Assembly (NCBI GenBank): GCA_021792555.1
Contig: JAJYUL010000011.1
Span: forward strand, 1-64,000
Length of the DNA stretch: 64,000 nucleotides
Source of the DNA: Pseudomonadota bacterium
GTDB lineage: Bacteria > Pseudomonadota > Gammaproteobacteria > Steroidobacterales > Steroidobacteraceae
Direction: 5' to 3'
The notes under the pieces are model-generated. The model was not told the DNA's origin and did no database searches. It saw nothing but the letters and a program-made list of their open reading frames with translations. Of this stretch, positions 1 through 64,000 are shown piece after piece. Position numbers and translations under genes: made by a program. Within the stretch, counting starts at the first letter, position 1. Each line of letters opens with the position of its first letter.

Positions 1-269
1 TTCGCGTAGGCCTGCCGGTAGGTCGGGTCGTTGTGCAGCGCCTCGTGGTAAACCTCGAGGAAGTTCGTCGCCGAGGCGCCCGAGGCGGCCCCGAGCGCCA
101 GCACGCCGCCAAGCAGCGCGAGAAGGAGCGCCGAAGGGAGCCGCCCCCGGCCCCATCGAGCCCGATACCGCACCGGCCGGGGTGCCCGCTGGACATCCTG
201 CGCCGCCGCCCGTGGGGCCACGATGGCTGCGGGCAGATGCGAAGCGGCGGAATTTTCGTTCGTGGACAT
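1..269 (-). CDS. TolC-family outer membrane efflux protein, N-terminal part (runs off the window)
   Basis: Reading the minus strand from an ATG at 267-269 gives an open frame to the window edge (about 89 codons). It has a basic N-terminal stretch and a hydrophobic signal-like segment rich in Leu and Ala (about residues 47-68). The mature start reads NFLEVYHEALHNDPTYRQAYA, which is typical of TolC (a helix with an ALxNDPxxRxA pattern). The ATG directly abuts the stop codon (270-272) of the upstream permease gene, so it is very likely the last gene of the MacA-ATPase-permease-permease operon and supplies the outer-membrane duct. The long N-terminal extension before the signal segment (about 45 residues) is unusual; an internal start is possible. 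The rest of the gene lies outside the window. Confidence 0.8.
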   Translation of the reverse strand, partial: MSTNENSAASHLPAAIVAPRAAAQDVQRAPRPVRYRARWGRGRLPSALLLALLGGVLALGAASGASATNFLEVYHEALHNDPTYRQAYA

Positions 270-1475
270 TCAGACGGTGCGCGTCGCGACCGACGGCGGT
301 ATGAGTGCGGCGCGCCGGGCCGGCTGCCAGGCGGCGAGTTCCCCCACGCCCGTCAAGGCAAGGATGCCCGCGAGCAGGTAGGCGAGATTCAGTCTCGGCA
401 GGGCATAGTGTGCGGTGAGCCAGTTGCCGATGAGCAGCGCCAGAATGCTCCCGAGGAGCGCGCCGCCGGCGAGAACGAGAGCGCCTTCGACAAGGAAATG
501 TGTCACGACGTCCCGCTGACGGGCCCCGAGCGCCCGGTGCGTGCCGATCTGTCGGGTGCGGCTGCCGACGTTGAACGTGGTGAGTCCAAATATTCCCAGG
601 CAGCACACCGCCACCATGAGCGCGGTCACGATGACGAGCAGGATGGCAACGTTGCGGTTGGCGGAGTGCATCTGACGCTTGGCCGATGCAAGGGTCTGCG
701 TGTACTGAACGACGCCGTAGCGGTGCGCGGCGCCGATGTGGTGTTTGGCCTCATGCAGAACCGCATCGCGCTTTCCCGGCTGAGTGCGGACCAGCAGGTA
801 GTATCCGCCGTACTGACCGGGCAGCGTCGGGTAGATGACGGTGTCGTAAGGCGGCGTGCCGAGCTGCGGTCCCATGAAATTGCTGACGATGCCGATGATG
901 GTCTTCGGCGTGCCGCCGTAGACTGTCTTGCCGAGCGCGCTGCCCTGGGGAAACAGTGTGCGCGCCAGCGCTTGGGTGACGATGACTTCGGCGGCCGGAG
1001 CCTGCTTGCCCGGCGTATAGGGCTCGATTTCATCGGGGCGGAAATTCCGTCCGGCGAGGAGCGAGACCCCGAGGGTCTTCAGACCCTGCTGGTCGAACGA
1101 CATGTCGGCGGCTTCGACGAGCCGGCCGCGCTCGCCGGGGTGCAAATAAAGTCCCGTGTCTCCGCCGTTGCCGGTCAGCGGGATCCCATTGGTCACGGTG
1201 GCGGCCGCAACGCCGGCAAGGCCGCGCAGATACGAGAGGTCCTCGCTCTCGGCCGCCGCGATGTCGAATTTGTTGGAGGACCCGGAGACCACGAGCACGA
1301 ACGTGTCGCGCGTGTTGATGCCCGCGGGCTGCTCGATCTTCTCGATGCGCTGATGCACGATCCAGGCCGCGTTTACCAGGACCGCAAGGGTGATCGCGAC
1401 CTGCAGCGCGACCAGCAGAGCGCCGGTGGGGTTGCGCTTCAAGGCGGAGAGCAAGGGGCGGATGTTCAGACTCAT
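270..1475 (-). CDS. ABC transporter permease, FtsX/MacB type (second permease of operon)
   Basis: The 401-residue protein has the MacB permease plan: one N-terminal membrane segment (about residues 18-40), a periplasmic MacB-type core domain, then three membrane segments (about 275-300, 328-350, 362-385). The last part carries the FtsX-like signature around GTHRALGARQRDV. It lies 24 bp after the stop of a second, related permease and just ahead of a TolC gene. The two permeases probably form a heterodimer powered by the ATPase at 2863-3603. What is exported cannot be told from sequence; macrolide, peptide and lipoprotein substrates are all known for this superfamily. Confidence 0.88.
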   Translation of the reverse strand: MSLNIRPLLSALKRNPTGALLVALQVAITLAVLVNAAWIVHQRIEKIEQPAGINTRDTFVLVVSGSSNKFDIAAAESEDLSYLRGLAGVAAATVTNGIPLTGNGGDTGLYLHPGERGRLVEAADMSFDQQGLKTLGVSLLAGRNFRPDEIEPYTPGKQAPAAEVIVTQALARTLFPQGSALGKTVYGGTPKTIIGIVSNFMGPQLGTPPYDTVIYPTLPGQYGGYYLLVRTQPGKRDAVLHEAKHHIGAAHRYGVVQYTQTLASAKRQMHSANRNVAILLVIVTALMVAVCCLGIFGLTTFNVGSRTRQIGTHRALGARQRDVVTHFLVEGALVLAGGALLGSILALLIGNWLTAHYALPRLNLAYLLAGILALTGVGELAAWQPARRAALIPPSVATRTV

Positions 1476-1499
1476 CGGTTCACCGGATGAAAATCGAGT

Positions 1500-2846
1500 T
1501 CATTGGCTCTTGAGGTACCGGGCCGGGGAGACCCGGCCGATGCGCCACGCGGGATACAGTCCGGCGATCAGGGTGGAGGCGGCAGCGAGCGCAAGCGCCC
1601 AGGCGATGCCGATGAGGTCGAAGTGGGCCAGAGCGCCGTAGGCGCTGTAGCTGTGCGCGTAGAGGGCCCGCACTCCGGCGAGCCCGGCGGCACCCAGCGC
1701 AAGGCCCAGGCACGATCCGGTCACGGCCAATACGGTGACCTCGATCAGGTGCTGCGCAAAGATCTGCCGCCGAGTCGCCCCCAGTGCGCGCCGCACGCCG
1801 GCGAGCGGCGCGCCGCGCAGGAACTTGGCGAGCAGGATGCCTATGGTGTTGATGAGGCACACGGCGAGGAAGGCGAATGCCACCCGCAGCAGCAGGCGGC
1901 TGTCGTTGCTGACGATGTGATGGAGCTTCAGCCACTGACTCACCTTCCAGAGCCGATTGTCGCGTGGGCGCTGGAAGCGGCCCATGGTGCGCTGCTCGGC
2001 CCAGTAGGCGTTCATGAAGTTCAGGAAGCGCTCGCGTTGGGCCGCCGTCGGCAGCTCGACCCACATGGTGATCCACACGCAGTTCGAGCCGAGCATCTGC
2101 CGGTACGTTTCGATCGGCTTCGCCCCGGGCGCTTGCCAGCAGCTGACGTGGCCATTGGGGAACAAATGCAACATCGGGCCCCACTTGAAGGGCACGAAGG
2201 CGGGCGCGGGCCGGCCGAAGTTTCCAGTGCCGCCCCCCGAGAGGTCGTAATATCGCGGCTTGGGGTCCCAGTGATTGAGCACCCCGACGATCCGGAAGCG
2301 CAAATTGTTCCACAGGATGGTGCGACCGACGCTGTTGCGCCCGCCGAAGAGCCGCTCGTTGGTCCGGCGGCTGAGCACGATGACGGGCTTCGGTCCGCGA
2401 TCGGCGGCCGCACTCCATGGACCGCCGTACTCGAACGGCACGTCGAACATGTGGAAGAAGCCCGAGTCGGTGGCGCGCGTCATCGCCCACAGCGGCGCGG
2501 TTTGCCCCGGGGCTCCGGCGAGGACGCCCTGCACGAAGGCGAGCAATGCCTTGCGCTTCGGGATGTCCGAGCCGTAGAGATACGTCGCATCGCGGTAGGT
2601 GAGCATCGTCGGGGAGTGCTCGGGGTCGGCTGGATCATAGGGATGTTCGGGGGTCCAGGAGTCCATCGTCACCGCGTACAGCACGTTGTTCTTCCACCAG
2701 ATGGGATTGCGCCCCATGGCGTGATGAACGGTGAGCGTGACGATGCAGGCGGCGATGCCGAAGGCGATCGCACCGACCATGAGCGCGGTGAGGCCCGGCG
2801 TGCGGCGGAAGCTCTTGAGGGCCAGGCGGATGTAATAGCCGAGCAT
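1500..2846 (-). CDS. ABC transporter permease, FtsX/MacB type (first permease of operon)
   Basis: The 448-residue protein starts at MLGYYIRLAL. The open frame extends upstream to 2879, but the ATG at 2846 is preferred because it follows an AGAGGCG ribosome-binding site and avoids overlapping the ATPase gene. There is an N-terminal membrane helix (about residues 18-42), a large MacB_PCD-like periplasmic domain with many Trp and Tyr residues (about 45-315), then three helices in an FtsX domain with the motif GVRRALGATRRQI. It is similar in plan, but not in detail, to the downstream permease, so the pair looks like an old duplication within a MacAB-like exporter. Confidence 0.88.
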   Translation of the reverse strand: MLGYYIRLALKSFRRTPGLTALMVGAIAFGIAACIVTLTVHHAMGRNPIWWKNNVLYAVTMDSWTPEHPYDPADPEHSPTMLTYRDATYLYGSDIPKRKALLAFVQGVLAGAPGQTAPLWAMTRATDSGFFHMFDVPFEYGGPWSAAADRGPKPVIVLSRRTNERLFGGRNSVGRTILWNNLRFRIVGVLNHWDPKPRYYDLSGGGTGNFGRPAPAFVPFKWGPMLHLFPNGHVSCWQAPGAKPIETYRQMLGSNCVWITMWVELPTAAQRERFLNFMNAYWAEQRTMGRFQRPRDNRLWKVSQWLKLHHIVSNDSRLLLRVAFAFLAVCLINTIGILLAKFLRGAPLAGVRRALGATRRQIFAQHLIEVTVLAVTGSCLGLALGAAGLAGVRALYAHSYSAYGALAHFDLIGIAWALALAAASTLIAGLYPAWRIGRVSPARYLKSQ

Positions 2847-2862
2847 GGGGGCGCCTCTGGTC

Positions 2863-3603
2863 TCAGTCCGCGGCGCCACTCACCTGCGGTGCCGGCTGCG
2901 GCAGGTGGCTCTGCGAGGCCGGATCGAGCACGACGCCGTCGACGATGTGGATGTTGCGCTCGGCGCGCCGGGCGAGCTCCGGATCGTGGGTGACGAGCAC
3001 GACGGTGGTGCCCATGGCGTTGATCTTCTCGAGCAGGTCCATGATCTGGCGGGCCATGAGCGAGTCGAGATTGCCGGTGGGCTCATCGGCGAGGATCAGC
3101 GCCGGGTCCCCGGCGATCGCCCGCGCGATGGCCACGCGCTGCTGCTGGCCGCCGGAGAGCTGCGAGGGCAGGTGCTTCATGCGGGCGGCGAGGCCGACGA
3201 GCTCGAGGCTGCTCTCGATGCGCTTGCGCCGCTCGGGGGCCTTCATGCGCCGGTAGCGCAGCGGCACATCGACGTTGTCGAAGATATCCAGGTCCGGGAT
3301 GAGATTGAAGCCCTGGAAGATGAAGCCGATCTTCTCGTTGCGGATGCGCGAGCGGGCATCGTCGGACAGCCGGCTGACATCGCGCCCGTCGAGCTCATAT
3401 GTGCCGGTGTCGAAGGTCTCGAGGAGCCCTGCGATGTTGAGAAAGGTGGTCTTACCCGAGCCCGATGGCCCGCTCACGGCGACGAACTCGCCCGCTCTGA
3501 CCTCGAGCGACAGCTCGCGCAGCGCGTGGGTCTCGATCAGATCGGTACGGTAGATCTTGCTGATGTCCTGCATCCGGAGCATGGCGGCCTCGCTGAGCGT
3601 CAT
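2863..3603 (-). CDS. ABC transporter ATP-binding protein, MacB/LolD type
   Basis: The 246-residue ATPase has Walker A GPSGSGKTT (about 45-53), the Q-loop in FIFQGFNLIP, the ABC signature LSGGQQQR (about 148-155), Walker B ALILADEPTGNLD and the H-loop in VLVTHDPE. The GPSGSGKTTFLNIAG and ADEPTGNLDS wording is typical of the MacB/LolD branch. Its ATG overlaps the stop of the adaptor gene by four bases (3600-3603), so the two are translationally coupled. It is cytoplasmic and energises the two permeases. The separate ATPase and two separate permeases differ from E. coli MacB, where both parts are fused. Confidence 0.93.
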   Translation of the reverse strand: MTLSEAAMLRMQDISKIYRTDLIETHALRELSLEVRAGEFVAVSGPSGSGKTTFLNIAGLLETFDTGTYELDGRDVSRLSDDARSRIRNEKIGFIFQGFNLIPDLDIFDNVDVPLRYRRMKAPERRKRIESSLELVGLAARMKHLPSQLSGGQQQRVAIARAIAGDPALILADEPTGNLDSLMARQIMDLLEKINAMGTTVVLVTHDPELARRAERNIHIVDGVVLDPASQSHLPQPAPQVSGAAD

Positions 3604-4925
3604 TTCGAGAGTTTCACTTCAGGTGCATCGTGCAGTCTGGTGGGATCTGAGATCACGACGGTCTCACCGGCCGTCAGTCCCTGGAGCACTTGGATCTCCG
3701 CGATCGACGCGGCGCCGAAGGTGACGGGAACGCGTACCGCCTCGCCGCCGCGCACGACGTAGACGAACCGTGTCTGCGGACCGATGTAGGCGCCGCGATC
3801 CATGTACAGCACGTTCGCGTGCTGACCGAGAATGATGCGTACCGAGGCCTGCTCGTTCTGGCGCAGACCCGGCGGCGGCGCGCCATCGAAGCGCAGCCGG
3901 CCGGTGACCCAGCCGTCGCGCACCGACGGGGCGATGTCGGTGACGACGCCTTTGACGGTCTCACCGCCGAGGGTGATGGCGGCCGGGACCCCAGGGGTGA
4001 TTCCGCCGGCGAGGGATTCGGCGACCTGGAACTGAATCGCGAGCGCCGACAGATCCACCACCGTCACGAGCGGGACGTTCTGCGCGACATAGGATTCGTC
4101 GGGCTGTGCGATGTCGGCGACCAGCCCGGTGACCGGCGAGCGCACCTGAAGCGCGTGCATCCGGCTGCGCAGTTCGGCGACGCGCAGCGCCTGCGCGTCG
4201 CGCGCCAGCGTACGCGTGCGCAGATCGAGCAGGATCTGCTGGCGGGCGAGATGGGCGTTCTCGCGCGCGTGCTCGAAGTTCAGCCGAGCGATCGAGAAGG
4301 TGTCGTAGGCGCCCTCATAGCTCTGCTCACTGATGACGTGCAGTTTCCATGCGGCCTGCGCACGCTGCAGATCGCGCAGCTTGGCGTTCATGCGCACGGC
4401 ATCGAGATTGGCGCGCTGCTGGCTGGTGAGCAGCTCCTCCTGCAGTTTCACCCGTTCCTCGGCGAGCCCGGCGTTCATGCTGTTCAGGGTGGCGAGCTGA
4501 CGCTGATATTCGTTGCGCAGCAGAGGACTGGCCACGATCGCCAGCACCTGCCCTTTGTGCACATGATCGCCCGCATGCACCAGGTAGCGGACGGTGCCGG
4601 CGGCGGTGGCAAACAGCGTCGGGCTGACGGCGGCGATGACCGTGCCCCGCGCGGCCACGTCCTGCACGAACTGTCCGCGCCGCACGGTGGTCGTCTCCAG
4701 GCGCCTCAGGGAAATCACGTTGCTCGATTGCGACCAGTCATAGACGAGCCAGACGGCGCTCACGAGCAGGACGGCCAGGGCGGCGGCGATCCACAGCACG
4801 CGGGGGCGGCGATGCCAGGGCGGCTGTCCGCCTGAGGCGACGTCCTGCGCGGCCGTGCTGCGGATGGGCTCGGGCGCCGCAGACTCGGCGGCGGCTCTTG
4901 CGGTTTTGAGGTCGAGGATGCTCAT
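3600..4925 (-). CDS. Efflux periplasmic adaptor, MacA/HlyD family
   Basis: The 441-residue protein has a cytoplasmic N-terminus (about 1-45), one membrane anchor (about 46-64, IAAALAVLLVSAVWLVYDW), a biotinyl-lipoyl half near TVIAAVSPTLFATAAGTVRYL, a long coiled-coil hairpin (about 145-245), then a beta-barrel and a membrane-proximal domain ending with TRLHDAPEVKLSK. This is the classic membrane-fusion-protein layout. It bridges the inner-membrane ABC exporter to TolC. It is the first gene of the five-gene operon that runs leftward past the window edge. The upstream region (4926-5231) carries an unusual cluster of CGGACA repeats that could control it. Confidence 0.9.
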   Translation of the reverse strand: MSILDLKTARAAAESAAPEPIRSTAAQDVASGGQPPWHRRPRVLWIAAALAVLLVSAVWLVYDWSQSSNVISLRRLETTTVRRGQFVQDVAARGTVIAAVSPTLFATAAGTVRYLVHAGDHVHKGQVLAIVASPLLRNEYQRQLATLNSMNAGLAEERVKLQEELLTSQQRANLDAVRMNAKLRDLQRAQAAWKLHVISEQSYEGAYDTFSIARLNFEHARENAHLARQQILLDLRTRTLARDAQALRVAELRSRMHALQVRSPVTGLVADIAQPDESYVAQNVPLVTVVDLSALAIQFQVAESLAGGITPGVPAAITLGGETVKGVVTDIAPSVRDGWVTGRLRFDGAPPPGLRQNEQASVRIILGQHANVLYMDRGAYIGPQTRFVYVVRGGEAVRVPVTFGAASIAEIQVLQGLTAGETVVISDPTRLHDAPEVKLSK

Positions 4926-5037
4926 AGCGGCTTGAGCACCCTATTGCACGCGCTGTGCCAATGACGCCGCGGCCCTTGAACCCATTGAAATGAAAGAAAA
5001 AACCTGCATACGCAAGCCATTCGGCTTTGGCGCGGAG

Positions 5038-5085
5038 TGTCCGCCGCGCGGACAGCGGACAGTGTGCGGACAACGGACGCGGACA
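5038..5085. promoter_or_regulatory. Cluster of CGGACA direct and inverted repeats, possible operator
   Basis: CGGACA occurs at 5049-5054, 5056-5061, 5067-5072 and 5080-5085, with CGGACG at 5074-5079. The reverse complement TGTCCG at 5038-5043 makes an inverted repeat with the first copy. Two pairs are exactly 18 bp apart (5049/5067 and 5056/5074). This arrangement, about 20 bp upstream of a possible -35 box, looks like a multi-site protein-binding region. The protein that would bind is unknown. Confidence 0.45.
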
Positions 5086-5105
5086 GACGGTGCCGCTTCA
5101 GCGAC

Positions 5106-5135
5106 TTGGCGCGCAGGGAGGATCGGGCCTATCCT
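5106..5135 (+). promoter_or_regulatory. Possible sigma-70 promoter for the DUF2934 gene
   Basis: TTGGCG (5106-5111, 4 of 6 to consensus) and TATCCT (5130-5135, 4 of 6) are separated by 18 bp. The start codon at 5232 would then have a leader of about 90 nt. The match is only moderate. Confidence 0.3.
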
Positions 5136-5231
5136 GTAGACCTGTCGCGTCGGTTGGCCAGGGCGTCAGCCGAAAGGGGGGGCACAGCCTTGTGCCGCAT
5201 TTCGCGCACGGAGCCATTGTGAGGAGGAGTT

Positions 5232-5516
5232 ATGGCCAATCGACGTACCGATCCCGCCCCCGTACCCAAAGCTGAGCCGGCCGCTGCGGCCAAGGCGCCC
5301 GCGCGCCGCGCACGGCGCGCCAAGCCCAAATCGAATTCCGCGGCGACGGCCGTGAGCGTCTCCGAGGATGTGCGGCGCGCGATGATCGCGGAAGCGGCGT
5401 ACTTCCATGCGCAGCGGCGCGGCTTTGCGCCGGGCGACGAAGTGCAGGATTGGCTGAAGGCGGAAGCGGAGATCGACGCGCTGCTCGGGGCCGAGCACGG
5501 CGAGCGCCCTCAATAG
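5232..5516 (+). CDS. DUF2934 domain protein
   Basis: The 94-residue protein has a basic, Ala/Lys/Arg/Pro-rich N-terminal half (about 1-38, including RRARRAKPK) that looks like a disordered, possibly nucleic-acid-binding tail. The C-terminal half matches the short DUF2934 family: IAEAAYFHAQRRGF then APGDEVQDWLKAEAEID. A strong GGAGGAG site precedes the ATG. Function of the family is not established. It stands alone between two leftward operons, with its own upstream control region. Confidence 0.82.
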   Translation: MANRRTDPAPVPKAEPAAAAKAPARRARRAKPKSNSAATAVSVSEDVRRAMIAEAAYFHAQRRGFAPGDEVQDWLKAEAEIDALLGAEHGERPQ

Positions 5517-5601
5517 CGCTCCCGCCGGCGCGAAATGCTCCCGTCAGTGCTTGCTGCGCTTCGGCGCCGGCAAGGGGGCTCTTGCGGGCGAGCGCGGACC
5601 C

Positions 5602-6468
5602 TCAGTTGAGGACCATCGAGAGCCGCCTGCGGTAATCGGATACCATCGCCGGGCGGTCCGCCGCGAGCTCGAGCACGGAGAGAAAGGTCTGCCGCGCAGC
5701 GCCGTTGTTGTATTGGCGGTTGCGCTTGATGACCTCGAGCAGCTCATCGAGCGCCTTGTCGAGTTCCCCGCCGGCGATGTAGCGCTGGGCGAGCGCTGAG
5801 CGCGCCGCGAGATCATTTCCGTTGGCCGCCACTTGCGCGCGCAGCGTGGCCAGGTCCGGTAGCGCGGCGGCGTCGCGCAGGCTCGCGAGGCGCAGCTTCA
5901 GCGCCGCGCTGCGCGCATCGGCCTGGCCGCGCGGGCCTAGGGCGGCGAGGGCGCGGTCGGCTTGCTCGAGCTGCTGCGCATCCGGTGTGCCCGGCAGGCG
6001 ATTGAGCACCACATCGGCCAGATCGAGCTTCGCCTCGTCGTTTTCGGCATCGGCGCCGATTGCGCTCAGCAGCGCGGCGATGGCGCCGGTGAACTCTCCC
6101 TGTCCGATCAGCTTGTGCGCGCGGCGCCGTTCGGCTTCCGAGGATCCGGGCAGCAGCCGGTCGAGGAATTCTCGCACCTGGCTCTCCGGCAGCGCGCCGA
6201 CGAATCCGTCGACCGGGTTGCCGTCGGCAAAGGCGAGCACGTACGGAATGCTGCGCACCATGAACTGCTGTGACAGCTCGGGGTTCTCGTCCGAGTTGAC
6301 CTTCACGAGCTTGAAGCGGCCGGCGTAGGCGCCCTCCAGCCGCTCGAGCACCGGCCCGAGGGCGCGGCACGGGCCGCACCAGGGCGCCCAGAAATCCACC
6401 AAAACGGGAACCTGGCGCGAGGCCTCGATGACTTCGCGCTCAAACGTGGTCAGGTTGACTTCGATCAT
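5602..6468 (-). CDS. cnoX: Chaperedoxin CnoX (YbbN): thioredoxin domain plus TPR-like helices
   Basis: The 288-residue protein starts at MIEVNLTTFE with an AGAGGA site just upstream. Residues about 1-107 are a thioredoxin fold with an intact WCGPC active site and the cis-Pro in RSIPYVLAF. Residues about 120-285 are TPR-like helical repeats including LAQRYIAGGELDKALDELLEVI. This is the CnoX/YbbN layout: a holdase that protects proteins from oxidation and hands them to GroEL or DnaK. E. coli CnoX has lost the CxxC pair, while this one keeps it, so it probably also has reductase activity. The start lies inside the 3' end of the histidine kinase gene (29-bp overlap). Confidence 0.9.
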   Translation of the reverse strand: MIEVNLTTFEREVIEASRQVPVLVDFWAPWCGPCRALGPVLERLEGAYAGRFKLVKVNSDENPELSQQFMVRSIPYVLAFADGNPVDGFVGALPESQVREFLDRLLPGSSEAERRRAHKLIGQGEFTGAIAALLSAIGADAENDEAKLDLADVVLNRLPGTPDAQQLEQADRALAALGPRGQADARSAALKLRLASLRDAAALPDLATLRAQVAANGNDLAARSALAQRYIAGGELDKALDELLEVIKRNRQYNNGAARQTFLSVLELAADRPAMVSDYRRRLSMVLN

Positions 6469-7915
6469 GATTCCTCTCCGTGCCGGCCCGTTCCGTAATC
6501 GGGGCATCGGGCGGGGATTTCAACCGGGTGCGGGGCCGAGAGGCGCTCTCCTCAGGAGCGGCCCCGGGCAGCTCGACGATGATGCGGCCCTCGCCGGGCA
6601 CGAAGCGGGCATCGCCCCCGTGGCTGCGGGCCACCTGGCGCACGATCGCAAGCCCGAGCCCGGATCCGGGCGCCTGGGCATTGAGACGGTGGAAGCGCTC
6701 GAAGACCGACTCCTCCTGCCCGGTGGGCACCCCGGGGCCCTCGTCGCGCACTTCGATGCGGATCATCCCGCCTTCGGCCGGGCAGGGCAGGATGCGCACA
6801 CTCACCGCGCCCTGACCGTGCACCAGGGCGTTGTCGAGCAGATTGCGCACCATGTCGCGCAGGTCATCGGCCCGCCCGCGGACGCGCACCTCGGCGGGCA
6901 CGCGCACCTCCAGTCGCCGGCCCTGAGCCTCCATCAGCGGCAGCACCTGCGCGGCCGCTTCGCGTGCGAGCCGCGAGAGGTTCAGCAGCGGCAGCTGTTC
7001 GGTGTGCCGCTCGTACGAGAGCGACTCCTTGCGCGCCAGGTCGATCAGCTGATCGACCAGGCGCCCCATCTGACTCAACTCGCGCTCGACCGCCGGCCAG
7101 TCGGTGCTGCCGGTGAGGCGTGCGCGCTGCAGGCGCAGATTGAGCACCGCGAGCGGCGTGCGCAGCTCGTGCGCGGCATCGGCCGTGAGCCGCCGCTCGA
7201 CCGCATATGCGCGCGAGAGCCGGTCGAGCGCGCCGTTGACCGCTTCCACGAGCGGCTGGATCTCCCGCGGCAGGCCGCCGGCCGAGATGCGCAGGTCCGG
7301 CTGGCTCGGGCCGACCCGCGCCGCCTCGCGCGAGGCGCGCTCGATCGGCTGCAGGCTCCAGCCGCTGATCAGCCACATCAGCCCGAGGGCGAGCACGGCG
7401 AAGACGATGAGCACCGAGACATGCTCGGAGTCCTCCTCGAACAGGCTGTCGACCAGCGTGTCGCGGCTCATGCCCCGGCGTGCGACGACGACGCTGTAGC
7501 CCTGCGGGCCCCGCGCCGCCACGATCGGCTGCTTGTCCGAGCCGACGCCGATGAACTCCACCGGGCCGACCGGCCCGCGGGCATCGACCGGGATGTAGGG
7601 CAGGGGGCGGCTGAGATTGGCCGACCAGAGCCGCGGCCGGTGATCGGCGCCGAACACGGTGAAGGTGAACTGCCGGGAGGGATCGGCGTAGACGCGCCGC
7701 CAGTCCCTGCGCAGGCGCAGCCGTACGCCGCCGGAATCCAAGCGCAGCGCATCGAGGAGCTCGCGGGCCTGATTCTGCAGGGTGCTCGCATGCAGCCCGG
7801 CGATGACGTCGTGGACCTCCAGGCGGTAGGAGGCGAAGGAAGCGCCGAGCCCGAGCGCGAACAGCGCGAACATCACCCCGAGCAGGCGCAGCCGCAGACT
7901 GTGCGAGCGGCTCAT
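6440..7915 (-). CDS. Sensor histidine kinase of the OmpR-partner type
   Basis: The 491-residue protein starts at MSRSHSLRLR, overlapping the response-regulator stop by four bases (ATGA). It has an N-terminal membrane helix (about 8-30), a periplasmic sensor region (about 31-150) and a second helix (about 160-182). A HAMP-like linker follows, then the dimerisation domain with phospho-His249 in DAAHELRTPLA, and an ATPase domain with N-box NLLDNALVHG, DEGPGV (G1) and GSGLGLAIVRQ (G2). It resembles QseC/PmrB/TctE kinases. It probably controls the divergent RND pump at 8.8-14.3 kb. The C-terminal tail after the ATPase (about 40 residues, Pro/Arg-rich) is extra and overlaps the cnoX start. Confidence 0.9.
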   Translation of the reverse strand: MSRSHSLRLRLLGVMFALFALGLGASFASYRLEVHDVIAGLHASTLQNQARELLDALRLDSGGVRLRLRRDWRRVYADPSRQFTFTVFGADHRPRLWSANLSRPLPYIPVDARGPVGPVEFIGVGSDKQPIVAARGPQGYSVVVARRGMSRDTLVDSLFEEDSEHVSVLIVFAVLALGLMWLISGWSLQPIERASREAARVGPSQPDLRISAGGLPREIQPLVEAVNGALDRLSRAYAVERRLTADAAHELRTPLAVLNLRLQRARLTGSTDWPAVERELSQMGRLVDQLIDLARKESLSYERHTEQLPLLNLSRLAREAAAQVLPLMEAQGRRLEVRVPAEVRVRGRADDLRDMVRNLLDNALVHGQGAVSVRILPCPAEGGMIRIEVRDEGPGVPTGQEESVFERFHRLNAQAPGSGLGLAIVRQVARSHGGDARFVPGEGRIIVELPGAAPEESASRPRTRLKSPPDAPITERAGTERNHDRSQPDHV

Positions 7916-8592
7916 CGGGACTCGGCCTCGATCAGCCGATAGCCGATGCCCCACTTGGTCTCGATCGACAGCGCGGCATGCGCGCCGGCGAGCTTGCGCC
8001 GCAGGCGCGAGACGGCCGCCTCGAGCGCATTGGTGCTGCCGGCGTCCTCCAGCGCGTACAGCCGGTCCTCGAGCCGGTCCTTGGTGATGACCTGGCCCGG
8101 GACCCGCAGCAGCTCCTCGAGCAGCGCCGCTTCGCGGCGCGTCAGGTCGAGCGGCTTGCCGAATGCGGTTGCCTCGCGCGTGACGGTATCGAAGGTGACG
8201 CCCCCGAGGCTGTAGCGCGTCTCGCGCCGGCTGGCGGCGCGACGCAGCACCGCGCGCAGCCGCGCCTCGAGTTCGAGCAGGTTGAAGGGTTTGACGATGT
8301 AGTCGTCCGCGCCGGAGTTCAGCCCGAGCAGGCGCTCATCGACGCCGTCGCGCGCCGTGACGATGATGGCCGGCACTTGCGGCTGCACGGCGCGCAGCGC
8401 AGAGAGCAGCTGCATGCCGTCCGTATCGGGCAACCCGAGGTCGAGCACCACCGCGTCCGCGGGCGCGATGCGCGCGGCCGCGAGCGCCCGCTCGCCGCGG
8501 TCGACCGCATCGACCGCGAAACCGCGCTCGCGCAGATGATCGGCGATCATCTCGCGAATGGCCTGGTGGTCCTCGACCAGCAATACTCTCAT
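7912..8592 (-). CDS. Response regulator, OmpR/PhoB family
   Basis: The 226-residue protein has a receiver domain with acidic pair E7-D8, phospho-acceptor Asp51 (VLDLGLPD), Thr in IVTARDG and Lys in VKPFN. A winged-helix DNA-binding domain follows (about 125-222), ending SIETKWGIGYRLIEAES. It is cotranscribed with the kinase (ATGA overlap) and points away from the RND efflux genes. Its DNA target is probably in the 163-bp gap at 8593-8755, which would let it control both its own operon and the pump. This is inference from position. Confidence 0.92.
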   Translation of the reverse strand: MRVLLVEDHQAIREMIADHLRERGFAVDAVDRGERALAAARIAPADAVVLDLGLPDTDGMQLLSALRAVQPQVPAIIVTARDGVDERLLGLNSGADDYIVKPFNLLELEARLRAVLRRAASRRETRYSLGGVTFDTVTREATAFGKPLDLTRREAALLEELLRVPGQVITKDRLEDRLYALEDAGSTNALEAAVSRLRRKLAGAHAALSIETKWGIGYRLIEAESR

Positions 8593-8755
8593 GGCGCTCG
8601 CGTCCGCCGCGGGGGATTCGTACCATACATATTATCCGCGCCGGGCCCGCCGGTCGCTCGTCAGGACTTGGTCAGCAATGGCTGGCAATGTGTCGGCGCC
8701 GGCCGCGCAGCGGCTCCGGCCCCATGGGTAATGCACTGGAGAGACGGAACGCGCA

Positions 8756-10201
8756 ATGTACCGGATTGGCGGTAGTGGCCCCGCTGCGGCCCGATGGGAC
8801 GGCGCTCTCGCCCGCCGGCCGGCCTGGTCAAGATGCGTGCCTGGACGGCTGGCCTGCCTCGGCGCGCTCGCCGCCGCGGCGCTCCTCGGCGGGTGTGCGA
8901 CCTACCATGCGCTGCCGCTCGCGCGCCGGGCGGATCTTGCCGCCGGGCTCGCGGGTCTGCGCACCGAACTGCCGCCGCTGCGCCCCGGTGCGCCGCCGCG
9001 GCGCATCAATATCGACCGGCCGCTGCAGATCGATGACATCGGTCTGCTCGCGGTGCTGAATGACCCGGCGCTGCGCACCGAGCCGGGCACGCTGGCCGAG
9101 GCCGAGGCGGGTCTCGAGCAGGCTTCGATCCTGCCGAACCCCTCGGCGAGTCTGACCTACGAGGCCCTGCTCGGCGGGGCGGGCGGCGTCTCGCCCACCT
9201 GGTCGGCGTCCCTCACGCAGGACGTCGGATCCATCCTGACCTATCACACCCGTGTGAACGCGGCCCGCTATGCGCTCGGGCAAGTGAACGCCGATCTGCT
9301 CTGGCGGGAGTGGCAGGTGGCGCAGCAGGCGCGGCTGCTCGCGCTCGATCTGTACTGGGGCCGGGCCTCGCTGCGCGCGAGCGCTCGGGAGGCGCGGCTG
9401 CTCGATGCCGAGGCGCGCGCCGCGCAGGCGGCCGCCGCGAGCCGCAGCTTCGATCTGACTGCCTTGGCGCCGATCCTCGCGGCCAAGGCGGCCGCCGATC
9501 AGAACCTGGCGAGCCGGACCCTCGCGCAGCTGCGCGCCTGGCAGGCGCTCGATGCGTTGCTCGGACTCGAGCCGACCGTGCGCTTTCCGATAGCGCCGCC
9601 GGCACTGCCGCCGCTGCCGTCCTCCCTGCACACCCTGATCGCCCATCTGCCCGAGCGGCGCCCCGATCTGGTGGCCTTGAGGCTCGGGTACCGCTCGGCG
9701 GACGAGAACGTGCGCACGGCGATCATCGGCCAGTTCCCCGCCATGGTGCTCGGCGGTCAATGGGATCAGGACAACACCAATACCCGCGCCGCCGGTCCCA
9801 TCGCCTCTTTCGGCGTGCCGATCTTCGACCGCAACCAGGGCCAGATCGCCGCAGCGCGCGCCACGCGCCTGGTGCTGCATGCGCAGTATCAGGCCCGGCT
9901 CGATGCGGCGGTGGGCGCGGTGCGCGGCCTGCTCGTGCAGGCCCGCCAGCTGCGCCGGGAGCTGCGCCAGGCGAGCCGCTCCGCCGCCGCGGCGGAGCGG
10001 CTCGCCCGCTCGGCGCGCGGCGCTTACGCGCGCGGAGATATCGATGAGCGCGCGCTCACCAATTATCTGACCGCCTCGCTCGAGCGGCGGCTCGAGGTCA
10101 ATCGTCTCGAGCGCACGCTCGCCGCGGCGCGCGTTGCCATCACCCTTGAGCTCGGACTCGGACTGCCGCAGGTCCGCATTGTTCCGGCCGCACAGAAGTA
10201 A
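8756..10201 (+). CDS. TolC-family outer membrane lipoprotein of RND pump
   Basis: The 481-residue protein has a long, basic N-terminus, a hydrophobic segment and a lipobox LLGGC (Cys at about residue 47), so it is probably a lipid-anchored outer-membrane channel of the OprM/CusC kind. Two TolC-like repeats follow, with LPNPSASLTYEALLG near the first and FPAMVLGGQWDQDN near the second, and long helices typical of the periplasmic tunnel. It is first in a three-gene run with adaptor and RND permease. The true start may be further in, since the residues before the signal segment look non-conserved. Confidence 0.87.
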   Translation: MYRIGGSGPAAARWDGALARRPAWSRCVPGRLACLGALAAAALLGGCATYHALPLARRADLAAGLAGLRTELPPLRPGAPPRRINIDRPLQIDDIGLLAVLNDPALRTEPGTLAEAEAGLEQASILPNPSASLTYEALLGGAGGVSPTWSASLTQDVGSILTYHTRVNAARYALGQVNADLLWREWQVAQQARLLALDLYWGRASLRASAREARLLDAEARAAQAAAASRSFDLTALAPILAAKAAADQNLASRTLAQLRAWQALDALLGLEPTVRFPIAPPALPPLPSSLHTLIAHLPERRPDLVALRLGYRSADENVRTAIIGQFPAMVLGGQWDQDNTNTRAAGPIASFGVPIFDRNQGQIAAARATRLVLHAQYQARLDAAVGAVRGLLVQARQLRRELRQASRSAAAAERLARSARGAYARGDIDERALTNYLTASLERRLEVNRLERTLAAARVAITLELGLGLPQVRIVPAAQK

Positions 10202-10211
10202 AGAGGATGCC

Positions 10212-11270
10212 ATGAGCCGCCGAATGATCGCCTGGGTCGTCTGTGTTGCGCTCGCCCTCGCCGCGCTGCCGCGGCTGGTGCGCGCGGCGGCCGACCCGAC
10301 ACCGAGCGTACTGGTGACACTGACGCCGCTGCGTACAGGAAGCCTGCCGCACGTGGTGGTCGCGTACGGCACGGTGCAGCCGAGCAACACCGGCGGGCGG
10401 GTCCTGATGGCCGCCGAGTCCGGTGTCATCGGAACGGTGTACGTGCGGGTCGGGCAGCGGGTCGCGGCCGGCGCGCCGCTCGTGCAGGTGCTGCCGAGCC
10501 CGCAATCGGCCGCCGCCTATCACCAGGCGCTCTCGGCGCTGAAGGTGGCGCGCTCGCTGGTGCGCAGCACGCGCAAGCTTTACGGGCTGCATCTGGCGAC
10601 CAACCAGCAGCTCGCGGCGGCCGAGAAGACCGAACTCGATGCGCAGGCGAACCTCGCTGCGCTGCGCGCCGCCGGCGCCGGCGGACCGGACGTGCTGCGC
10701 GCGCCGTTCGCGGCCGTGATCACCGCGCTCTCGGCAGAGACCGGCAGCATCGTGAGCGAGGGCTCGCCGCTCGCCGCGCTCGCCGCGCCCGACCGGCTGG
10801 TGCTCGCCGCCGGGGTGGTGCCGCCCCAGGCGCTCAGCATGGCGGTGGGCGATGCGGCCGTCGTCGAGGCGACCGGCTCGGATCAGTGGGTGGCCGCGCG
10901 CGTGGCGATGCGCGGGGCGGCGAGCATGCCGAACAGCGGGCTCGTGCCGGTGCAGATTGCGCTGCCGCCGGGGAAATTCATGCCCGGGGAAGTCGCCAAG
11001 GCGCGCATCACCACCGCCCAGGTGCACGGCTTTCTCGTGCCGCACGCGGCGCTTCTGGTCAACGGCCGGGGCGCCCCCTACGTGGTGCAGGCCGTCAACG
11101 GGATCGCGCACAAGGTGCCGGTGAACGTGCTCGATGAGTACGATGATCAGGACATCATCGCCGGGGCGCTCGATCCGCACGCACCGGTGGTGCTGGCGGG
11201 GGACTATCAGCTCGCAGACGGCATGCACATCCGCGTGGCGAAGCCGGGCGCTGCGGGGACGGGCCAGTGA
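10212..11270 (+). CDS. RND efflux periplasmic adaptor
   Basis: The 352-residue protein begins at ATG 10212 after an AAGAGGA site. It has a cleavable signal peptide (about 1-25, ending RAAA), a lipoyl half (GVIGTVYVRVGQRVAAGAPLVQV), a short coiled-coil hairpin (about 95-155), the second lipoyl half (RAPFAAVITALSAETGSIVSEG) and barrel domains. Its stop overlaps the GTG start of the permease (GTGA), so the two are translationally coupled. It links the inner-membrane pump to the upstream TolC-type lipoprotein. Confidence 0.88.
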   Translation: MSRRMIAWVVCVALALAALPRLVRAAADPTPSVLVTLTPLRTGSLPHVVVAYGTVQPSNTGGRVLMAAESGVIGTVYVRVGQRVAAGAPLVQVLPSPQSAAAYHQALSALKVARSLVRSTRKLYGLHLATNQQLAAAEKTELDAQANLAALRAAGAGGPDVLRAPFAAVITALSAETGSIVSEGSPLAALAAPDRLVLAAGVVPPQALSMAVGDAAVVEATGSDQWVAARVAMRGAASMPNSGLVPVQIALPPGKFMPGEVAKARITTAQVHGFLVPHAALLVNGRGAPYVVQAVNGIAHKVPVNVLDEYDDQDIIAGALDPHAPVVLAGDYQLADGMHIRVAKPGAAGTGQ

Positions 11271-14200
11271 GTTTTGCCGATTGGGTCGAGCGGCACCGCC
11301 GCTCGCTCCTGACCATCGCCTTCGCGCTCGCGCTCGCCGGGGTGTTCGCCGCCATCTCCCTTCCCGTGGGGCTGTTTCCGGTCACGAGTTTCCCGCGCAT
11401 CCGCATCGAGGTGAGCACCGGCAGCATGCCGGCGCGGCAGATGCTGGTGGACGTGACCGAGCCGCTCGAGCAGGTCACGCGCGCCATCCCGGGGGCGCAG
11501 GACGTCAGTTCCACCACCTCGCGCGGCGCGGCGCAGATCTACGTCGATTTCCCCTGGGGCTGGAACATGAACCAGGCGTTCCTTGCGGTCGACGCCGCCC
11601 TGGCCCAGGAACTGCCTTCGCTGCCGAAAGGCACCACCTACGATGTGCTGCAGATGAGTCCGACGGTCCTGATGCCGTTCGTCTCCTATGCGCTCATCTC
11701 CAAGACCGTGCCGCCGACGGCGCTGCGGCAGCTTGCGCTCTATCAGATCACCCCGCTGCTCAGCGGCATCCCCGGTGTGCGCCGGGTCGGCGTGCTGGGC
11801 GGCGCGACTCCCGAAGTGCAGGTGTCGGTGGATGAGGAGAAGCTGCGGGCATACGGCCTGACGCTCGCCGACGTCTCGCGCGCTCTGTCCTCGACAAACA
11901 TCGTCTCGGCGGTCGGGCGGCTCGAGGACAACGATCTGCTCTACCTGGCGATCAACGACAACGCCTTCACCTCGCTGCGCTCGGTGCGTCAGGTGGCGCT
12001 GCAGACCGCCGGTCACGGCATCGTGCGGCTCGGGGCCATCGCCAAGATCAGCATGGGGACCGTGCCGCAGTGGCTGCTGGTCGACGACAACGGCCGACCG
12101 GCCGTGACCTTCGACGTCTATCAGCAGGACAGCGCCGACTCGATCAGCCTGGCGCGCAAGGTCAAGGAGCGCCTGGCGGCGTTCATGAAGACGCAGCCGA
12201 AGTCGATTCGTCTTTACAAGTGGTACGACCAGACGAAGATGGTCGGCTCCTCGATCGCCGCGCTCGAGGAGGCGATCCTGATCGGCCTGGTGTTCGCCGC
12301 GCTGGTGCTGCTCGCGTTCCTGCGCAACTGGCGGGTCACCCTGGTGGCGATGATGGTGGTGCCGCTGTCGGTGCTGATCACCGTGCTGCTGCTCTCGCTG
12401 CTCGGCATGACGTTCAACATCATGACGCTCGGCGGCATTGCCGCGGCGATCGGACTGCTGATCGACGATGTGATCGTCATGATCGAGCACATCGCGCGGC
12501 GTGCAGGCGCGCCGGGGGTGGAAAACCCCCACCAGAGCGTGCTCGCCGCGGCGCGCGAGTTCCTCACTCCGCTGCTCGGCTCGAGCCTCGCCACCATCAT
12601 CATCTTCATCCCGCTCGCGTTTCTCTCGGGCATCACCGGCGCGTTCTTCAAGTTCCTCTCGCTCACCATGGCCTCGGCGCTGATCATCTCGCTCATTCTC
12701 ACCGCCTTTGCGGTGCCGGTGCTGGCGCGGGGTCTGATCGACTTCAAGACCTTCCACGATCCGTCCCACGGCAAGGAGACGCGTCTGAAGCGCCTGCACG
12801 GGCAGGCGCTGGGCCGGCTCTTCGAGCGGCCGGTGCTGCTGGTGCCGGCGCTGCTCGCGCTGCTGCTCATCGGCTTCATCGCCTACCTCAACGTCGGCAG
12901 CGGCTTCCTGCCGCGCATGGACGAGGGCGGCTTCGTGCTCGATTACCAGGCCGCGCCGGGCACCTCGCTCACCGAAACAAACCGCGAGCTCGAGGAGATC
13001 GAAAGCATTCTGCACAAGGATCCCTACGTCTACACCTTCTCGCGCCGCACCGGCGCGGGGCTGGGCGGGGATCTGAACGAGGCGTATCAGGGCGATTTCT
13101 TCGTGCGGCTGATCCCTGCCTCGAAGCGGCCGAACATCTGGTCGGTGATGGACGAGATCACCCGCAAGGTGACGCGCGACGTGCCCGGCATCCAGTTCGA
13201 TACCCATCAACTGATGGCGGACATGATCGGCGACATGGTCGGACGCAGCCAGCCGGTGGTGATCACCCTGAGTGCGAAGAACCCGGCGGTGCTCGGCGCG
13301 GTCGCGGTCCGGGTCGCCAATGCGATCAAGAAGGTGCCCGGCATCGAGCCGGCCTCGGTCAACGATGGGGTGGTGCCGGCCGGCGATGCGCTCGATATCC
13401 ACGTCGATCCGGCGGCCGCAGCGATGGAGGGACTGACCGTCGCGCAGGTGCAGAATCAGGTCTATCACTATCTGCACGGCGCGGTGGTGACGCGCTACCT
13501 CGGAACGGTGCAGGACATCGGCGTGCGCCTGTGGCTGAGTCCGCCGGAGCGGCGGATCTACCGCAGCCAGCTCGGGGATCTGCCGATCCGCGCGCCGAAC
13601 GGCCGGGTGCTGCGGCTCTCGAGCGTCGCGAAGGTGACCTTCGTGGCCGGCCAGCCGGAGCTCACCCGCAACAACCTCGCGCAGATCGTGCCGGTGACCG
13701 CGCAGATCGGCGGCGGCTACGCGCTCAGCACGACCATCGATGGCGTCAAGGCGGTGCTCGAGAAGCCGGGCCTGCTGCCGCCGGGCGTGATGTACACGCT
13801 CGGCGGGCAATACAAGCAGGAGCAGCTGGCCGTCCACGGCATGATCCGCGTGTTCGGCGCGGCCCTGGTGGCGGAGATCATCCTGCTGCTGTTCCTCTAC
13901 GAGCGCTTCACGATTCCGATCATCATCGTGTTGAGCTCGCTCATTTCCACCGGCGCGGTGTTCGTCGGACTGTGGGTGACGCGGGTGGAGCTGAACATCA
14001 CCGCCATGATGGGCATGGTGATGATCGTCGGCATCTCCACGGAGATGGCGGTGTTCTACGTGTCGGAATACCAGGCGCTCGAGAAGACGATGCCGCCGCG
14101 TCAGGCGCTGTACGAGGCGGCGCTCAACCGGCTGCGGCCGATCACCATGAGCACCCTGGCCATGATTCTGGCGCTGGTGCCGCTCGGGGCGGCGATCAGC

Positions 14201-14335
14201 GGCTCGGGCGATCAGATGCTCCAGCCGCTCGCCATCGCGATCATCGCCGGCGCGGTGGTGCAGCTGCCGCTGGTGCTGCTGGTGATGCCGGTGGTGCTGT
14301 GGCTGACCGGGCGCTTCGAGCGCGCGCCGAACTGA
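11267..14335 (+). CDS. RND efflux permease
   Basis: The 1022-residue protein starts with GTG at 11267. It has the RND plan: a first membrane helix (about 15-33), a periplasmic porter domain, a six-helix block, a second porter domain (about 555-855) and a closing helix block. The proton-relay helix 4 reads GLLIDDVIVMIEHIARR with the paired Asp residues of drug-type (HAE) pumps rather than the metal-type wording. Substrate cannot be assigned. The upstream lipoprotein channel and adaptor complete a tripartite pump, and the divergent two-component system is the likely regulator. Confidence 0.93.
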   Translation: MSFADWVERHRRSLLTIAFALALAGVFAAISLPVGLFPVTSFPRIRIEVSTGSMPARQMLVDVTEPLEQVTRAIPGAQDVSSTTSRGAAQIYVDFPWGWNMNQAFLAVDAALAQELPSLPKGTTYDVLQMSPTVLMPFVSYALISKTVPPTALRQLALYQITPLLSGIPGVRRVGVLGGATPEVQVSVDEEKLRAYGLTLADVSRALSSTNIVSAVGRLEDNDLLYLAINDNAFTSLRSVRQVALQTAGHGIVRLGAIAKISMGTVPQWLLVDDNGRPAVTFDVYQQDSADSISLARKVKERLAAFMKTQPKSIRLYKWYDQTKMVGSSIAALEEAILIGLVFAALVLLAFLRNWRVTLVAMMVVPLSVLITVLLLSLLGMTFNIMTLGGIAAAIGLLIDDVIVMIEHIARRAGAPGVENPHQSVLAAAREFLTPLLGSSLATIIIFIPLAFLSGITGAFFKFLSLTMASALIISLILTAFAVPVLARGLIDFKTFHDPSHGKETRLKRLHGQALGRLFERPVLLVPALLALLLIGFIAYLNVGSGFLPRMDEGGFVLDYQAAPGTSLTETNRELEEIESILHKDPYVYTFSRRTGAGLGGDLNEAYQGDFFVRLIPASKRPNIWSVMDEITRKVTRDVPGIQFDTHQLMADMIGDMVGRSQPVVITLSAKNPAVLGAVAVRVANAIKKVPGIEPASVNDGVVPAGDALDIHVDPAAAAMEGLTVAQVQNQVYHYLHGAVVTRYLGTVQDIGVRLWLSPPERRIYRSQLGDLPIRAPNGRVLRLSSVAKVTFVAGQPELTRNNLAQIVPVTAQIGGGYALSTTIDGVKAVLEKPGLLPPGVMYTLGGQYKQEQLAVHGMIRVFGAALVAEIILLLFLYERFTIPIIIVLSSLISTGAVFVGLWVTRVELNITAMMGMVMIVGISTEMAVFYVSEYQALEKTMPPRQALYEAALNRLRPITMSTLAMILALVPLGAAISGSGDQMLQPLAIAIIAGAVVQLPLVLLVMPVVLWLTGRFERAPN

Positions 14336-14345
14336 TCGGGCGCGC

Positions 14346-15224
14346 TTACGGCGCAGCGAGCCACAGATCCCCGCGGCGGTGCGCGCGGCCGTCGCCTTCC
14401 AGCTTCAGCAGGTGCGCAAGCAGCGAGCGCTCGGCGAGGCCGTGCAGCACGGCCGGCACCTCCGCGTAGACGTGCTCGCACAGGGCGGCGAGCGACTGCG
14501 CCTTGTGCACGCTCAGCGCCGCGTGCACGCGGGACTCACGGTTCAGGCGGTGCGCGATGAGCGCGCACAAGGCGTCGTGGGGCTCGCAGATGAGCATCCC
14601 GTGTCCGGGGGCGATCATCGTCAGATCTTCCGTGAGCAGCCGCTCGAGTGAAGCGAGGTACGCGCGCATGTCCCCATCGGGCGGATCGATCACCACGGTC
14701 GAGCCCTGGATGATGTGATCGCCGGTGAACAGCAGCCCCTCGGACTCGAGCAGATAACAGAGGTGATTGGAGGCGTGCCCCGGCGTGTGCATCACGCGCA
14801 GCGTGGTGCCGGCCGCTAGCCTCAGCGTATCCCCCTCGCCGAGCTCACGGTCGGGAGCGAAGGTGCGGTCCTGCCCCTCGGCGTGCGCGCTTACCCGGCC
14901 GAGCAGCTCCGCGCCCGTGAGCCGCCGCAGCGGCACCGCGCCGGGGGAGTGGTCCGGATGGGTGTGAGTGACCAGTATGTGCCGGATGGGGCCGGGCGCG
15001 GCGAGCTGCAGGGCCCGCAGGTGCCTGGAGCTCGCCGGTCCCGGATCGATGAGCGCCCAGTCGTCCCCTTCGCCCACGAAATAACTGTTCGTGCCGGGCC
15101 CGGTCATCAGGCCGCCGTTGGCGCAGGTCAGGCGCCAGACTCTCTGCGAGAGGCGCACGGGCACGCCGGGCTTGACCGCAGCGCTCGCCGAGACCTCCGT
15201 GGGCTTGCCGCTCTCGTGACTCAT
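14346..15224 (-). CDS. MBL-fold metallo-hydrolase, LACTB2-like
   Basis: The 292-residue protein has the metallo-beta-lactamase metal motif VTHTHPDHSPGA (HxHxDH, about residue 85), a third His in MHTPGHASNHLCYL, an Asp in FTGDHIIQGS and a late His in MIAPGHG. The C-terminal 70 residues form a winged-helix-like tail (AALCEHVYAEVPAVLHGLAERSLLAHLLKLE) typical of the LACTB2 branch, which includes RNA endonucleases and thioesterase-like enzymes. It is convergent with the RND permease (10-bp gap). I considered a persulfide dioxygenase because of nearby sulfur genes, but the sequence does not fit that branch. Confidence 0.85.
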   Translation of the reverse strand: MSHESGKPTEVSASAAVKPGVPVRLSQRVWRLTCANGGLMTGPGTNSYFVGEGDDWALIDPGPASSRHLRALQLAAPGPIRHILVTHTHPDHSPGAVPLRRLTGAELLGRVSAHAEGQDRTFAPDRELGEGDTLRLAAGTTLRVMHTPGHASNHLCYLLESEGLLFTGDHIIQGSTVVIDPPDGDMRAYLASLERLLTEDLTMIAPGHGMLICEPHDALCALIAHRLNRESRVHAALSVHKAQSLAALCEHVYAEVPAVLHGLAERSLLAHLLKLEGDGRAHRRGDLWLAAP

Positions 15225-15271
15225 CGCGCTGCGATGCTAGCATGCGCGGGCCGGGTCATGAGGAGCGCTCC

Positions 15272-16084
15272 ATGACGAGTCTCGTACGCCAGCCGACGGT
15301 GTTTCTCACCCACGGCGGCGGTCCCTGCTTCTGGATGGATTTCCCCGCGCCCATGGGGCCGCACGCCTATGACGGGCTCAGGGACTACCTGTCCGCGCTG
15401 ATCGGCGGCCTGCCGGCCGCCCCGCGGGCCATCGTGATGGTCTCGGCGCACTGGGAGGAGGCCGCACCGACGGTGAGCGCCGCCCCGGCCCCCGGGATGC
15501 TGTTCGACTACTATGGCTTCCCGCCCCACACGTATCGCCTGAGCTACCCCGCGCCGGGCGAGCCGCAGCTGGCCGAACGGGTGCGCGGACTGCTCGGGGC
15601 GGCCGGCATTGCAGCCGGCACCGACGCTGCGCGCGGCTTCGACCATGGCGTGTTCGTGCCGATGCTCATCGCCGACCCGTCGGCGCGTATCCCCGTGGTC
15701 ATGCTCTCGCTCGAGGCCAGCCTCGACCCCGCGCGTCACCTGGCGATCGGCGCGGCGCTGGCGCCGTTGCGCGCCGAGCAGGTTCTCATCATCGGCAGCG
15801 GGAGCAGTTACCATAATCTTCGCGCCATCTTCGACGGCGGGGAGGCCGGTTCGGTGGCGTTCGACGATTGGCTGAACGAGACCGCCACGGCGGTCGATCC
15901 GGCCGCGCGCCGCGCGCGGCTCATCGATTGGCGCCGCGCGCCCAATGCGCGCGCCTGCCACCCGCGCGAGGAGCACCTGATCCCGATGATGGTGGCGGCG
16001 GGTGCCGCCGGGGAGGATCCGGGCCGCGCCACGTTCCGCGGCCGGATCGGCGGGAAGGCCTACTCCTGCTTCAGCTTCGGCTGA
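15272..16084 (+). CDS. LigB-type extradiol dioxygenase (4,5-DOPA dioxygenase-like)
   Basis: The 270-residue protein starts at ATG 15272 with an AGGAG site at 15261. Motifs fit the class III extradiol dioxygenase family including YgiD/DODA: metal His in THGGGPCFW, VSAHWEE, the GFPPHTYRLSYPAPG stretch, RGFDHGVFVPM and IGSGSSYHNL. These enzymes bind iron or zinc and open catechol rings. It is divergent from the MBL gene and convergent with the Old Yellow Enzyme. No aromatic-degradation cluster surrounds it, so its real substrate is open. Confidence 0.87.
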   Translation: MTSLVRQPTVFLTHGGGPCFWMDFPAPMGPHAYDGLRDYLSALIGGLPAAPRAIVMVSAHWEEAAPTVSAAPAPGMLFDYYGFPPHTYRLSYPAPGEPQLAERVRGLLGAAGIAAGTDAARGFDHGVFVPMLIADPSARIPVVMLSLEASLDPARHLAIGAALAPLRAEQVLIIGSGSSYHNLRAIFDGGEAGSVAFDDWLNETATAVDPAARRARLIDWRRAPNARACHPREEHLIPMMVAAGAAGEDPGRATFRGRIGGKAYSCFSFG

Positions 16085-16090
16085 GGGCGT

Positions 16091-17170
16091 TCAGGCCTTG
16101 CGGCGCGGGGCGGCCTCGCACGCGAGTGCCGGGTAGTCGGTGTAGCCGGCGGGGCCGCCGTGGTAGAACAGATCCGGCCGCGGCTCGTTCAGCGGGGCGC
16201 CGGTGCGCAGCCGCTCCACCAGATCCGGATTGGCGATGAACAGCTTGCCGAAGGCCACTGCGTCGGCTTCGTCGCGCTCGAGCAGCCGGGTGGCGCTCTC
16301 GAGCGTGAGTTTCTCGTTGGCGATGTAGACCCCGTTGAATGCGCGCTTCAGCTGCGGGCCGATGCGCTCGCCGTCGGGATGCTCACGCGCGAACACGAAC
16401 GCGATCCCGCGCCGCGAGAGCTCGCGGACCACGTAGCCGAAGGTCGCGGCACGGTCCGAGTCGCCCATCGAGTGCGCGTCGCCCCGCGGGGCGAGGTGCA
16501 CACCGACCCGGCCCGCGCCCCAGACCTTGATCGCCGCGTCGGTGACCTCGAGCAGCAGCCGGGCGCGGTTCTCGAGTGCACCGCCGTAGTCATCGTCGCG
16601 CCGGTTGGCGCTGTCCTGCAGAAACTGATCGAGCAGATAGCCGTTGGCGCCGTGCAGCTCCACGCCGTCGAATCCGGCGCGCTCGGCGTTCTCGGCGCCG
16701 CGGGCGAACGCCGCAATGACGCCCGGGATCTCCTCGCGTGCGAGCGCGCGCGGCACCACGTAAGGGGTCTGCGGGCGCACCAGGCTGACGTGACCGGCGG
16801 GCGCGACGGCGCTCGGGGCGACGGGCAGCTGACCGCCCAAGAAGATCGGATGAGACACCCGACCGACGTGCCAGAGCTGCAGGAAGATCCGTCCGCCCTC
16901 GGCATGCACGGCGCGCGTGACCTGCCTCCAGCCCTGCACCTGCTCATCCGACCAGATGCCCGGGGTATCGGCGTAGCCCACGCCCATCGGGGTGACCACG
17001 GTGGCTTCCGAGAGGATCAGGCCCGCCGAGGCGCGCTGGCGGTAGTACTCGCACATCAGGGCGTTCGGCACGCGCTCGGCGCCGGCGCGGCTGCGCGTCA
17101 GCGGCGCCATGACGATACGGTTCGGCAGAAGCAGCTCGCCGACCTGCAGCGAGTCGAACAGTCCGGGCAT
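16091..17170 (-). CDS. Old Yellow Enzyme-family alkene reductase
   Basis: The 359-residue FMN protein matches the NemA/OYE family. It has NRIVMAPLTRSRA at the N-terminus, LQLWHVGRVSHP (about 100-111), the substrate-binding His-Asn pair in ELHGANGYLLDQFLQ, the DYGGALENRARL motif and the C-terminal FGKLFIANPDLVERL phosphate-binding region. Such enzymes use NADPH to reduce activated C=C bonds or nitro groups. Its ATG at 17170 lies 49 bp from the ArsR gene end, so it may be transcribed with the regulator at 17220-17585. That would put electrophile detoxification under the same redox or sulfur signal; this is inference. Confidence 0.92.
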   Translation of the reverse strand: MPGLFDSLQVGELLLPNRIVMAPLTRSRAGAERVPNALMCEYYRQRASAGLILSEATVVTPMGVGYADTPGIWSDEQVQGWRQVTRAVHAEGGRIFLQLWHVGRVSHPIFLGGQLPVAPSAVAPAGHVSLVRPQTPYVVPRALAREEIPGVIAAFARGAENAERAGFDGVELHGANGYLLDQFLQDSANRRDDDYGGALENRARLLLEVTDAAIKVWGAGRVGVHLAPRGDAHSMGDSDRAATFGYVVRELSRRGIAFVFAREHPDGERIGPQLKRAFNGVYIANEKLTLESATRLLERDEADAVAFGKLFIANPDLVERLRTGAPLNEPRPDLFYHGGPAGYTDYPALACEAAPRRKA

Positions 17171-17219
17171 GGGGTTTGGAGAAATCTGCGGTGGAAACCG
17201 CGTATTGAACCACGGGGGG

Positions 17220-17585
17220 TCAGACGCCGCAAAATTCGTCGTGCAGGACTCCCAGCAGGCGCGTGACGATGCCCGGAGCGAGCGAGTAGTAGACCGTCTG
17301 CGACTGGCGCTCGGTGCGCACCATGCCCGCCTTGCGCAGCACCGCCAGATGCTGCGAGAGGGCAGACTGGCTGAGATTCACCCGCTCGTTCAGCTGACCG
17401 ACCGACAGGGGCTGGGGCACGAGATGGCACAGGATCATGAGGCGCTGTTCGTTGGCCAGTGCGCGCAGCACGCCGGCCGCCTCAAGGCAGTGTGGCTGCA
17501 TGTCACGGGCGGCGTGCAGCAGCGAGGCGCCCGCCGGCGCCCCGGGCTTGCGGCTTCTCGGTACGGATGGCTGCGGCGTTCGCAT
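17220..17585 (-). CDS. ArsR-family repressor of the BigR/SqrR (persulfide-sensing) type
   Basis: The 121-residue winged-helix protein reads ALANEQRLMILCHL, LSVGQLNERVNLSQSALSQHLAVLR and QTVYYSLAP, ending DEFCGV. Cys53 and Cys119 are 66 residues apart, the same spacing as the redox pair in BigR and SqrR, which form a tetrasulfide link on exposure to persulfide and leave DNA. Metal-binding motifs of ArsR/SmtB are absent. A third Cys (33) lies in the N-terminal extension. The gene is divergent from a run that includes DUF2892 and SQR, the usual BigR/SqrR targets, and two inverted repeats overlap the promoter between them. Confidence 0.88.
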   Translation of the reverse strand: MRTPQPSVPRSRKPGAPAGASLLHAARDMQPHCLEAAGVLRALANEQRLMILCHLVPQPLSVGQLNERVNLSQSALSQHLAVLRKAGMVRTERQSQTVYYSLAPGIVTRLLGVLHDEFCGV

Positions 17586-17623
17586 GCCAGGGCAGTCTAA
17601 ACCACCATGCAGGAAATTACCAC

Positions 17624-17651
17624 TTGCTAAATTAGCAGTCGCTAATATACT
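17624..17651 (+). promoter_or_regulatory. Promoter of the SQR-RND operon
   Basis: TTGCTA (17624-17629, 4 of 6 to the -35 consensus) and TATACT (17646-17651, 5 of 6 to the -10 consensus) are separated by 16 bp. The DUF2892 start at 17700 follows with a GGGAGAAA-like ribosome site (about 17689-17695). This is the most AT-rich stretch in the neighbourhood. Both inverted repeats listed next lie between and over the two boxes. Confidence 0.7.
17625..17645. promoter_or_regulatory. Overlapping palindromes, probable ArsR/BigR operator
   Basis: TGCTAAATTAGCA (17625-17637) is a perfect palindrome with six-base arms and one central base. TTAGCAGTCGCTAA (17632-17645) is a second palindrome with five-base arms around AGTC. 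They share the TTAGC half-site at 17632-17636, giving three TTAGC/GCTAA half-sites in 21 bp. They occupy the -35 to -10 spacer, an ideal place for a repressor, between the divergent ArsR gene and its presumed target operon. Confidence 0.72.
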
Positions 17652-17699
17652 AGCGGCCCGTCGGCTGGTCCGAGCCGACGCATTTCGTGGGAGAAAGTC

Positions 17700-17900
17700 A
17701 TGTCAGTCGATCGGTTGGTATTTGCCTTTGCGGGCAGCTTCGTGTTGATCGGTGTGCTGCTGGCGTGGCTCGCGAGCCCCTGGTGGCTGCTCGTGCCCGC
17801 GTTCGTCGGGGTGAACATGCTGCAGTCCGCCTTCACGGGCTTCTGCCCGCTGGCGAGGATTCTGAAGCGCTTCGGCGTGAAGCCCGGCGCAGCGTTTTAA
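17700..17900 (+). CDS. DUF2892 inner-membrane protein (YgaP-type membrane domain)
   Basis: The 66-residue protein has two membrane helices (about 7-24 and 28-45) and the family ending [22 protein letters not shown], which is the DUF2892 signature. This domain often occurs fused or next to rhodanese (as in YgaP) and is a standard member of BigR/SqrR regulons. Its Cys49 lies in the FTGFCP motif. It is the first gene after the operator and is followed 17 bp later by the RND adaptor. Role: probably handling of sulfane sulfur at the membrane; not proven for any homologue I can name. Confidence 0.9.
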
Positions 17901-17917
17901 GCCGAGCGGAGTGCACG

Positions 17918-18997
17918 ATGAACGGACGTGGACTTCTGGCGGTTGTCGCGGCGTGCGCTGCAGCTGGCGCACTGGCCGCCTGCAGTGCCAAGCATGCGCC
18001 CCCGCCGCGCTCGAGCGCTGAGCCGCTTGCCTCGGTGCGTGTCGAGTTCGAGCGCACGGCGGCCGAGCAGCGCTTCGACGGCGTCGTGCAGGCGGTCGAT
18101 CGCGCGACCCTGACCGCACAGACCGCCGGCCGCGTCGCGGCGATCTACCACCACGTCGATGACTTCGTGCCCTCCGGCGCGCTGCTGATGCGGCTGCGCG
18201 CGACCATCCAGCGTGCGGATCTTGGCCAGGCCCGCGCCGCGCTGCGTGCCGCGCAGGCCCGCGCCACGGAAGCGCAGAAGCGCTATCGGCGCATTCGCGC
18301 CATGTACGAGCAGCAGGTCGTGCCGAAGGCGGATCTGGACAGCGTGACCGCCGCGCGCGATGCGGCCGTGGCGGCGCTCAACAGCGCGCGTGCGGCGGTC
18401 GCGAGCGCAACCGAAGGCGTCGACTACACCGAGATCCGTGCCCCGTATGCCGGAGTGCTGACCCGGCGGCTGGTCCAGGTGGGCGAGGCGGTCGCCCCGG
18501 GCACGCCATTGCTCGGATTTGCCTCGCTGCGCTCGCTGCGTGTCGTGGTGAGCATTCCGGAGTCGCTCGCCAACACCGTGCGGCGCGTGGGCCGGGCGAC
18601 CATCTCCTTCGACGACAGGACCATTCCCGCGGCGCACGTTACGGTCTTTCCGGTCGCCTCGCCCCAATCCAACACCTTCAAGGTGCACCTGGCCATGCCC
18701 GGCCCGGTGCCGGGCCTGTACCCGGGAATGGTGGTGCGCGCCGCCTTCGACACCGGCGAGCACGCACAGTTGCTGGTGCCGCAGCGCTCGATCGTGCGGC
18801 GCAGCGAGGTCACGGCCGTGTACCTGGTGCAACCGAACGGCGAGACGCTGCTGCAGCAGGTGCGGCTCGGAGAGCCGGTGGGTGAGCGCATCGAGGTCCT
18901 CTCGGGTCTGACCCCGGGGGAGCGGGTGGCGCTCGATCCGATCGCGGCCATGCGGCGGCTCGAGCCGTTCCCGGTGCTCACCGGGAGCGCGCAGTGA
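17918..18997 (+). CDS. RND efflux periplasmic adaptor lipoprotein
   Basis: The 359-residue protein starts at ATG 17918. It has a signal peptide with lipobox LAAC (Cys about 23), the first lipoyl half (VDRATLTAQTAGRVAAIYHHVDDFVPSGALLMRL), a coiled-coil hairpin (about 100-165), the second half (YTEIRAPYAGVLTRRLVQVGEAVAPGTPLLGF), then barrel and membrane-proximal domains. Layout is that of RND adaptors (AcrA family). Its stop overlaps the permease GTG (GTGA at 18994-18997). It belongs to the ArsR-controlled run with SQR. Confidence 0.9.
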   Translation: MNGRGLLAVVAACAAAGALAACSAKHAPPPRSSAEPLASVRVEFERTAAEQRFDGVVQAVDRATLTAQTAGRVAAIYHHVDDFVPSGALLMRLRATIQRADLGQARAALRAAQARATEAQKRYRRIRAMYEQQVVPKADLDSVTAARDAAVAALNSARAAVASATEGVDYTEIRAPYAGVLTRRLVQVGEAVAPGTPLLGFASLRSLRVVVSIPESLANTVRRVGRATISFDDRTIPAAHVTVFPVASPQSNTFKVHLAMPGPVPGLYPGMVVRAAFDTGEHAQLLVPQRSIVRRSEVTAVYLVQPNGETLLQQVRLGEPVGERIEVLSGLTPGERVALDPIAAMRRLEPFPVLTGSAQ

Positions 18998-21900
18998 GCA
19001 CGGAACTCGGATTCAGCGGGCGGCTCGCCCGACGCTTCCTGCACAACCAGATCACCCCGCTGCTGGCGCTGCTCGCGGTGGGGCTCGGCCTGTTCGCCCT
19101 CGCGATCACCCCGCGCGAGGAAGACCCGCAGATCAACGTCACCTTCGCCAACGTCTTCATCCCGTTCCCGGGAGCCTCCCCGCGCCAGGTCGCCAGCCAG
19201 GTGACCACGCCGATGGAGCAGGTGCTCGGGGAGATCTCGGGCGTGAAGCACATCTACTCCGAGTCGCGCCCGGGGCTCGCGGTGCTCACGGTGCAGTACG
19301 AGGTCGGCCAGCCGCGCAACCAGGCGATCGTGCGTCTGTACAACGCCATCTACTCGCATCGCGACCTGTGGCCGCCGAACGCCGGGATATTGCCGCCGCT
19401 CATCAAGCCGATGGGCATCGACGATGTGCCGATCGTCGCGCTGACGCTGTGGACGAGCGACCAGAACCGCGGCTCATACCAGCTCGGCCAGGTGGCCCAG
19501 GCGATCGAGACGCAGCTAAAGCGCGTTCCCGGCACCCGCAAGGTGTACACCATCGGGGCGCCGCAGAGCATCGTGCGCGTGCGGCTCGAGCCTGGCCGGC
19601 TCGCCGCCTACGGCCTTGCCCCCGGGGACATCGCCCGCGCCCTGCAGGCGGCCAACATCGTGCGCCAGGCCGGCGATGTGATCGGCTCCGACCGCGTCGA
19701 GCCGGTGCAGGCCGGCGTATTCCTCGCCGGCGGCGACGATGTCGCGAACCTGGTCGTCGGTGTGCACGACGGCAAGCCTGTGTACCTCACCGACGTCGCC
19801 GACGTGTCGGCCGCGCCCGACGCGCCGCAGTCGTACGTCTGGTTCGGCACCGGGGCCGGCGCGGCCGTGCGTCACCTGCCCAAGGTGAGCTATGCCCCGG
19901 CGGTGACCATCGCCATCGCCAAGAAGACCGGCACCAATGCGAGCACGATCGCCGATGCGGTGATACAGCGCCTGCATGAGCTGCGCGGCACGTACATACC
20001 CGCAGGCGTGCACGTCACCGTCACGCGCAACTACGGGCACACCGCCGATGAGAAGGCGATGGAGCTCATCGAGAAGCTCATCGAAGCGACCCTCTCGGTC
20101 GTGCTGCTCGTGATGCTCACCATGGGCCGACGCGAGGCGGTGGTGGTCGGCGCCGCGGTGGGTGTCACCCTGATGGCGACGCTGTTCGCCTCGTGGGCGT
20201 GGGGCTTCACCATCAACCGGGTGTCGCTGTTCGCGCTGATCTTCTCCATCGGCATCCTTGTCGACGATGCGATCGTGGTGGTGGAGAACGTCCACCGCCA
20301 CATGCGTCTCGGCGGGGGCACGCTGAGCGATCTGATTCCGGTGGCCGTCGATGAGGTGGGAGGTCCGACCATTCTGGCCACCTTCACGGTCATCGCGGCA
20401 CTGATGCCCATGGCCTTCGTCGGCGGCATGATGGGGCCGTACATGAGCCCCATCCCGATCAACGCCAGTTCCGGCATGCTGATCTCGCTCGGGGTGGCGC
20501 TGATGTTCACCCCGTGGCTGTGCCGCAAGCTGCTCGGCAAGAGTCACATCGATCCCACCGAGCACCGCCAGCAGCTGCCGCTCCTGCCGCTCTTTCAGCG
20601 TCTGGTCGGACCCTTCCTTGCCGGCCCCGAGGGGCGCCGCCGCCGCCGCTGGCTGTACGGCGGCATCGGTGCGGCGATCCTCGTGGCCGTGAGTCTGGTG
20701 GTCACCGAGGCGGTGGTGCTGAAGATGCTGCCCTTCGACAACCGCTCCGAGTTCCAGGTAGTGGTCAACATGCCGGTGGGCACGACGGTCGAGTCCACCG
20801 CGCACGTGCTCGATGCGCTCGCCCAGGTCGTCGCGCGGATGCCCGAGGTCAGCGATTATCAGGTTTACGCGGGAACTGCGGGCCCGGTGAACTTCAACGG
20901 CCTGGTGCGTCAGTATTATCTGCGCAGCGGTCCGCGCCTCGGCGAGATCGACGTGCAGCTCGTGCCGAAGAGCGCGCGCAGTCTGCAGAGCCACGCCATC
21001 GCGATGGCGGTGCGCAAGAAGCTCGCGCGGGTGGCGCGCCGCTACGGCGCGGCGATCTCCGTGGTGGAGATCCCGCCCGGTCCGCCGGTGCAGGCGCCCA
21101 TCGTGGCCGAGATCTACGGGCCGAGCTACGCCGAGCAGCGTCAGATCGCCCTCGCCGTGCACAAGGACTTCGAGGATACCGCCGGCATCGTGGACATCGA
21201 CGATTCGGTCGATGCGCCCGCGCCGCGTCTGCTCCTTGAGGTCGAGCGGCAGAAGGCGGCGCTGCTCGGGGTCTCGCAGGAGCAGATCGCGCGTACGCTG
21301 TCGCTGGCGCTCTCCGGGTACGACGCCACCTATGTGCACATCGGCCGGGAGCGCAAGCCGATTCCGGTGCGGCTCGAACTCTCGCCGGCTGATCAGGCGC
21401 GCATCTCGAAGGTGCTGGCGCTGCGCGTGCGCGCCGCGAGCGGCGCGCTGGTGCCGCTCGCGGCGCTGGTGCGGGTCGAGCACAAGACCTGGGAGCAGCC
21501 GATCTTCCATCGCGACCTGCTGCCCGTCACCTATGTGACGGGGGACATGGCCGGGCGGATCGACAGCCCCCTCTACGGAATGTTCGAGATCGCCGCGAAG
21601 CTGCGCCGCCATCCGCCCGCCGGGATGCATGTCGTGCAGCACTTCGTCAGCCCGCCTTCCAATCCCAACGAGTTCGCGATCAAGTGGGGCGGGGAGTGGC
21701 AGGTCACGTACGACACGTTCCGCGACATGGGCATCGCCTATTCGGTGGGGCTCGCGCTGATATACCTGCTCATCGTGGCGCAGTTCGGCTCGTACTTCGT
21801 GCCGCTCATCATCATGGCGCCGATTCCGCTCACCGTCATCGGCGTGCTGCCGGGGCATGCGCTCTTCGGGGCGCAGTTCACCGCGACATCGATGATCGGC

Positions 21901-22236
21901 ATGATCGCGCTCGCCGGCATCATCGTGCGCAATTCGATTCTGCTGGTCGATTTCATCGACGGGGCGGTGCGCTCGGGCTTCTCGCTCGAGGAAGCGGTGG
22001 TGCGCGCCGGGGCGACCCGCGCCAAGCCGATCGCGCTCACGGCCGTGGCGGCCATGCTCGGGGCGGTGTTCATCCTGTCCGACCCGATCTTCAACGGCCT
22101 GGCGATATCGCTGCTGTTCGGGGTCTTCGTCTCGACGCTGCTGACGCTGGTGGTGATCCCGGTGCTGTATTACGCCTATCTGAAGCGGCGGGAGGCGCGC
22201 GCGGCGCGCGCAAGCGCGGAGGGCGCCCATGAGTGA
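18994..22236 (+). CDS. RND efflux permease of the SQR operon
   Basis: The 1080-residue protein has the full RND layout with 12 membrane helices and two large periplasmic loops. Helix 4 reads SIGILVDDAIVVVENVHRHM, the drug-type proton-relay motif with both Asp residues. The N-terminus has REEDPQINVTFANVFIPFPGASPRQVASQVTTPMEQ, typical of a subgroup of efflux permeases whose substrates are often unknown. It is translationally coupled to the adaptor. The next gene is SQR and the last is a TolC protein, so the pump is complete within one operon. Confidence 0.94.
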   Translation: MSTELGFSGRLARRFLHNQITPLLALLAVGLGLFALAITPREEDPQINVTFANVFIPFPGASPRQVASQVTTPMEQVLGEISGVKHIYSESRPGLAVLTVQYEVGQPRNQAIVRLYNAIYSHRDLWPPNAGILPPLIKPMGIDDVPIVALTLWTSDQNRGSYQLGQVAQAIETQLKRVPGTRKVYTIGAPQSIVRVRLEPGRLAAYGLAPGDIARALQAANIVRQAGDVIGSDRVEPVQAGVFLAGGDDVANLVVGVHDGKPVYLTDVADVSAAPDAPQSYVWFGTGAGAAVRHLPKVSYAPAVTIAIAKKTGTNASTIADAVIQRLHELRGTYIPAGVHVTVTRNYGHTADEKAMELIEKLIEATLSVVLLVMLTMGRREAVVVGAAVGVTLMATLFASWAWGFTINRVSLFALIFSIGILVDDAIVVVENVHRHMRLGGGTLSDLIPVAVDEVGGPTILATFTVIAALMPMAFVGGMMGPYMSPIPINASSGMLISLGVALMFTPWLCRKLLGKSHIDPTEHRQQLPLLPLFQRLVGPFLAGPEGRRRRRWLYGGIGAAILVAVSLVVTEAVVLKMLPFDNRSEFQVVVNMPVGTTVESTAHVLDALAQVVARMPEVSDYQVYAGTAGPVNFNGLVRQYYLRSGPRLGEIDVQLVPKSARSLQSHAIAMAVRKKLARVARRYGAAISVVEIPPGPPVQAPIVAEIYGPSYAEQRQIALAVHKDFEDTAGIVDIDDSVDAPAPRLLLEVERQKAALLGVSQEQIARTLSLALSGYDATYVHIGRERKPIPVRLELSPADQARISKVLALRVRAASGALVPLAALVRVEHKTWEQPIFHRDLLPVTYVTGDMAGRIDSPLYGMFEIAAKLRRHPPAGMHVVQHFVSPPSNPNEFAIKWGGEWQVTYDTFRDMGIAYSVGLALIYLLIVAQFGSYFVPLIIMAPIPLTVIGVLPGHALFGAQFTATSMIGMIALAGIIVRNSILLVDFIDGAVRSGFSLEEAVVRAGATRAKPIALTAVAAMLGAVFILSDPIFNGLAISLLFGVFVSTLLTLVVIPVLYYAYLKRREARAARASAEGAHE

Positions 22237-22302
22237 CGGGTGCCGTTTTGCGCCGGTTCGGCGAGTCACTCGCCTCGGAGAGTCTCTCCATTGGGGGTTG
22301 TC

Positions 22303-23583
22303 ATGGCACACATAGCCATCATCGGAGCCGGTCTCGGCGGAGTGCCGTGCGCGTACGGCATGCGCAAGCGCCTCGGCAGGGCGCATCGCGTCACGCTCAT
22401 CGGTTCCTCGCCTTACTTCGAGTTCACCCCGTCGAACCCCTGGGTGGCGGTCGGCTGGCGCGATCAGACTCAGACCCGCGTGGCCATGCGCGAGCCGCTC
22501 GCGGCCCACGGGATCGACTGGATCGAACAGCCGGTCCGGACGATCGACGCCGAGCACCGGGTGCTCACGCTGAACGACGGCAGCACGGTCGATTACGATT
22601 ACCTGGTGATCACGACCGGCCCGAAGCTCGCCTTCGAGGAGGTGCCGGGGCTCGGGCCGGACGGGCATACCGAGTCGATCTGCACGCAGGCGCACGCGGT
22701 GCGCGCCTGGGAGAACTACCAGAAGTTCCTGCGCGAGCCCGGGCCGGTGGTCATCGGAGCGGCGGCCGGCGCGAGCTGCTTCGGCCCGGCCTACGAGTTC
22801 GCGATGATCGTCGATGCGGATCTGCGCCGGCGCAAGCTGCGCGACCGGGTGCCGATCACCTTCGTCACCAGCGAGCCGTACATCGGCCACATGGGCTTGG
22901 GCGGCGTCGGGGACAGCAAGGGCCTGATGGAGGCGGAGCTGCGCCAGCGGCACATCAAGTGGATCACCAACGCGAAGGTCAGCTCGGTGGCCGAGGGTGC
23001 GATGAGCGTCATCGAGCACGGTGAGGACGGCAAACCGAAGCAAGAGCATCAGCTCGGCTTCCGCTTCGCCATGGTGCTGCCGGCGTTCAAGGGCGTCGAG
23101 GCGGTCGCGGCCGTGCCAGGGCTGTGCAACCCGCGCGGGTTCGTGCTGATCGACGAGTTCCAGCGCTCGACGAAGTACCGCAACATCTTCTCCGCCGGCG
23201 TGTGCGTGGCGATTGCGCCGGTGGAGCCGACCCCGGTGCCGACCGGCGCGCCGAAGACCGGCTACATGATCGAGTCGATGGTCTCGGCGATCTGCGAGAA
23301 CATCGCCGCGGACCTGGAGGGCCGGCCGGCCGAGGCGCGCGCCACCTGGAACGCGGTGTGCCTGGCGGATTTCGGCGACACCGGCGCGGCGTTCGTCGCG
23401 CTGCCGCAGATCCCGCCGCGCAACGTAACCTGGACCAAGGTGGGCAAGTGGGTGCACCTTGGCAAGATTGCGTTCGAGAAGTACTTCCTGCGCAAGGTGC
23501 GCACCGGCTCGATCACGCCGGTCTACGAGCGCTATGTGCTGAAAGTCCTCGGCATCACCTCGTTGAAGGGCACCGAGTCATGA
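22303..23583 (+). CDS. sqr: Sulfide:quinone oxidoreductase, type I-like
   Basis: The 426-residue flavoprotein starts at MAHIAIIGAG (ATG 22303 after GGGGG), with the dinucleotide-binding motif GAGLGGVPCAYGM. Three cysteines, C127 (ESICTQAH), C159 (GASCFGPAYEFAM) and C353 (NAVCLADFGD), match in position and wording the catalytic set of the Acidithiobacillus ferrooxidans enzyme (C128, C160, C356). TFVTSEPYIGHMGLGG is also typical. The C-terminus has amphipathic Trp/Lys-rich helices (WTKVGKWVHLGKIAFEKYFLRK) suited to membrane docking. It oxidises sulfide to sulfane sulfur and passes electrons to quinone. Its stop overlaps the TolC start, so it sits inside an efflux operon, which is odd. Confidence 0.92.
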   Translation: MAHIAIIGAGLGGVPCAYGMRKRLGRAHRVTLIGSSPYFEFTPSNPWVAVGWRDQTQTRVAMREPLAAHGIDWIEQPVRTIDAEHRVLTLNDGSTVDYDYLVITTGPKLAFEEVPGLGPDGHTESICTQAHAVRAWENYQKFLREPGPVVIGAAAGASCFGPAYEFAMIVDADLRRRKLRDRVPITFVTSEPYIGHMGLGGVGDSKGLMEAELRQRHIKWITNAKVSSVAEGAMSVIEHGEDGKPKQEHQLGFRFAMVLPAFKGVEAVAAVPGLCNPRGFVLIDEFQRSTKYRNIFSAGVCVAIAPVEPTPVPTGAPKTGYMIESMVSAICENIAADLEGRPAEARATWNAVCLADFGDTGAAFVALPQIPPRNVTWTKVGKWVHLGKIAFEKYFLRKVRTGSITPVYERYVLKVLGITSLKGTES

Positions 23584-24884
23584 GGCAGCGCAGCCGGATG
23601 CCGGTGGCGGCGATGCTGCTCGCCGCTAGCGCGGCGCTCGCCCTGCAGGCGCACGCCGAGACGCTCGAGGAGGCCTGGCGGCTCGCTGCGGCGCGCAATC
23701 AAACGCTGGCCGCCGCAGCTGCCGAAGTGCAGGCGGCGCGCGCGGGTGAGCGGGCCGCGCGCGATCGGCGCTGGCCGAGCATCGAGGCCGAGGCGAGCTA
23801 TACGCATCTCGGCCAGGCGCCGGAACTCGACGTGGTCACGCCGACGCTCGCATTCCGCTCCGGGCCGATCTTCAAGGACAATCAGTACGTCAGCGGCACC
23901 GTGCAGATGCGCGTGCCGCTGTACACGGGCGGTGCGATACGCGCCGGCATTGCAGCGGCGCGCGCGGGTCTGACCGGTGCATCCGCCGAACGGACCGCCA
24001 CCGCCGCTGATGTGAAGCTCGCCGTCGCGCAGGCGTACGTGACCGTGCTGCGCGCCCAGCGCCAGCTGCGCGTCGCGCAGGCAAGCGTAACCAGTCTTGC
24101 GGCGCATCTGCGCGACGTCGAGGCGATGTTTCACCGGCAGATGGTCGCCAAGAGCGACCTGCTCGCCGCCGAGGTCGCGCTTGCCAACGCACGCTCGAGC
24201 AAGGTGAGCGCGCAGGATGCCGTCGAGGTCGCGCAGGAGGAATACAACCGGCTGCTCGGCGAGCCGCTCAGCCGCGTGCCGCATCTCGATCCGGTCCTGC
24301 CGACGTTTTCCGTGGACGCTCTGCCGCTGAAGGAGCTCGTGCAGCGCGCGCTCGCGAGCCGTCCTGAGCTGCGCGCACTTGCCGCGCGCGCGGGCGCACT
24401 GGCGGATCGGGCGCGGGCGGCGGGCGCCAGCCGCCTGCCGCACATCGCGGCCATGGGCGGCTATACGCATTTCGACAACCAGATCCTCAACCGCGAGAAT
24501 TTCTCCTCCGTGGGCGTCGGCTTCACATGGAAGCTGTTCGACGGCGGCGCGGCGGCCAACGAGGCCGACGCGCTGCGCGCGCGCAGCCGCGCCGACCGGA
24601 GGCGGCTCGCCGATCTGCGCTCGCGCATCGAGCTCGAGGTGCAGGCGGACTGGCTCGCGCTCGGGGCGGCGCGCGAGCGCGTGAGCGCCTCGCGCGCTGC
24701 AACCGCCCAGGCCGCGGAGAACCTGCGCATCTCGCGTGAGCTCTACGGAGTGGGACTGGCCTCGAACACCCAGGTGCTCTCGGCGGTGACGCTGCGCACC
24801 CAGGCCGAGGAGAATTACAACAACGCGGTGCTCGATGCCGCGCTCGATCAGCTGCGCCTCGCCTACGCGGTCGGCGCCCTGTGA
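23580..24884 (+). CDS. TolC-family outer membrane efflux protein of the SQR operon
   Basis: The 434-residue protein starts at ATG 23580, overlapping the SQR stop (ATGA). It has a signal peptide (about 1-27, ending AHA) and no lipobox. ETLEEAWRLAAARNQTLAAAAAEVQAA opens the first TolC repeat, and RPELRALAARAGALADRARAAGASRLPHIAAMGGY opens the second. The C-terminal LYGVGLASNTQVLSAVTLRTQAEENYNNAVLDAALDQLRLAYAVG wording is typical of TolC/OprM channels. It completes the adaptor-permease-SQR-channel operon. Confidence 0.9.
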   Translation: MRQRSRMPVAAMLLAASAALALQAHAETLEEAWRLAAARNQTLAAAAAEVQAARAGERAARDRRWPSIEAEASYTHLGQAPELDVVTPTLAFRSGPIFKDNQYVSGTVQMRVPLYTGGAIRAGIAAARAGLTGASAERTATAADVKLAVAQAYVTVLRAQRQLRVAQASVTSLAAHLRDVEAMFHRQMVAKSDLLAAEVALANARSSKVSAQDAVEVAQEEYNRLLGEPLSRVPHLDPVLPTFSVDALPLKELVQRALASRPELRALAARAGALADRARAAGASRLPHIAAMGGYTHFDNQILNRENFSSVGVGFTWKLFDGGAAANEADALRARSRADRRRLADLRSRIELEVQADWLALGAARERVSASRAATAQAAENLRISRELYGVGLASNTQVLSAVTLRTQAEENYNNAVLDAALDQLRLAYAVGAL

Positions 24885-24897
24885 GCGCGCAGCGCGC

Positions 24898-26121
24898 CTA
24901 GCCGAGCTTCAGCAGCTGGGCGATCAGCGCATCGGTCTGGATCGGCTCGCCGCTCAAGGCCATGGCGAGCAGCTCGCCGCCGAGCAGCGGCAGCGTGAGC
25001 AGCACATCGGGCCGTGTGCGGGCGATGCGCCCGGTGTTGCGTGTGTCGCTGACGGCCGCGACGGTGCGCAGCTCGGGATTCATCTCCTTGGCGGCGAGCA
25101 CCACGAATGCGTTGTAGGAATCGTCCTCGCTGAGGGCGAGCACCGCGCGCGCCTTGGCGATATCGGCCTTGCGCAGAATCTCGGTGTCGCTGCCGTCGCC
25201 CACGATCACATCCTCGGTGTGCTCCTCGCCCTCCGGCGGCTTTTCCGCGACGATGCTGGTGACGAGCAGGCCACGGGCCACCAGGGCCCGCGCCGTGTCT
25301 TGAGCGAGCGGGCCGTCGCCCACCACGATGACATGGGACACGCGTTTCATCTTGCCTATTCTCCGCGGCTGCAGCAGGTTCATCAGCCGCTTGTCGATCA
25401 AAGGGCCTGCGATGGCCGGCAGGGCGGTGGCGAACACGCCGAGGCCGAGCATGATGAGCGAGATCGTGAACACCCGGGCGTCGCTCGCGACGGGCGTGAT
25501 ATCGCCGTAGCCGACCGTCGACATGGTCTCTACCGCGAAGTACGTGGCGTTGGTGAGATTGGTGATGTGCGGCTGGAAGCCGCTGCCGAGGACCAGCGCC
25601 CCGAACGTGCCGTAGCCGAGGGTCAGCAGCAGGCCGGTGAGCGCGTACAGCGTCGCGGTGGCGAGGCTTGCGCGCGTGAAGGCGCCGCGCGCGGCAAGCA
25701 GCAGCAGCAGCTGCAGGATGCTGAACCCCTGCAGCAGCCGCGAGGCGCTCGAGAGCGGCGAGAACTCCAGTGCCACCATGGCGAGGGTGAGCAGGAACGC
25801 CAGAAGCCACGCGAGGCGCGAGCGCCAGAGCATGCCGAAGGCCACCAGCACGAGCAGCACGCCGATGCCGATGTGCGAGGCGGCACCGAGCTGCAGCACG
25901 CTGACGCCGCCGGCCAGGGTGCTGATCGGCGGAGTGGCGAGCTCGTGCAGCAGCGGACGCAGCGAGCCGGAGGCGAGCAGGATGTGCAGCAGGCCCTGCG
26001 CGCCGACCAGGACTGCGAGCGGCACCTGCGGAAACCACGCGCGCGTATGCAGCAGACGGGTCATGCGCTGCCATTCCTTGCGCAGCCAGGTGCGCTCGGC
26101 GGCGAACCATTCGCGTTTCAT
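24898..26121 (-). CDS. Ion channel with TVGYGD filter and TrkA-N domain (Kch-like)
   Basis: The 407-residue protein has several N-terminal membrane helices (about 30-175), a pore loop with the K+ selectivity filter TVGYGD (in YFAVETMSTVGYGDITPV), a last helix (FTISLIMLGLGVFATALPAIAGPLIDKRL), then a Rossmann-type TrkA-N/RCK domain starting VSHVIVVGDGPLAQDTARALVARG. This is the E. coli Kch plan. It should pass K+ and respond to a bound nucleotide or ligand. It is convergent with the TolC gene (13-bp gap) and divergent from the TauE/SafE gene. Confidence 0.9.
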   Translation of the reverse strand: MKREWFAAERTWLRKEWQRMTRLLHTRAWFPQVPLAVLVGAQGLLHILLASGSLRPLLHELATPPISTLAGGVSVLQLGAASHIGIGVLLVLVAFGMLWRSRLAWLLAFLLTLAMVALEFSPLSSASRLLQGFSILQLLLLLAARGAFTRASLATATLYALTGLLLTLGYGTFGALVLGSGFQPHITNLTNATYFAVETMSTVGYGDITPVASDARVFTISLIMLGLGVFATALPAIAGPLIDKRLMNLLQPRRIGKMKRVSHVIVVGDGPLAQDTARALVARGLLVTSIVAEKPPEGEEHTEDVIVGDGSDTEILRKADIAKARAVLALSEDDSYNAFVVLAAKEMNPELRTVAAVSDTRNTGRIARTRPDVLLTLPLLGGELLAMALSGEPIQTDALIAQLLKLG

Positions 26122-26304
26122 GCGTTGCTCCGTCGCACGATCCGCACCGCTTCAGCAGCCGCTCTCGCCCGCCATATCGGGGGGCTCGCGCCGCGGGCAC
26201 TCTTGCCGGCGCTGCGCGTCAGCTCCCGCACTCGCCAGACAGCGAGATACATCTGTTGGCACGTTCATTCTCCCGAAGTTTGCGCGGATGCTATGCTCGG
26301 CCGG

Positions 26305-26334
26305 TTGCACCCCTTTACTCGCCAACACTATAGC
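26305..26334 (+). promoter_or_regulatory. Weak promoter candidate for the TauE/SafE gene
   Basis: TTGCAC (26305-26310) and TATAGC (26329-26334, 4 of 6) are 18 bp apart, in the 290-bp divergent gap between the channel gene and the exporter gene. The match is weak and no operator-like palindrome is evident. Confidence 0.25.
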
Positions 26335-26411
26335 AGGATCCGCGCGCCCGGGACGTCCGCCGCGGCGTGCCGCGGGCGATTCGATGTGCTGTTCGTGCAG
26401 GGCGGTCTCGC

Positions 26412-27200
26412 ATGACCTGGCCGCTTGCGCTGTTCGCGGTGTTGGGCGGCGCGGTCGCGGGGCTGTCGCTCGGGCTGCTCGGGGTCGGCAGTTCCATTCT
26501 GGTCGTGCCGCTGCTCGTTTACGGGATGCACGTTTCCCCTCATCTGGCGATCGGCACCTCCACGGTGGCTGCGACGGCCAGCGCGCTGTGGAGCCTGAGC
26601 GCGCATGCGCGCGCCGGCACGGTGCGCTGGCGGTACGGCGTAACGTATGCGCTCGCGAGTGTGCTCGGCGCGGTAAGCGGCGCCCACCTGGGCAAGGCGA
26701 CCGACAGCCGCATCCTGCTGGCGCTGCTCGGCCTGCTGATGATGGCGGTGGCCGGGCTGATGCTTCGCGGCTCGTGGCGCGCGCGTCCGGCGCAGCACGC
26801 CGCCGAACGGCGCGAGCGCAGCTGGGTGCTGCCGGTGCTCGCGGCGACGGGCTTCGGCATCGGTTCGCTGGCGGGCCTGGTCGGTGTCGGCGGCGGCTTT
26901 CTCACCGTGCCGGCGCTGATGTTCACCACCGGCATGCCGCTGCTGAACGCGGTGGGCTCCTCGCTGGTGTCGGTCGCGGCGGTGTCGGCCACCACGGCGG
27001 CAAGCTACGCCAGCTCGCAGCTGGTCGAGTGGCCCATCTCGGTACTGCTGATGATCGGCGGGGTGCTCGGCGGTTATGTGGGGGTGAAGCTCGCCGGCGT
27101 GCTCGCGGCGCGCAAGCGCGCCCTCACCATTCTCTTCAGCGTCGTGGTGGCCTTCGCCGGACTCTACATGGTGCTGCACGGGTTCGCGAGCCTGCGCTGA
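26412..27200 (+). CDS. Sulfite exporter TauE/SafE family membrane protein
   Basis: The 262-residue protein starts at MTWPLALFAV (ATG 26412). It has about eight membrane helices in two related halves, each with a Gly-rich motif: GLSLGLLGVGSSILVVPLLV near the start and GSLAGLVGVGGGFLTVPALM in the middle. This repeat is the TauE/SafE hallmark. Family members export sulfite, sulfoacetate or thiosulfate-related anions. Its closeness to the SQR operon suggests a sulfur role, but the K+ channel lies between them and there is no shared operon. Confidence 0.9.
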   Translation: MTWPLALFAVLGGAVAGLSLGLLGVGSSILVVPLLVYGMHVSPHLAIGTSTVAATASALWSLSAHARAGTVRWRYGVTYALASVLGAVSGAHLGKATDSRILLALLGLLMMAVAGLMLRGSWRARPAQHAAERRERSWVLPVLAATGFGIGSLAGLVGVGGGFLTVPALMFTTGMPLLNAVGSSLVSVAAVSATTAASYASSQLVEWPISVLLMIGGVLGGYVGVKLAGVLAARKRALTILFSVVVAFAGLYMVLHGFASLR

Positions 27201-27359
27201 GGGCCGCCGAGCGTGCGACGGAGCGCTGCGCCGCCGCGGCCGGCATGCCGCGCGGCCGCTGGCGGCGCTGGTGCGTCTCCGGTACAGTCCTGCGCTTTCG
27301 GCCAATGCCGCGCGCCGGTACGGATCGCCTGCCCCGGGGCGCGAAAGCGAGGTTGCGCG

Positions 27360-30300
27360 ATGAAGGTTGTCAGTTCCTTGGTGGCTGCGGCGGCTTGTCT
27401 GACGCTGGCATCTCCGTTTGCACTGGCCGCGCAGGCCGGTCCCCAGCAGGAGAATTCCCACGGTCGCACGCTGCTGCCGATGCCGCTCAGCAGCACGTTT
27501 CATTTCCGTCAGCTCGGGCCGGCGCTCGCCGGCGGGCGGGTGACCGCCGTGGCCGGGGTGCCCGGCAATCCGGACATCTATTATGTGGGCGGTGCGGACG
27601 GGGGCGTATTTCGCACCGAGGACGGCGGGATCACCTGGAAGGCGCTCTTTCAGCACCGGCCGGTGGCCGCGATCGGCGCGCTGGCGGTCGATCCGCACAA
27701 CCCTGCGGTGGTGTGGGTCGGCACCGGCGAGGCCAATATCCGCAACGACATCTCCTTCGGCGACGGGGTGTACGAGTCGACCGACGGGGGCGTGCACTGG
27801 CGCCACCTCGGCCTTGACGGCACGATGCAGATCTCGCGCATCCTGATCGACCCGCACCATCCGGACACGGTGTTGGTCGGCGCCATGGGCGATCCGTGGA
27901 AGAACAGCACCGAGCGGGGCGTGTACCGCACCACCAACGGCGGGGCGAGCTGGCAGAGGGTGCTTTACGTCGGTCCCGATGTGGGCATCGCGGACATGGC
28001 GATGGACCCGCGCAACCCCAACATCGTGTATGCAGCGACCTACCGCTTCCGGCGCGAGCCCTGGCACTATTCGGCCGGCGGCCCCGAGGATGCCATCTAC
28101 AAGTCGGTCGACGGCGGGCTGAGCTGGAAGCGCCTCGCGGGTCACGGTCTGCCGAGCGGGGCGGTGGGGCGCATCGGGCTTGCCGTGGCGCCGAGCGCGC
28201 CCAATGTGGTGTACGCGGTGATCGGCACCCATCAGGGCGTGCTGTGGCGGTCGGAGGATTCGGGCGAGAACTGGACGCTGGTCAGCAAGGATCAGTCGGT
28301 CGATGCGCGGCCGTTTTATTTCTCGCACATCGCGGTCGATCCGAAGAACCCCAATCATCTCTTCGCGCTCTCGATGCGCCTGCTCACCTCGTACGACGGC
28401 GGGCGCACCTGGCACAAGATCGCCCGCTCGATCCACGTGGACAATCACGCGATCTGGATCGATCCGACCGGCAGCGGCCGGATCATCGAGGGCAACGACG
28501 GAGGCGTGGCACTGTCGCTCGATAACGGCCGGCACTGGGCGTTCGTGCACAACCTCGCCATCGAACAGTTCTATCACGTTGCCGTCGGCGGCGGCTTCTT
28601 CTATCAGGTCTGCGGCGGGCTGCAGGACAACAATTCCTGGTGCGGCCCGGGCGTGAGCAAGGACCCGAGCGGCATCTCGAGCCGCGCGTGGTACGGCTTC
28701 AACGGCGATGACGGCATCTACGGCATGCCGGCCGCCGACAATCCGAACCTGATCTACAACGAGGGGCAGAACGGGGCGTACTTCATCTACAACCGCTCCG
28801 AGGAGCAGCTGCACGACATCCAGCCTTACCCGCGCGACGACAACGGCCGGGGCGCGGACGGTGCGCGCTACCGGTTTGCCTGGGAAGCGGCGTTCGCGGT
28901 CTCGCCCGCGAACCCCAAGGTGCTCTACGCCGGCGCCAATGTGCTGTTCAAGAGCAGCAACCGCGGGCGCACCTGGAAGGTGATCAGTCCCGATCTGACG
29001 CGCAACGACAGGGCCAAGCAGGGCCCCTCCGGGGGGCCTGTGATCCAGGACAACTCCGGCGCCGAATACTATGACGCGATTCTGACCATCAGCCCAGCCG
29101 AGTCCGACCCGCAGGTCATCTGGGTCGGCACCGATGACGGGCTCGTGCAGGTGACCCGCGATGGGGGCAAGCACTGGAGCAACGTCACGGCGAACATTCC
29201 GCACCTGGCCGGCTGGGGCCGCGTCGAGTCGATCGACGTTTCCCCGACGGACCCCGGCAGCGCGCTGATCGCGGTGGACCGGCACTTCAGCGGCGACTTC
29301 CGGCCGTATCTGTACCGTACGAGCGATTACGGCAAGCATTGGACATCTGTGAGCGGCAACCTGCCGTCCGACGTCTATGCGCACGTCGTGCTGCGTGACC
29401 CACATAACCCCGACCTGTATTACGCAGGCCTGGAGAATGGCCTGTACGTGTCATGGGACGCCGGGCGCAAGTGGTACAAGTTCGGTCTCGGCCTGCCGGA
29501 TGCGGCCGTTTACGACCTGGCCCTGCAGCGCCGCACCGACTCGCTGGTGGTCGCGACGCACGGCCGCGGCGTGTGGATCCTCGATGACCTCACGCCCTTT
29601 GAGCAGTGGAACGCGCACGTGGCGCACAGCGCGCTCACGCTGTTCAAGCCCGAGGATGCGGTGCGCTTCTGGCCGTTCCAGCAGACCGAGTCGATGGGCG
29701 ATGGCGCATTCTTCGGCCAGAACCCGCATTACGGTGCGGCGTTCAACTACTATCTGGCGCACTCGGTGAAGCGGCCCGGGGAGCTCATCATCACCAACGC
29801 CAGCGGCCGGGTGGTGCGCATCTACAAGGGTCTGCACAAGGGCAAGCCCGTGCCGATGACTCCGCAGCCGGCCGGGGCGGCGCCGGCCGCGAACGGCGAG
29901 GTGCCGTGGGTGCCGGGCCAGGCCGGTCTGCACCGCATCTACTGGAACCTGCACGCGCAAGGTCCGGTGCGCTGGAGCTCCGCGCCGCAGTTCAACCGCG
30001 GACCGCACAACGGGGCGCTGTTGCCGCCGGGCACCTACACCGCGACCCTCAAGATCGGCGGGGCGAGCGCCTCGCAGACCTTCAGGGTGGTCAATGATCC
30101 GGCTTCGCACGGCACGCTGGAGGGCATGACCGAGCGTTATCGGGTGACCGAGGCGGTGCTGCACGAGATCTCGCAGATCGACGTGGCCCTGAACCGGCTG
30201 CATGCGCTGGCCGTGCAGCTGAAGGGCCTGAAGGCGGCGGTGCGGGGGCTGCCCGAGCAGCGCTCGGCCGACGCGGCGATCGCCCAGCTCGAGCGGGCCC

Positions 30301-30590
30301 GTCACGCGGTGCTCCTGGAGCTCACCAGCGACGCCGGCTCATCGGAGTCGACGCTGTGGGTGCCGGATGGCATTCACGAGAAGCTGATCTCGCTGGAGGA
30401 GCTGCTGTGGGGCTCGGACAGGCCGGTCGATGCGGCCACGCTGCACGAGAAGGCGCACTACGACGCCGAGTACCGCAGCGCGCTCGGCGCTTACGATGAG
30501 TTCCTGAGCACGGCGGTCGCGAGCTTCAATCAGACCATGACCGGCGAGGGCCTGTCCGGAGTGGTCGGCGGGACGCCGCTCTCGCCCTGA
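27360..30590 (+). CDS. Large exported beta-propeller protein with Asp-box repeats (sortilin/BNR-like)
   Basis: The 1076-residue protein starts at MKVVSSLVAA with a signal peptide (about 1-25). Residues about 35-770 hold at least eleven Asp-box repeats of the form S/T-x-D-x-G-x-x-W, such as TEDGGITWKAL, STDGGVHWRHL, TTNGGASWQRV, SVDGGLSWKRL, SEDSGENWTLV and SYDGGRTWHKI. This predicts one large or two stacked propellers, as in sortilin Vps10 and BNR proteins. The C-terminal 250 residues form an Ig-like then helical region (TERYRVTEAVLHEISQIDVALNRLHALAVQLKGL). Catalytic residues of sialidases are not evident, so a glycosidase label would be unsafe. Role unknown; probably periplasmic or outer-surface. 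Confidence 0.85.
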   Translation: MKVVSSLVAAAACLTLASPFALAAQAGPQQENSHGRTLLPMPLSSTFHFRQLGPALAGGRVTAVAGVPGNPDIYYVGGADGGVFRTEDGGITWKALFQHRPVAAIGALAVDPHNPAVVWVGTGEANIRNDISFGDGVYESTDGGVHWRHLGLDGTMQISRILIDPHHPDTVLVGAMGDPWKNSTERGVYRTTNGGASWQRVLYVGPDVGIADMAMDPRNPNIVYAATYRFRREPWHYSAGGPEDAIYKSVDGGLSWKRLAGHGLPSGAVGRIGLAVAPSAPNVVYAVIGTHQGVLWRSEDSGENWTLVSKDQSVDARPFYFSHIAVDPKNPNHLFALSMRLLTSYDGGRTWHKIARSIHVDNHAIWIDPTGSGRIIEGNDGGVALSLDNGRHWAFVHNLAIEQFYHVAVGGGFFYQVCGGLQDNNSWCGPGVSKDPSGISSRAWYGFNGDDGIYGMPAADNPNLIYNEGQNGAYFIYNRSEEQLHDIQPYPRDDNGRGADGARYRFAWEAAFAVSPANPKVLYAGANVLFKSSNRGRTWKVISPDLTRNDRAKQGPSGGPVIQDNSGAEYYDAILTISPAESDPQVIWVGTDDGLVQVTRDGGKHWSNVTANIPHLAGWGRVESIDVSPTDPGSALIAVDRHFSGDFRPYLYRTSDYGKHWTSVSGNLPSDVYAHVVLRDPHNPDLYYAGLENGLYVSWDAGRKWYKFGLGLPDAAVYDLALQRRTDSLVVATHGRGVWILDDLTPFEQWNAHVAHSALTLFKPEDAVRFWPFQQTESMGDGAFFGQNPHYGAAFNYYLAHSVKRPGELIITNASGRVVRIYKGLHKGKPVPMTPQPAGAAPAANGEVPWVPGQAGLHRIYWNLHAQGPVRWSSAPQFNRGPHNGALLPPGTYTATLKIGGASASQTFRVVNDPASHGTLEGMTERYRVTEAVLHEISQIDVALNRLHALAVQLKGLKAAVRGLPEQRSADAAIAQLERARHAVLLELTSDAGSSESTLWVPDGIHEKLISLEELLWGSDRPVDAATLHEKAHYDAEYRSALGAYDEFLSTAVASFNQTMTGEGLSGVVGGTPLSP

Positions 30591-30614
30591 GCGCGTGAAG
30601 CGGCATGCGGCCGC

Positions 30615-30651
30615 ACGCTCGGCGGCGCCTGCAAGGGCGTCCGCCGAGCGT
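30615..30651. terminator. Bidirectional hairpin between convergent genes
   Basis: ACGCTCGGCGG (30615-30625) pairs perfectly with CCGCCGAGCGT (30641-30651), and the loop can pair further (CGCC with GGCG). It lies between the stops of the propeller gene (30590) and the APC permease (30695). There is no long T run, so termination may be partial or factor-aided. Confidence 0.6.
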
Positions 30652-30694
30652 CTCCTCGCGGCACGTGTCAGCGTGCTCAAGGGGCGCGCAGGCT

Positions 30695-32146
30695 TCAGCC
30701 CTCCGGCCCGCCGCCGCTGCAGCCGTCAACCACGTTCGGCCGAGCTTGCCCGGCGGGCTCGCCGTGCTCTGCCGCCAGACGCGGCGCCCAACCGCCGGGG
30801 CGTTTGCCGAGGGCGAATCGGTACCACAGCAGCGCAGCGGCGAGCAGTGCGCCGAGGGCGAGCAGGCTCGGCCGCCCGATCGAGGCATCCGCCCAGTCTG
30901 CCGCGCCGAAGGCGAGCGCGAGCCCGAGACCGAGCAGCGGGGCGAGCGGGAACAGCGGCGAGCGCCAGCGGCCCTCACCGCCGGTGAGGCCCCTGGCCCG
31001 TCCGAGGAGCACCGCCACGCTGACGAGCCCCAGCCCGTAGACCACGAGTCCCGAGATGAACACCAGCAGCACGCGCTCGCTCAGCAGACAGCACGCCGCC
31101 GACAGCGCCCCGACCGTGAGGGTCGCGATCCGCGGCGCACCGGAGCGTGCGTGCACCTTTGCCAGAGCCGCATTCACGCGGGCAGGGAAGACGCGATCGC
31201 GCGCGAAGCTGTAGCACAGTCGCGCGGCGAACATCATCTGGGCGATGAGCGCGTTGAATACGGCCAGGGCGACGACGGCGCTGAGCGCGATATCCGCTGC
31301 GCGGCCGCAGATGATGCGGATGAAGGCGCTGAAGGGTGCGCGGCTGCGGAAGACTGGCGCGTGGGCGCCTGCGCCGATGACCACCGCGAGGACCGGCAGC
31401 GCGATCGCGAGTGCCCCGAGCAGGCAGGCCGCGAGAATCACTCGCCCCATGTTGCGGTGCGGATCGATCAGTTCCTCGCCAAAGGCAATGGCCTGATTGC
31501 CGCCCACCGTGGCGAATGCCGCATTCACCGCCCCGAGCGCAAGCGCGCCGGCTCCGACCGGCACCCAGCGCGCGCCCACGGGCAGGCGCGGATGCAGCAC
31601 GGCGGCGAGCGCGCCGGGCGCCGGATGCGTGAACCCCGCGATCACCAGGGCGAGCACTGCGGCGAACTCGATGGTCAGGAACACTCCCGTGAGCAGCGCG
31701 CTGGCGCGCACGGCGAGCAGCGCGGCGGCGACCGAGAGCAGGACCGACCCATAGACGATCGGCGCTCGGGAGATCCCAGGCAGCACCTGGGCGCTGTAGG
31801 TGCCGATGAGCTTGGCCAGGTAGGCATTGGTCGGCAGGACGATCGCCGCCCACAGCACGAGGCAGGCAAAACCCGCCGCAGGCCCGAGAATCGAGCCGAC
31901 TGCGACATAATCGCCGCCGGCGTAGGGATACGCCGAGCCGAGTTCCGCGTACACCATTGCCCACACCGCCGCGACGGCGATGCCGAGCGCAAACAGCGCC
32001 GCGGCTCCCGTGCCGCTCTGGCGCAGCACGTCGGCGCCGGGGCCGTAGACGGAGAAGACCGGGGAGAGGCACGAGAGCGTGAGCAGCAGCGCATCGAAGG
32101 GAGTCAGGCGGCGCTGCAGGTGGGTCTCACAGGCCATTGTGCTCAT
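30695..32146 (-). CDS. APC-family amino acid/amine permease
   Basis: The 483-residue protein has about 12 membrane helices. It opens LQRRLTPFDALLLTLSCLSPVFSVYGPGADVLRQSGTGAA and continues with AMVYAELGSAYPYAGGDYVAVGSILGPAAGF, which is the APC helix 1-2-3 pattern. The G/S-rich unwound part of helix 1 and the Glu in AELGSAYP are family features. Start taken at MSTMACE (32146); nine bases in is a second ATG. Substrate unknown. The gene is isolated: convergent with the propeller gene and divergent from the first M61 peptidase. Confidence 0.87.
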   Translation of the reverse strand: MSTMACETHLQRRLTPFDALLLTLSCLSPVFSVYGPGADVLRQSGTGAAALFALGIAVAAVWAMVYAELGSAYPYAGGDYVAVGSILGPAAGFACLVLWAAIVLPTNAYLAKLIGTYSAQVLPGISRAPIVYGSVLLSVAAALLAVRASALLTGVFLTIEFAAVLALVIAGFTHPAPGALAAVLHPRLPVGARWVPVGAGALALGAVNAAFATVGGNQAIAFGEELIDPHRNMGRVILAACLLGALAIALPVLAVVIGAGAHAPVFRSRAPFSAFIRIICGRAADIALSAVVALAVFNALIAQMMFAARLCYSFARDRVFPARVNAALAKVHARSGAPRIATLTVGALSAACCLLSERVLLVFISGLVVYGLGLVSVAVLLGRARGLTGGEGRWRSPLFPLAPLLGLGLALAFGAADWADASIGRPSLLALGALLAAALLWYRFALGKRPGGWAPRLAAEHGEPAGQARPNVVDGCSGGGPEG

Positions 32147-32336
32147 AGGGGACTCGGATCCGGACCGATTGAGCGGAAGCTCAATTGCCCCCGCGCTTCG
32201 TCCCGTCGCGCGCACGGCTCATCGCAATCATGCGCCGGAACGACACGCCCGTCTCCCGTCGCCGTGGCATAGTGATCTTTTTTCGCGCCGGCGGGCAACA
32301 CGAGCCGGTGAACCATAACTGATGGAGGGGTAATCC

Positions 32337-34256
32337 GTGAAGCAATTCTTGATGCGCTCCGCGTTTGCGGCTGCGGCGCTCGGGCTGTGTGTCTCTGCAG
32401 GCGCTGCGGGCCTGATCCCCGAGCCCAACGCCAATGCCGTGCCGTACGCCACCAAGGCCGATCCGGAGATTCTGGTGTTGGATGCCAGCACCGCGGGCCG
32501 GGGGTTTGCGACCTCGACCATGCAGATACCGGTCCGCCCCGGCCCGTTCACCTTCGTGTATCCGCAGTGGATTCCCGGCTACCACGCGCCGCACGGCCCG
32601 CTCGCTGATGTCTCGCAGATCAAGGTGAGCGCCGACGGCAAGCCGCTCACCTGGCGTCGCGACAAGGTGGACATGTACGCCTTTCACGTGACGGTGCCGC
32701 AGGGTGTGCACACGATCAAGGTGCAGTTCACCGTGCTGCTGAATGGCGGGGGAAGCCTCAGAGCCTCGCCCAACACCGCAGTGATAACCTGGACGCGCGT
32801 GCTGTTCTATCAGAACAACATCAATTATCACCATTACTACGTCAAGCCGAGCATCATCCTGCCGAAGGGCTGGGGCTACAGCACGGCGCTCACCACGACG
32901 AGCCGCGAGGGCGAGCGCGTCAACTTCGCCGAGGAGCCGCTCACCTACGTGGGAGACTCGCCGCTTGACATGGGCCGCTACTACAAGAAGGTGCTGCTGT
33001 GGCATCACGGCAACGCCCACATGTGGCTCGACATGTTCGCCGATGCGCCGCAGGACCTCGACGTGCCGGCGAAGCTCCTCGCGGCCTACAAGAACGTGGC
33101 GCCTGAGGCGTTGGCGCTCTACGGCTCGCGGCACTGGTACAATTACCACGCGCTGCTGACACTTTCGAACAAGATCAGCTTCGAGGGCGTCGAGCATCAC
33201 CAGTCGAGCGACAACCGGGCGCCGGCGGACTTCATGACGAACCCGAGCCAGCAGCTCGTCGGCGGTGATCTGATCACCCACGAGTTCTCGCACTCCTGGA
33301 ACGGCAAGTACCGCCGGCCGTGGGACCTCACCACGGACAACTACCAGATCCCGCAGCGCACCGACCTGCTGTGGGTGTACGAGGGCATGAACCAGTATCT
33401 GGGCGATCTGCTGTCCTTCCGCGCCGGCATCCGTAAGCCGAGCCAGTATCCGCAGTACCTCGCGATGATCTACAGCCAGATGGCCACCGAGCCGGGGCGC
33501 GACACCACGCCGCTGATCGATCTGACCACCGGCGCGCCTTATTACTACGATCAGGCAAGGGGAGAGTACTCCTCGATCCGGCGCACGGCCGGGGACTTCT
33601 ACACCGAGGGCGAGCTGCTGTGGCTCGATGTGGACACCATCATCCGCGCCAAGACCCACGGCAAGAAGTCGCTCGATACCTTCCTGCACCTGTACTCGCA
33701 GCCGAAGTTCACAGGCCCGATCACCAAGACCTACACGCGGGCGGACATCGAGCATCTGCTGAACGAGGTGGTGCCGTACAACTGGCATGCGTTCTTCCAG
33801 CGGCACGTCTATGAGGTCGCCAAGCTCCCGCCGACCGGGGAGCTGCGCCGCTCGGGCTGGCGTCTGGTGTACACCTCCAAGCCCAATCCGTTCATGGCGG
33901 CCGCGGAGGCGATGTATCACTTCGACAGCCAGTGGCTGACCTACGGCTTCACCATCAACAAGATGGGGGTGCTGGCCGATGTGCGCGAAGGCTCGCCCGC
34001 CTGGAAGGCCGGGATGGCACCGGGGATGAAGATCGAGGCGGTCGACGGTCAGACTTTCACGCCGAAGGTGCTCAACTACGTGATGGTCCAGGCCAAGCGC
34101 CACGCCAAGCCGACGAAATTCGTCGTCTCGCAGGACGGCTGGTTCCATACGATCTGGGTCAGCTATTTCGGCGGACCGCGCTACCCGCACCTGGTGCGCA
34201 TCCCCGGCACCGTGAACATGCTGGCGAAGATCATGGCGCCGCACGCCAAGCACTGA
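32337..34256 (+). CDS. M61-family metallopeptidase (copy 1), exported, PDZ-containing
   Basis: The 639-residue protein starts at GTG 32337 after a GGAGGGG site. It has a signal peptide (about 1-22), an N-terminal beta domain, a thermolysin-like catalytic domain with HEFSH (H315, E316, H319) in HEFSHSWNGKYRRP and the downstream zinc Glu in WVYEGMNQYLGDLLSFRAG, then a PDZ-like domain (VLADVREGSPAWKAGMAPGMKIEAVDGQ). This is the M61 glycyl aminopeptidase plan. Bases 33291-33862 are identical to the downstream copy. It has its own terminator. Confidence 0.92.
   Translation: MKQFLMRSAFAAAALGLCVSAGAAGLIPEPNANAVPYATKADPEILVLDASTAGRGFATSTMQIPVRPGPFTFVYPQWIPGYHAPHGPLADVSQIKVSADGKPLTWRRDKVDMYAFHVTVPQGVHTIKVQFTVLLNGGGSLRASPNTAVITWTRVLFYQNNINYHHYYVKPSIILPKGWGYSTALTTTSREGERVNFAEEPLTYVGDSPLDMGRYYKKVLLWHHGNAHMWLDMFADAPQDLDVPAKLLAAYKNVAPEALALYGSRHWYNYHALLTLSNKISFEGVEHHQSSDNRAPADFMTNPSQQLVGGDLITHEFSHSWNGKYRRPWDLTTDNYQIPQRTDLLWVYEGMNQYLGDLLSFRAGIRKPSQYPQYLAMIYSQMATEPGRDTTPLIDLTTGAPYYYDQARGEYSSIRRTAGDFYTEGELLWLDVDTIIRAKTHGKKSLDTFLHLYSQPKFTGPITKTYTRADIEHLLNEVVPYNWHAFFQRHVYEVAKLPPTGELRRSGWRLVYTSKPNPFMAAAEAMYHFDSQWLTYGFTINKMGVLADVREGSPAWKAGMAPGMKIEAVDGQTFTPKVLNYVMVQAKRHAKPTKFVVSQDGWFHTIWVSYFGGPRYPHLVRIPGTVNMLAKIMAPHAKH
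33291..33862 (+). repeat. 572-bp identical segment, copy 1 (in M61 gene 1)
   Basis: Bases 33291-33862 match 35612-36183 (offset 2321) without a difference, including all third codon positions. The sequence on both sides diverges at once: 33290 g versus 35611 a, and 33863 t versus 36184 c, with many changes further out. It covers the part of the catalytic domain from the second zinc His to just before the PDZ domain. Confidence 0.95.
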
Positions 34257-34660
34257 GCGCCCGCAGCGCGTTGCAGGACCCGGACCTTGCGGTCCGGGTC
34301 CTGCTTTCTCTGCGCCGCCGATGCGCAGAGCGTCTCCCATCAGACCAGCTCCGCGACCGCAGCGGCCCGGGCCGCAAGCGGATCGGGCCGGACGCACCGT
34401 CCGGGCCTCTCGGGGACGTGTCCCCGCGGCAACATTCCTCGGATGAGCGTGCGGCGCGGCGCTCGCTCGGCAGGCTATGTACAAGAGCCGGCGCAACGCG
34501 CGCGCGGGCCGGTTCATGCCGGGACGGCGCGGCAAATCCTTCCTGTTGACTTGCGTGTGAGCCTGGCCTGGCTGGCGCGTGCGTGCCTTCCGAAGTAAGC
34601 TTGAGGATTATTCACGGCCGGTCGTTGCCGGCGGTGAGCCACAATGGAAAGGGGTTTATC
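34257..34660. other. Gap between the two M61 genes
   Basis: This 404-bp region holds the terminator of copy 1 (34273-34310) near its start and the ribosome-binding site GGAAAGGGG (about 34646-34654) of copy 2 at its end. The middle shows no clear promoter or conserved coding frame. TTGACT at 34544-34549 resembles a -35 box but lacks a -10 partner at the right distance. Confidence 0.5.
34273..34310 (+). terminator. Intrinsic terminator of M61 copy 1
   Basis: GCAGGACCCGGACC (34273-34286), loop TTGC, and GGTCCGGGTCCTGC (34291-34304) make a perfect 14-bp stem, followed by TTTCTCT. It lies 17 bp after the stop codon. Confidence 0.9.
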
Positions 34661-36577
34661 GTGAAGTCCAAGTCCATTTGCTCGATGCTGGCAGTCGCCT
34701 CGCTCGGGCTGTGCGCGGCGGCCAGCGCCGCCGGCCTGATCCCCGAGCCCAATGCCAACGCCGTACCGTACGCGACGAAGGCCAATCCCGAGACGCTGGT
34801 GTTGGATGCCAGCACCGCGGCCCGCGGGTTCATGACCTCGACGATGGAGATTCCGGTCCGTCCCGGGCCGTTCACGTTCGTCTATCCGGAGTGGATTCCC
34901 GGCGAGCACGGTCCGACCGGTCCGCTGGCCGACATCTCGCAGTTGAAGGTGAGCGCCGACGGCAAGCCACTCACCTGGCGCCGCGACAAGGTGGACATGT
35001 ACGCGTTTCACGTCGAGGTGCCGCGGGGCGTCACCTCCATCAAGGTGCGCTTCACGGTGCTGATGAACTCCCCCGACGTGATGTCGACGCCGAACGTCGG
35101 AGTGGTGAACTGGAACCGGGTGCTGTTCTACCAGAACAACATCAACTACCACAATTACTACATCAAGGCGAGCATCATCCTGCCGAAGGGCTGGGGCTTC
35201 GGCACGGCGCTCACCACGGCGAGCCGCGAGGGCGAGCGCGTCAACTTCGCCGAGGAGCCGCTCACCTACCTGGTCGACTCGCCGCTCGACATGGGCCGTT
35301 ATTACAAGAAGGTCCTGCTGTGGCACGAGGGCAATGCCCATCAATGGCTCGACATGTTCGCCGATGCGCCGCAGGATCTCGACGTGCCGGCGAAGATCCT
35401 CGCGGCCTACAAGAACATGACGCCCGAGGCGCTGGCGCTGTACGGCTCGCGACACTGGTACAACTACCACTCGCTGCTCGCGCTCTCGAACAAGATCGGC
35501 TTCCAGGGCATCGAGCATCACCAGTCGAGCGATGACCGCGCGCCGGCGGATTTCATGACCAATCCGAAGTGGCAGCTGGTGGCCGGTGATCTGCTCACCC
35601 ACGAGTTCTCACACTCCTGGAACGGCAAGTACCGCCGGCCGTGGGACCTCACCACGGACAACTACCAGATCCCGCAGCGCACCGACCTGCTGTGGGTGTA
35701 CGAGGGCATGAACCAGTATCTGGGCGATCTGCTGTCCTTCCGCGCCGGCATCCGTAAGCCGAGCCAGTATCCGCAGTACCTCGCGATGATCTACAGCCAG
35801 ATGGCCACCGAGCCGGGGCGCGACACCACGCCGCTGATCGATCTGACCACCGGCGCGCCTTATTACTACGATCAGGCAAGGGGAGAGTACTCCTCGATCC
35901 GGCGCACGGCCGGGGACTTCTACACCGAGGGCGAGCTGCTGTGGCTCGATGTGGACACCATCATCCGCGCCAAGACCCACGGCAAGAAGTCGCTCGATAC
36001 CTTCCTGCACCTGTACTCGCAGCCGAAGTTCACAGGCCCGATCACCAAGACCTACACGCGGGCGGACATCGAGCATCTGCTGAACGAGGTGGTGCCGTAC
36101 AACTGGCATGCGTTCTTCCAGCGGCACGTCTATGAGGTCGCCAAGCTCCCGCCGACCGGGGAGCTGCGCCGCTCGGGCTGGCGCCTGGTGTACAACGCCA
36201 AGCCCAATCCGTTCATTCAGGCGCGCGAAGAGCTGATGCACATGAATTACCAGTGGCTCACCTACGGGTTCAACATCGGCAGGGGCGGCAAGCTCCTCGA
36301 TGTGCGCGAGGGCTCACCGGCCTGGCAGGCCGCGATGGTGCCGGGCATGAAGATCGAGTCGGTGGACGGCCAGAGTTACACCCCGGGCGTGCTGAAGTAC
36401 GTGCTGGTGCAGGCCGAGCACACCCATCAGCCGACCACCTTCATCGTTTCGAAGGACGGCTGGTTCCGCACCATCAAGGTGAGCTACTTCGACGGTCCGC
36501 GTTATCCGCACCTCGTGCGGATCCCGGGCACGCCGAATCTGCTGGCGCGCATCATGGCGCCGCACGCCGGGCACTGA
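34661..36577 (+). CDS. M61-family metallopeptidase (copy 2), exported, PDZ-containing
   Basis: The 638-residue protein starts with GTG at 34661, like copy 1 (both read GTG-AAG), after GGAAAGGGG. It has a signal peptide (about 1-24, SMLAVASLGLCAAASAAG), the same catalytic HEFSH (H314, E315, H318) and WVYEGMNQY motifs, and a PDZ-like domain (LLDVREGSPAWQAAMVPGMKIESVDGQ). Flanking parts differ from copy 1 at many positions, for example YHAPHGPLADVSQI versus EHGPTGPLADISQL. The core at 35612-36183 is base-for-base identical. It may have a different substrate preference through its N- and C-terminal domains. Confidence 0.92.
   Translation: MKSKSICSMLAVASLGLCAAASAAGLIPEPNANAVPYATKANPETLVLDASTAARGFMTSTMEIPVRPGPFTFVYPEWIPGEHGPTGPLADISQLKVSADGKPLTWRRDKVDMYAFHVEVPRGVTSIKVRFTVLMNSPDVMSTPNVGVVNWNRVLFYQNNINYHNYYIKASIILPKGWGFGTALTTASREGERVNFAEEPLTYLVDSPLDMGRYYKKVLLWHEGNAHQWLDMFADAPQDLDVPAKILAAYKNMTPEALALYGSRHWYNYHSLLALSNKIGFQGIEHHQSSDDRAPADFMTNPKWQLVAGDLLTHEFSHSWNGKYRRPWDLTTDNYQIPQRTDLLWVYEGMNQYLGDLLSFRAGIRKPSQYPQYLAMIYSQMATEPGRDTTPLIDLTTGAPYYYDQARGEYSSIRRTAGDFYTEGELLWLDVDTIIRAKTHGKKSLDTFLHLYSQPKFTGPITKTYTRADIEHLLNEVVPYNWHAFFQRHVYEVAKLPPTGELRRSGWRLVYNAKPNPFIQAREELMHMNYQWLTYGFNIGRGGKLLDVREGSPAWQAAMVPGMKIESVDGQSYTPGVLKYVLVQAEHTHQPTTFIVSKDGWFRTIKVSYFDGPRYPHLVRIPGTPNLLARIMAPHAGH
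35612..36183 (+). repeat. 572-bp identical segment, copy 2 (in M61 gene 2)
   Basis: This is the partner of 33291-33862. The sharp edges inside two otherwise diverged paralogues point to recent gene conversion. Confidence 0.95.
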
Positions 36578-36593
36578 GGGCGGCATGCGATTC

Positions 36594-36632
36594 GCACGGC
36601 CCGGACCGAAAGGTCCGGGCCGTGCTTTCTCG
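36594..36632 (+). terminator. Intrinsic terminator of M61 copy 2
   Basis: GCACGGCCCGGACC (36594-36607), a GAAA loop, and GGTCCGGGCCGTGC (36612-36625) form a perfect 14-bp stem, followed by TTTCTC. The stem is similar to the terminator of copy 1 (shared CCGGACC/GGTCCGG core), so it was probably duplicated with the gene. Confidence 0.9.
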
Positions 36633-36694
36633 CCCTGCCGCCGGTGCCATCCGCAGCGGCGCAATCTGCTCGAGCAGCACTGTCCCGCGGGCAC

Positions 36695-36716
36695 GCGCAC
36701 GGCTCTTGCCGTGCGC
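36695..36716 (-). terminator. Hairpin after the DUF190 gene
   Basis: GCGCACGGC (36695-36703), loop TCTT, and GCCGTGCGC (36708-36716) make a perfect nine-base stem 20 bp beyond the stop codon of the leftward DUF190 gene. No T run is seen on that strand, so its strength is uncertain. Confidence 0.5.
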
Positions 36717-36735
36717 TGCGCCGAGCGGCGGCTGT

Positions 36736-37098
36736 TCAGCGCGATTCGGCGTCGTCCGCGAGGGACGGCGGGTCGGTAACGTCGGGGTTGATGACCCCGA
36801 AGCGGGCCGGCGTGTAGGCGTAGAAGAGCCGCACTTTCTCGGCGTGCAGCAGATCGAGCAGCTTCTGCGCCTCCTCGGGGGTGGTGATGAACTCCACCTC
36901 GACGGTGAGCGAGCCGGCGAGCTCGAAGAACCGCGCCTCGTGCAGCATGTGATGACGGCCGAAGCCGGCCATCGCCTTGAACGCCGAGCCGCCGCGGATG
37001 CCGAGACGGTTGCCTTGCTCGAGCAGCCACTCCCACACCAGTCTGCCGTGGTGGCGGTGATCCTCGTGCACGTAGAAACGGAACAATGAACCCTGCAT
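36736..37098 (-). CDS. DUF190 family protein
   Basis: The 120-residue protein reads LFRFYVHEDHRHHGRLVWEWLLEQGNRLGIRGGSAFKAMAGFGRHHMLHEARFFELAGSLTVEVEFITTPEEAQKLLDLL. This matches the DUF190 family, small soluble proteins of ferredoxin-like or PII-like fold often encoded near fluoride channels (CrcB). No crcB is seen here. The His-rich N-terminus (HEDHRHHGR) is notable and could bind metal. It is divergent from the MFS gene and convergent with M61 copy 2. Confidence 0.85.
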   Translation of the reverse strand: MQGSLFRFYVHEDHRHHGRLVWEWLLEQGNRLGIRGGSAFKAMAGFGRHHMLHEARFFELAGSLTVEVEFITTPEEAQKLLDLLHAEKVRLFYAYTPARFGVINPDVTDPPSLADDAESR

Positions 37099-37226
37099 GG
37101 ATGGCCCTGAATTCGTGTTGATGCGCTGCGCTCAGGGAGTCTATGCGTGCGCTGCGGCCGGTTCAAATCCGCACGCTACGGCCGGTGGCGCGGGCGGGCC
37201 ATCCGAAGTAAGCTAAAAGTTTGCCG

Positions 37227-38627
37227 ATGAGCGCACCACGGGAGCTCGATGTCCTGATGCCCAAGCACGAACTGCGCGCCGCCACCTCCCTCGCCGCCGT
37301 CTTCTCGGTCCGCATGCTCGGGCTGTTCATGATTTACCCGGTGTTCGCGCTCGCCGCGCGCGGCTTGAGCGGCGCCACGCCGTACACCATCGGGCTCGCG
37401 CTCGGGATCTACGGGCTCACCCAGGGGCTGCTGCAGATGCCCTTCGGGCTGCTCTCCGACCGGCTCGGCCGCAAGCCGATGGTGGTCGCGGGCCTGATCC
37501 TCTTCGGGCTCGGCAGCGCCTGGGCGGCGAGCGCGCATTCGATCGCCACGATGATCGCCGGGCGGGCGCTGCAGGGCGCCGGGGCGGTCGGCTCGGTGAT
37601 TCTCGCGCTGGTGGCGGATCTGACCGCCGAGGAGAACCGCACCAAGGCGATGGCGATGGTCGGCATGACCATCGGCCTGTCGTTCCTCGTGGCCATCGTC
37701 ACAGGTCCTCTGCTCGCCGCCTGGATCGGGGTGTCCGGCATATTCTGGATGATGAGCGTGCTCGCGCTCCTCGGCATCGCGATCACGCTGTTCGTGGTGC
37801 CCTCGCCGCGGCAGGTGCGCGTGCACCGGGAGACCGAGCCGGTTCCCGCGCTCATCGGCGCGGCGCTGCGCAATACGCAGCTGCTGCGCCTGGATTTCGG
37901 CATCTTCGCCCTGCACGCGATGCTCACCGCGAGCTTCCTCGTGGTGCCGGCGCTGTTCGCCTCGACGCTGCGCCTGCCCAGCCGCAGCGAGTGGCTGGTG
38001 TATCTGCCGATTCTGCTGTTCTCCGTGGTGGTGATGCTGCCGGCGATCATCGTCGGGGAGCGCCGGCGGCGCATGAAGGGCGTGCTGGTCGGTGCGGTGG
38101 CGGCCCTCGCGGTGAGCCAGTTCATGCTCGCCTTCGCCGGTGGGAACAGTGTGATGCTGCTCGCCGCGCTCGCGGTGTTCTTCGCCGGCTTCAACATCAT
38201 GGAGGCGAGCCTGCCCTCGCTCGTGACCAAGACCGCCCCCCCGGGGGCCACGGGCACGGCGACCGGGGTGTATTCGAGCTCGCAGTTCCTCGGCATCTTC
38301 GTCGGCGGGGTGGCCGGCGGCTGGATCCATCAGCACGGCGGGACCGCCGAGGTGTTCGAATTCGCCGGCGCGCTCGCGCTGGTGTGGCTGGTGCTCGCCG
38401 CGACGATGCGGGCGCCGAGCTATTTCGCCTCCCGCGTGGTGCGCCTCGGTGAGGGCAGGGCCGATGCGGCGCGCCTCGCGGCGGCGCTGCGCGCGCTGCC
38501 CGGCGTGGCCGAGGCCGTGGTGGTCGCGGATGAGGGCGTCGCGTACCTCAAGGTCGACTCCAAACTCTACGACCCGCAGAAGGCCGCCGCGGTGGCCGGC
38601 GCGCCGCTGCCGGCCGCCGCCGGCTGA
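37227..38627 (+). CDS. MFS transporter, YajR-like, with C-terminal YAM-type domain
   Basis: The 466-residue protein has 12 membrane helices with the MFS motif A GLLSDRLGRKPMV between helices 2 and 3 and QGAGAVGSVILALVADLTAEENRTKAMA in helices 4-5. The last ~65 residues (about 395-460: YFASRVVRLGEGRADAARLAAALRALPGVAEAVVVADEGVAYLKVDSKLYD) form a small ferredoxin-like domain, as the YAM domain of E. coli YajR. Start chosen at ATG 37227; TTG 37221 and ATG 37257 (with a GGGAG site at about 37240) are alternatives. Substrate unknown. Confidence 0.88.
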   Translation: MSAPRELDVLMPKHELRAATSLAAVFSVRMLGLFMIYPVFALAARGLSGATPYTIGLALGIYGLTQGLLQMPFGLLSDRLGRKPMVVAGLILFGLGSAWAASAHSIATMIAGRALQGAGAVGSVILALVADLTAEENRTKAMAMVGMTIGLSFLVAIVTGPLLAAWIGVSGIFWMMSVLALLGIAITLFVVPSPRQVRVHRETEPVPALIGAALRNTQLLRLDFGIFALHAMLTASFLVVPALFASTLRLPSRSEWLVYLPILLFSVVVMLPAIIVGERRRRMKGVLVGAVAALAVSQFMLAFAGGNSVMLLAALAVFFAGFNIMEASLPSLVTKTAPPGATGTATGVYSSSQFLGIFVGGVAGGWIHQHGGTAEVFEFAGALALVWLVLAATMRAPSYFASRVVRLGEGRADAARLAAALRALPGVAEAVVVADEGVAYLKVDSKLYDPQKAAAVAGAPLPAAAG

Positions 38628-38679
38628 CTCGGCGCCGCAGCGCTCCGATCCAACACGCACCTCTCTCCCTTACGGGAGC

Positions 38680-38707
38680 TTGACATGTGCGCGCGCACGC
38701 ATAAGAT
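38680..38707 (+). promoter_or_regulatory. Strong sigma-70 promoter for the Nramp-related gene
   Basis: TTGACA (38680-38685) is a perfect -35 box, and TAAGAT (38702-38707, 4 of 6) follows after 16 bp. Transcription would start near 38714, about 24 nt before the leader-peptide ATG. Confidence 0.72.
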
Positions 38708-38737
38708 GCGCGCCAACGCAACCACCCCGGAAACTCT

Positions 38738-38776
38738 ATGGACCCTGGCCCTAGTAGCCGCTTCATCGCCGACTGA
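38738..38776 (+). CDS. Putative 12-residue leader peptide, MgtL-like start
   Basis: ATG at 38738 opens a short frame encoding MDPGPSSRFIAD and stopping at 38774-38776. A GGAAA ribosome site lies at about 38729-38733. The M-acidic-P-x-P opening resembles MgtL, the leader of E. coli and Salmonella mgtA (M-E-P-D-P-T-P). In MgtL such residues destabilise the ribosome when Mg2+ is low and so let the transporter gene be expressed. The stop codon lies in the loop of the first stem (38767-38782), so ribosome position would decide whether that stem forms. The downstream gene is an Nramp-related transporter with Mg-type features, which strengthens the reading. Confidence 0.55.
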   Translation: MDPGPSSRFIAD

Positions 38777-38975
38777 TCGGCGGAACGTCTCCCCGGGCGC
38801 AGGATCCACATCCCACCGGCGGCCGTCCCGCGATCTGCAGCGGGACGGTGCGCACTGCGCGGCAGGCCTGCCGCGCGCCGACCACGTGAGCCGGTCGGCC
38901 GCATCCTCCAGAAGCGTACTCGAGCGGGCGAGGCCAGCTTGGCCTCGCCAGTGAACGTGATGCGAGGAACGACCG

Positions 38976-40604
38976 ATGTCCTTCTCCGAGACTGAAGCTG
39001 CGCCCGCCGAGGCGCTGCTCTCTGATGCGCATGCCGGTGATATCCGCGGCGCGTTCGGCACGATTGCCCGCCACGACACCGGGCCGCGCAGCGGCTGGGG
39101 GCCGCGGCTGCGCACGCTGCTCGCGATCCTCGGGCCCGGGCTCATCGTCATGGTCGGCGACAACGACGCTGGCGCGTTCGGCACCTATGCCCAGGCCGGC
39201 CAGAACTACGGCACGGCGCTGCTGTGGACGCTGCTGCTGCTGGTGCCGGTGCTCTACGTCAATCAGGAGATGGTGCTGCGGCTCGGGGCGGTCACGCGCA
39301 CCGGGCATGCGCGGCTGATCCTCAAGCGCTACGGGCGCTTCTGGGGCGCGTTCAGCGTGATCGACCTGTTCCTGCTGAACGCCCTGACGATCGTCACGGA
39401 GTTCATCGGCATCAGTCTGGCGCTCGGTTACCTCGGGCTGTCCCGTCCGCTCGGCGTGCTCGCCGCCGCGGTGCTGATCGTCGCGGCCGCCGGCACCGGG
39501 GACTTCCGCCGCTTCGAGCGCTTCTCGATGGCGCTGGTGTTCGGCAGCCTGCTGCTGATCCCGGTGTTCCTCTGGGTGCACCCGCCGATGGGGCAGGTGG
39601 CGCACGATCTGCTCGTGCCGCACCTGCCGCCGGGCCACCTCGGCAGCATCATGCTGCTCATCATCGCCATCGTCGGCACGACGGTCGCGCCCTGGCAGCT
39701 GTTCTTCCAGCAGAGCTACGTGATCGACAAGCGCATCACACCGCGCTTCATCTCCTACGAGCGGCTCGACCTGTGCATCGGCATCGCGCTGGTGCTCATC
39801 GGCGCGGTGGCCATGATCAGCTTCACCGCCGCGACCTTCGCCGGCCGGGCGCAATTCGGGGCCTTCCAGGACGCCGGGGCGGTGGCCGCGGCAATCGGCC
39901 AGTACGTCGGACGGGCCGCCGGTGCGTGTTTTGCGGTCGCGCTGATCGACGCGAGCGTGATCGGCGCAATGGCCGTGTCGCTCTCGACGGCCTACGCGGT
40001 CGGGGACGTCTTGTCGCTCGGACACTCGCTGCACCAGCGGCCGCGAGAGGCCAAGGCGTTCTACGTCATCTATGCGGGGCTGATCGGGGTGTCGGCCGCG
40101 CTGGTGCTGACGCCGGGCACGCCGCTTGGGCTGCTGACCAATGCGGTGCAGACCCTCGCCGGTGTGCTGCTGCCGAGCGCCACGGTGTTCCTGCTGCTGC
40201 TGTGCAACGACGAGGAGGTGCTCGGGCCCTGGGTGAACGGCCCGTGGCTGAACCTGTTCACCGCGCTGGTGATCGGGGCGCTGCTGCTGTTGTCGATCAT
40301 CCTCACCGCCGCGGTGCTGCTGCCCGGTCTTGGCGCGCACGTGATGCTGATGGTGCTCATCGGCGGGGCGCTCCTGGCGCTCGTTGCGGCGGTGCCGACG
40401 TTCGTGCGCGCTCTGCGCACGCCGCCGCGGCAGTTTGCCCCCGGAGTGCGCGAGAACTGGCGGATGCCGCCCCTCGGCGCGCTCGGCCGGGCGCGCGTGA
40501 CGCCCTGGACGCGGCTCGGCATGGCGGCGCTGCGCGCGTACCTCTTCATTGCCGGGGGCCTGGTGCTGGTGCGCATCGCGCTGCTCGCCGGGCTGCATCT
40601 GTAG
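38976..40604 (+). CDS. Nramp-related divalent metal transporter (possible Mg2+ type, NRMT-like)
   Basis: The 542-residue protein has about 11 membrane helices and opens the transport core with LAILGPGLIVMVGDNDAGAFGTYAQAG. Where classic Nramp has DPGN in helix 1, this has D64-A65-G66-A67. In helix 6, where classic Nramp has A-x-x-M-P-H, this has TTVAPWQLFFQQS, with Ala238 replacing the metal-selective Met and Trp240 replacing His. Loss of that Met is the mark of Nramp-related magnesium transporters (NRMT). It should import a hard divalent ion such as Mg2+ or Mn2+. It has a long leader, a strong promoter and stands alone. Confidence 0.8.
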   Translation: MSFSETEAAPAEALLSDAHAGDIRGAFGTIARHDTGPRSGWGPRLRTLLAILGPGLIVMVGDNDAGAFGTYAQAGQNYGTALLWTLLLLVPVLYVNQEMVLRLGAVTRTGHARLILKRYGRFWGAFSVIDLFLLNALTIVTEFIGISLALGYLGLSRPLGVLAAAVLIVAAAGTGDFRRFERFSMALVFGSLLLIPVFLWVHPPMGQVAHDLLVPHLPPGHLGSIMLLIIAIVGTTVAPWQLFFQQSYVIDKRITPRFISYERLDLCIGIALVLIGAVAMISFTAATFAGRAQFGAFQDAGAVAAAIGQYVGRAAGACFAVALIDASVIGAMAVSLSTAYAVGDVLSLGHSLHQRPREAKAFYVIYAGLIGVSAALVLTPGTPLGLLTNAVQTLAGVLLPSATVFLLLLCNDEEVLGPWVNGPWLNLFTALVIGALLLLSIILTAAVLLPGLGAHVMLMVLIGGALLALVAAVPTFVRALRTPPRQFAPGVRENWRMPPLGALGRARVTPWTRLGMAALRAYLFIAGGLVLVRIALLAGLHL

Positions 40605-40676
40605 GCGCCGCAGCGCCCGGGCGTGCTAGGCTCTGCCTCGCGTCCGGGCGAGCCGTCTGGGCGCAAGGGGGAGCAC

Positions 40677-41258
40677 ATGATGAGTATCCGGCTGAGATGC
40701 CTCGCGCTGGCTGCCGTGCTGGCCGCGACGAGCGGCCTCGCGCAGGCGCGCCAGTGCGACGGGGTTGCCTTCCCGGAGCACGTGACGGTGCACGGGCAGA
40801 CACTCACGCTGAACGGGCTTGGCATCCGCAAGGCGACCTGGTTCCGGATCAAGGTGTACGTCGGGGCGCTCTATCTGGCGCATCCCTCGGCCGATGCGGC
40901 CGCGATCCTCGCCAGCGACGCGCCGAGCGAGATCGTGCTGCACTTTCTCTGGCACGTGACCACCGGGCAGCTGCGCAGCGCGTGGCGTGACGGATTCAAG
41001 AAGAGCGCGCCCGCCGAGCTGCCCGCGCTGCGCGCGCGCATCGCCGAGCTCAACGGCTGGATGCACGGTGTCGGCTCGGGGCAGAGCATGACGTTCGTGC
41101 ATCTGCCGGGGCAGGGCATCGAGTACCTCTTCAACGGCGTGCCGCAGGGCTCGATCCCCGGGGGCGACTTCGCGCGCGCGTTCCTCGGCATCTGGCTCGG
41201 GCCGCATCCGCCGGGGCGGGCGCTGAAGGCCGGCCTGCTCGGCGGCGCGTGCCGCTAG
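40677..41258 (+). CDS. Chalcone isomerase-like exported protein
   Basis: The 193-residue protein has a signal peptide (about 1-24, ending AQARQ). The mature part matches the chalcone-isomerase-like family: FPEHVTVHGQTLTLNGLGIRKATWFRIKVYVGALYL and a C-terminal GSIPGGDFARAFLGIWLG. Bacterial members lack flavonoid chemistry, and some bind fatty acids or haem-like ligands. Two adjacent ATGs exist (40677, 40680); the GGGGGAG site at about 40667-40673 is better spaced for the second. It is convergent with queD (7-bp gap). Confidence 0.85.
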   Translation: MMSIRLRCLALAAVLAATSGLAQARQCDGVAFPEHVTVHGQTLTLNGLGIRKATWFRIKVYVGALYLAHPSADAAAILASDAPSEIVLHFLWHVTTGQLRSAWRDGFKKSAPAELPALRARIAELNGWMHGVGSGQSMTFVHLPGQGIEYLFNGVPQGSIPGGDFARAFLGIWLGPHPPGRALKAGLLGGACR

Positions 41259-41265
41259 GGACGGA

Positions 41266-41619
41266 TCAGCCGCGGTACTCGCAGCCGCTCGTGCAGGTCT
41301 CGCGCACGGTGATGCGGCTCAACTGGGGCAGGGCGGGCTTGATGCGCTGCCAGACCCACTCGGCGAGCCGTTCGCTGGTCGGGTTCTCGAGTCCCGGGAC
41401 CTCGTTGAGGTAGCGGTGATCGAGCGCCTCGTGCACCGGCGCGAAGGCGCTCTTCAGCACCGCGAAATCGCACACCCAGCCGTGCACCGGGTCGAGCGGC
41501 CCCTCCACGTGCACGCCGATCCGGAAGGAGTGCCCGTGCAGCCGGGCGCACTTGTGCCCCGGGGGCACGTGCGGCAGGCGGTGGGCGGCCTCGATGCGGA
41601 ATTCCTTGAAGATTTCCAT
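41266..41619 (-). CDS. queD: 6-carboxytetrahydropterin synthase QueD
   Basis: The 117-residue protein starts at [40 protein letters not shown]. The zinc His residues are in AAHRLP and HGHSF, the catalytic Cys is in GHKCARLHG and the catalytic His is in ALDHRYLN. Glu in [11 protein letters not shown] completes the pterin site. It makes 6-carboxy-5,6,7,8-tetrahydropterin in the queuosine/7-deazaguanine pathway. No other que genes are in the window. It is divergent from the LytS-like kinase gene. Confidence 0.94.
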
Positions 41620-41715
41620 GGGCGCGACTGTACCGAACTGACCGGTCCGCGTCATGGCCCGCACGCGGCGGCGCCGGCGCACATCCGGGCCGAGTGAAGG
41701 GGTAGCATTGCGGGC

Positions 41716-42852
41716 ATGAACGCGCGATTCCGTCCGCTGCTGCTGATCGTCACGGTGTTCTGGATCTACGTGGCGCTCTCGGATGTGCTCTACGCCAATC
41801 AGATGCAATCGAGCCTCACGGCCATGCACGTCGGGCACCTGTTCGCCCCGTGGCAGGCGCGGCTCCTGCAGCACCTGCTGCTGTATCCGGTGCTGCTCAG
41901 CTGCGTGTGGACCTCGCTGCGCATGGGCTGGCAGCCGATCTGGCGCCGCCTGCCGCTGCAGATGCTGCTCGCGGTGGGGTTCGCGGCGCTGGCCGAGCCG
42001 ACGCTCTGGCTGGGCGACTCGGTGCTGGTGGGCGTGCGCGAGGTCATCCGTCAGATCACCCATACCCCCGGGCGGGTGCACCTGCCGGTGGCGCCGCTCA
42101 CCCAGATCTGGATCGCGAGCGCCACGAGCTTCCTGCTCACCTACGGGTTCGGCCTGGCGCTCGCGACCGGCTTTGACGTCTACCGTCGGCTGCGCGATAC
42201 GCAGATCCGCTCTGCGGCCCTGGAGCGGGCGCTGACGGCGGCGCATCTGGCGGCACTGCGCATGCAGCTCTCACCGCATTCGCTGTTCAACCTGCTCAAC
42301 ACCATCCATGGACAGATCGACGGGGATCCGGCCGACGCGCGCAGCATGATCGTGCAGCTCGCCGACCTGCTGCGCCGGCTCCTGCACGCCGGGGAGCGCG
42401 AGTTCACCCGCCTCAACGACGAGCTGCAGTTCGCGCGGCTGTACCTGACTTTGCAGCAGCGGCGCTTCGCCGACCGGCTCACGGTGCACGTGCCGGCTCC
42501 GGAGCGCGCCCCGAGCGCCTGGGTGCCGAGCCTGATCCTGCAGCCGCTGATCGAGAACGCGGTGGTACACGGGCTCGCCGGCCATCCCGATCCGGTCGAG
42601 ATCCGGGTCGAGGCGCTGCAGGAGGGGCAGATGCTCACGCTGCGCGTGAGCAACACCATCGACCGCGACGAGCCCAACCGCCGTGAGGGCATCGGCCTGA
42701 AGAACGTGCGCGAGCGGCTCGCGATCCAGTTCGGCGACCGCGCCACGTTCGAGGCCGCGCCGCGCCCCGGCGGCCAGTGGGTTGCCGAGGTCCGCCTGCC
42801 GCTGCTCGCGCAGGACAGCGACCCGGTGCTGGCAGCGCCCGTGGCGGCCTGA
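41716..42852 (+). CDS. LytS/YpdA-like sensor histidine kinase, no partner nearby
   Basis: The 378-residue protein has four membrane helices (about 8-28, 48-68, 80-100, 130-152), a short linker and a His_kinase domain with phospho-His188 in [19 protein letters not shown], then an ATPase domain with [12 protein letters not shown] and [11 protein letters not shown]. It is the LytS/AlgZ type. The usual motif is LNPHFLFN; here it is LSPHSLFN, with two changes near the His. These kinases normally sit next to a LytTR regulator, but the next gene (12 bp on) is an MFS transporter and no LytTR gene is in the window. Confidence 0.9.
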
Positions 42853-42863
42853 GCCCCTCGCCC

Positions 42864-44138
42864 ATGGAGGACTCCTCCCGCACGCTGCGGCGCGCCTCGA
42901 CGCTCTCGCTCGCGGTGCTCTCCGGCATCAATCTGCTCAACTATCTCGACCGGTACGTCGTCTCGGCGGTGCTGCCGGAGTTGAAGCATGCCCCGCTCGG
43001 GCTCGATGACTTTCAGTTAGGCACGCTCATGAGCGGCTTTCTGATCGTGTACATGCTGGCCGCGCCGCTGTTCGGGCGGCTCGGGGACCGCGGCTCGCGC
43101 ACCCGCCCGATCGCCATCGGGGTGTTTCTCTGGAGCCTCGCGACGGGACTGACGGGCCTGGCGCGCAACTACCTGCAGCTGCTCGGCGCGCGCGCGGCCG
43201 TCGGCGTCGGCGAGGCGGCCTACGGCACCATCGCCCCCTCGCTGCTCGCCGATCATTTTCCGCTGCGCACGCGCGGGCGGGCGTTTGCGCTGTTCAACAT
43301 GGCGATTCCCGTCGGTGCGGCGCTCGGCTACATCGTCGGCGGCCTGGTCGAGGCGCACTACGGGTGGCGGGCGGCGTTCTTCGTGGCGGGCGTGCCGGGT
43401 GTGGCGCTCGCGCTGTGGGTGTGGCGGCTGCCCGATCCGCCGCGCGGCGCGCAGGATGAGCCCTCGGGCGCGGCGCCCGCCCCGGCGGCGCCCGCCGGCT
43501 CCTGGCGGGTCTACGTGAAACTGCTGCGCCAGCGGGCATACCTGCTCACGGTGCTCGGTTACGCGGCCTACACTTTTGCCCTCGGCGGCATGGCGTTCTG
43601 GATGCCGACCTTCCTCGAGCGCGTGCGCGGCGTGCCGGGCGTCACGGCGACGGCCGGGTTCGGCGAGATCGTGGTGGCGACGGGATTCCTCGGCACCTTC
43701 GCCGGCGGGTGGCTCGGGGATTACTGCCTGAAGTTCTCGCCCCAGGCGTATCTGTGGCTGTCGGGCTGGGTGACGGTGCTCGCCGTGCCTGCGACCTATC
43801 TGGCGCTCGCCTCGGGGATCCCGTGGGTGTTCTACGGTGCGCTCACGGCCGCGCAGCTGCTGCTGTTCATGTCGACCGGGCCGATCAACACCGTCATCGT
43901 CAATCTGGTGAGCCCCCTCGAGCGCGCCTGCGCCGTGGCGCTCAGCGTGTTCGTCATCCATGCGCTCGGGGACGTGATCTCACCCTCGATCATCGGCGGG
44001 ATCTCCGATGCGAGTTCGCTCGGTACCGCGGTGATGATCGTGCCGGTGGCGGTGGCGCTGAGTGCGCTGCTGTGGCTGCTGGCAGCCCGGGCCGACCGCG
44101 CCGCTCAGCGCGCGACGAATGCCCGCTCGATGACGTAA
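42864..44138 (+). CDS. MFS transporter, Spns-like
   Basis: The 424-residue protein has 12 membrane helices. Motif A reads GRLGDRGSRTRPI, and GINLLNYLDRYVVSAVLPELK in helix 1 with VGEAAYGTIAPSLLADHFPLRTRGRAFALFN in helices 4-5 is typical of the Spinster-like branch. It follows the kinase gene by 12 bp and is probably cotranscribed. It overlaps the ferredoxin-NADP reductase gene tail-to-tail by 34 bp (44105-44138). Substrate unknown; family members move lipids or sphingoid-like molecules in eukaryotes and organic acids in bacteria. Confidence 0.88.
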   Translation: MEDSSRTLRRASTLSLAVLSGINLLNYLDRYVVSAVLPELKHAPLGLDDFQLGTLMSGFLIVYMLAAPLFGRLGDRGSRTRPIAIGVFLWSLATGLTGLARNYLQLLGARAAVGVGEAAYGTIAPSLLADHFPLRTRGRAFALFNMAIPVGAALGYIVGGLVEAHYGWRAAFFVAGVPGVALALWVWRLPDPPRGAQDEPSGAAPAPAAPAGSWRVYVKLLRQRAYLLTVLGYAAYTFALGGMAFWMPTFLERVRGVPGVTATAGFGEIVVATGFLGTFAGGWLGDYCLKFSPQAYLWLSGWVTVLAVPATYLALASGIPWVFYGALTAAQLLLFMSTGPINTVIVNLVSPLERACAVALSVFVIHALGDVISPSIIGGISDASSLGTAVMIVPVAVALSALLWLLAARADRAAQRATNARSMT

Positions 44139-44926
44139 TCGCCGCTCTCGCCGATGTGCGGGGACATCTGAAAGCCGCGGCCATCGAGCAGCGTGCAGGT
44201 GTCGGTGAGCATCGCCGGGCTGCCGCACACCATGGCGCGGTCCTCGCCCGGATCGAGCGGCGGCAGGCCCAGATCATAGGAGAGCCGCCCGGAGTCGATC
44301 AGCGTCGTCAGCCGGCCGCGGTTGACGTGCGGCTCGCGGGTGACGGCTGGGTAGTACAGCAGCTTCTCGCGCACCCACTCCCCGAGCAGCTCGTGGGACT
44401 TGAGCTCCTCGATGCGGTGCTTGAGCACCGCCGTCTCGCGCGCCCAGCGCACGCCGTGCACGAAGATGATCCGCTCGAAGCGCTCGTAGGTCTCCGGGTC
44501 CTTGATCACGCTCATGAAGGGCGCCGCGCCCGTGCCGGTCGACAGCAGATACAGGCGCTTGCCCGGCTTCAGGTCGTGCAGCACCAGAGTCCCGGTGGGC
44601 TTGCGGCTGACCAGCACCTCATCGCCCTCGCGGATGTGCTGCAGGCGGGAGGTGAGCGGACCGTCGGGCACCTTGATGCTGAGGAACTCCAGGTGCTCCT
44701 CGTGGTTGGCGCTGGCGATGCTGTAGGCGCGCAGCAGCGGGCGCGAGTCGACCTCGAGCCCGACCATGACGAACTGGCCGTTCTCGAAACGCAGGCCCGC
44801 ATCGCGGGTCGTCGTGAAGGTGAATTGCGTGTCCGTCCAGTGCTTGACCGAGAGCACCCGTTCGCTGCCTATCGCCGCCAAGTGCGTGTACCTCTCTGTT
44901 CTGCCGGGAGATTCAGCGGGCGGCAT
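44105..44926 (-). CDS. fpr: Ferredoxin--NADP+ reductase
   Basis: The 273-residue flavoprotein starts at MPPAESPGRTERYTHL (ATG 44926). The FAD motif is LLRAYSIASANHEEHLEFLSIKV, the NADP motif is YLLSTGTGAAPFMSVIKDP, and AMVCGSPAMLTDTCTLLDGRGF is typical of bacterial Fpr. It carries electrons between NADPH and ferredoxin or flavodoxin, often for oxidative stress or Fe-S repair. The 3' end overlaps the convergent MFS gene. Confidence 0.92.
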   Translation of the reverse strand: MPPAESPGRTERYTHLAAIGSERVLSVKHWTDTQFTFTTTRDAGLRFENGQFVMVGLEVDSRPLLRAYSIASANHEEHLEFLSIKVPDGPLTSRLQHIREGDEVLVSRKPTGTLVLHDLKPGKRLYLLSTGTGAAPFMSVIKDPETYERFERIIFVHGVRWARETAVLKHRIEELKSHELLGEWVREKLLYYPAVTREPHVNRGRLTTLIDSGRLSYDLGLPPLDPGEDRAMVCGSPAMLTDTCTLLDGRGFQMSPHIGESGDYVIERAFVAR

Positions 44927-45081
44927 TGTACCGGGGACGGGCCGCGGCGGGGGTGATTTTGCGGTATTTACTGATGCTTGTGCGACATGTCCCGCCGCGG
45001 CGCGCTGTTGGGTCCGTGCAACATCCGCGGCTGCTATGATGCTTGCGGCCGCGCCACGCGGCCACGGCACACGGGGCGCAC

Positions 45082-45930
45082 ATGGGGACACCGGAGCAGG
45101 GGAGTCTGCGCGGGCGGACGCTGTTCATCACGGGGGCGAGCCGCGGCATCGGGCTCGCGATCGGCCTGCGGGCGGCGCGCGAAGGCGCGAACGTGGCCGT
45201 GGCAGCAAAGACCACCGAGCCGCACCCGAAGCTGCCGGGCACGATCTTCAGCGCCGCCGAGCAGATCGAGGCCGCCGGCGGCCGGGCGCTCGCGCTGCCG
45301 CTCGATGTGCGCGACGACGAGCAGGTGCGCGCGGCCATCGAGCGGACCGCCGAGGTGTTCGGCGGCATCGACATTCTGGTCAACAACGCCAGCGCCATCA
45401 GCCTCACGCCGACTCGGGCGACGGACATGCGCCGCTTCGACCTGATGCACTCGATCAATACGCGCGGCACGCTGCTGTGCAGCAAGCTCGCCGCGCCGCT
45501 GCTCGCACGCGGCGTCAACCCGCACATTCTCGTGCTCGCGCCGCCGCTGCACCTCGAGCCGCGCTGGTTCGCCCCGCACCTGCCGTACTCGCTGGCGAAG
45601 TTCGGCATGAGCCTGTGCGTGCTCGGGCTCGCCGGGGAGTTCGCGGCCGAGGGCATCGCGGTGAACGCGCTCTGGCCGCGCACCATCATCGGCACGGCCG
45701 CCCTGAAGGTGGCACTCGCCGGGGCGCCCCCGGAGGCGCTGCGCCGCGCGCGCTCGCCGCAGATCGTGGCCGAGGCCGCCTGCGCGATCCTCAAGCGCGA
45801 CAGCCGCGCCTTCACCGGGCAGTTCTGCATCGACGAGCAGGTGCTGCGCGAGGAGGGAGTGAGCGATTTCTCGGCCTACCGGCAGAGCGGCGTGCGCGAG
45901 GAAGACCTGCTGACGGATCTGTTCGTTTAG
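45082..45930 (+). CDS. HSDL2-like short-chain dehydrogenase with Ser replaced by Ala
   Basis: The 282-residue protein starts at MGTPEQGSLRG (ATG 45082). The NAD-binding motif is TGASRGIG (about 17-24), NNAS is at about 101-104, and the active-site Tyr169 and Lys173 are in YSLAKFGMS. VNALWPRTIIGTAA is typical of HSDL2-type SDRs. Where HSDL2 has SPPL with the catalytic Ser, this protein has APPL (Ala153). It therefore lacks one residue of the usual Ser-Tyr-Lys triad and may be weak or act by another route. It lies beside the leucine-degradation genes but on its own transcript. Confidence 0.88.
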   Translation: MGTPEQGSLRGRTLFITGASRGIGLAIGLRAAREGANVAVAAKTTEPHPKLPGTIFSAAEQIEAAGGRALALPLDVRDDEQVRAAIERTAEVFGGIDILVNNASAISLTPTRATDMRRFDLMHSINTRGTLLCSKLAAPLLARGVNPHILVLAPPLHLEPRWFAPHLPYSLAKFGMSLCVLGLAGEFAAEGIAVNALWPRTIIGTAALKVALAGAPPEALRRARSPQIVAEAACAILKRDSRAFTGQFCIDEQVLREEGVSDFSAYRQSGVREEDLLTDLFV

Positions 45931-45942
45931 GACGGCGTACCT

Positions 45943-46012
45943 GTCCCGCGGCGCTCTGCCCGGGGGCGGCGGGCGCAACGTGAGGGGCGGGCAGCGCAGT
46001 GCGCGGCGGGAC
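45943..46012. terminator. Imperfect long hairpin between convergent genes
   Basis: GTCCCGC (45943-45949) can pair with GCGGGAC (46006-46012), and CTGCCCG (45956-45962) with CGGGCAG (45988-45994). The region lies between the stops of the SDR gene (45930) and the GntR regulator (46098). It may act as a two-way terminator, but it has no T run. Confidence 0.35.
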
Positions 46013-46097
46013 CGCTACGGCGGGCAAGCCCTGCGCCGCGTCAATGCCGCCCCATGATGAACCAGCCGGCGGCACTGTCCGCCAGGGCCGAGACCCC

Positions 46098-46874
46098 TCA
46101 AGCGCCGCCGGCAGCCGCGTGAGGCCGGGTCGGGGCGGGGCTCTGACAGCCGATGCGGTGGCTGAGGTCGATGCCGGCGAGCTCGTAGCCCTTCCTGAAA
46201 TCGCGGATGTGCCGCGCCATCCATTGCCGGGCCGCTTCCGCGTCGCGCCGCTCGAGGGCCTCCAGGATGCGCCGCTGCGCGGTGGCGATGCGCGAGCGGG
46301 CCTGAGGGACCTGATCGATCATGTCGCGCAGCGAGGGCTCGAGCAGCTGGATGAGCGGCTCGTGCACGAGCGCAAACACTTGGTTGTGGGTCGCCGCGCC
46401 GAGGGCCCGGAAGAACTCGGCCACGTGGTGCACGGCTTTGTCCGTCAGTGCGTTTTCCGATTCGAAGCGCGCGCGCACCGCGGCAAGGCGCTCAAGGTCA
46501 GCGTCGCTGCGCGCATGCGCTGCGCTCTCGGCGATGGGCGGCTCGAACTCCGTGAGTGCCGTCCAGACCTCGAGGAACGTCACATCGTGCAGCGCCAGCG
46601 CGCGGCTGACGTCCTTGGCGACCGCGAGATGGCGCGGACGGCTGACCGTCATGCGCTTGGAGCCCGGACGCCGCTCGAGCAGCCCGCTGCACTCGAGCTC
46701 GCGCAGCGCCTCGCGCACCGTGGAGCGGTTCACCCCGAGCTGGCGGGCGAGCTCGGTCTCCGGCGGCAGCCGCTCGCCCTCGCGCAGGGCGCGGCTGAGG
46801 ATGCGCTCGGTGATCGCGTCGGCCACCTTGCGGTAGGCGGGCGTCAGGGCGATCTGATCGAATTCAACGCTCAT
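46098..46874 (-). CDS. GntR-family regulator with FCD (FadR-type) domain
   Basis: The 258-residue protein has an N-terminal winged helix (about 12-80) with the GntR motif LPPETELARQLGVNRSTVREALRELECSGLLERRPGSKRMTV. The all-helical FCD domain (about 95-240) has metal/ligand-type His residues in VHHVAEFFRALG and RHIRDF. It lies 6 bp downstream of the acyl-CoA dehydrogenase and is cotranscribed with it, so it probably regulates its own operon and the divergent carboxylase genes. The likely ligand is an acyl-CoA or branched acid. In Pseudomonas the liu genes use a MerR-type regulator instead. Confidence 0.9.
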   Translation of the reverse strand: MSVEFDQIALTPAYRKVADAITERILSRALREGERLPPETELARQLGVNRSTVREALRELECSGLLERRPGSKRMTVSRPRHLAVAKDVSRALALHDVTFLEVWTALTEFEPPIAESAAHARSDADLERLAAVRARFESENALTDKAVHHVAEFFRALGAATHNQVFALVHEPLIQLLEPSLRDMIDQVPQARSRIATAQRRILEALERRDAEAARQWMARHIRDFRKGYELAGIDLSHRIGCQSPAPTRPHAAAGGA

Positions 46875-46880
46875 GCGCGC

Positions 46881-48068
46881 TCAGTCGGCCGCTTCGAACA
46901 GCTCCCGCCCGATCAGCATGCGGCGGATCTCCTGCGTGCCGGCGCCGATCTCGTAGAGCTTCGCATCGCGCAGCAGCCGTCCGGCCGGGTAGTCATTGAT
47001 GTAGCCGTTGCCGCCGAGCGCCTGGATGGCCTCGAGCGCCACCCGTGTGGCGTGCTCGGCGCAGAAGAGGATGCAGGCGGCGGCATCGCGCCGCCGCACC
47101 TGGCCGGCGTCGCAGGCGCGCGCCACGCTGTAGACGTAGGCGCGACTCGCGCCGAGCGCCGCATACATGTCGGCGAGCTTCGCCTGCATCAGCTCGAAGG
47201 TGCCGATCGGCTGGCCGAACTGTTTGCGCTCGCGCACGTAGGGCAGCACCAGGTCGAGCGCCGCGGCCATCAGCCCGAGCGGTCCGCCGGAGAGCACGAC
47301 GCGCTCGTAGTCGAGTCCGCTCATCAGCACGCGCACCCCGCCGTTCGGCTCACCGAGCAGGTTCTCTCGCGGCACGGCGCACTGCTCGAACACGAGCTCG
47401 CAGGTGTTCGAGCCGCGCATGCCGAGCTTGTCGAGCTTCTGCGCGGTGCTGAAGCCCGCAAAGCCCCGCTCGATGATGAACGCGCTGATGCCGCGGCTGC
47501 CGGCGGCCGGGTCGGTCTTGGCGTACACGATGAGCACATCGGCGTCCGGGCCGTTGGTGATCCACATCTTGCGCCCGGTGAGCACGTAGTGATCGCCCCG
47601 CCGCTCGGCGCGCAGCTGCAGGGAGGTGACGTCCGAGCCGGCCTGCGGCTCGGACATCGCAAGCGCCCCGACGTGCTCGCCGCTGATGAGCTTCGGCAGA
47701 TAGCGCTCGCGCTGGGCATCCGAGCCGTTCAGCCGCAGCTGATTGACGCAGAGATTGGAGTGCGCGCCGTAGGAGAGGCCCACAGAGCCCGATGCGCGCG
47801 AGATCTCCTCCATGGCGATCACGTGGGCGAGGTAGCCGAGTCCCGTGCCGCCCCAGCGCTCCGGCACGGTGATGCCGAGCAGGCCGAGTGCGCCGAGCTC
47901 GGGCCACAGCTCGCGCGGGAACGCGTTGTCGCGGTCGATCTCGGCTGCGCGCGGAGCGATGCGCTCGCTCGCGAAGCGGCGCACCTGCGCGCGGATTTCC
48001 CCTGCGGCCTCATCCAGGCCGAGGCCGCTGTCGATCGGATCGTGGGCGGACATGAGCTTGTCTTCCAT
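46881..48068 (-). CDS. liuA: Isovaleryl-CoA dehydrogenase (LiuA)
   Basis: The 395-residue flavoprotein matches acyl-CoA dehydrogenases: [13 protein letters not shown] and [19 protein letters not shown] for FAD binding, [21 protein letters not shown], and the C-terminal [42 protein letters not shown]. The Glu in [18 protein letters not shown] is where isovaleryl-CoA dehydrogenase has its catalytic base, unlike short- and medium-chain enzymes. It does step 3 of leucine breakdown. A second ATG at 48053 (MSAHDP), with GGAAGA upstream, may be the true start. It is divergent from the MCC genes. Confidence 0.92.
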
Positions 48069-48085
48069 TGAAACAGGACGGTATG

Positions 48086-48098
48086 ATTGTCCGACAAT
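48086..48098. promoter_or_regulatory. GntR/FCD operator between liuA and the MCC genes
   Basis: ATTGTCCGACAAT is a perfect palindrome (six-base arms, one central base) and contains TTGTCCGACAA, which fits the FadR/FCD consensus T-N-G-T-N-N-N-A-C-N-A exactly. It sits midway in the 50-bp divergent gap. On each strand GACAAT can act as a -10 box; the minus strand has a good TTGTCA (48109-48114) 17 bp upstream. A bound dimer would block both promoters at once. Confidence 0.78.
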
Positions 48099-48118
48099 CC
48101 GGCTATCGTGACAAGCCC

Positions 48119-49723
48119 ATGCCCCGCATCGAATCCCGGCTCGATACCCGCTCGGAGGATTTTCAGGACAACGCGCGCGCGCTCAGCGCGCTGACGAGCG
48201 AGCTGAAGCGCGAAGTCGAGCGCGCCGCCCAGGGCGGCTCGGCCGCCGCGGTGAGCCGCCACCGGGCCGCGGGCAAGCTCACCGCCCGCGAGCGCGTGCG
48301 CCAGCTGCTCGATCCGGGCAGCCCCTTTGTCGAGCTCTCGCAGCTGGCCGCGCACGGCCTGTACGGCGGCGGCATCGCCTGCGGCGGGATCATCACCGGC
48401 GTCGGTCGGGTGAGCGGACGGCAGTGCGTGATCGTCGCCAACGATCCGACCGTCAAGGGCGGCACCTACTACCCGGTGACCGTCAAGAAGCATCTGCGCG
48501 CCCAGGAGATCGCCCGCGAGAACCGTCTGCCGTGCGTGTATCTGGTGGAAAGCGGCGGGGCGTTCCTGCCGGCGCAGGATGAGGTGTTCCCCGACAAGGA
48601 GCACTTCGGGCGCATCTTCTACAACCAGGCGACGCTCTCGGCGCTCGGGGTGGCGCAGATCGCGGTGGTGCACGGCTCGTGCACCGCAGGCGGCGCCTAC
48701 GTGCCGGCGATGGCCGACGAGAACGTCATCGTGCGCAACCAGGGCCGGGTCTTCCTCGGCGGCCCGCCGCTGGTGAAGGCGGCCACCGGGGAGGATATCG
48801 ACGCCGAGTCGCTCGGCGGGGCCGACGTGCACTGCCGCGAATCGGGCGTGTGCGATCACTATGCGGAAAACGACAGTCATGCGCTCGCCATCGCGCGCAG
48901 CATCGTGGCGCGGCTGCGTCCGCCGCCGTGCACTGACCCGCCGTGCGCGCCGCGCGAGCCGCACTACGCGCCCGAGGAGCTCTACGGCGCGGTGCCTTCG
49001 AGCCTGCGCCGGCCCTACGACGTGCGCGAGGTGATCGCGCGGCTCACCGACGGCTCGGAGCTCGAGGAGTTCAAGCAGCTCTACGGCACGACTCTCGTGT
49101 GCGGCTTTGCGCACCTCGGGGGCTATCCGCTCGGCATCCTCGCCAACAACGGGATCCTCTTCTCGGAGAGCGCGCTGAAGGGCGCGCACTTCATCGAGCT
49201 GTGCTCGCGCGAGGGCATTCCGCTTCTGTTCCTGCAGAACATCACCGGCTTCATGGTGGGCCGCAAGGCCGAGGCGGGCGGCATTGCCCGCGACGGTGCG
49301 AAGCTCGTCACGGCGGTCGCATGCGCGCGCGTGCCGAAGTTCACGGTCATCATCGGCGGCAGCTACGGCGCGGGCAATTACGCCATGTGCGGCCGCGCCT
49401 ACGGGCCGCGCTTTCTTTTCCAGTGGCCGAACGCGCGCATCTCGGTGATGGGCGGGGAGCAGGCCGCGAGCGTGCTCGCCACCGTCAAGCGCGGACAGAT
49501 CGAGTCCGGCCGGGGCAGCTGGCCTGCCGAGGACGAGGAGGCGTTCAAACAGCCCATCCGCGAGCAGTACGAGCGCCAGGGGCACCCGTACTATGCCTCG
49601 GCGCGGCTCTGGGACGACGGGGTGATCGACCCGCTCGAGACGCGCCGCATCCTCACGCTGTGCCTCGCGGCGGCGCGCAATGCGCCGCAGGAAGAGACCC
49701 GTTTCGGCCTGTTCAGAATGTGA
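48119..49723 (+). CDS. liuB: Methylcrotonyl-CoA carboxylase, carboxyltransferase (beta) subunit
   Basis: The 534-residue protein starts at [15 protein letters not shown] (ATG 48119). It has both carboxyltransferase halves: [31 protein letters not shown] in the first and [69 protein letters not shown] in the second, with [20 protein letters not shown] near the end. This wording is typical of MCC beta. It pairs with the biotin subunit 8 bp downstream to carboxylate 3-methylcrotonyl-CoA in leucine degradation. Confidence 0.94.
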
Positions 49724-49731
49724 GTGCGCCC

Positions 49732-51738
49732 ATGTTCCAGCGTCTCCTGGTGGCCAATCGCGGCGAAATCGCCTGCCGGATCCTGCGCACCGCGCGGCGT
49801 CTGGGGCTCCAGACCGTCGCGGTGTATTCGGATGCCGACGCGCCCGCCCGCCACGTCCGCCTCGCCGATCAGGCGGTGAGGATCGGGCCGGCGCCGGCAG
49901 GGCAGAGTTATCTCGACGGCGAGGCGATCATCGCCGCGGCGCGCCTCGCCGGCGCCGAGGCGATTCACCCCGGCTACGGCTTTCTCTCCGAGAACGCGCG
50001 CTTCGCCGCGGCCTGTCAGCAGGCCGGGATCACCTTCGTCGGCCCCCCGCCCGAGGCGATCGAGGCGATGGGCTCGAAGAGCCTCGCCAAGGCGCGCGTG
50101 CGCGCCGCGGGCATCCCGGTGCTGCCGGGCTACGAGGGGGCGCGTCAGGATCCGGCCTACCTCGAGGCGCGCGCGCTCGAGGCCGGGCTGCCGCTCATCG
50201 TCAAGCCGGCCGCCGGCGGCGGCGGCAAGGGCATGTACGTGGTGCGCGAGCGGGCCGAGCTGCGCGCGGCGCTCGAGGCGGCCCGCCGGCTCGCCGAGAG
50301 CAGCTTCGGCGACGGCACCCTGCTCATCGAGCGCTTCGTGCCCGAGCCGCGCCACATTGAGGTGCAGGTGTTCGCCGACCAGCACGGCGCGTGCATCCAC
50401 CTGGGCGACCGCGACTGCTCGGTACAGCGGCGCCATCAGAAGCTCATCGAGGAGGCGCCGGCGCCCGGCCTGAGCGGCCCGCTGCGCGAGCGGCTGCGCG
50501 CCGCGGCGGTCGAGGTGGCGCGCCAGATCGGCTATCGCGGCGCCGGCACGGTGGAGTTTCTCTTCGACGGCAGCGAGTTCTACTTTCTCGAGATGAACAC
50601 CCGGCTGCAGGTCGAGCACACCGTCACCGAGGCGGTGAGCGGTCTCGATCTGGTCGAGTGGCAGCTGCGGGTGGCCTCGGGCGAAGCGCTGCCGCTCACG
50701 CAGGAGCAGGTGCGCCTCAGCGGCCACGCCATCGAGGCGCGCGTCTGCGCGGAGGATCCGTGGCGGGAGTTCCTGCCGAGCGCAGGGCGCCTGCAGCTCG
50801 CCGAGTGGCCGCAGGGCGAGGGCGTGCGGGTCGATGCCGGCTTCGAGAGCGGGGACAGCGTGCCGGCGGCGTACGACTCGCTGCTCGCCAAGGTCATCGC
50901 CTGGGCGCCCGAGCGCGCCGAGGCGGCCGGCGTGCTCGCCGGCGCGCTCGAGCGCGCCCGCCTTGCCGGCGTGCGCAGCAACGAGCGCTGGCTCGCGCGC
51001 ATTCTGCGCTCGCCGGTGTTCCTCGAGGCCCGCCACAGCGTGGCGCTGCTCGCCGAACGGGGCGCCGAGTTCACCGCGCCCGAGGCGCTCACCGATGCCA
51101 TGCTCGCGCTCGCGGCGCTCGCGCTCGGCGCCGAGGGGCGCGCCAACAATCCCTGGTCGGCCTGCGATGGCTTCGCGCCGAATCTGCCCGCCGCCTTCGA
51201 GGTGACGCTGCGCACGGGCGGGACCGTGTGGCGCGTGACGCTCGGCGGGCAGGCCGGTGAGGCGCGCACCGCACTGATCGAGCAGATCGGCCCGGATGGC
51301 ACACCTGCGCCGGACGGAACGCGGCGCGTGAGTCTCGCCGAGACACGCAGTACGCACGAGACGGTCGAGGCGCGCATCGAGGCGGCGCTTGAGCGCGCCC
51401 GGTTCCTGCGCGTGGCAGAGCGGCTGCATCTGTGGCTCGGCGCGGCGCACCACGAGTTCGAGATCGACGATCCGCGCACGCGCTCCTTCACCGCCGCGCA
51501 TGCCGCCGGGGGCCTCACGACGCCTCTGCCGGGGGTGGTCGCCGCAGTGAATGTCGAGGTCGGCCAGGCGGTGCGCCGCGGGCAGACGCTGATGGTGATC
51601 GAGGCGATGAAGATGGAGCACGGCATCAGCGCGCCGTTCGACGGGCGGGTCACGCGCATTCACTTCGCGCTCGGGGAGCGCGTGCCGGAGGGCAGCGAGC
51701 TGCTGGCGCTGTCGCCGGCCGACGACGCCGCGAGTTAG
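49732..51738 (+). CDS. liuD: Methylcrotonyl-CoA carboxylase, biotin (alpha) subunit
   Basis: The 668-residue protein starts at MFQRLLVANRGEIACRILRTARRLG (ATG 49732). It has a biotin carboxylase domain (about 1-450) with the ATP-grasp Gly-rich loop KPAAGGGGKGMYVV and catalytic EMNTRLQVEHTVTE. A linker follows, then the biotin carrier domain with the biotinylated Lys in EAMKMEHG near residue 628. Gene order liuB-liuD, with liuA divergent, is a rearranged form of the usual liuRABCDE operon. The enoyl-CoA hydratase (liuC) and HMG-CoA lyase (liuE) are not in this window. Confidence 0.94.
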   Translation: MFQRLLVANRGEIACRILRTARRLGLQTVAVYSDADAPARHVRLADQAVRIGPAPAGQSYLDGEAIIAAARLAGAEAIHPGYGFLSENARFAAACQQAGITFVGPPPEAIEAMGSKSLAKARVRAAGIPVLPGYEGARQDPAYLEARALEAGLPLIVKPAAGGGGKGMYVVRERAELRAALEAARRLAESSFGDGTLLIERFVPEPRHIEVQVFADQHGACIHLGDRDCSVQRRHQKLIEEAPAPGLSGPLRERLRAAAVEVARQIGYRGAGTVEFLFDGSEFYFLEMNTRLQVEHTVTEAVSGLDLVEWQLRVASGEALPLTQEQVRLSGHAIEARVCAEDPWREFLPSAGRLQLAEWPQGEGVRVDAGFESGDSVPAAYDSLLAKVIAWAPERAEAAGVLAGALERARLAGVRSNERWLARILRSPVFLEARHSVALLAERGAEFTAPEALTDAMLALAALALGAEGRANNPWSACDGFAPNLPAAFEVTLRTGGTVWRVTLGGQAGEARTALIEQIGPDGTPAPDGTRRVSLAETRSTHETVEARIEAALERARFLRVAERLHLWLGAAHHEFEIDDPRTRSFTAAHAAGGLTTPLPGVVAAVNVEVGQAVRRGQTLMVIEAMKMEHGISAPFDGRVTRIHFALGERVPEGSELLALSPADDAAS

Positions 51739-51809
51739 ATTCAAGTTGGGTTCAGTTTTCCCGGACGAGAATCCGCCTCGTCCCGAGAACTCAAAGGGAG
51801 CTGAAGCCC

Positions 51810-52358
51810 ATGAACAAGTCCTTCTTGATCGGCGCGAGCACCGGCGGCGCGCTCGCGGTCGTGGTGGGCGCGGGCGCGATGGTCAGCCACAAGCTGATCC
51901 ACACCGCAGCGCGCTATGCCGAGGTCGTGCAGGTGGTGCCGCTCACCCGCACGGTGGTCACGCCGCGGCGCGTGTGCCGCGAGGTGACGCTCGAGCGCAC
52001 CCGGCCGGCGCGCGACACCCATCAGATCATCGGCAGCATCGCCGGGGCGCTGGTCGGGGGCCTGCTCGGCCATCAGATCGGCGATGGCAGCGGACGCGCG
52101 CTCGCCACGGTGGCCGGCGCGGCCGCGGGCGGTTACGCCGGCAATCGCATCGAGGCGCGCATGCAGCGCGGGGACACCTACACGAGCACCGTGCGCCGCT
52201 GCGCGACGGTCTACGACCGGACCGTGCGCCCGGACGGTTATCAGGTCCGCTATCGCCTCGGCACCAAGACCGGCACGGTGCGCATGAGCCACGATCCGGG
52301 TCAGCGCATCCCGGTGCGCAACGGGCAGCTCGTGCTGAGCGCGGCCCAGCCGCGCTGA
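51810..52358 (+). CDS. Glycine-zipper (2TM/Rick17kDa-like) envelope protein
   Basis: The 182-residue protein starts at MNKSFLIGAS (ATG 51810 after AAAGGGAG). It has an N-terminal membrane or signal segment (about 6-25), a central glycine-zipper block with repeated small residues (IIGSIAGALVGGLLGHQIGDGSGRALATVAGAAAGGYAGNRIEA, about 71-115) and a C-terminal beta-rich part with VYDRTVRPDGYQVRYRLGTKTGTVRM. This is the plan of glycine-zipper 2TM-domain outer-membrane proteins such as SlyB/Rickettsia 17-kDa relatives, but it has no lipobox Cys. It probably helps keep envelope integrity. Confidence 0.85.
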   Translation: MNKSFLIGASTGGALAVVVGAGAMVSHKLIHTAARYAEVVQVVPLTRTVVTPRRVCREVTLERTRPARDTHQIIGSIAGALVGGLLGHQIGDGSGRALATVAGAAAGGYAGNRIEARMQRGDTYTSTVRRCATVYDRTVRPDGYQVRYRLGTKTGTVRMSHDPGQRIPVRNGQLVLSAAQPR

Positions 52359-52371
52359 GGCGCCGCACGCG

Positions 52372-52953
52372 CTAGCGGCGCGCGCCCGGTGAGCGCCGGC
52401 CCGAGACGAAGGGTGAGTCGCGGTCGAAGAATCGCCAGGGCCGCTGCGCCCACTCCCCGGCGTACTCGACCCCGATGCGCGCGCTGCGCCCGAGGCGCAC
52501 CGGCCGGCGCGTGCGCGGCGGCTCGATCCACAGGCTCGCGCCGCGCAGATCCACGCCGTTCGAGCGCCGGTCGATGCGCAGGGCCCGACACAACAGTCCG
52601 GGCCCGGAGGTGCGCTCGGTGAGACCCTCGAGCGGCTCGAGCGCGCGCAGCAGCACCGCGTGCGGAACGCCTTGCGGGGCGGTGACCACGTTCAGGCAGT
52701 GCCACATCCCGTAGATGAGATAGACGTAGGCGTGGCCGGGCGGACCGAACATGACTTCCGTGCGCGGCGTGCGGCCGCGCGAGGAGTGCGCGGCCCGGTC
52801 CTCGGGGCCGAGATAGGCCTCCGTCTCGACGATGCGCCCGACGCGCCGCTCGCCCTCGAGCCGGTGCACCAGGTGCATGCCGATCAGCGAGCGCGCCACC
52901 GTGAGGGTGTCCTGTAGGTAAAAACCGTGCTCGAGCCGAGGGGACGAGGGCAT
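52372..52953 (-). CDS. DNA-3-methyladenine glycosylase, AAG/MPG family
   Basis: The 193-residue protein starts at MPSSPRLEHGF (ATG 52953). It reads ARSLIGMHLVHRL, RIVETEAYLGPEDRAAHSSRGRTPRTEVMFGPPGHAYVYLIYGMWHCLNVVT and TSGPGLLCRALRI, the signature of the human-AAG-type alkyladenine glycosylases. The Glu in VETEAY is the catalytic base, and YVYLIYGMWHC contains the Tyr that flips the base. It removes alkylated purines and hypoxanthine. It is divergent from the L,D-transpeptidase and convergent with the glycine-zipper gene. Confidence 0.93.
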   Translation of the reverse strand: MPSSPRLEHGFYLQDTLTVARSLIGMHLVHRLEGERRVGRIVETEAYLGPEDRAAHSSRGRTPRTEVMFGPPGHAYVYLIYGMWHCLNVVTAPQGVPHAVLLRALEPLEGLTERTSGPGLLCRALRIDRRSNGVDLRGASLWIEPPRTRRPVRLGRSARIGVEYAGEWAQRPWRFFDRDSPFVSGRRSPGARR

Positions 52954-53017
52954 GCGGGCGCATGTTACAATGCCTGCGCACCGCCTCGCGGGCGTACTCA
53001 CTCGGAATCCTCGACCC

Positions 53018-54007
53018 ATGCCTGTCTGCTCATGCTCCAGGGGAGCCTTGGCCGCGTGGCTGCTCGTTGCGCTGACGCTCCTCGCCGCGCCGTTCGCGCC
53101 CGCCGCGGTCTATCCGCTGCCGGCGCACGGCTCGCTGATCGGCCGCGACCGGACCGTGCGCTCGAAGGCCTCCGATACCCTCCTCGGCATCGCCCGCCGC
53201 TACAGCGTCGGCTACTGGGAGATCCAGGCGGCCAATCCGCACGTGGACATGTGGCTGCCGGGGCAGGGCACCCGGGTCGTGATCCCCGGACGGTTCATCA
53301 TTCCGCCGGTGGCGCACGTCGGCATCGTCGTGAACCTCGCCGCGCACCGTCTCTTCTACTTCCCGCGCCCCGGCCGGCACGACCGGCCCGTCGTGATCAC
53401 CTACCCGGTGAGCCCCGGGGAGAAGGGCTGGGACACCCCGACCGGGGTGACACGCATCGTGCGCAAGGTGCCCCATCCGGTGTGGATCCCGACGCCGTCG
53501 ATTCTGCGCGCGCACGCCAAGGCGGGCGATCCGATCCCGCGCGTGTGGCCGGCCGGGCCCAACAATCCGATGGGCGAGTGGGCGCTCGAGACGACACTGA
53601 GCGGCGGGGAGATCTACATCCACGGCACCAACAATCCGATGGCCATCGGCATGGCGGTCACGCACGGGTGCGTGCGCCTGTATCCGGAGGACATCGCCGC
53701 GCTGTTCCCGGTCGTGCCGGTGGGCACGCCGGTCACCATCGTCAATGACCCGGTCCTCGCCACGCTGCAGCACGGGCGGCTGTACCTGTCGATCCACCCG
53801 CCGCTGCACAGCCAGGATGTGCCGGGCAAGCCCGACTACGCGGCGATCTCCAAGGTCATCGAGCAGGCAGTCGGCGGGGCGCAGGTGGCGGTCGACTGGG
53901 CGCGTGTGCGCCGCATGGCCGAGCGGGCGAACGGCATGCCCGAGCTGATCGGCGTTGCGGCCGGCGCGGCGCGCCTCGCGGGTCCCGGGCAGCGCAAGGG
54001 GACCTGA
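53018..54007 (+). CDS. L,D-transpeptidase with LysM domain (YbiS/ErfK family)
   Basis: The 329-residue protein starts at MPVCSCSRGAL (ATG 53018), has a signal peptide (about 10-35), a LysM-like domain (SDTLLGIARRYSVGYWEIQAANPHVDMWLPGQGTRVVIP) and a YkuD catalytic domain. The active site is HGTNNPMAIGMAVTHGCVRLYPED, with catalytic Cys in HGCVR. It makes 3-3 peptidoglycan cross-links or attaches Braun-type lipoprotein. The C-terminal ~60 residues extend past the usual domain and look helical. An earlier ATG (52952) overlaps the glycosylase start and is less likely. Confidence 0.92.
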   Translation: MPVCSCSRGALAAWLLVALTLLAAPFAPAAVYPLPAHGSLIGRDRTVRSKASDTLLGIARRYSVGYWEIQAANPHVDMWLPGQGTRVVIPGRFIIPPVAHVGIVVNLAAHRLFYFPRPGRHDRPVVITYPVSPGEKGWDTPTGVTRIVRKVPHPVWIPTPSILRAHAKAGDPIPRVWPAGPNNPMGEWALETTLSGGEIYIHGTNNPMAIGMAVTHGCVRLYPEDIAALFPVVPVGTPVTIVNDPVLATLQHGRLYLSIHPPLHSQDVPGKPDYAAISKVIEQAVGGAQVAVDWARVRRMAERANGMPELIGVAAGAARLAGPGQRKGT

Positions 54008-54017
54008 GCGGGCGGCC

Positions 54018-54641
54018 CTACTGCTGCTCGCTGTCGAGCACCATGCGCACGAGCTGGGCGAAGGAGGATGCGCCCATCTTCTCCATGACGCGCGCGCGGT
54101 GGATCTCGACGGTGCGCTGACTGACGCCGAGGTCCGCCGCCACCACCTTGTTCGGCTTGCCGCGGGTGATGAGGGTGAGCACCTCGCGCTCGCGCGGGGT
54201 GAGCGAGCCGAGCCGCTCGCGGATGCGGTCCTGCTCCTTCAGCTCCAGGCGCGTGCGCTGATCCTTCTCGAGCGCCCGCTGCACGCGGTCGAGCAGGTCC
54301 TGGTCGCGGAAGGGCTTCTGCAGGAAGTCGAACGCCCCGTGCTGCATCGCCTCGACGGCCATGGGGATATCCCCATGCCCGGTGATGAAGATCACCGGCA
54401 CCGTGGCTCCGCGCAGATTGAGCAGCTGCTGTAGCTCAAGCCCGCTCATGCCCGGCATGCGCACATCGAGCACGACGCAGCCGGGCTGGCGCGCCTCGTA
54501 TTGGGCAAGGAACTCCTGGGCGCTGCAGTACACTGTCGCCGGCAGGCCGACTGATTTCAGCAGCAGCCGCAGTGATGCGCGCACGGCCTCGTCATCATCG
54601 ACGACGAAGACGGTGGGTTGCAGATCGCGGACAGTTTCCAT
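54018..54641 (-). CDS. FixJ-family response regulator, no kinase nearby
   Basis: The 207-residue protein starts at METVRDLQPTVFVVDDDEAVR (ATG 54641). The receiver has the acidic triad DDD (about 15-17), phospho-Asp59 (VVLDVRMPG), Thr in FITGHGDIPMAVEAMQHGAFDFLQKPF and the FixJ-type linker. The LuxR-type HTH (about 143-200) reads LTPREREVLTLITRGKPNKVVAADLGVSQRTVEIHRARVMEKMGASSFAQLVRM. This is close to FixJ/TtrR/TodT regulators. Its kinase is not in the window. It is convergent with the L,D-transpeptidase gene (10-bp gap). Confidence 0.92.
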   Translation of the reverse strand: METVRDLQPTVFVVDDDEAVRASLRLLLKSVGLPATVYCSAQEFLAQYEARQPGCVVLDVRMPGMSGLELQQLLNLRGATVPVIFITGHGDIPMAVEAMQHGAFDFLQKPFRDQDLLDRVQRALEKDQRTRLELKEQDRIRERLGSLTPREREVLTLITRGKPNKVVAADLGVSQRTVEIHRARVMEKMGASSFAQLVRMVLDSEQQ

Positions 54642-54849
54642 CAGGCGTTCACCGTTGACTGGGCGGGGCCGCTCGGGGCCCGCGATGTGCTGGATGGGTG
54701 ACAATGGACACGGATTGCTCACATGGGAGAGTATGTTGCCGTTAAGCCCCTGAGCGCGCTAGGTATTTTCCGCAAGCGCATGCGGGGCAGTCAATGGCGG
54801 GCGCGGCGCGCCGGAGCGCAGCCGCGCGGGTGAACCGGCGGAGGCTCCT

Positions 54850-55203
54850 GTGGACACAGAGGCGGTACGAGCGCGTCTGCTGCGGCGGCGCGAGGAGCTC
54901 GAGAGGCGCGCCAGCAGCGCCAAGGCGGATCTGCGCCACGAGTCCGATCCCCTGAGCGCGGATTTCGCCGAACAGGTGACGCAACGGGAAAGCGACGAAG
55001 TGCTCGATGCGATCAGCGAGTCGGCCCGCGAGGAGCTGCGGCAGATCCAGGCCGCGCTGCGCCGGCTGGATGAGGGCTGCTATACCGACTGCGCGGTGTG
55101 CGGTGAGCCGATCGAGGAGGGGCGGCTCGCGGCGGTGCCCTACACCGACCGCTGCCGCAACTGCGCCGAGGGCGAGCGCGCCGCAGGGCCCCGGCGCCGA
55201 TGA
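54850..55203 (+). CDS. TraR/DksA-family zinc-finger protein
   Basis: The 117-residue protein starts with GTG at 54850. It has an N-terminal coiled coil (about 5-72, with DPLSADFAEQVTQRESDE near the tip) and a C4 zinc finger, C81-x2-C84 and C102-x2-C105 (CAVCGEPI ... CRNC). The coiled-coil tip of E. coli DksA has DPADRASQEE; here acidic residues are kept in a different order. It probably binds the RNA polymerase secondary channel. Its stop overlaps the next gene start by four bases (ATGA). Confidence 0.88.
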   Translation: MDTEAVRARLLRRREELERRASSAKADLRHESDPLSADFAEQVTQRESDEVLDAISESAREELRQIQAALRRLDEGCYTDCAVCGEPIEEGRLAAVPYTDRCRNCAEGERAAGPRRR

Positions 55204-56024
55204 GCGCGGCGCTCCGCGTCCCGCCGAGCGGGGTCATCACCATCACGACCGACTTCGGCCACCAGGGCCCGTTCGTCGGGGTGATGAAGGGCCGCATTCT
55301 CGGCCGCTTTCCCGAGGCGCGGCTCGTGGACCTCACGCACGAGATCCTGGTGCACTGGCCGGCCGAGGCCGGCTTCTGGCTGACGCGCTCCTTCGAGTAC
55401 TTTCCGGCCGGCACCGTGCACGTCGCCGTGGTCGACCCCGGGGTCGGCACCGCGCGGGACATCGTGATCGTGAGCGCGGCCGGGCACGTGTTCGTGGCGC
55501 CGGACAACGGGCTGCTCGCGCCGCTCGTCGCCCGCCACCGCGAGGCCGAGGTGGTGCGGCTGCGCGCCTCGGGTCTCTCGCGTCTCGGCATTGCGCGCGC
55601 GAGCGCGACGTTTCACGGGCGGGACATCTTCGCCCCCTTGGCCGCGGAACTCGCCGCCGGCCGCTGCCGCGCACCGGAGCTCGGAGAACCGAGCCCGCCG
55701 CAGTCCCTCGTGCCGGCCTGGGTGGATGAGCCCGTGCTCGACGCCGGCGGGGTGAGCGGCGTGGTGATCACCATCGATCACTTCGGCAATCTCATCACCA
55801 ATATCGACGGAACGCTGATCGAGCGGTTCCGCCTGCCGCTGGTGCACGCCGGCCACCACGCCTTCCCGCTGCTGCGCACCTATGGGGAGAGCCGGCCGGG
55901 AGAGTACCTGGCGCTCATCAACTCTTTTGGGGTGGTGGAGATCGCCCGGGCCGAGCAGAGCGCGGCCGACGGACTCGGTCTGGGGCGGGGCGCGCCGGTC
56001 ACGGTGCGCGACCGGACCAAGTAA
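55200..56024 (+). CDS. SAM hydroxide adenosyltransferase (DUF62)
   Basis: The 274-residue protein opens ITTDFGHQGPFVGVMKGRIL, continues VHVAVVDPGVGTARDIVIV and VFVAPDNGLLAPL, and ends with a beta domain containing VITIDHFGNLITNI and INSFGVVEIA. This is the DUF62/SAM-hydrolase family, which splits S-adenosylmethionine into adenosine and methionine. It is related to the fluorinase/chlorinase but lacks their halide loop. It is translationally coupled to the DksA-like gene. Confidence 0.9.
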   Translation: MSAALRVPPSGVITITTDFGHQGPFVGVMKGRILGRFPEARLVDLTHEILVHWPAEAGFWLTRSFEYFPAGTVHVAVVDPGVGTARDIVIVSAAGHVFVAPDNGLLAPLVARHREAEVVRLRASGLSRLGIARASATFHGRDIFAPLAAELAAGRCRAPELGEPSPPQSLVPAWVDEPVLDAGGVSGVVITIDHFGNLITNIDGTLIERFRLPLVHAGHHAFPLLRTYGESRPGEYLALINSFGVVEIARAEQSAADGLGLGRGAPVTVRDRTK

Positions 56025-56037
56025 CTCTCACGGCCTA

Positions 56038-56065
56038 TTGCTCCGGCGCTGGATTTCATTATAGT
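56038..56065 (+). promoter_or_regulatory. Promoter in an AT-rich pocket before the 71-residue protein
   Basis: TATAGT (56060-56065, 5 of 6 to consensus) follows TTGCTC (56038-56043, 3 of 6) by 16 bp. An AT-rich stretch (56098-56117) and AAGGA (56114-56118) precede the ATG at 56132. The local base composition is sharply lower in GC than the neighbours. Confidence 0.5.
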
Positions 56066-56131
56066 TCGCTGTCTTGCTCCATGCCGAAATTGCACTACCT
56101 AATTGATTTAACTAAGGATTTGCACCGCTAG

Positions 56132-56347
56132 ATGTCGGAACGAGACACCGAGAGCTTCGAGCTCGACGAGGAATTCCTGAGCGGGAGCGCCGAAGACAGC
56201 ACCGATTACGATCGGCTGCTCGATCGGGTAGACAAGCGCCGGCCCCACCCTGGCAAGCGCGGCAAGGCCGCGTGGAGCCGGCTCGAGGAAGTCCTGGCAG
56301 ACAGGAAGCTCGAGAAGGATCTTCGCGATTTCGACGAAGAGCTCTAG
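56132..56347 (+). CDS. Small acidic/basic protein resembling the PA3496 family
   Basis: The 71-residue protein has an acidic N-terminal half (about 1-30), then a basic patch (DKRRPHPGKRGKAAWSRLEEVLADRKLEKDLRDFDEEL). The C-terminal AWxRLEExLxxRKLxxxLxDFDEEL pattern resembles the small Pseudomonas PA3496-type proteins, though the family has no settled function. It has its own promoter region. It could also be an unrelated small charged protein. Confidence 0.6.
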   Translation: MSERDTESFELDEEFLSGSAEDSTDYDRLLDRVDKRRPHPGKRGKAAWSRLEEVLADRKLEKDLRDFDEEL

Positions 56348-56474
56348 CGCCCGCGCGTCCATAGAGCGGATTCGTTCGACCCGAGCAGGGCGGCCGGCAC
56401 TCGGCAGCGCCCGGGGGTCTGCTCGGCCCGAGTATCTGTAGCGGCTGCCCCCCGCCGTTCGGCCAGGAACCGTC

Positions 56475-59057
56475 GTGACCCGCACCGCTTCCGAGTGGAT
56501 CGTCTTGAAGTTCGGGGGGACCAGCGTCTCCTCCGTGGCCAACTGGCGCAACATCGCCCAGGTGACCCTCGCCCGGCGGGCCGAGGGCGCACGGGTGCTG
56601 ATCGTGCACTCGGCCTTGAGCGGCATCACCGATCGCCTGGAGCGGCTGCTCGATGTCGCGCGCGCCGAAGCGCAGGAAGAGGATCTGCGCGAGATCGAGG
56701 CGCGCCACCGCCGGCTCGCCGCGGACCTCGGCATCCCGCTCGGGCAGGCCTGCGAGCGCTGGCTCGCCGAGCTGCGCCAGATCGCCGCCGGCGTCGCGCT
56801 CATCGGGGAGGTGAGCGAGCGCACCCGCGCGCGCGTCATGTCTGCCGGGGAGCTGATGGCGACCGACCTCGGCGCGCGCTTTCTCGCCGTCCAGGGGATC
56901 GAGGCCGAATGGGCCGATGCGCGCACCATGCTCACCGCCGAGGAGCGCGCCAACGCCTCCGCCAAGGCGAGCGTGCTCTCGGCGGTGTGCAGCTTCGCGC
57001 CCGATCACGTGCTCGAGCAGCGCCTGCGGGCGATGGCGCCCATCGTCGTGACGCAGGGGTTCATCGCGAGCGATAGCGAGGGCAGCACCGTGCTGCTCGG
57101 GCGCGGCGGCTCGGACACCTCCGGGGCGTACTTCGCGGCCAAGCTGCGCGCGCGGCGGCTGGAGATCTGGACCGACGTGCCGGGCATGTTCAGCGCCAAC
57201 CCGCGGCAGGTTCCCACCGCGCGGCTGCTGCGCGCGCTGCACTACGACGAGGCCCAGGAGATCGCCACCAGCGGCGCGAAGGTGCTGCATCCGCGCTGCA
57301 TCCTGCCCGTGCGCCAGTACGGCATTCCGCTGCATGTGTACGCCACTCAGGCGCCCGAGCTCGAGGGCACGGTGCTCTCGGCGGACGGCGACGGCACGGC
57401 GCAGGTGAAGGCGGTGTGCACCAAAAAGGGCATCACGCTGATCTCGCTCGAGAGCCCGGGGATGTGGCACCAGGTGGGATTTCTCGCCGACGCCTTCCAG
57501 GTGTTCAAGGCGCACGGCATGTCGGTGGACCTGGTCTCCACCTCCGAGACCAACGTCACCGTCTCGCTCGATCCGGCCGCCAACACGCTCGACAGCGCGC
57601 TGCTCGGGGCGCTGGTGAGCGATCTGTCGCGCCTGTGCCGCGTGCAGGTCATCGGGCCGTGCGCCTCGGTGAGCCTGGTCGGGCGCAACATCCGCGCCAT
57701 CCTGCACCAGCTCGGCGGGGCGTTCGAGTTCTTCGCCGAGCAGAAGATCTACCTCGTCTCGCAGGCGGCCAACGATCTGAACTTCACGTTCGTGGTGGAC
57801 GAGAACCAGGGCGACCGGCTCGTCGATCAGCTACACGAGCTGCTGATCCGCCCGGCCGCCGGCGAGCGGGTGCTCGGTCCGACCTGGGAGCAGCTGTTCC
57901 GCAATGCGCCGGCCTCGGCCGTCCCGCAGGAGCCGTGGTGGCGCGCGCGGCGCGAGCAGCTGCTCGAGACGCTCGGGGCGCGAGAGAGCGCCTATGTCTA
58001 TCACCTCGAGAGCGTGCGCGCCGCGGCGCGCGCACTGCGCTCGATCGACTCGCTCGCGCGCGTGCACTATGCGATCAAGGCCAACCCGCACCCCGATGTG
58101 CTGCGCGCCGTCGCCGCCGAAGGGGTGGATTTCGAGTGCGTCTCGCGCGGTGAGCTCGAGCGGGTGCTCGGTCTGTTTCCGGCGCTGGAGCCGGCCAGGG
58201 TGCTCTATACGCCGAACTTCGCCTCGCGGGAGGAGTACCGCTGGGCGCTCGAGCGTGGCGTGCAGGTCACCGTCGACAGCCTGTATGCGCTCACCGAGTG
58301 GGGCGAGCTGTGGCGCGACCGGGACATCTTCGTGCGCATCGACACGGGGGTGGGGGCCGGGCATCACCACCACGTACGCACCGCCGGCGCGCACGCCAAG
58401 TTCGGCGTGCCGGTCGGCGACCTCGAACAGCTCGCGCGCGAGGCGAAGCGCCACGGCGCGCGCATCGTCGGTCTGCATTCGCACGTCGGCAGTGGGATCT
58501 TCGAGGTGGCCACCTGGGAGCACACCGCCCGCCAACTGGCGGATCTGGCGCAGCGCTTCGAGTCGGTCCGCGCCATCGACATCGGCGGCGGACTCGGCGT
58601 TCCGGAGCGCCCGGACCAGCGCGGGCTCGATCTGGGCAAGCTGGCAACGCTGCTCGCCGCCGTGCGCGCCGAGCATCCGGGCCTGGAGATCTGGATGGAG
58701 CCGGGCCGGTTTCTCACCGCCTCCGCCGGCGCGCTGCTCGCCCGGGTCACCCAATTGAAGCACAAGGGCAGCGTGCGCTACGTGGGCATCGCCACCGGCA
58801 TGAACTCCCTGCTGCGTCCGGCGCTCTATGGTTCATACCATGAGATCGTCAATCTCACCCGACTCGATGAGCCTGCGGGCGATCTGGTCAACATCGTCGG
58901 GCCGATCTGCGAGAGCGCCGATGTGCTCGGCCACGACCGTCTGCTGCCGGCGACGCGCGAGGGCGACGTGCTGCTCATCGCCAACGCCGGCGCCTACGGC
59001 CACTCGATGAGCTCGCGGTACAACCTGCGCGAGCCGGCCGAGGAGCTCGTCCTCTGA
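56475..59057 (+). CDS. Bifunctional aspartate kinase / diaminopimelate decarboxylase
   Basis: The 860-residue protein starts with GTG at 56475. Residues about 1-300 are an aspartokinase (KFGGTSVSSVANWRNIA, FIASDSEGSTVLLGRGGSDTSGAYFAAKL, WTDVPGMFSANPRQV), then ACT domains (about 310-455). Residues about 475-860 are PLP-dependent diaminopimelate decarboxylase with PLP-Lys535 in VHYAIKANPHP, HSHVGSG and IGGGLGVPE. The first and last enzymes of the lysine pathway are on one chain, a fusion known in Xanthomonas-type bacteria. The ACT part suggests feedback control. It is directly followed by mrcB. Confidence 0.95.
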   Translation: MTRTASEWIVLKFGGTSVSSVANWRNIAQVTLARRAEGARVLIVHSALSGITDRLERLLDVARAEAQEEDLREIEARHRRLAADLGIPLGQACERWLAELRQIAAGVALIGEVSERTRARVMSAGELMATDLGARFLAVQGIEAEWADARTMLTAEERANASAKASVLSAVCSFAPDHVLEQRLRAMAPIVVTQGFIASDSEGSTVLLGRGGSDTSGAYFAAKLRARRLEIWTDVPGMFSANPRQVPTARLLRALHYDEAQEIATSGAKVLHPRCILPVRQYGIPLHVYATQAPELEGTVLSADGDGTAQVKAVCTKKGITLISLESPGMWHQVGFLADAFQVFKAHGMSVDLVSTSETNVTVSLDPAANTLDSALLGALVSDLSRLCRVQVIGPCASVSLVGRNIRAILHQLGGAFEFFAEQKIYLVSQAANDLNFTFVVDENQGDRLVDQLHELLIRPAAGERVLGPTWEQLFRNAPASAVPQEPWWRARREQLLETLGARESAYVYHLESVRAAARALRSIDSLARVHYAIKANPHPDVLRAVAAEGVDFECVSRGELERVLGLFPALEPARVLYTPNFASREEYRWALERGVQVTVDSLYALTEWGELWRDRDIFVRIDTGVGAGHHHHVRTAGAHAKFGVPVGDLEQLAREAKRHGARIVGLHSHVGSGIFEVATWEHTARQLADLAQRFESVRAIDIGGGLGVPERPDQRGLDLGKLATLLAAVRAEHPGLEIWMEPGRFLTASAGALLARVTQLKHKGSVRYVGIATGMNSLLRPALYGSYHEIVNLTRLDEPAGDLVNIVGPICESADVLGHDRLLPATREGDVLLIANAGAYGHSMSSRYNLREPAEELVL

Positions 59058-61363
59058 AACGCTCCTCCGGCCGCAAGAGGCCCGCCCCGCGCGCCGCCCG
59101 CCCGGCATCTCCCCGCCGCAAGCGCACGCGCGCGCTGTGGCGCGCCCTCGGGGTTGGCGCGCTCGCCGCGCTGCTGGTGTGCGGCGGGTACGTCTGGTAC
59201 CTCGACCGGCTCGTGACCCGGCAGTTCCGCGCCCTGCACTGGACGCTGCCGGCGCGCGTCTACGCCGCCCCGATGCAGCTGTACGCGGGGCTCGATCTCG
59301 ACGAGGCGCAGATCGAGCATGAGCTGCACCGTCTGGCCTACCGGCAGGTCGCGGCGCTGAAGGGGCCGGGGACCTATACCGCCGGGCCCGATCGGCTCGC
59401 GATCGTGCTGCGGCCGGTGCAGTTTGCCGACCGCAATCGCCCGGCGATGCTCCTGCGCGTGCGCTTCGGGGCCGCGGGAATCACCGATCTGCGCAACGCG
59501 GCCGGGGCCGAGGTCCCGGTGATTCGGCTCGATCCGCTGCTCATCGGGAGCATCTATCCGAGCGACGGAGTCGATCGCATCGTCGTGACCCCCAAGCAGG
59601 TCCCGCCGCTGCTGCCGGCGGCGCTGAAGGCGGTCGAGGACCGCACCTTCGACACCAACTGGGGCATCGATCCGCGGGGGATCCTGCGGGCCGCTTGGGT
59701 GGATCTGCGCGCCCATCACATCGAGGAGGGCGGCAGCACGCTCACCCAGGAGCTGGTGCGCAGCTACTTCCTCAACAACCGGCGCACCTTCTGGCGCAAG
59801 ATCCGCGAAGCCATCATGTCCGTCGCGCTGACCGCGCATTTCAGCAAGGCGGACATCATGAACGCCTACATCAACGAGATCTTCCTCGGCCAGGACGGCT
59901 CGCGTTCGGTGCACGGGTTCGGGCTGGCGAGCGAGTTCTACTTCGGCGAGCCGCTCGATGAGCTCGATCTGCCGCAGATCGCCATGCTGGTGGCGATCGT
60001 GCGCGGTCCGACCTATTACGATCCGCGCCGCTTTCCGGCGCGCGTGCTGGCGCGGCGCAATCTGGTGCTGAAGATCCTCGCCGAGCAGGGCGTCGTCTCG
60101 CGGGCGCGCGCCGATGCGGCCATGCGCGCAGCTCTCGGGGTCACCCGGCAGGCCTCCGGGGCCTACTACCCGGCCTATCTCGATCTGGTGCGCCGCACGC
60201 TGAGCCGCGATTATCCGGAACGGGAACTCACCCGCGCGGGGCTGCGGATCTACACCAGCCTCGATCCGCGCGTGCAGGAGATCGCCGAGCATGCGCTCGA
60301 TGCGCAGCTGCACCGGCTCGACCGCACGCATCACTACGGCAGCGAGCATCTGCAGGGCGCCGTGGTGGTCACCTCGCCGCAGACCGCAGATGTGCTCGCC
60401 ATCGTCGGCGGCCGCGACGCCGACTTCGATGGCTTCAACCGCGCGCTCGATGCGCGCCGCTCCATCGGCTCGCTGGTCAAGCCGTTCGTGTACCTGACGG
60501 CGCTCGAGAGCGGGCAGTACACGGCGGCGACCATCATCGAGGATGAGCCGATCGCGGTGCGGCTCGGGCCCGGCCGCTACTGGCGGCCGCGCAATTACTC
60601 GCGCATCTTCCACGGCCCGGTGCCGCTGGTGCGCGCGCTCGGGGACTCGCTGAACGCCGCGAGCGTGCGGCTCGGCATGCGCGTCGGACTGGGGCCCGTC
60701 ACGCACACGCTGCAGCGCTTCGGACTGAGGCACCTGCCCGATGAGGTGCCGGCGATGCTGCTCGGCGCGAGCGATCTGTCGCCGTTCGAGGTGGCGCAGC
60801 TGTACAACGGGCTCGCCGACGGGGGCTTCCGCGAGCCGCTGCGCGCCGTGCAGGCGGTGGTCAGCGCCGACGGCAGGCCGCTGAAGGCCTTCCCGGTGCG
60901 CGTCACGCCGGTCGCCGCGCCCGCCGACGTGTATGAGATCACCACCATGATGGAGCAGGTGCTCACCCATGGCACGGGACAGCCCTCGCAGGCCATCCTC
61001 CCGCCGGGGCTGGTGGCGGCGGGCAAGACCGGCACCTCGCAGCATGACCGCGACAGCTGGTTCGCCGGGTTCACCGGCAGCGATCTGGCGGTGGTGTGGG
61101 TGGGCTATGATCACAATCAGCCCACCGGGCTGCCGGGCGCGCTCGGGGCGCTGCCGGTCTGGTCGCATATCATGGCGTCGATCGGCACGCAGCCGCTCAG
61201 CATGCCGCCGCCGCAGGGACTGACGGACGTGTGGATCGATTTCCAGACGGGTCTTGCGACCACCCCGGCCTGCGATCCGGCGAACGCCGTCGAGGTGGCC
61301 GTGCCGACGGGCACGCAGATCCCGCCGATGGCCGGATGCGGCCTGCTGAGTGGAGGTGACTGA
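59054..61363 (+). CDS. mrcB: Penicillin-binding protein 1B (CTG start)
   Basis: This is a bifunctional class A PBP of about 769 residues. From CTG 59054 (overlapping the upstream TGA as CTGA, with a strong GAGGAG at 59040-59045) the frame gives a Lys/Arg-rich cytoplasmic tail, one membrane helix (about 33-52, ALGVGALAALLVCGGYVWYL), a UB2H-like domain, a GT51 domain (KAVEDRTFDTNWGIDPRGILRAAW, EEGGSTLTQELVRSYFL) and a transpeptidase with SLVK (catalytic Ser), SLN and KTGTS. The first ATG/GTG/TTG in frame is GTG 59177, which would cut into the membrane helix. It makes and cross-links glycan strands. Confidence 0.88.
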   Translation: MKRSSGRKRPAPRAARPASPRRKRTRALWRALGVGALAALLVCGGYVWYLDRLVTRQFRALHWTLPARVYAAPMQLYAGLDLDEAQIEHELHRLAYRQVAALKGPGTYTAGPDRLAIVLRPVQFADRNRPAMLLRVRFGAAGITDLRNAAGAEVPVIRLDPLLIGSIYPSDGVDRIVVTPKQVPPLLPAALKAVEDRTFDTNWGIDPRGILRAAWVDLRAHHIEEGGSTLTQELVRSYFLNNRRTFWRKIREAIMSVALTAHFSKADIMNAYINEIFLGQDGSRSVHGFGLASEFYFGEPLDELDLPQIAMLVAIVRGPTYYDPRRFPARVLARRNLVLKILAEQGVVSRARADAAMRAALGVTRQASGAYYPAYLDLVRRTLSRDYPERELTRAGLRIYTSLDPRVQEIAEHALDAQLHRLDRTHHYGSEHLQGAVVVTSPQTADVLAIVGGRDADFDGFNRALDARRSIGSLVKPFVYLTALESGQYTAATIIEDEPIAVRLGPGRYWRPRNYSRIFHGPVPLVRALGDSLNAASVRLGMRVGLGPVTHTLQRFGLRHLPDEVPAMLLGASDLSPFEVAQLYNGLADGGFREPLRAVQAVVSADGRPLKAFPVRVTPVAAPADVYEITTMMEQVLTHGTGQPSQAILPPGLVAAGKTGTSQHDRDSWFAGFTGSDLAVVWVGYDHNQPTGLPGALGALPVWSHIMASIGTQPLSMPPPQGLTDVWIDFQTGLATTPACDPANAVEVAVPTGTQIPPMAGCGLLSGGD

Positions 61364-61941
61364 TGAGTCCTCGGCGATTGGGGCTTGCGCGCATCCTGGT
61401 GGCCGCGCTCGGCGGCGCCCTCGCGCTGTCCGCGTGCGCGCTGGTCGGACCGCCGTACACCGCAACGCACCCGCAGACCGCGGCGAGCGCGCGCCGCGGC
61501 GTCATCCAACAGCCGAACGGCGTCGGGCAGTCCGAGCCGCCTGCGGCCAGCGCGGCGCAGCAGCCGATTGCGGGCACGAACGCGGCGCCGCCCGCTGCGA
61601 TCCAGTATCAGCTGGGGCCTGCCGCACAGGCGCTCGTGGCCACGGCGCAGACGCAGGAGCGCGGCGGCAACTATGGGCTCGCCGCCGAGACGCTCGAACG
61701 GGCGCTCTCGATCGAGCCGCGCAACCCCCTGGTGTGGCTCGCGCTCAGCCGCGAGAGCCTGTCCTCCGGCAACGCCGCGCAGGCCTACGGCATGGCGCGC
61801 AAGGCGCTGTACCTGGCGAGCGGGGACGCCTCCGTACAGGCCTCGGCCTGGGGGCTGATCGCCGCGACGCTGCGCGCCGAGGGTCGCAACCAGGAGGCGC
61901 TCGCGGCAGAGCACAAGGCGGCGCTGCTCGCGGTGCAGTGA
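61363..61941 (+). CDS. TPR-containing lipoprotein
   Basis: The 192-residue protein starts at ATG 61363, overlapping the mrcB stop by one base (TGATG), so it is coupled to it. It has a signal peptide and lipobox LSAC (Cys about 25), a Ser/Ala/Gln/Pro-rich linker (about 35-85) and about two TPR units (about 95-185: QTQERGGNYGLAAETLERALSIEPRNPLVWLALSRESLSSGNAAQAYGMARKALYLASGD). Gene order suggests a partner or regulator of PBP1B, as outer-membrane LpoB is in E. coli, but it is not an LpoB homologue by sequence. Confidence 0.85.
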   Translation: MSPRRLGLARILVAALGGALALSACALVGPPYTATHPQTAASARRGVIQQPNGVGQSEPPAASAAQQPIAGTNAAPPAAIQYQLGPAAQALVATAQTQERGGNYGLAAETLERALSIEPRNPLVWLALSRESLSSGNAAQAYGMARKALYLASGDASVQASAWGLIAATLRAEGRNQEALAAEHKAALLAVQ

Positions 61942-61957
61942 GCAGGCGCGGCGCGCC

Positions 61958-62758
61958 TCACAGATCGAGCGTGATGCTCACCGGGCAGTGGTCCGAGCCC
62001 ATGATGTCGGGGTGGATGTCGGCCGACTTGACCGCCTTGCGCAGGCTGGCGGAGACCAGCACGTAGTCGATTCTCCATCCGATGTTGCGCGCGCGTGAGT
62101 TGGCGAAATGGCTCCACCACGTGTAGTGGCCGTTGCCTTGTTTGAACAGACGGAAGGTGTCGATGAAGCCGGCATCGATGAAGCGCTGGAAGCCCTCGCG
62201 CTCCTCGTCGGTGAAACCCTTCTTGCCGCGGTTCGGGCCGGGGTTGGCCAGGTCGAGCTCCGTGTGCGCCACGTTCAGATCGCCGCAGAACACCACCGGC
62301 TTTTTCTTCTCGAGCTGCTGGCAGTGGGCGAGGAAAGCCCGATCCCAGTGCTTGTGGCGCAGCTCGAGGCGGCTGAGGTCATCCTTGGCGTTCGGCGTGT
62401 AGACCGTGACCACGTAGAACTTCGGGTACTCCGCGCTGATCACGCGGCCTTCGCCCAGGCTGTCGCGGCCCGCACCATCGGTGAAGTGGTACTTGCGGGC
62501 GATCGCGCTGGAGAAATCGTTCGTGACCGACAGCGGCTCCGGGCGGGTGAAGATCGCCGTGCCCGAGTAGCCTTTCTTCGTGGCGGAGTTCCAGTACTCG
62601 TGGTAGCCGTTGACTTCGATGTCGGCCTGGCCGCGCTCGGCCTTGGTCTCCTGCAGGCACAGGATGTCCGGCCGGTGCGTGCGCACGAAGCTCTGCAGCG
62701 TGCCTTTCTTGGTCACGGCACGGATGCCGTTGACGTTCCAGGAATAAATTTTCGTCAT
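61958..62758 (-). CDS. xth: Exodeoxyribonuclease III
   Basis: The 266-residue protein starts at MTKIYSWNVNGIRAV (ATG 62758). It has the ExoIII/APE1 motifs LCLQETKAE, YSGTAIFTR, GDLNVAHTELDLANP, GWRIDYVLVS and GSDHCPVSI at the end. The catalytic Asp-Asn is in GDLNVAH and the catalytic His in GSDHCPV. It cuts at abasic sites and chews 3' ends in base excision repair. The wording is closer to the ExoA/APE-like branch (IRAVTKKG, HTELDLANP) than to E. coli XthA. It is convergent with the lipoprotein gene. Confidence 0.94.
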   Translation of the reverse strand: MTKIYSWNVNGIRAVTKKGTLQSFVRTHRPDILCLQETKAERGQADIEVNGYHEYWNSATKKGYSGTAIFTRPEPLSVTNDFSSAIARKYHFTDGAGRDSLGEGRVISAEYPKFYVVTVYTPNAKDDLSRLELRHKHWDRAFLAHCQQLEKKKPVVFCGDLNVAHTELDLANPGPNRGKKGFTDEEREGFQRFIDAGFIDTFRLFKQGNGHYTWWSHFANSRARNIGWRIDYVLVSASLRKAVKSADIHPDIMGSDHCPVSITLDL

Positions 62759-62874
62759 GGTCGGCGCTGGGTGCTGTACGGGTGCGGTAGCGCGCAGCGG
62801 GTCTCGCCAGCCGTCGCGGGTGCCCCACGGTACAGGCACCCGGCGCAGCGCTCAAGCTTCTGCGGGTTTTTCTC

Positions 62875-63390
62875 TCAGGCGCCGGGCACCGGCCAGACGC
62901 GCACCCCGGGGGTGCCCTGCATGCGCTGCCAGACCTGTGAGTGCCCGAAGAGCGGGATGCCGAGATAGCCCCGCATGACGAGCTTGCGTCCGGCATCGAT
63001 CAGGCGCAGTTCGCAGCCGAACACGTGGCCGTTTCGCGGGTCGAGGATGTCCCCGCCGACGTACCGTCCGTCCTGGTAGCGCAGATGGCGCATCAGCACC
63101 AGGCCGATCATCGGCTGATCATGACGGCTGCCGGTGCACGCGGTGCAGCGGGCGGTGCGGTCATCGTGGGCCGAGACCGGCTCGATGCGCCCATAGTACA
63201 GGCCATGCGCCTCGTAGATGGAGATCAGGCCGAGCGGCTTGCCGGTGGCGCTGTCGATCGGGGCCCACAGGCCCACCGGGCTGGTCCAGTTCTGCGCGGC
63301 GGCGGTGTGAGCCGAAGCGGCGAGCGGAGAAAGCGAGAGTACAAGGAGGAGGAGGGCCCGCATCAGGCCCCGGAGCTTCAGGGAATGCAT
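62875..63390 (-). CDS. DUF2147 family exported protein
   Basis: The 171-residue protein has a signal peptide (about 10-30, LMRALLLLVLSLSPLAASA). The mature part reads SPVGLWAPIDSATGKPLGLISIYEAHGLYYGRIEPV and continues GLVLMRHLRYQDGRYVGGDILDPRNGHVFGCELRLIDAGRKLVMRGYLGIPLFGHSQVWQR, the DUF2147 signature (GxWxTIDDxTGKPKSxVxI, DPxxGKxYxxxxxLxxxGxxLxVRGYIG). It is likely periplasmic, of unknown function. A CxxC (CTAC) in the middle is extra. The start may be ATG 63363 rather than 63390. Confidence 0.85.
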   Translation of the reverse strand: MHSLKLRGLMRALLLLVLSLSPLAASAHTAAAQNWTSPVGLWAPIDSATGKPLGLISIYEAHGLYYGRIEPVSAHDDRTARCTACTGSRHDQPMIGLVLMRHLRYQDGRYVGGDILDPRNGHVFGCELRLIDAGRKLVMRGYLGIPLFGHSQVWQRMQGTPGVRVWPVPGA

Positions 63391-63469
63391 GGCGAAATTT
63401 TAACCGATTTGCGCCCCGTCCGCCCTGCCGCGCGTGCGATGCGCGTCGCGGTTTGCGCCGCCCGGCGCT

Positions 63470-63808
63470 CTAGCGGGCGCGGTACGCCTCGATGTGCACC
63501 CGCCGCAGCAGCCGATGCATCACCGGATAGACGAGGATGGTCGTGACCGACACGAAGAACACTCCGCTGTAGAGCGCGTAGATCATGGCGAAGAGCTTCG
63601 CCGCGGGCGTGTGCAGCTTCGTAAGCGGTCCCATGCCGGTGAGAATCATGCTGGCGTTGAGGTAGCTGTTGAGCCAGCCGAGCGAGGCCGTCAGGTGATA
63701 GCCGATCGCCCCTGCGCTGAGGGAGGCGAGCGTGAGCGCCAGCGCCCAGCCGAGGTGGCGCGCCAGCCGAAGGGCGAAGCGAAACGGGCTCAGCAGCTCA
63801 AGGGGCAT
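63470..63808 (-). CDS. Small two-to-three-helix membrane protein, possibly channel-like
   Basis: The 112-residue protein has a helix at about 17-38 (LGWALALTLASLSAGAIGYHL), an amphipathic middle (about 45-70) and a second helix at about 74-96 (MIYALYSGVFFVSVTTILVYPVMHRLL). The ending HRLLRRVHIE and the YALYSGVFF motif resemble a group often labelled as small two-pore-like channel proteins, but no selectivity filter (TVGYGD-like) is visible. The function should be treated as unknown. It starts at MPLELLSP. Confidence 0.7.
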   Translation of the reverse strand: MPLELLSPFRFALRLARHLGWALALTLASLSAGAIGYHLTASLGWLNSYLNASMILTGMGPLTKLHTPAAKLFAMIYALYSGVFFVSVTTILVYPVMHRLLRRVHIEAYRAR

Positions 63809-63964
63809 GTCGCGCTCTCCGGTGTGGACCCTGCGGGATCGGAAGCGCCGAGTGTAGTACGCATGATCCGCCCTGCGGCAGACCTGAAGCGTTGGACGGC
63901 CATTGACCCGGAGCCGGGGATTGCGGATCCTGCGCCCACCGCTGGCTCAAACCGCCGCCTCATC

Positions 63965-64000
63965 ATGCGCGCTCCGCTCGTTCCCCCGCCGCTGTGGATG
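63965..64000 (+). CDS. Possible start of a membrane protein gene (window edge)
   Basis: ATG at 63965 opens a frame reading MRAPLVPPPLWM to the window end. The short opening with VPPPLW resembles the N-termini of isoprenylcysteine methyltransferase-like membrane proteins. Only 12 codons are visible and no clear ribosome site is seen, so this is a weak call. Confidence 0.25.
   Translation, partial: MRAPLVPPPLWM

Follow-up and report, generated by a model that had tools for sequence, protein, structure and literature searches.

A predicted persulfide-responsive locus joining sulfide:quinone oxidoreductase to an HAE-1-like tripartite pump

The window (the whole 64,000-nucleotide stretch of DNA analysed) contains a locus in which an ArsR-type repressor gene is divergent from genes for a DUF2892 protein, an RND adaptor, an RND permease, a sulfide:quinone oxidoreductase (SQR) and a TolC-family channel (Table 1). 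All six genes lie where the first-pass annotation had placed them, and the overlaps that it described at the adaptor-permease (GTGA) and SQR-TolC (ATGA) junctions are each 4 nt long. The permease-SQR junction is a gap, with the SQR start codon 66 nt past the permease stop; this gap, the operator/promoter and the downstream TauE gene were absent from that annotation. Relatives of the TauE protein (43% identical) are encoded immediately after TolC in two other loci (L061, L065). By eye, the N-terminus of the adaptor shows a lipobox-like LAAC motif. A search of the window with Rfam returned nothing over the gathering scores.

Table 1. Predicted features of the locus and a possible outlying member
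Feature	Position	Strand	Details
ArsR/SmtB repressor, HlyU/BigR/SqrR type	17220..17585	-	121 aa; Cys33/Cys53/Cys119
Operator/promoter, predicted	17624..17651	+	TTGCTAAATTAG-N6-CTAATATACT
DUF2892 / YgaP-like transmembrane protein	17700..17900	+	66 aa; Pfam YgaP-like_TM 48.5 bits, cut-off 25.3
RND periplasmic adaptor	17918..18997	+	TIGR01730 199.4 bits, cut-off 94.9
RND permease, HAE-1-like	18994..22236	+	1080 aa; TM4 D424/D425, TM10 R979
Type I sulfide:quinone oxidoreductase (SQR)	22303..23583	+	426 aa; Cys127/159/353
TolC-family outer membrane channel	23580..24884	+	434 aa
TauE/SafE exporter family gene	26367..27200	+	Possible outlying member

Two cysteines of the ArsR protein, Cys53 and Cys119, are 66 residues apart as in the BigR/SqrR pair, as had been claimed, and align with the cysteines of HlyU structures. 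Both positions are occupied by Cys in all 32 aligned pump-linked ArsR rows, a count that leaves aside the plasmid loci (L148-L159). The protein scores below the cut-off of the NCBIfam BigR equivalog (80.4 versus 155 bits), and we therefore file it under the wider persulfide-sensing type rather than as BigR itself; it exceeds that of the generic metalloregulator subfamily model NF033788 (89.2 versus 55 bits). Among its structure matches, the HlyU, NolR, ArsR (13ct), BigR and YgaV chains rank above NmtR, CzrA and SmtB, which are metal sensors. HlyU is reported to be a persulfide sensor (PMC10509353). The cysteine pair and its alignment with HlyU support the prediction that the ArsR protein is a BigR/SqrR/HlyU-type sensor, and the switch of the locus is very likely to be thrown by sulfide-derived sulfur.

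Upstream of the DUF2892 gene, a promoter-like segment (-35 TTGCTA, 16-nt spacer, -10 TATACT) coincides with a conserved inverted-repeat operator that holds an ATTAG-N6-CTAAT repeat and CTAAATTAG, placing the predicted operator over its target promoter. Its sequence and spacing are identical in the sister loci and beside sensors that are 56-62% identical (L037, L049, L124, L125); weaker versions occur in L038, L061, L065, L075, L120, L150, L153 and L158, and no convincing one was found beside ArsR in L039, L041, L044, L053, L057, L149, L151, L152, L155, L156 and L157. The host's own 3.5-Mb genome matches the operator once at up to 3 mismatches, with no match for the reversed control, and 276 genomes of the class yield 43 matches at up to 2 mismatches against 7 for the reversed control. 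Thirty operator-like loci were read: ArsR, DUF2892, SQR or pump genes lie within 1.5 kb in 13, which include L171, where ArsR and SQR are paired at a long distance from the pump, and five pump loci, the window counted; the other 17 have none of the six genes. The operator differs from the SqrR consensus ATTC-N8-GAAT given in PMC9774250.

The unit encodes an adaptor, a TolC channel and a permease of the ACR_tran family with the TM4 Asp pair of HAE-1-like tripartite pumps; D424 is present in 100 of 100 aligned rows and D425 in 99, and the charged residues of both TM4 and TM10 are conserved. The TM4 pair and family membership are shared with the HAE-1 permeases 6vej (which we take to be TriC), MdtB and MexB; the TM10 residue Arg979 matches 6vej, with Lys at this position in MdtB and a MexB chimera. 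Unlike these three, the permease belongs to a separate, strongly conserved family that falls below the cut-off of every named subfamily. The best named NCBIfam model, NF033617, gives 468 bits (cut-off 1250) and the CusA/CzcA heavy-metal RND model TIGR00914 gives 225.3 bits (cut-off 701.45), so that the profile scores are closer to the drug type. The gene set thus supports a complete RND-adaptor-TolC pump, whose components are predicted to assemble together.

As had been noted, the SQR has all three expected redox cysteines, which carry the numbers 127, 159 and 353 when counted from the ATG at 22303, and its fold is that of Pyr_redox_2. Among SQRs that have a residue at the corresponding positions, Cys occupies 51 of 51, 52 of 52 and 52 of 52 (the L047 SQR is truncated upstream of the first position). 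The best structure match, over nearly the full length, is PDB 3sz0 (552.8 bits), which together with related entries is presumably the SQR of Acidithiobacillus ferrooxidans. On sequence grounds, the gene encodes a type I SQR.

The first-pass annotation had called for a search for conserved adjacency and had held that finding the order in this strain alone would count against it. The order ArsR-DUF2892-MFP-RND-SQR-TolC recurs in nine further loci from the window's own clade (L005-L013) and, at a greater distance, in four others (L049, L055, L061, L065), TolC being lost to the contig end in L010 and L055; the order is thus not unique. Beside one RND permease family, the grouping is also found in several other orders across alpha-, beta- and gammaproteobacteria, such as SQR-MFP-RND (L118, L119), MFP-RND-DUF2892-SQR (L117) and an SQR divergent from ArsR-DUF2892-MFP-RND (L120). 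L117-L122 were picked for having SQR or DUF2892 close to the pump or to its paralogue, and the plasmid loci mostly for their high scores, so that those rows are not an unbiased sample. For plasmids, we considered 12 of 44 records with pump relatives, mostly the best-scoring, and found DUF2892 nearby in 11, ArsR in 9 and SQR in 7. Sensor, SQR and pump occur together in Azospirillum brasilense, Methylocella tundrae T4 and Novosphingobium sp. EMRT-2, and sensor and pump in Paracoccus pantotrophus DSM 2944. A cyanobacterial relative (L159) and a paralogue locus (L122, 45% identity) also have an SQR nearby and lie on long branches; we do not rely on them. FAD proteins in L154 and L157 were rejected as SQRs of this type.

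The permease tree excludes L004 (a partial sequence, 99% identical), L018 (short) and L123 (which lacks a permease). With rows of short flanks omitted, which leaves 78 of 100 rows, it shows 14 changes in SQR linkage, of which 12 are forced by well-supported branches; scoring short flanks as lacking SQR gives 15 changes, 13 forced. Among the matches listed for the 276 class genomes, 48 have both pump and SQR, 34 the pump only, 35 SQR only and 159 neither (odds ratio 6.4, kinship ignored). In at least 5 of the 48, the host included, no more than about 5 kb separates SQR from the pump; four orders are represented, and the count is a lower bound given contig breaks. The two are adjacent in 4 of the 47 other genomes, where about 0.2 would be expected (6e-5 by a rough binomial, kinship ignored), which amounts to three independent cases as G140 and G238 belong to one genus. 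As a small control, at E<=1e-200 the window's other RND permease (11267-14335) has matches in 18 of 255 genomes of the class, and an SQR is present in 8 of these, the host included; in none of the seven others is it on the same contig.

The recurrent linkage, together with an operator that stands before an SQR gene far from the pump as well as at other pump loci, makes the pump's predicted membership in the sulfide/persulfide response, as first proposed, well supported on genomic grounds. Of the substrates first proposed, an SQR product fares less well, taken here as the reading that SQR and pump form one pathway in which the pump is specific for the polysulfide or S0 made by the adjacent SQR. 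The overlaps and spacing suggest that the genes from DUF2892 to TolC are probably one transcription unit, and linkage is seen in other orders too (L117-L120). In a tree that includes 20 of the unlinked SQRs of the class genomes, the 19 SQRs encoded in line with the pump (window, L005-L013, L021, L025, L040, L042, L046, L049, L055, L061, L065) group as a single clade (SH-aLRT 99), and the permeases of these loci all belong to a single supported group of 30 rows, suggesting an old pairing. Against this, SQR is reduced to a remnant in five loci of three lineages (L014, L015, L017, L075, L155) in which sensor, DUF2892 and pump persist. A search of the genomes of the first four yielded no second SQR of this type (L155 was outside this search; L014, L015 and L017 are MAGs, and L075 is titled as named strain NBRC 101664). 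The 30-row group itself includes SQR-less pump loci, and two same-family loci (L124, L125) have sensor and pump with no SQR in the fetched stretch, nor any SQR match at E<=1e-100 in their genomes (G015, G244). We consequently regard specific export of the SQR product as unlikely; SQR is best read as a frequent but dispensable partner of the pump.

A broad multidrug pump, for which sulfane sulfur serves only as proxy signal, in the manner reported for MexR and MarR, is comparably doubtful. The family is HAE-1-like with drug pumps as nearest structures, and PMC9495516 is reported to describe MarR and MexR as under the control of sulfane sulfur and as frequent repressors of antibiotic-resistance genes. 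The family is also common outside sulfur contexts: it is present in at least 82 of the 276 class genomes, and many fetched pump loci, for example in Thioalkalivibrio and Oceanospirillum, have no ArsR, DUF2892 or SQR in their flanks, so that sulfur need not be its general role. The recurrent partners, namely SQR, DUF2892, rhodanese-like and TauE genes, are nonetheless sulfur genes, which a generic drug pump does not predict. Metal or metalloid efflux under a metal-sensing ArsR would fit the ArsR/SmtB family membership, the NF033788 score and the export of metals by some RND pumps, but was set aside as very improbable given the ranking of the sensor matches and the CusA/CzcA score, and its partner genes (SQR, DUF2892, TauE) also speak against it. 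Flanking genes are conserved as well in the window's clade, and part of the synteny is thus plain inheritance; an accidental neighbourhood of pump and SQR in one lineage is nevertheless hardly credible in light of the differing gene orders, the adjacency count and the repeated changes on the permease tree.

Taken together, we consider the locus to be, on balance, a probable sulfane-sulfur-induced detoxification operon, in which the HAE-1-like tripartite pump would rid the envelope of a compound derived from sulfide or persulfide. Under this detoxification model, sulfide oxidised by SQR or otherwise would give rise to cellular persulfide or polysulfide that links Cys53 and Cys119 of ArsR, and the modified repressor would leave the promoter-overlapping operator. 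DUF2892, adaptor, permease, SQR and TolC would then be produced together, with SQR converting sulfide to sulfane sulfur and passing electrons to quinone. Stress from sulfide or sulfane sulfur would lead some compound of amphiphilic or hydrophobic nature to build up, and the proton-driven pump might take it out of the inner membrane or periplasm; as a guess, this compound is S8 or long polysulfanes, organic polysulfides or sulfur adducts. That the permease family is a dedicated, persulfide-sensor-switched exporter of zero-valent sulfur (S8, long polysulfanes, organic polysulfides) from the inner membrane or periplasm to the outside is a tentative and rather unlikely extension.

The locus shares with the BigR/SqrR/HlyU/YgaV sulfane-sulfur ArsR regulons the cysteine pair, the DUF2892/YgaP-like and sqr neighbours and the operator on the promoter, and differs from them in adding the full pump. 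MexR- or MarR-controlled pumps resemble the present proposal in having sulfane sulfur as inducer; we take them to have a MarR-family sensor and an operon without SQR, unlike this locus. The first-pass annotation knew of no sulfide-detoxification system with a built-in pump. This holds in part: PMC12423496 (2025) names RND pumps, sqr and TauE near sulfane-sulfur ArsR repressors in general terms, but its section 2.1 does not describe how such an operon is built, a TolC, an operator, repeated pairing of SQR with the pump or loss of SQR. The Pseudomonas putida selenite system, as presented in PMC10128140, was set aside as different, its SqrR being a putative sigma-54-dependent regulator and its RND pump MexEF-OprN.

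The host genome contains dsrABEFHC-K genes and gave no match for SoxB; the host is a probable sulfur-oxidising bacterium. To our knowledge, there is no settled answer as to how Gram-negative cells release sulfane or elemental sulfur. A pump family under a predicted persulfide-type sensor, repeatedly paired with SQR and with an operator common to both, offers a concrete candidate for this exit. Recurrence of the grouping in distant bacteria makes it possible to test what such pumps expel from cells under sulfide stress, and the relatives in named organisms permit direct tests of the pump's role. A dedicated sulfur exporter, if confirmed, could account for the extracellular deposition of sulfur by some Gram-negative sulfide oxidisers.

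All six genes assigned to the operon in the first-pass annotation, an ArsR sensor divergent from DUF2892, RND adaptor (MFP), RND permease, sulfide:quinone oxidoreductase (SQR) and TolC genes, were found with open frames, and their coordinates were confirmed. The 4-nt overlaps at the adaptor/permease and SQR/TolC junctions are likewise present, and the DUF2892-adaptor and permease-SQR gaps measure 17 nt and 66 nt. The claimed sensor cysteine pair aligns with cysteines of HlyU structures, after which come matches to NolR, ArsR-family chains (13ct and others, which we take to be SqrR), the 'biofilm growth-associated repressor' (BigR) and YgaV. The SQR matches structure 3sz0 with 552.8 bits over residues 2-423 of 426. 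A palindrome just 5' of the SQR start is kept in loci L014 and L015 and partly in L017. Downstream of the operon lies a TauE/SafE family gene, 43% identical relatives of which directly follow TolC in L061 and L065, and a gene for a large VPS10/BNR-repeat protein; several loci within the window's clade also have a relative of the latter downstream.

Features of the operon, its surroundings and compared loci (window coordinates unless a locus is named)
Feature	Coordinates	Strand	Remarks
Second RND permease gene	11267-14335		ends ~2.9 kb before sensor gene
ArsR sensor gene	17220-17585	minus	121 aa; Cys53 and Cys119
Operator/promoter site	17624-17651		TTGCTAAATTAGCAGTCGCTAATATACT
Palindrome	22277-22289		GGAGAGTCTCTCC
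Potassium-channel gene	24898-26121	divergent	between operon and TauE/SafE gene
TauE/SafE family gene	26367-27200
VPS10/BNR-repeat protein gene	27213-30590
dsrABEFHC-K cluster and DsrL-like gene	L162 7992-19873		contig C39 of own genome
ORF inside dsr cluster	L162 16806-17780		helix-turn-helix look
SQR remnants, L014, L015, L017	~13300-13580
SQR remnant, L075	~8000-8350
SQR remnant, L155	~3640-3740

Two promoter-like sites occur in 17000-25200 (0.5 expected), and only the one between the sensor and DUF2892 genes, which holds an ATTAG-N6-CTAAT inverted repeat, precedes the operon. Sequence and spacing of this operator are conserved in sister loci and beside 56-62% identical sensors (L037, L049, L124, L125); weaker forms occur in L038, L061, L065, L075, L120, L150, L153 and L158, and no convincing operator was found beside 11 other ArsR rows (L039, L041, L044, L053, L057, L149, L151, L152, L155, L156, L157). 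With up to 3 mismatches allowed, the pattern matches once in the window (0.00 expected) and once in its own genome. With up to 2 allowed, it matches 43 times in 35 of 276 genomes sampled from the class, against 7 for the reversed control. Sensor, DUF2892, SQR or pump genes lie within 1.5 kb at 13 of the 30 pattern loci read, five of which are pump loci (the window, L176, L185, L186, L187). At L171 the operator stands at an ArsR-SQR pair, whereas the pump of that genome (G189) is on another contig; SQR and pump can thus bear the same operator even when apart.

The six-gene order is not confined to this strain, recurring in L005-L013 and, at 59-64% permease identity, in L049, L055, L061 and L065. 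DUF2892-MFP-RND-SQR order is seen in L040, L042 (where the contig ends after SQR) and L046, and SQR-RND-DUF2892 order in L047, titled Burkholderiales. Scanning named genomes with the permease yielded 504 relatives, of which the best 80 were kept; in the 51 rows with more than 4 kb on each side, counting the window and near-copies from its clade, ArsR neighbours the permease in 24, DUF2892 in 24 and SQR in 14. Among the 276 class genomes the pump (53% or more identity) is present in at least 82 (three partial) and SQR in 83; both occur together in 48 among the matches listed. SQR lies within ~5 kb of the pump in five of these 48 (the own genome, G273/L117, G140/L118, G238/L119, G221/L120), which span four gene orders, G140 and G238 being of one genus.

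Pump relatives occur in 44 plasmid records; the 12 loci fetched, one of them from Methylocella tundrae, contain DUF2892 (11/12), ArsR (9/12) and SQR (7/12). An Azospirillum brasilense plasmid has DUF2892-SQR divergent from MFP-RND-rhodanese, and one of Novosphingobium sp. EMRT-2 has SQR-DUF2892-TolC divergent from MFP-RND-ArsR. In Paracoccus pantotrophus DSM 2944 the pump adjoins MBL, YgaP-like, sulfur-transferase and ArsR genes; a nearby FAD protein is not an SQR of this type. Close to the pump and sensor genes, the P. pantotrophus and M. tundrae plasmids (L160, L161) also carry genes for cytochrome bd oxidase (cydX; cyd genes), which would fit a sulfide-tolerance island. NZ_AP026896.1 (L158), listed as an Aeromonas caviae plasmid, carries SQR-DUF2892 and a divergent ArsR gene close to the pump; its 4.9-Mb length suggests a chromosome or a misfiled record.

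A FastTree phylogeny of 100 permease rows, with long branches flagged, shows 15 changes in SQR linkage, of which starred branches force 13; leaving out 22 short-flank rows lowers these counts to 14 and 12. In the SQR tree (52 rows) a single clade with support 99 unites the 19 in-line SQRs, other linked SQRs fall elsewhere, and starred branches force only two label changes. We read the linkage history suggested by these trees as a single old pairing, with several others arising independently.

The pump had been proposed to export an SQR product or a toxic sulfur compound; its retention beside decayed SQR genes speaks against the first. The SQR frame has collapsed in L014 and L015, leaving N-terminus then C-terminus, and through a larger deletion in L017; their sister L025 retains the gene. 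Castellaniella caeni (L075) has N- and C-terminal pieces in different frames, and at the position of the complete gene in R. rhizogenes (L149), Rhizobium leguminosarum GLR17 (L155) keeps just a C-terminal fragment. Sensor, DUF2892 and pump are retained in all five of these loci, which represent three lineages, and the remnants lie between the sensor/DUF2892 and pump genes. When the genomes of L014, L015, L017 and L075 were searched at E<=1e-20, no further SQR of this type turned up, nor did any in those of L029, L037 and L038, although gaps in MAGs or more distant SQR types could have hidden one. Judged by gene content, the neighbouring SQR is dispensable to pump retention. Since the pump persists without it, the load is probably either some compound to which sulfide or sulfane sulfur gives rise in general or a toxicant that occurs alongside them; a sulfur compound of any kind is nearly an even call, and specifically the SQR product is unlikely.

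The permease belongs to the ACR_tran family, with profile scores closer to drug-type than metal-type and below every subfamily cut-off. D424 is conserved in 100/100 permease rows, D425 in 99/100, and R979 in all 99 having a residue there. Further permease matches in its genome share 23-34% identity. Some members of the family, such as those in Thioalkalivibrio and Oceanospirillum loci, lack the sulfur neighbours looked for. A second RND permease gene in the window, of an unrelated family (24% identical), served as a small control.

The own genome (3.51 Mb, 84 contigs; the window is on C8) encodes dsrA (565.8 bits) and dsrB (522.6 bits), then dsrE, dsrF, dsrH, dsrC and dsrK. The NAD(P)-binding protein following dsrK was taken for DsrL, and DsrM, J, O and P were guessed from position. 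An ORF inside the cluster is possibly an insertion. DsrEFH marks the oxidative Dsr form, which makes sulfane-sulfur oxidation by the host probable; SoxB had no match in its genome. dsrA scored above cut-off in 3 of 16 relatives searched, only the closest (L004, L005, L006), so the operon does not require Dsr.

No description of the operon, its operator or its substrate was found in the literature searched, subscription journals being mostly outside coverage. PMC12423496 places sulfane-sulfur ArsR repressors near sqr, RND pumps and TauE in general terms, and is the only paper found joining such repressors with RND pumps of this kind; the claim that no sulfide system with a tripartite pump had been described thus holds, within that literature, for the operon itself, and not for RND pumps near these repressors. 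The operon is real, conserved and functionally coherent. From its sequence context it is very probably regulated by sulfane sulfur, and the pump is likely to belong to the sulfane-sulfur response.
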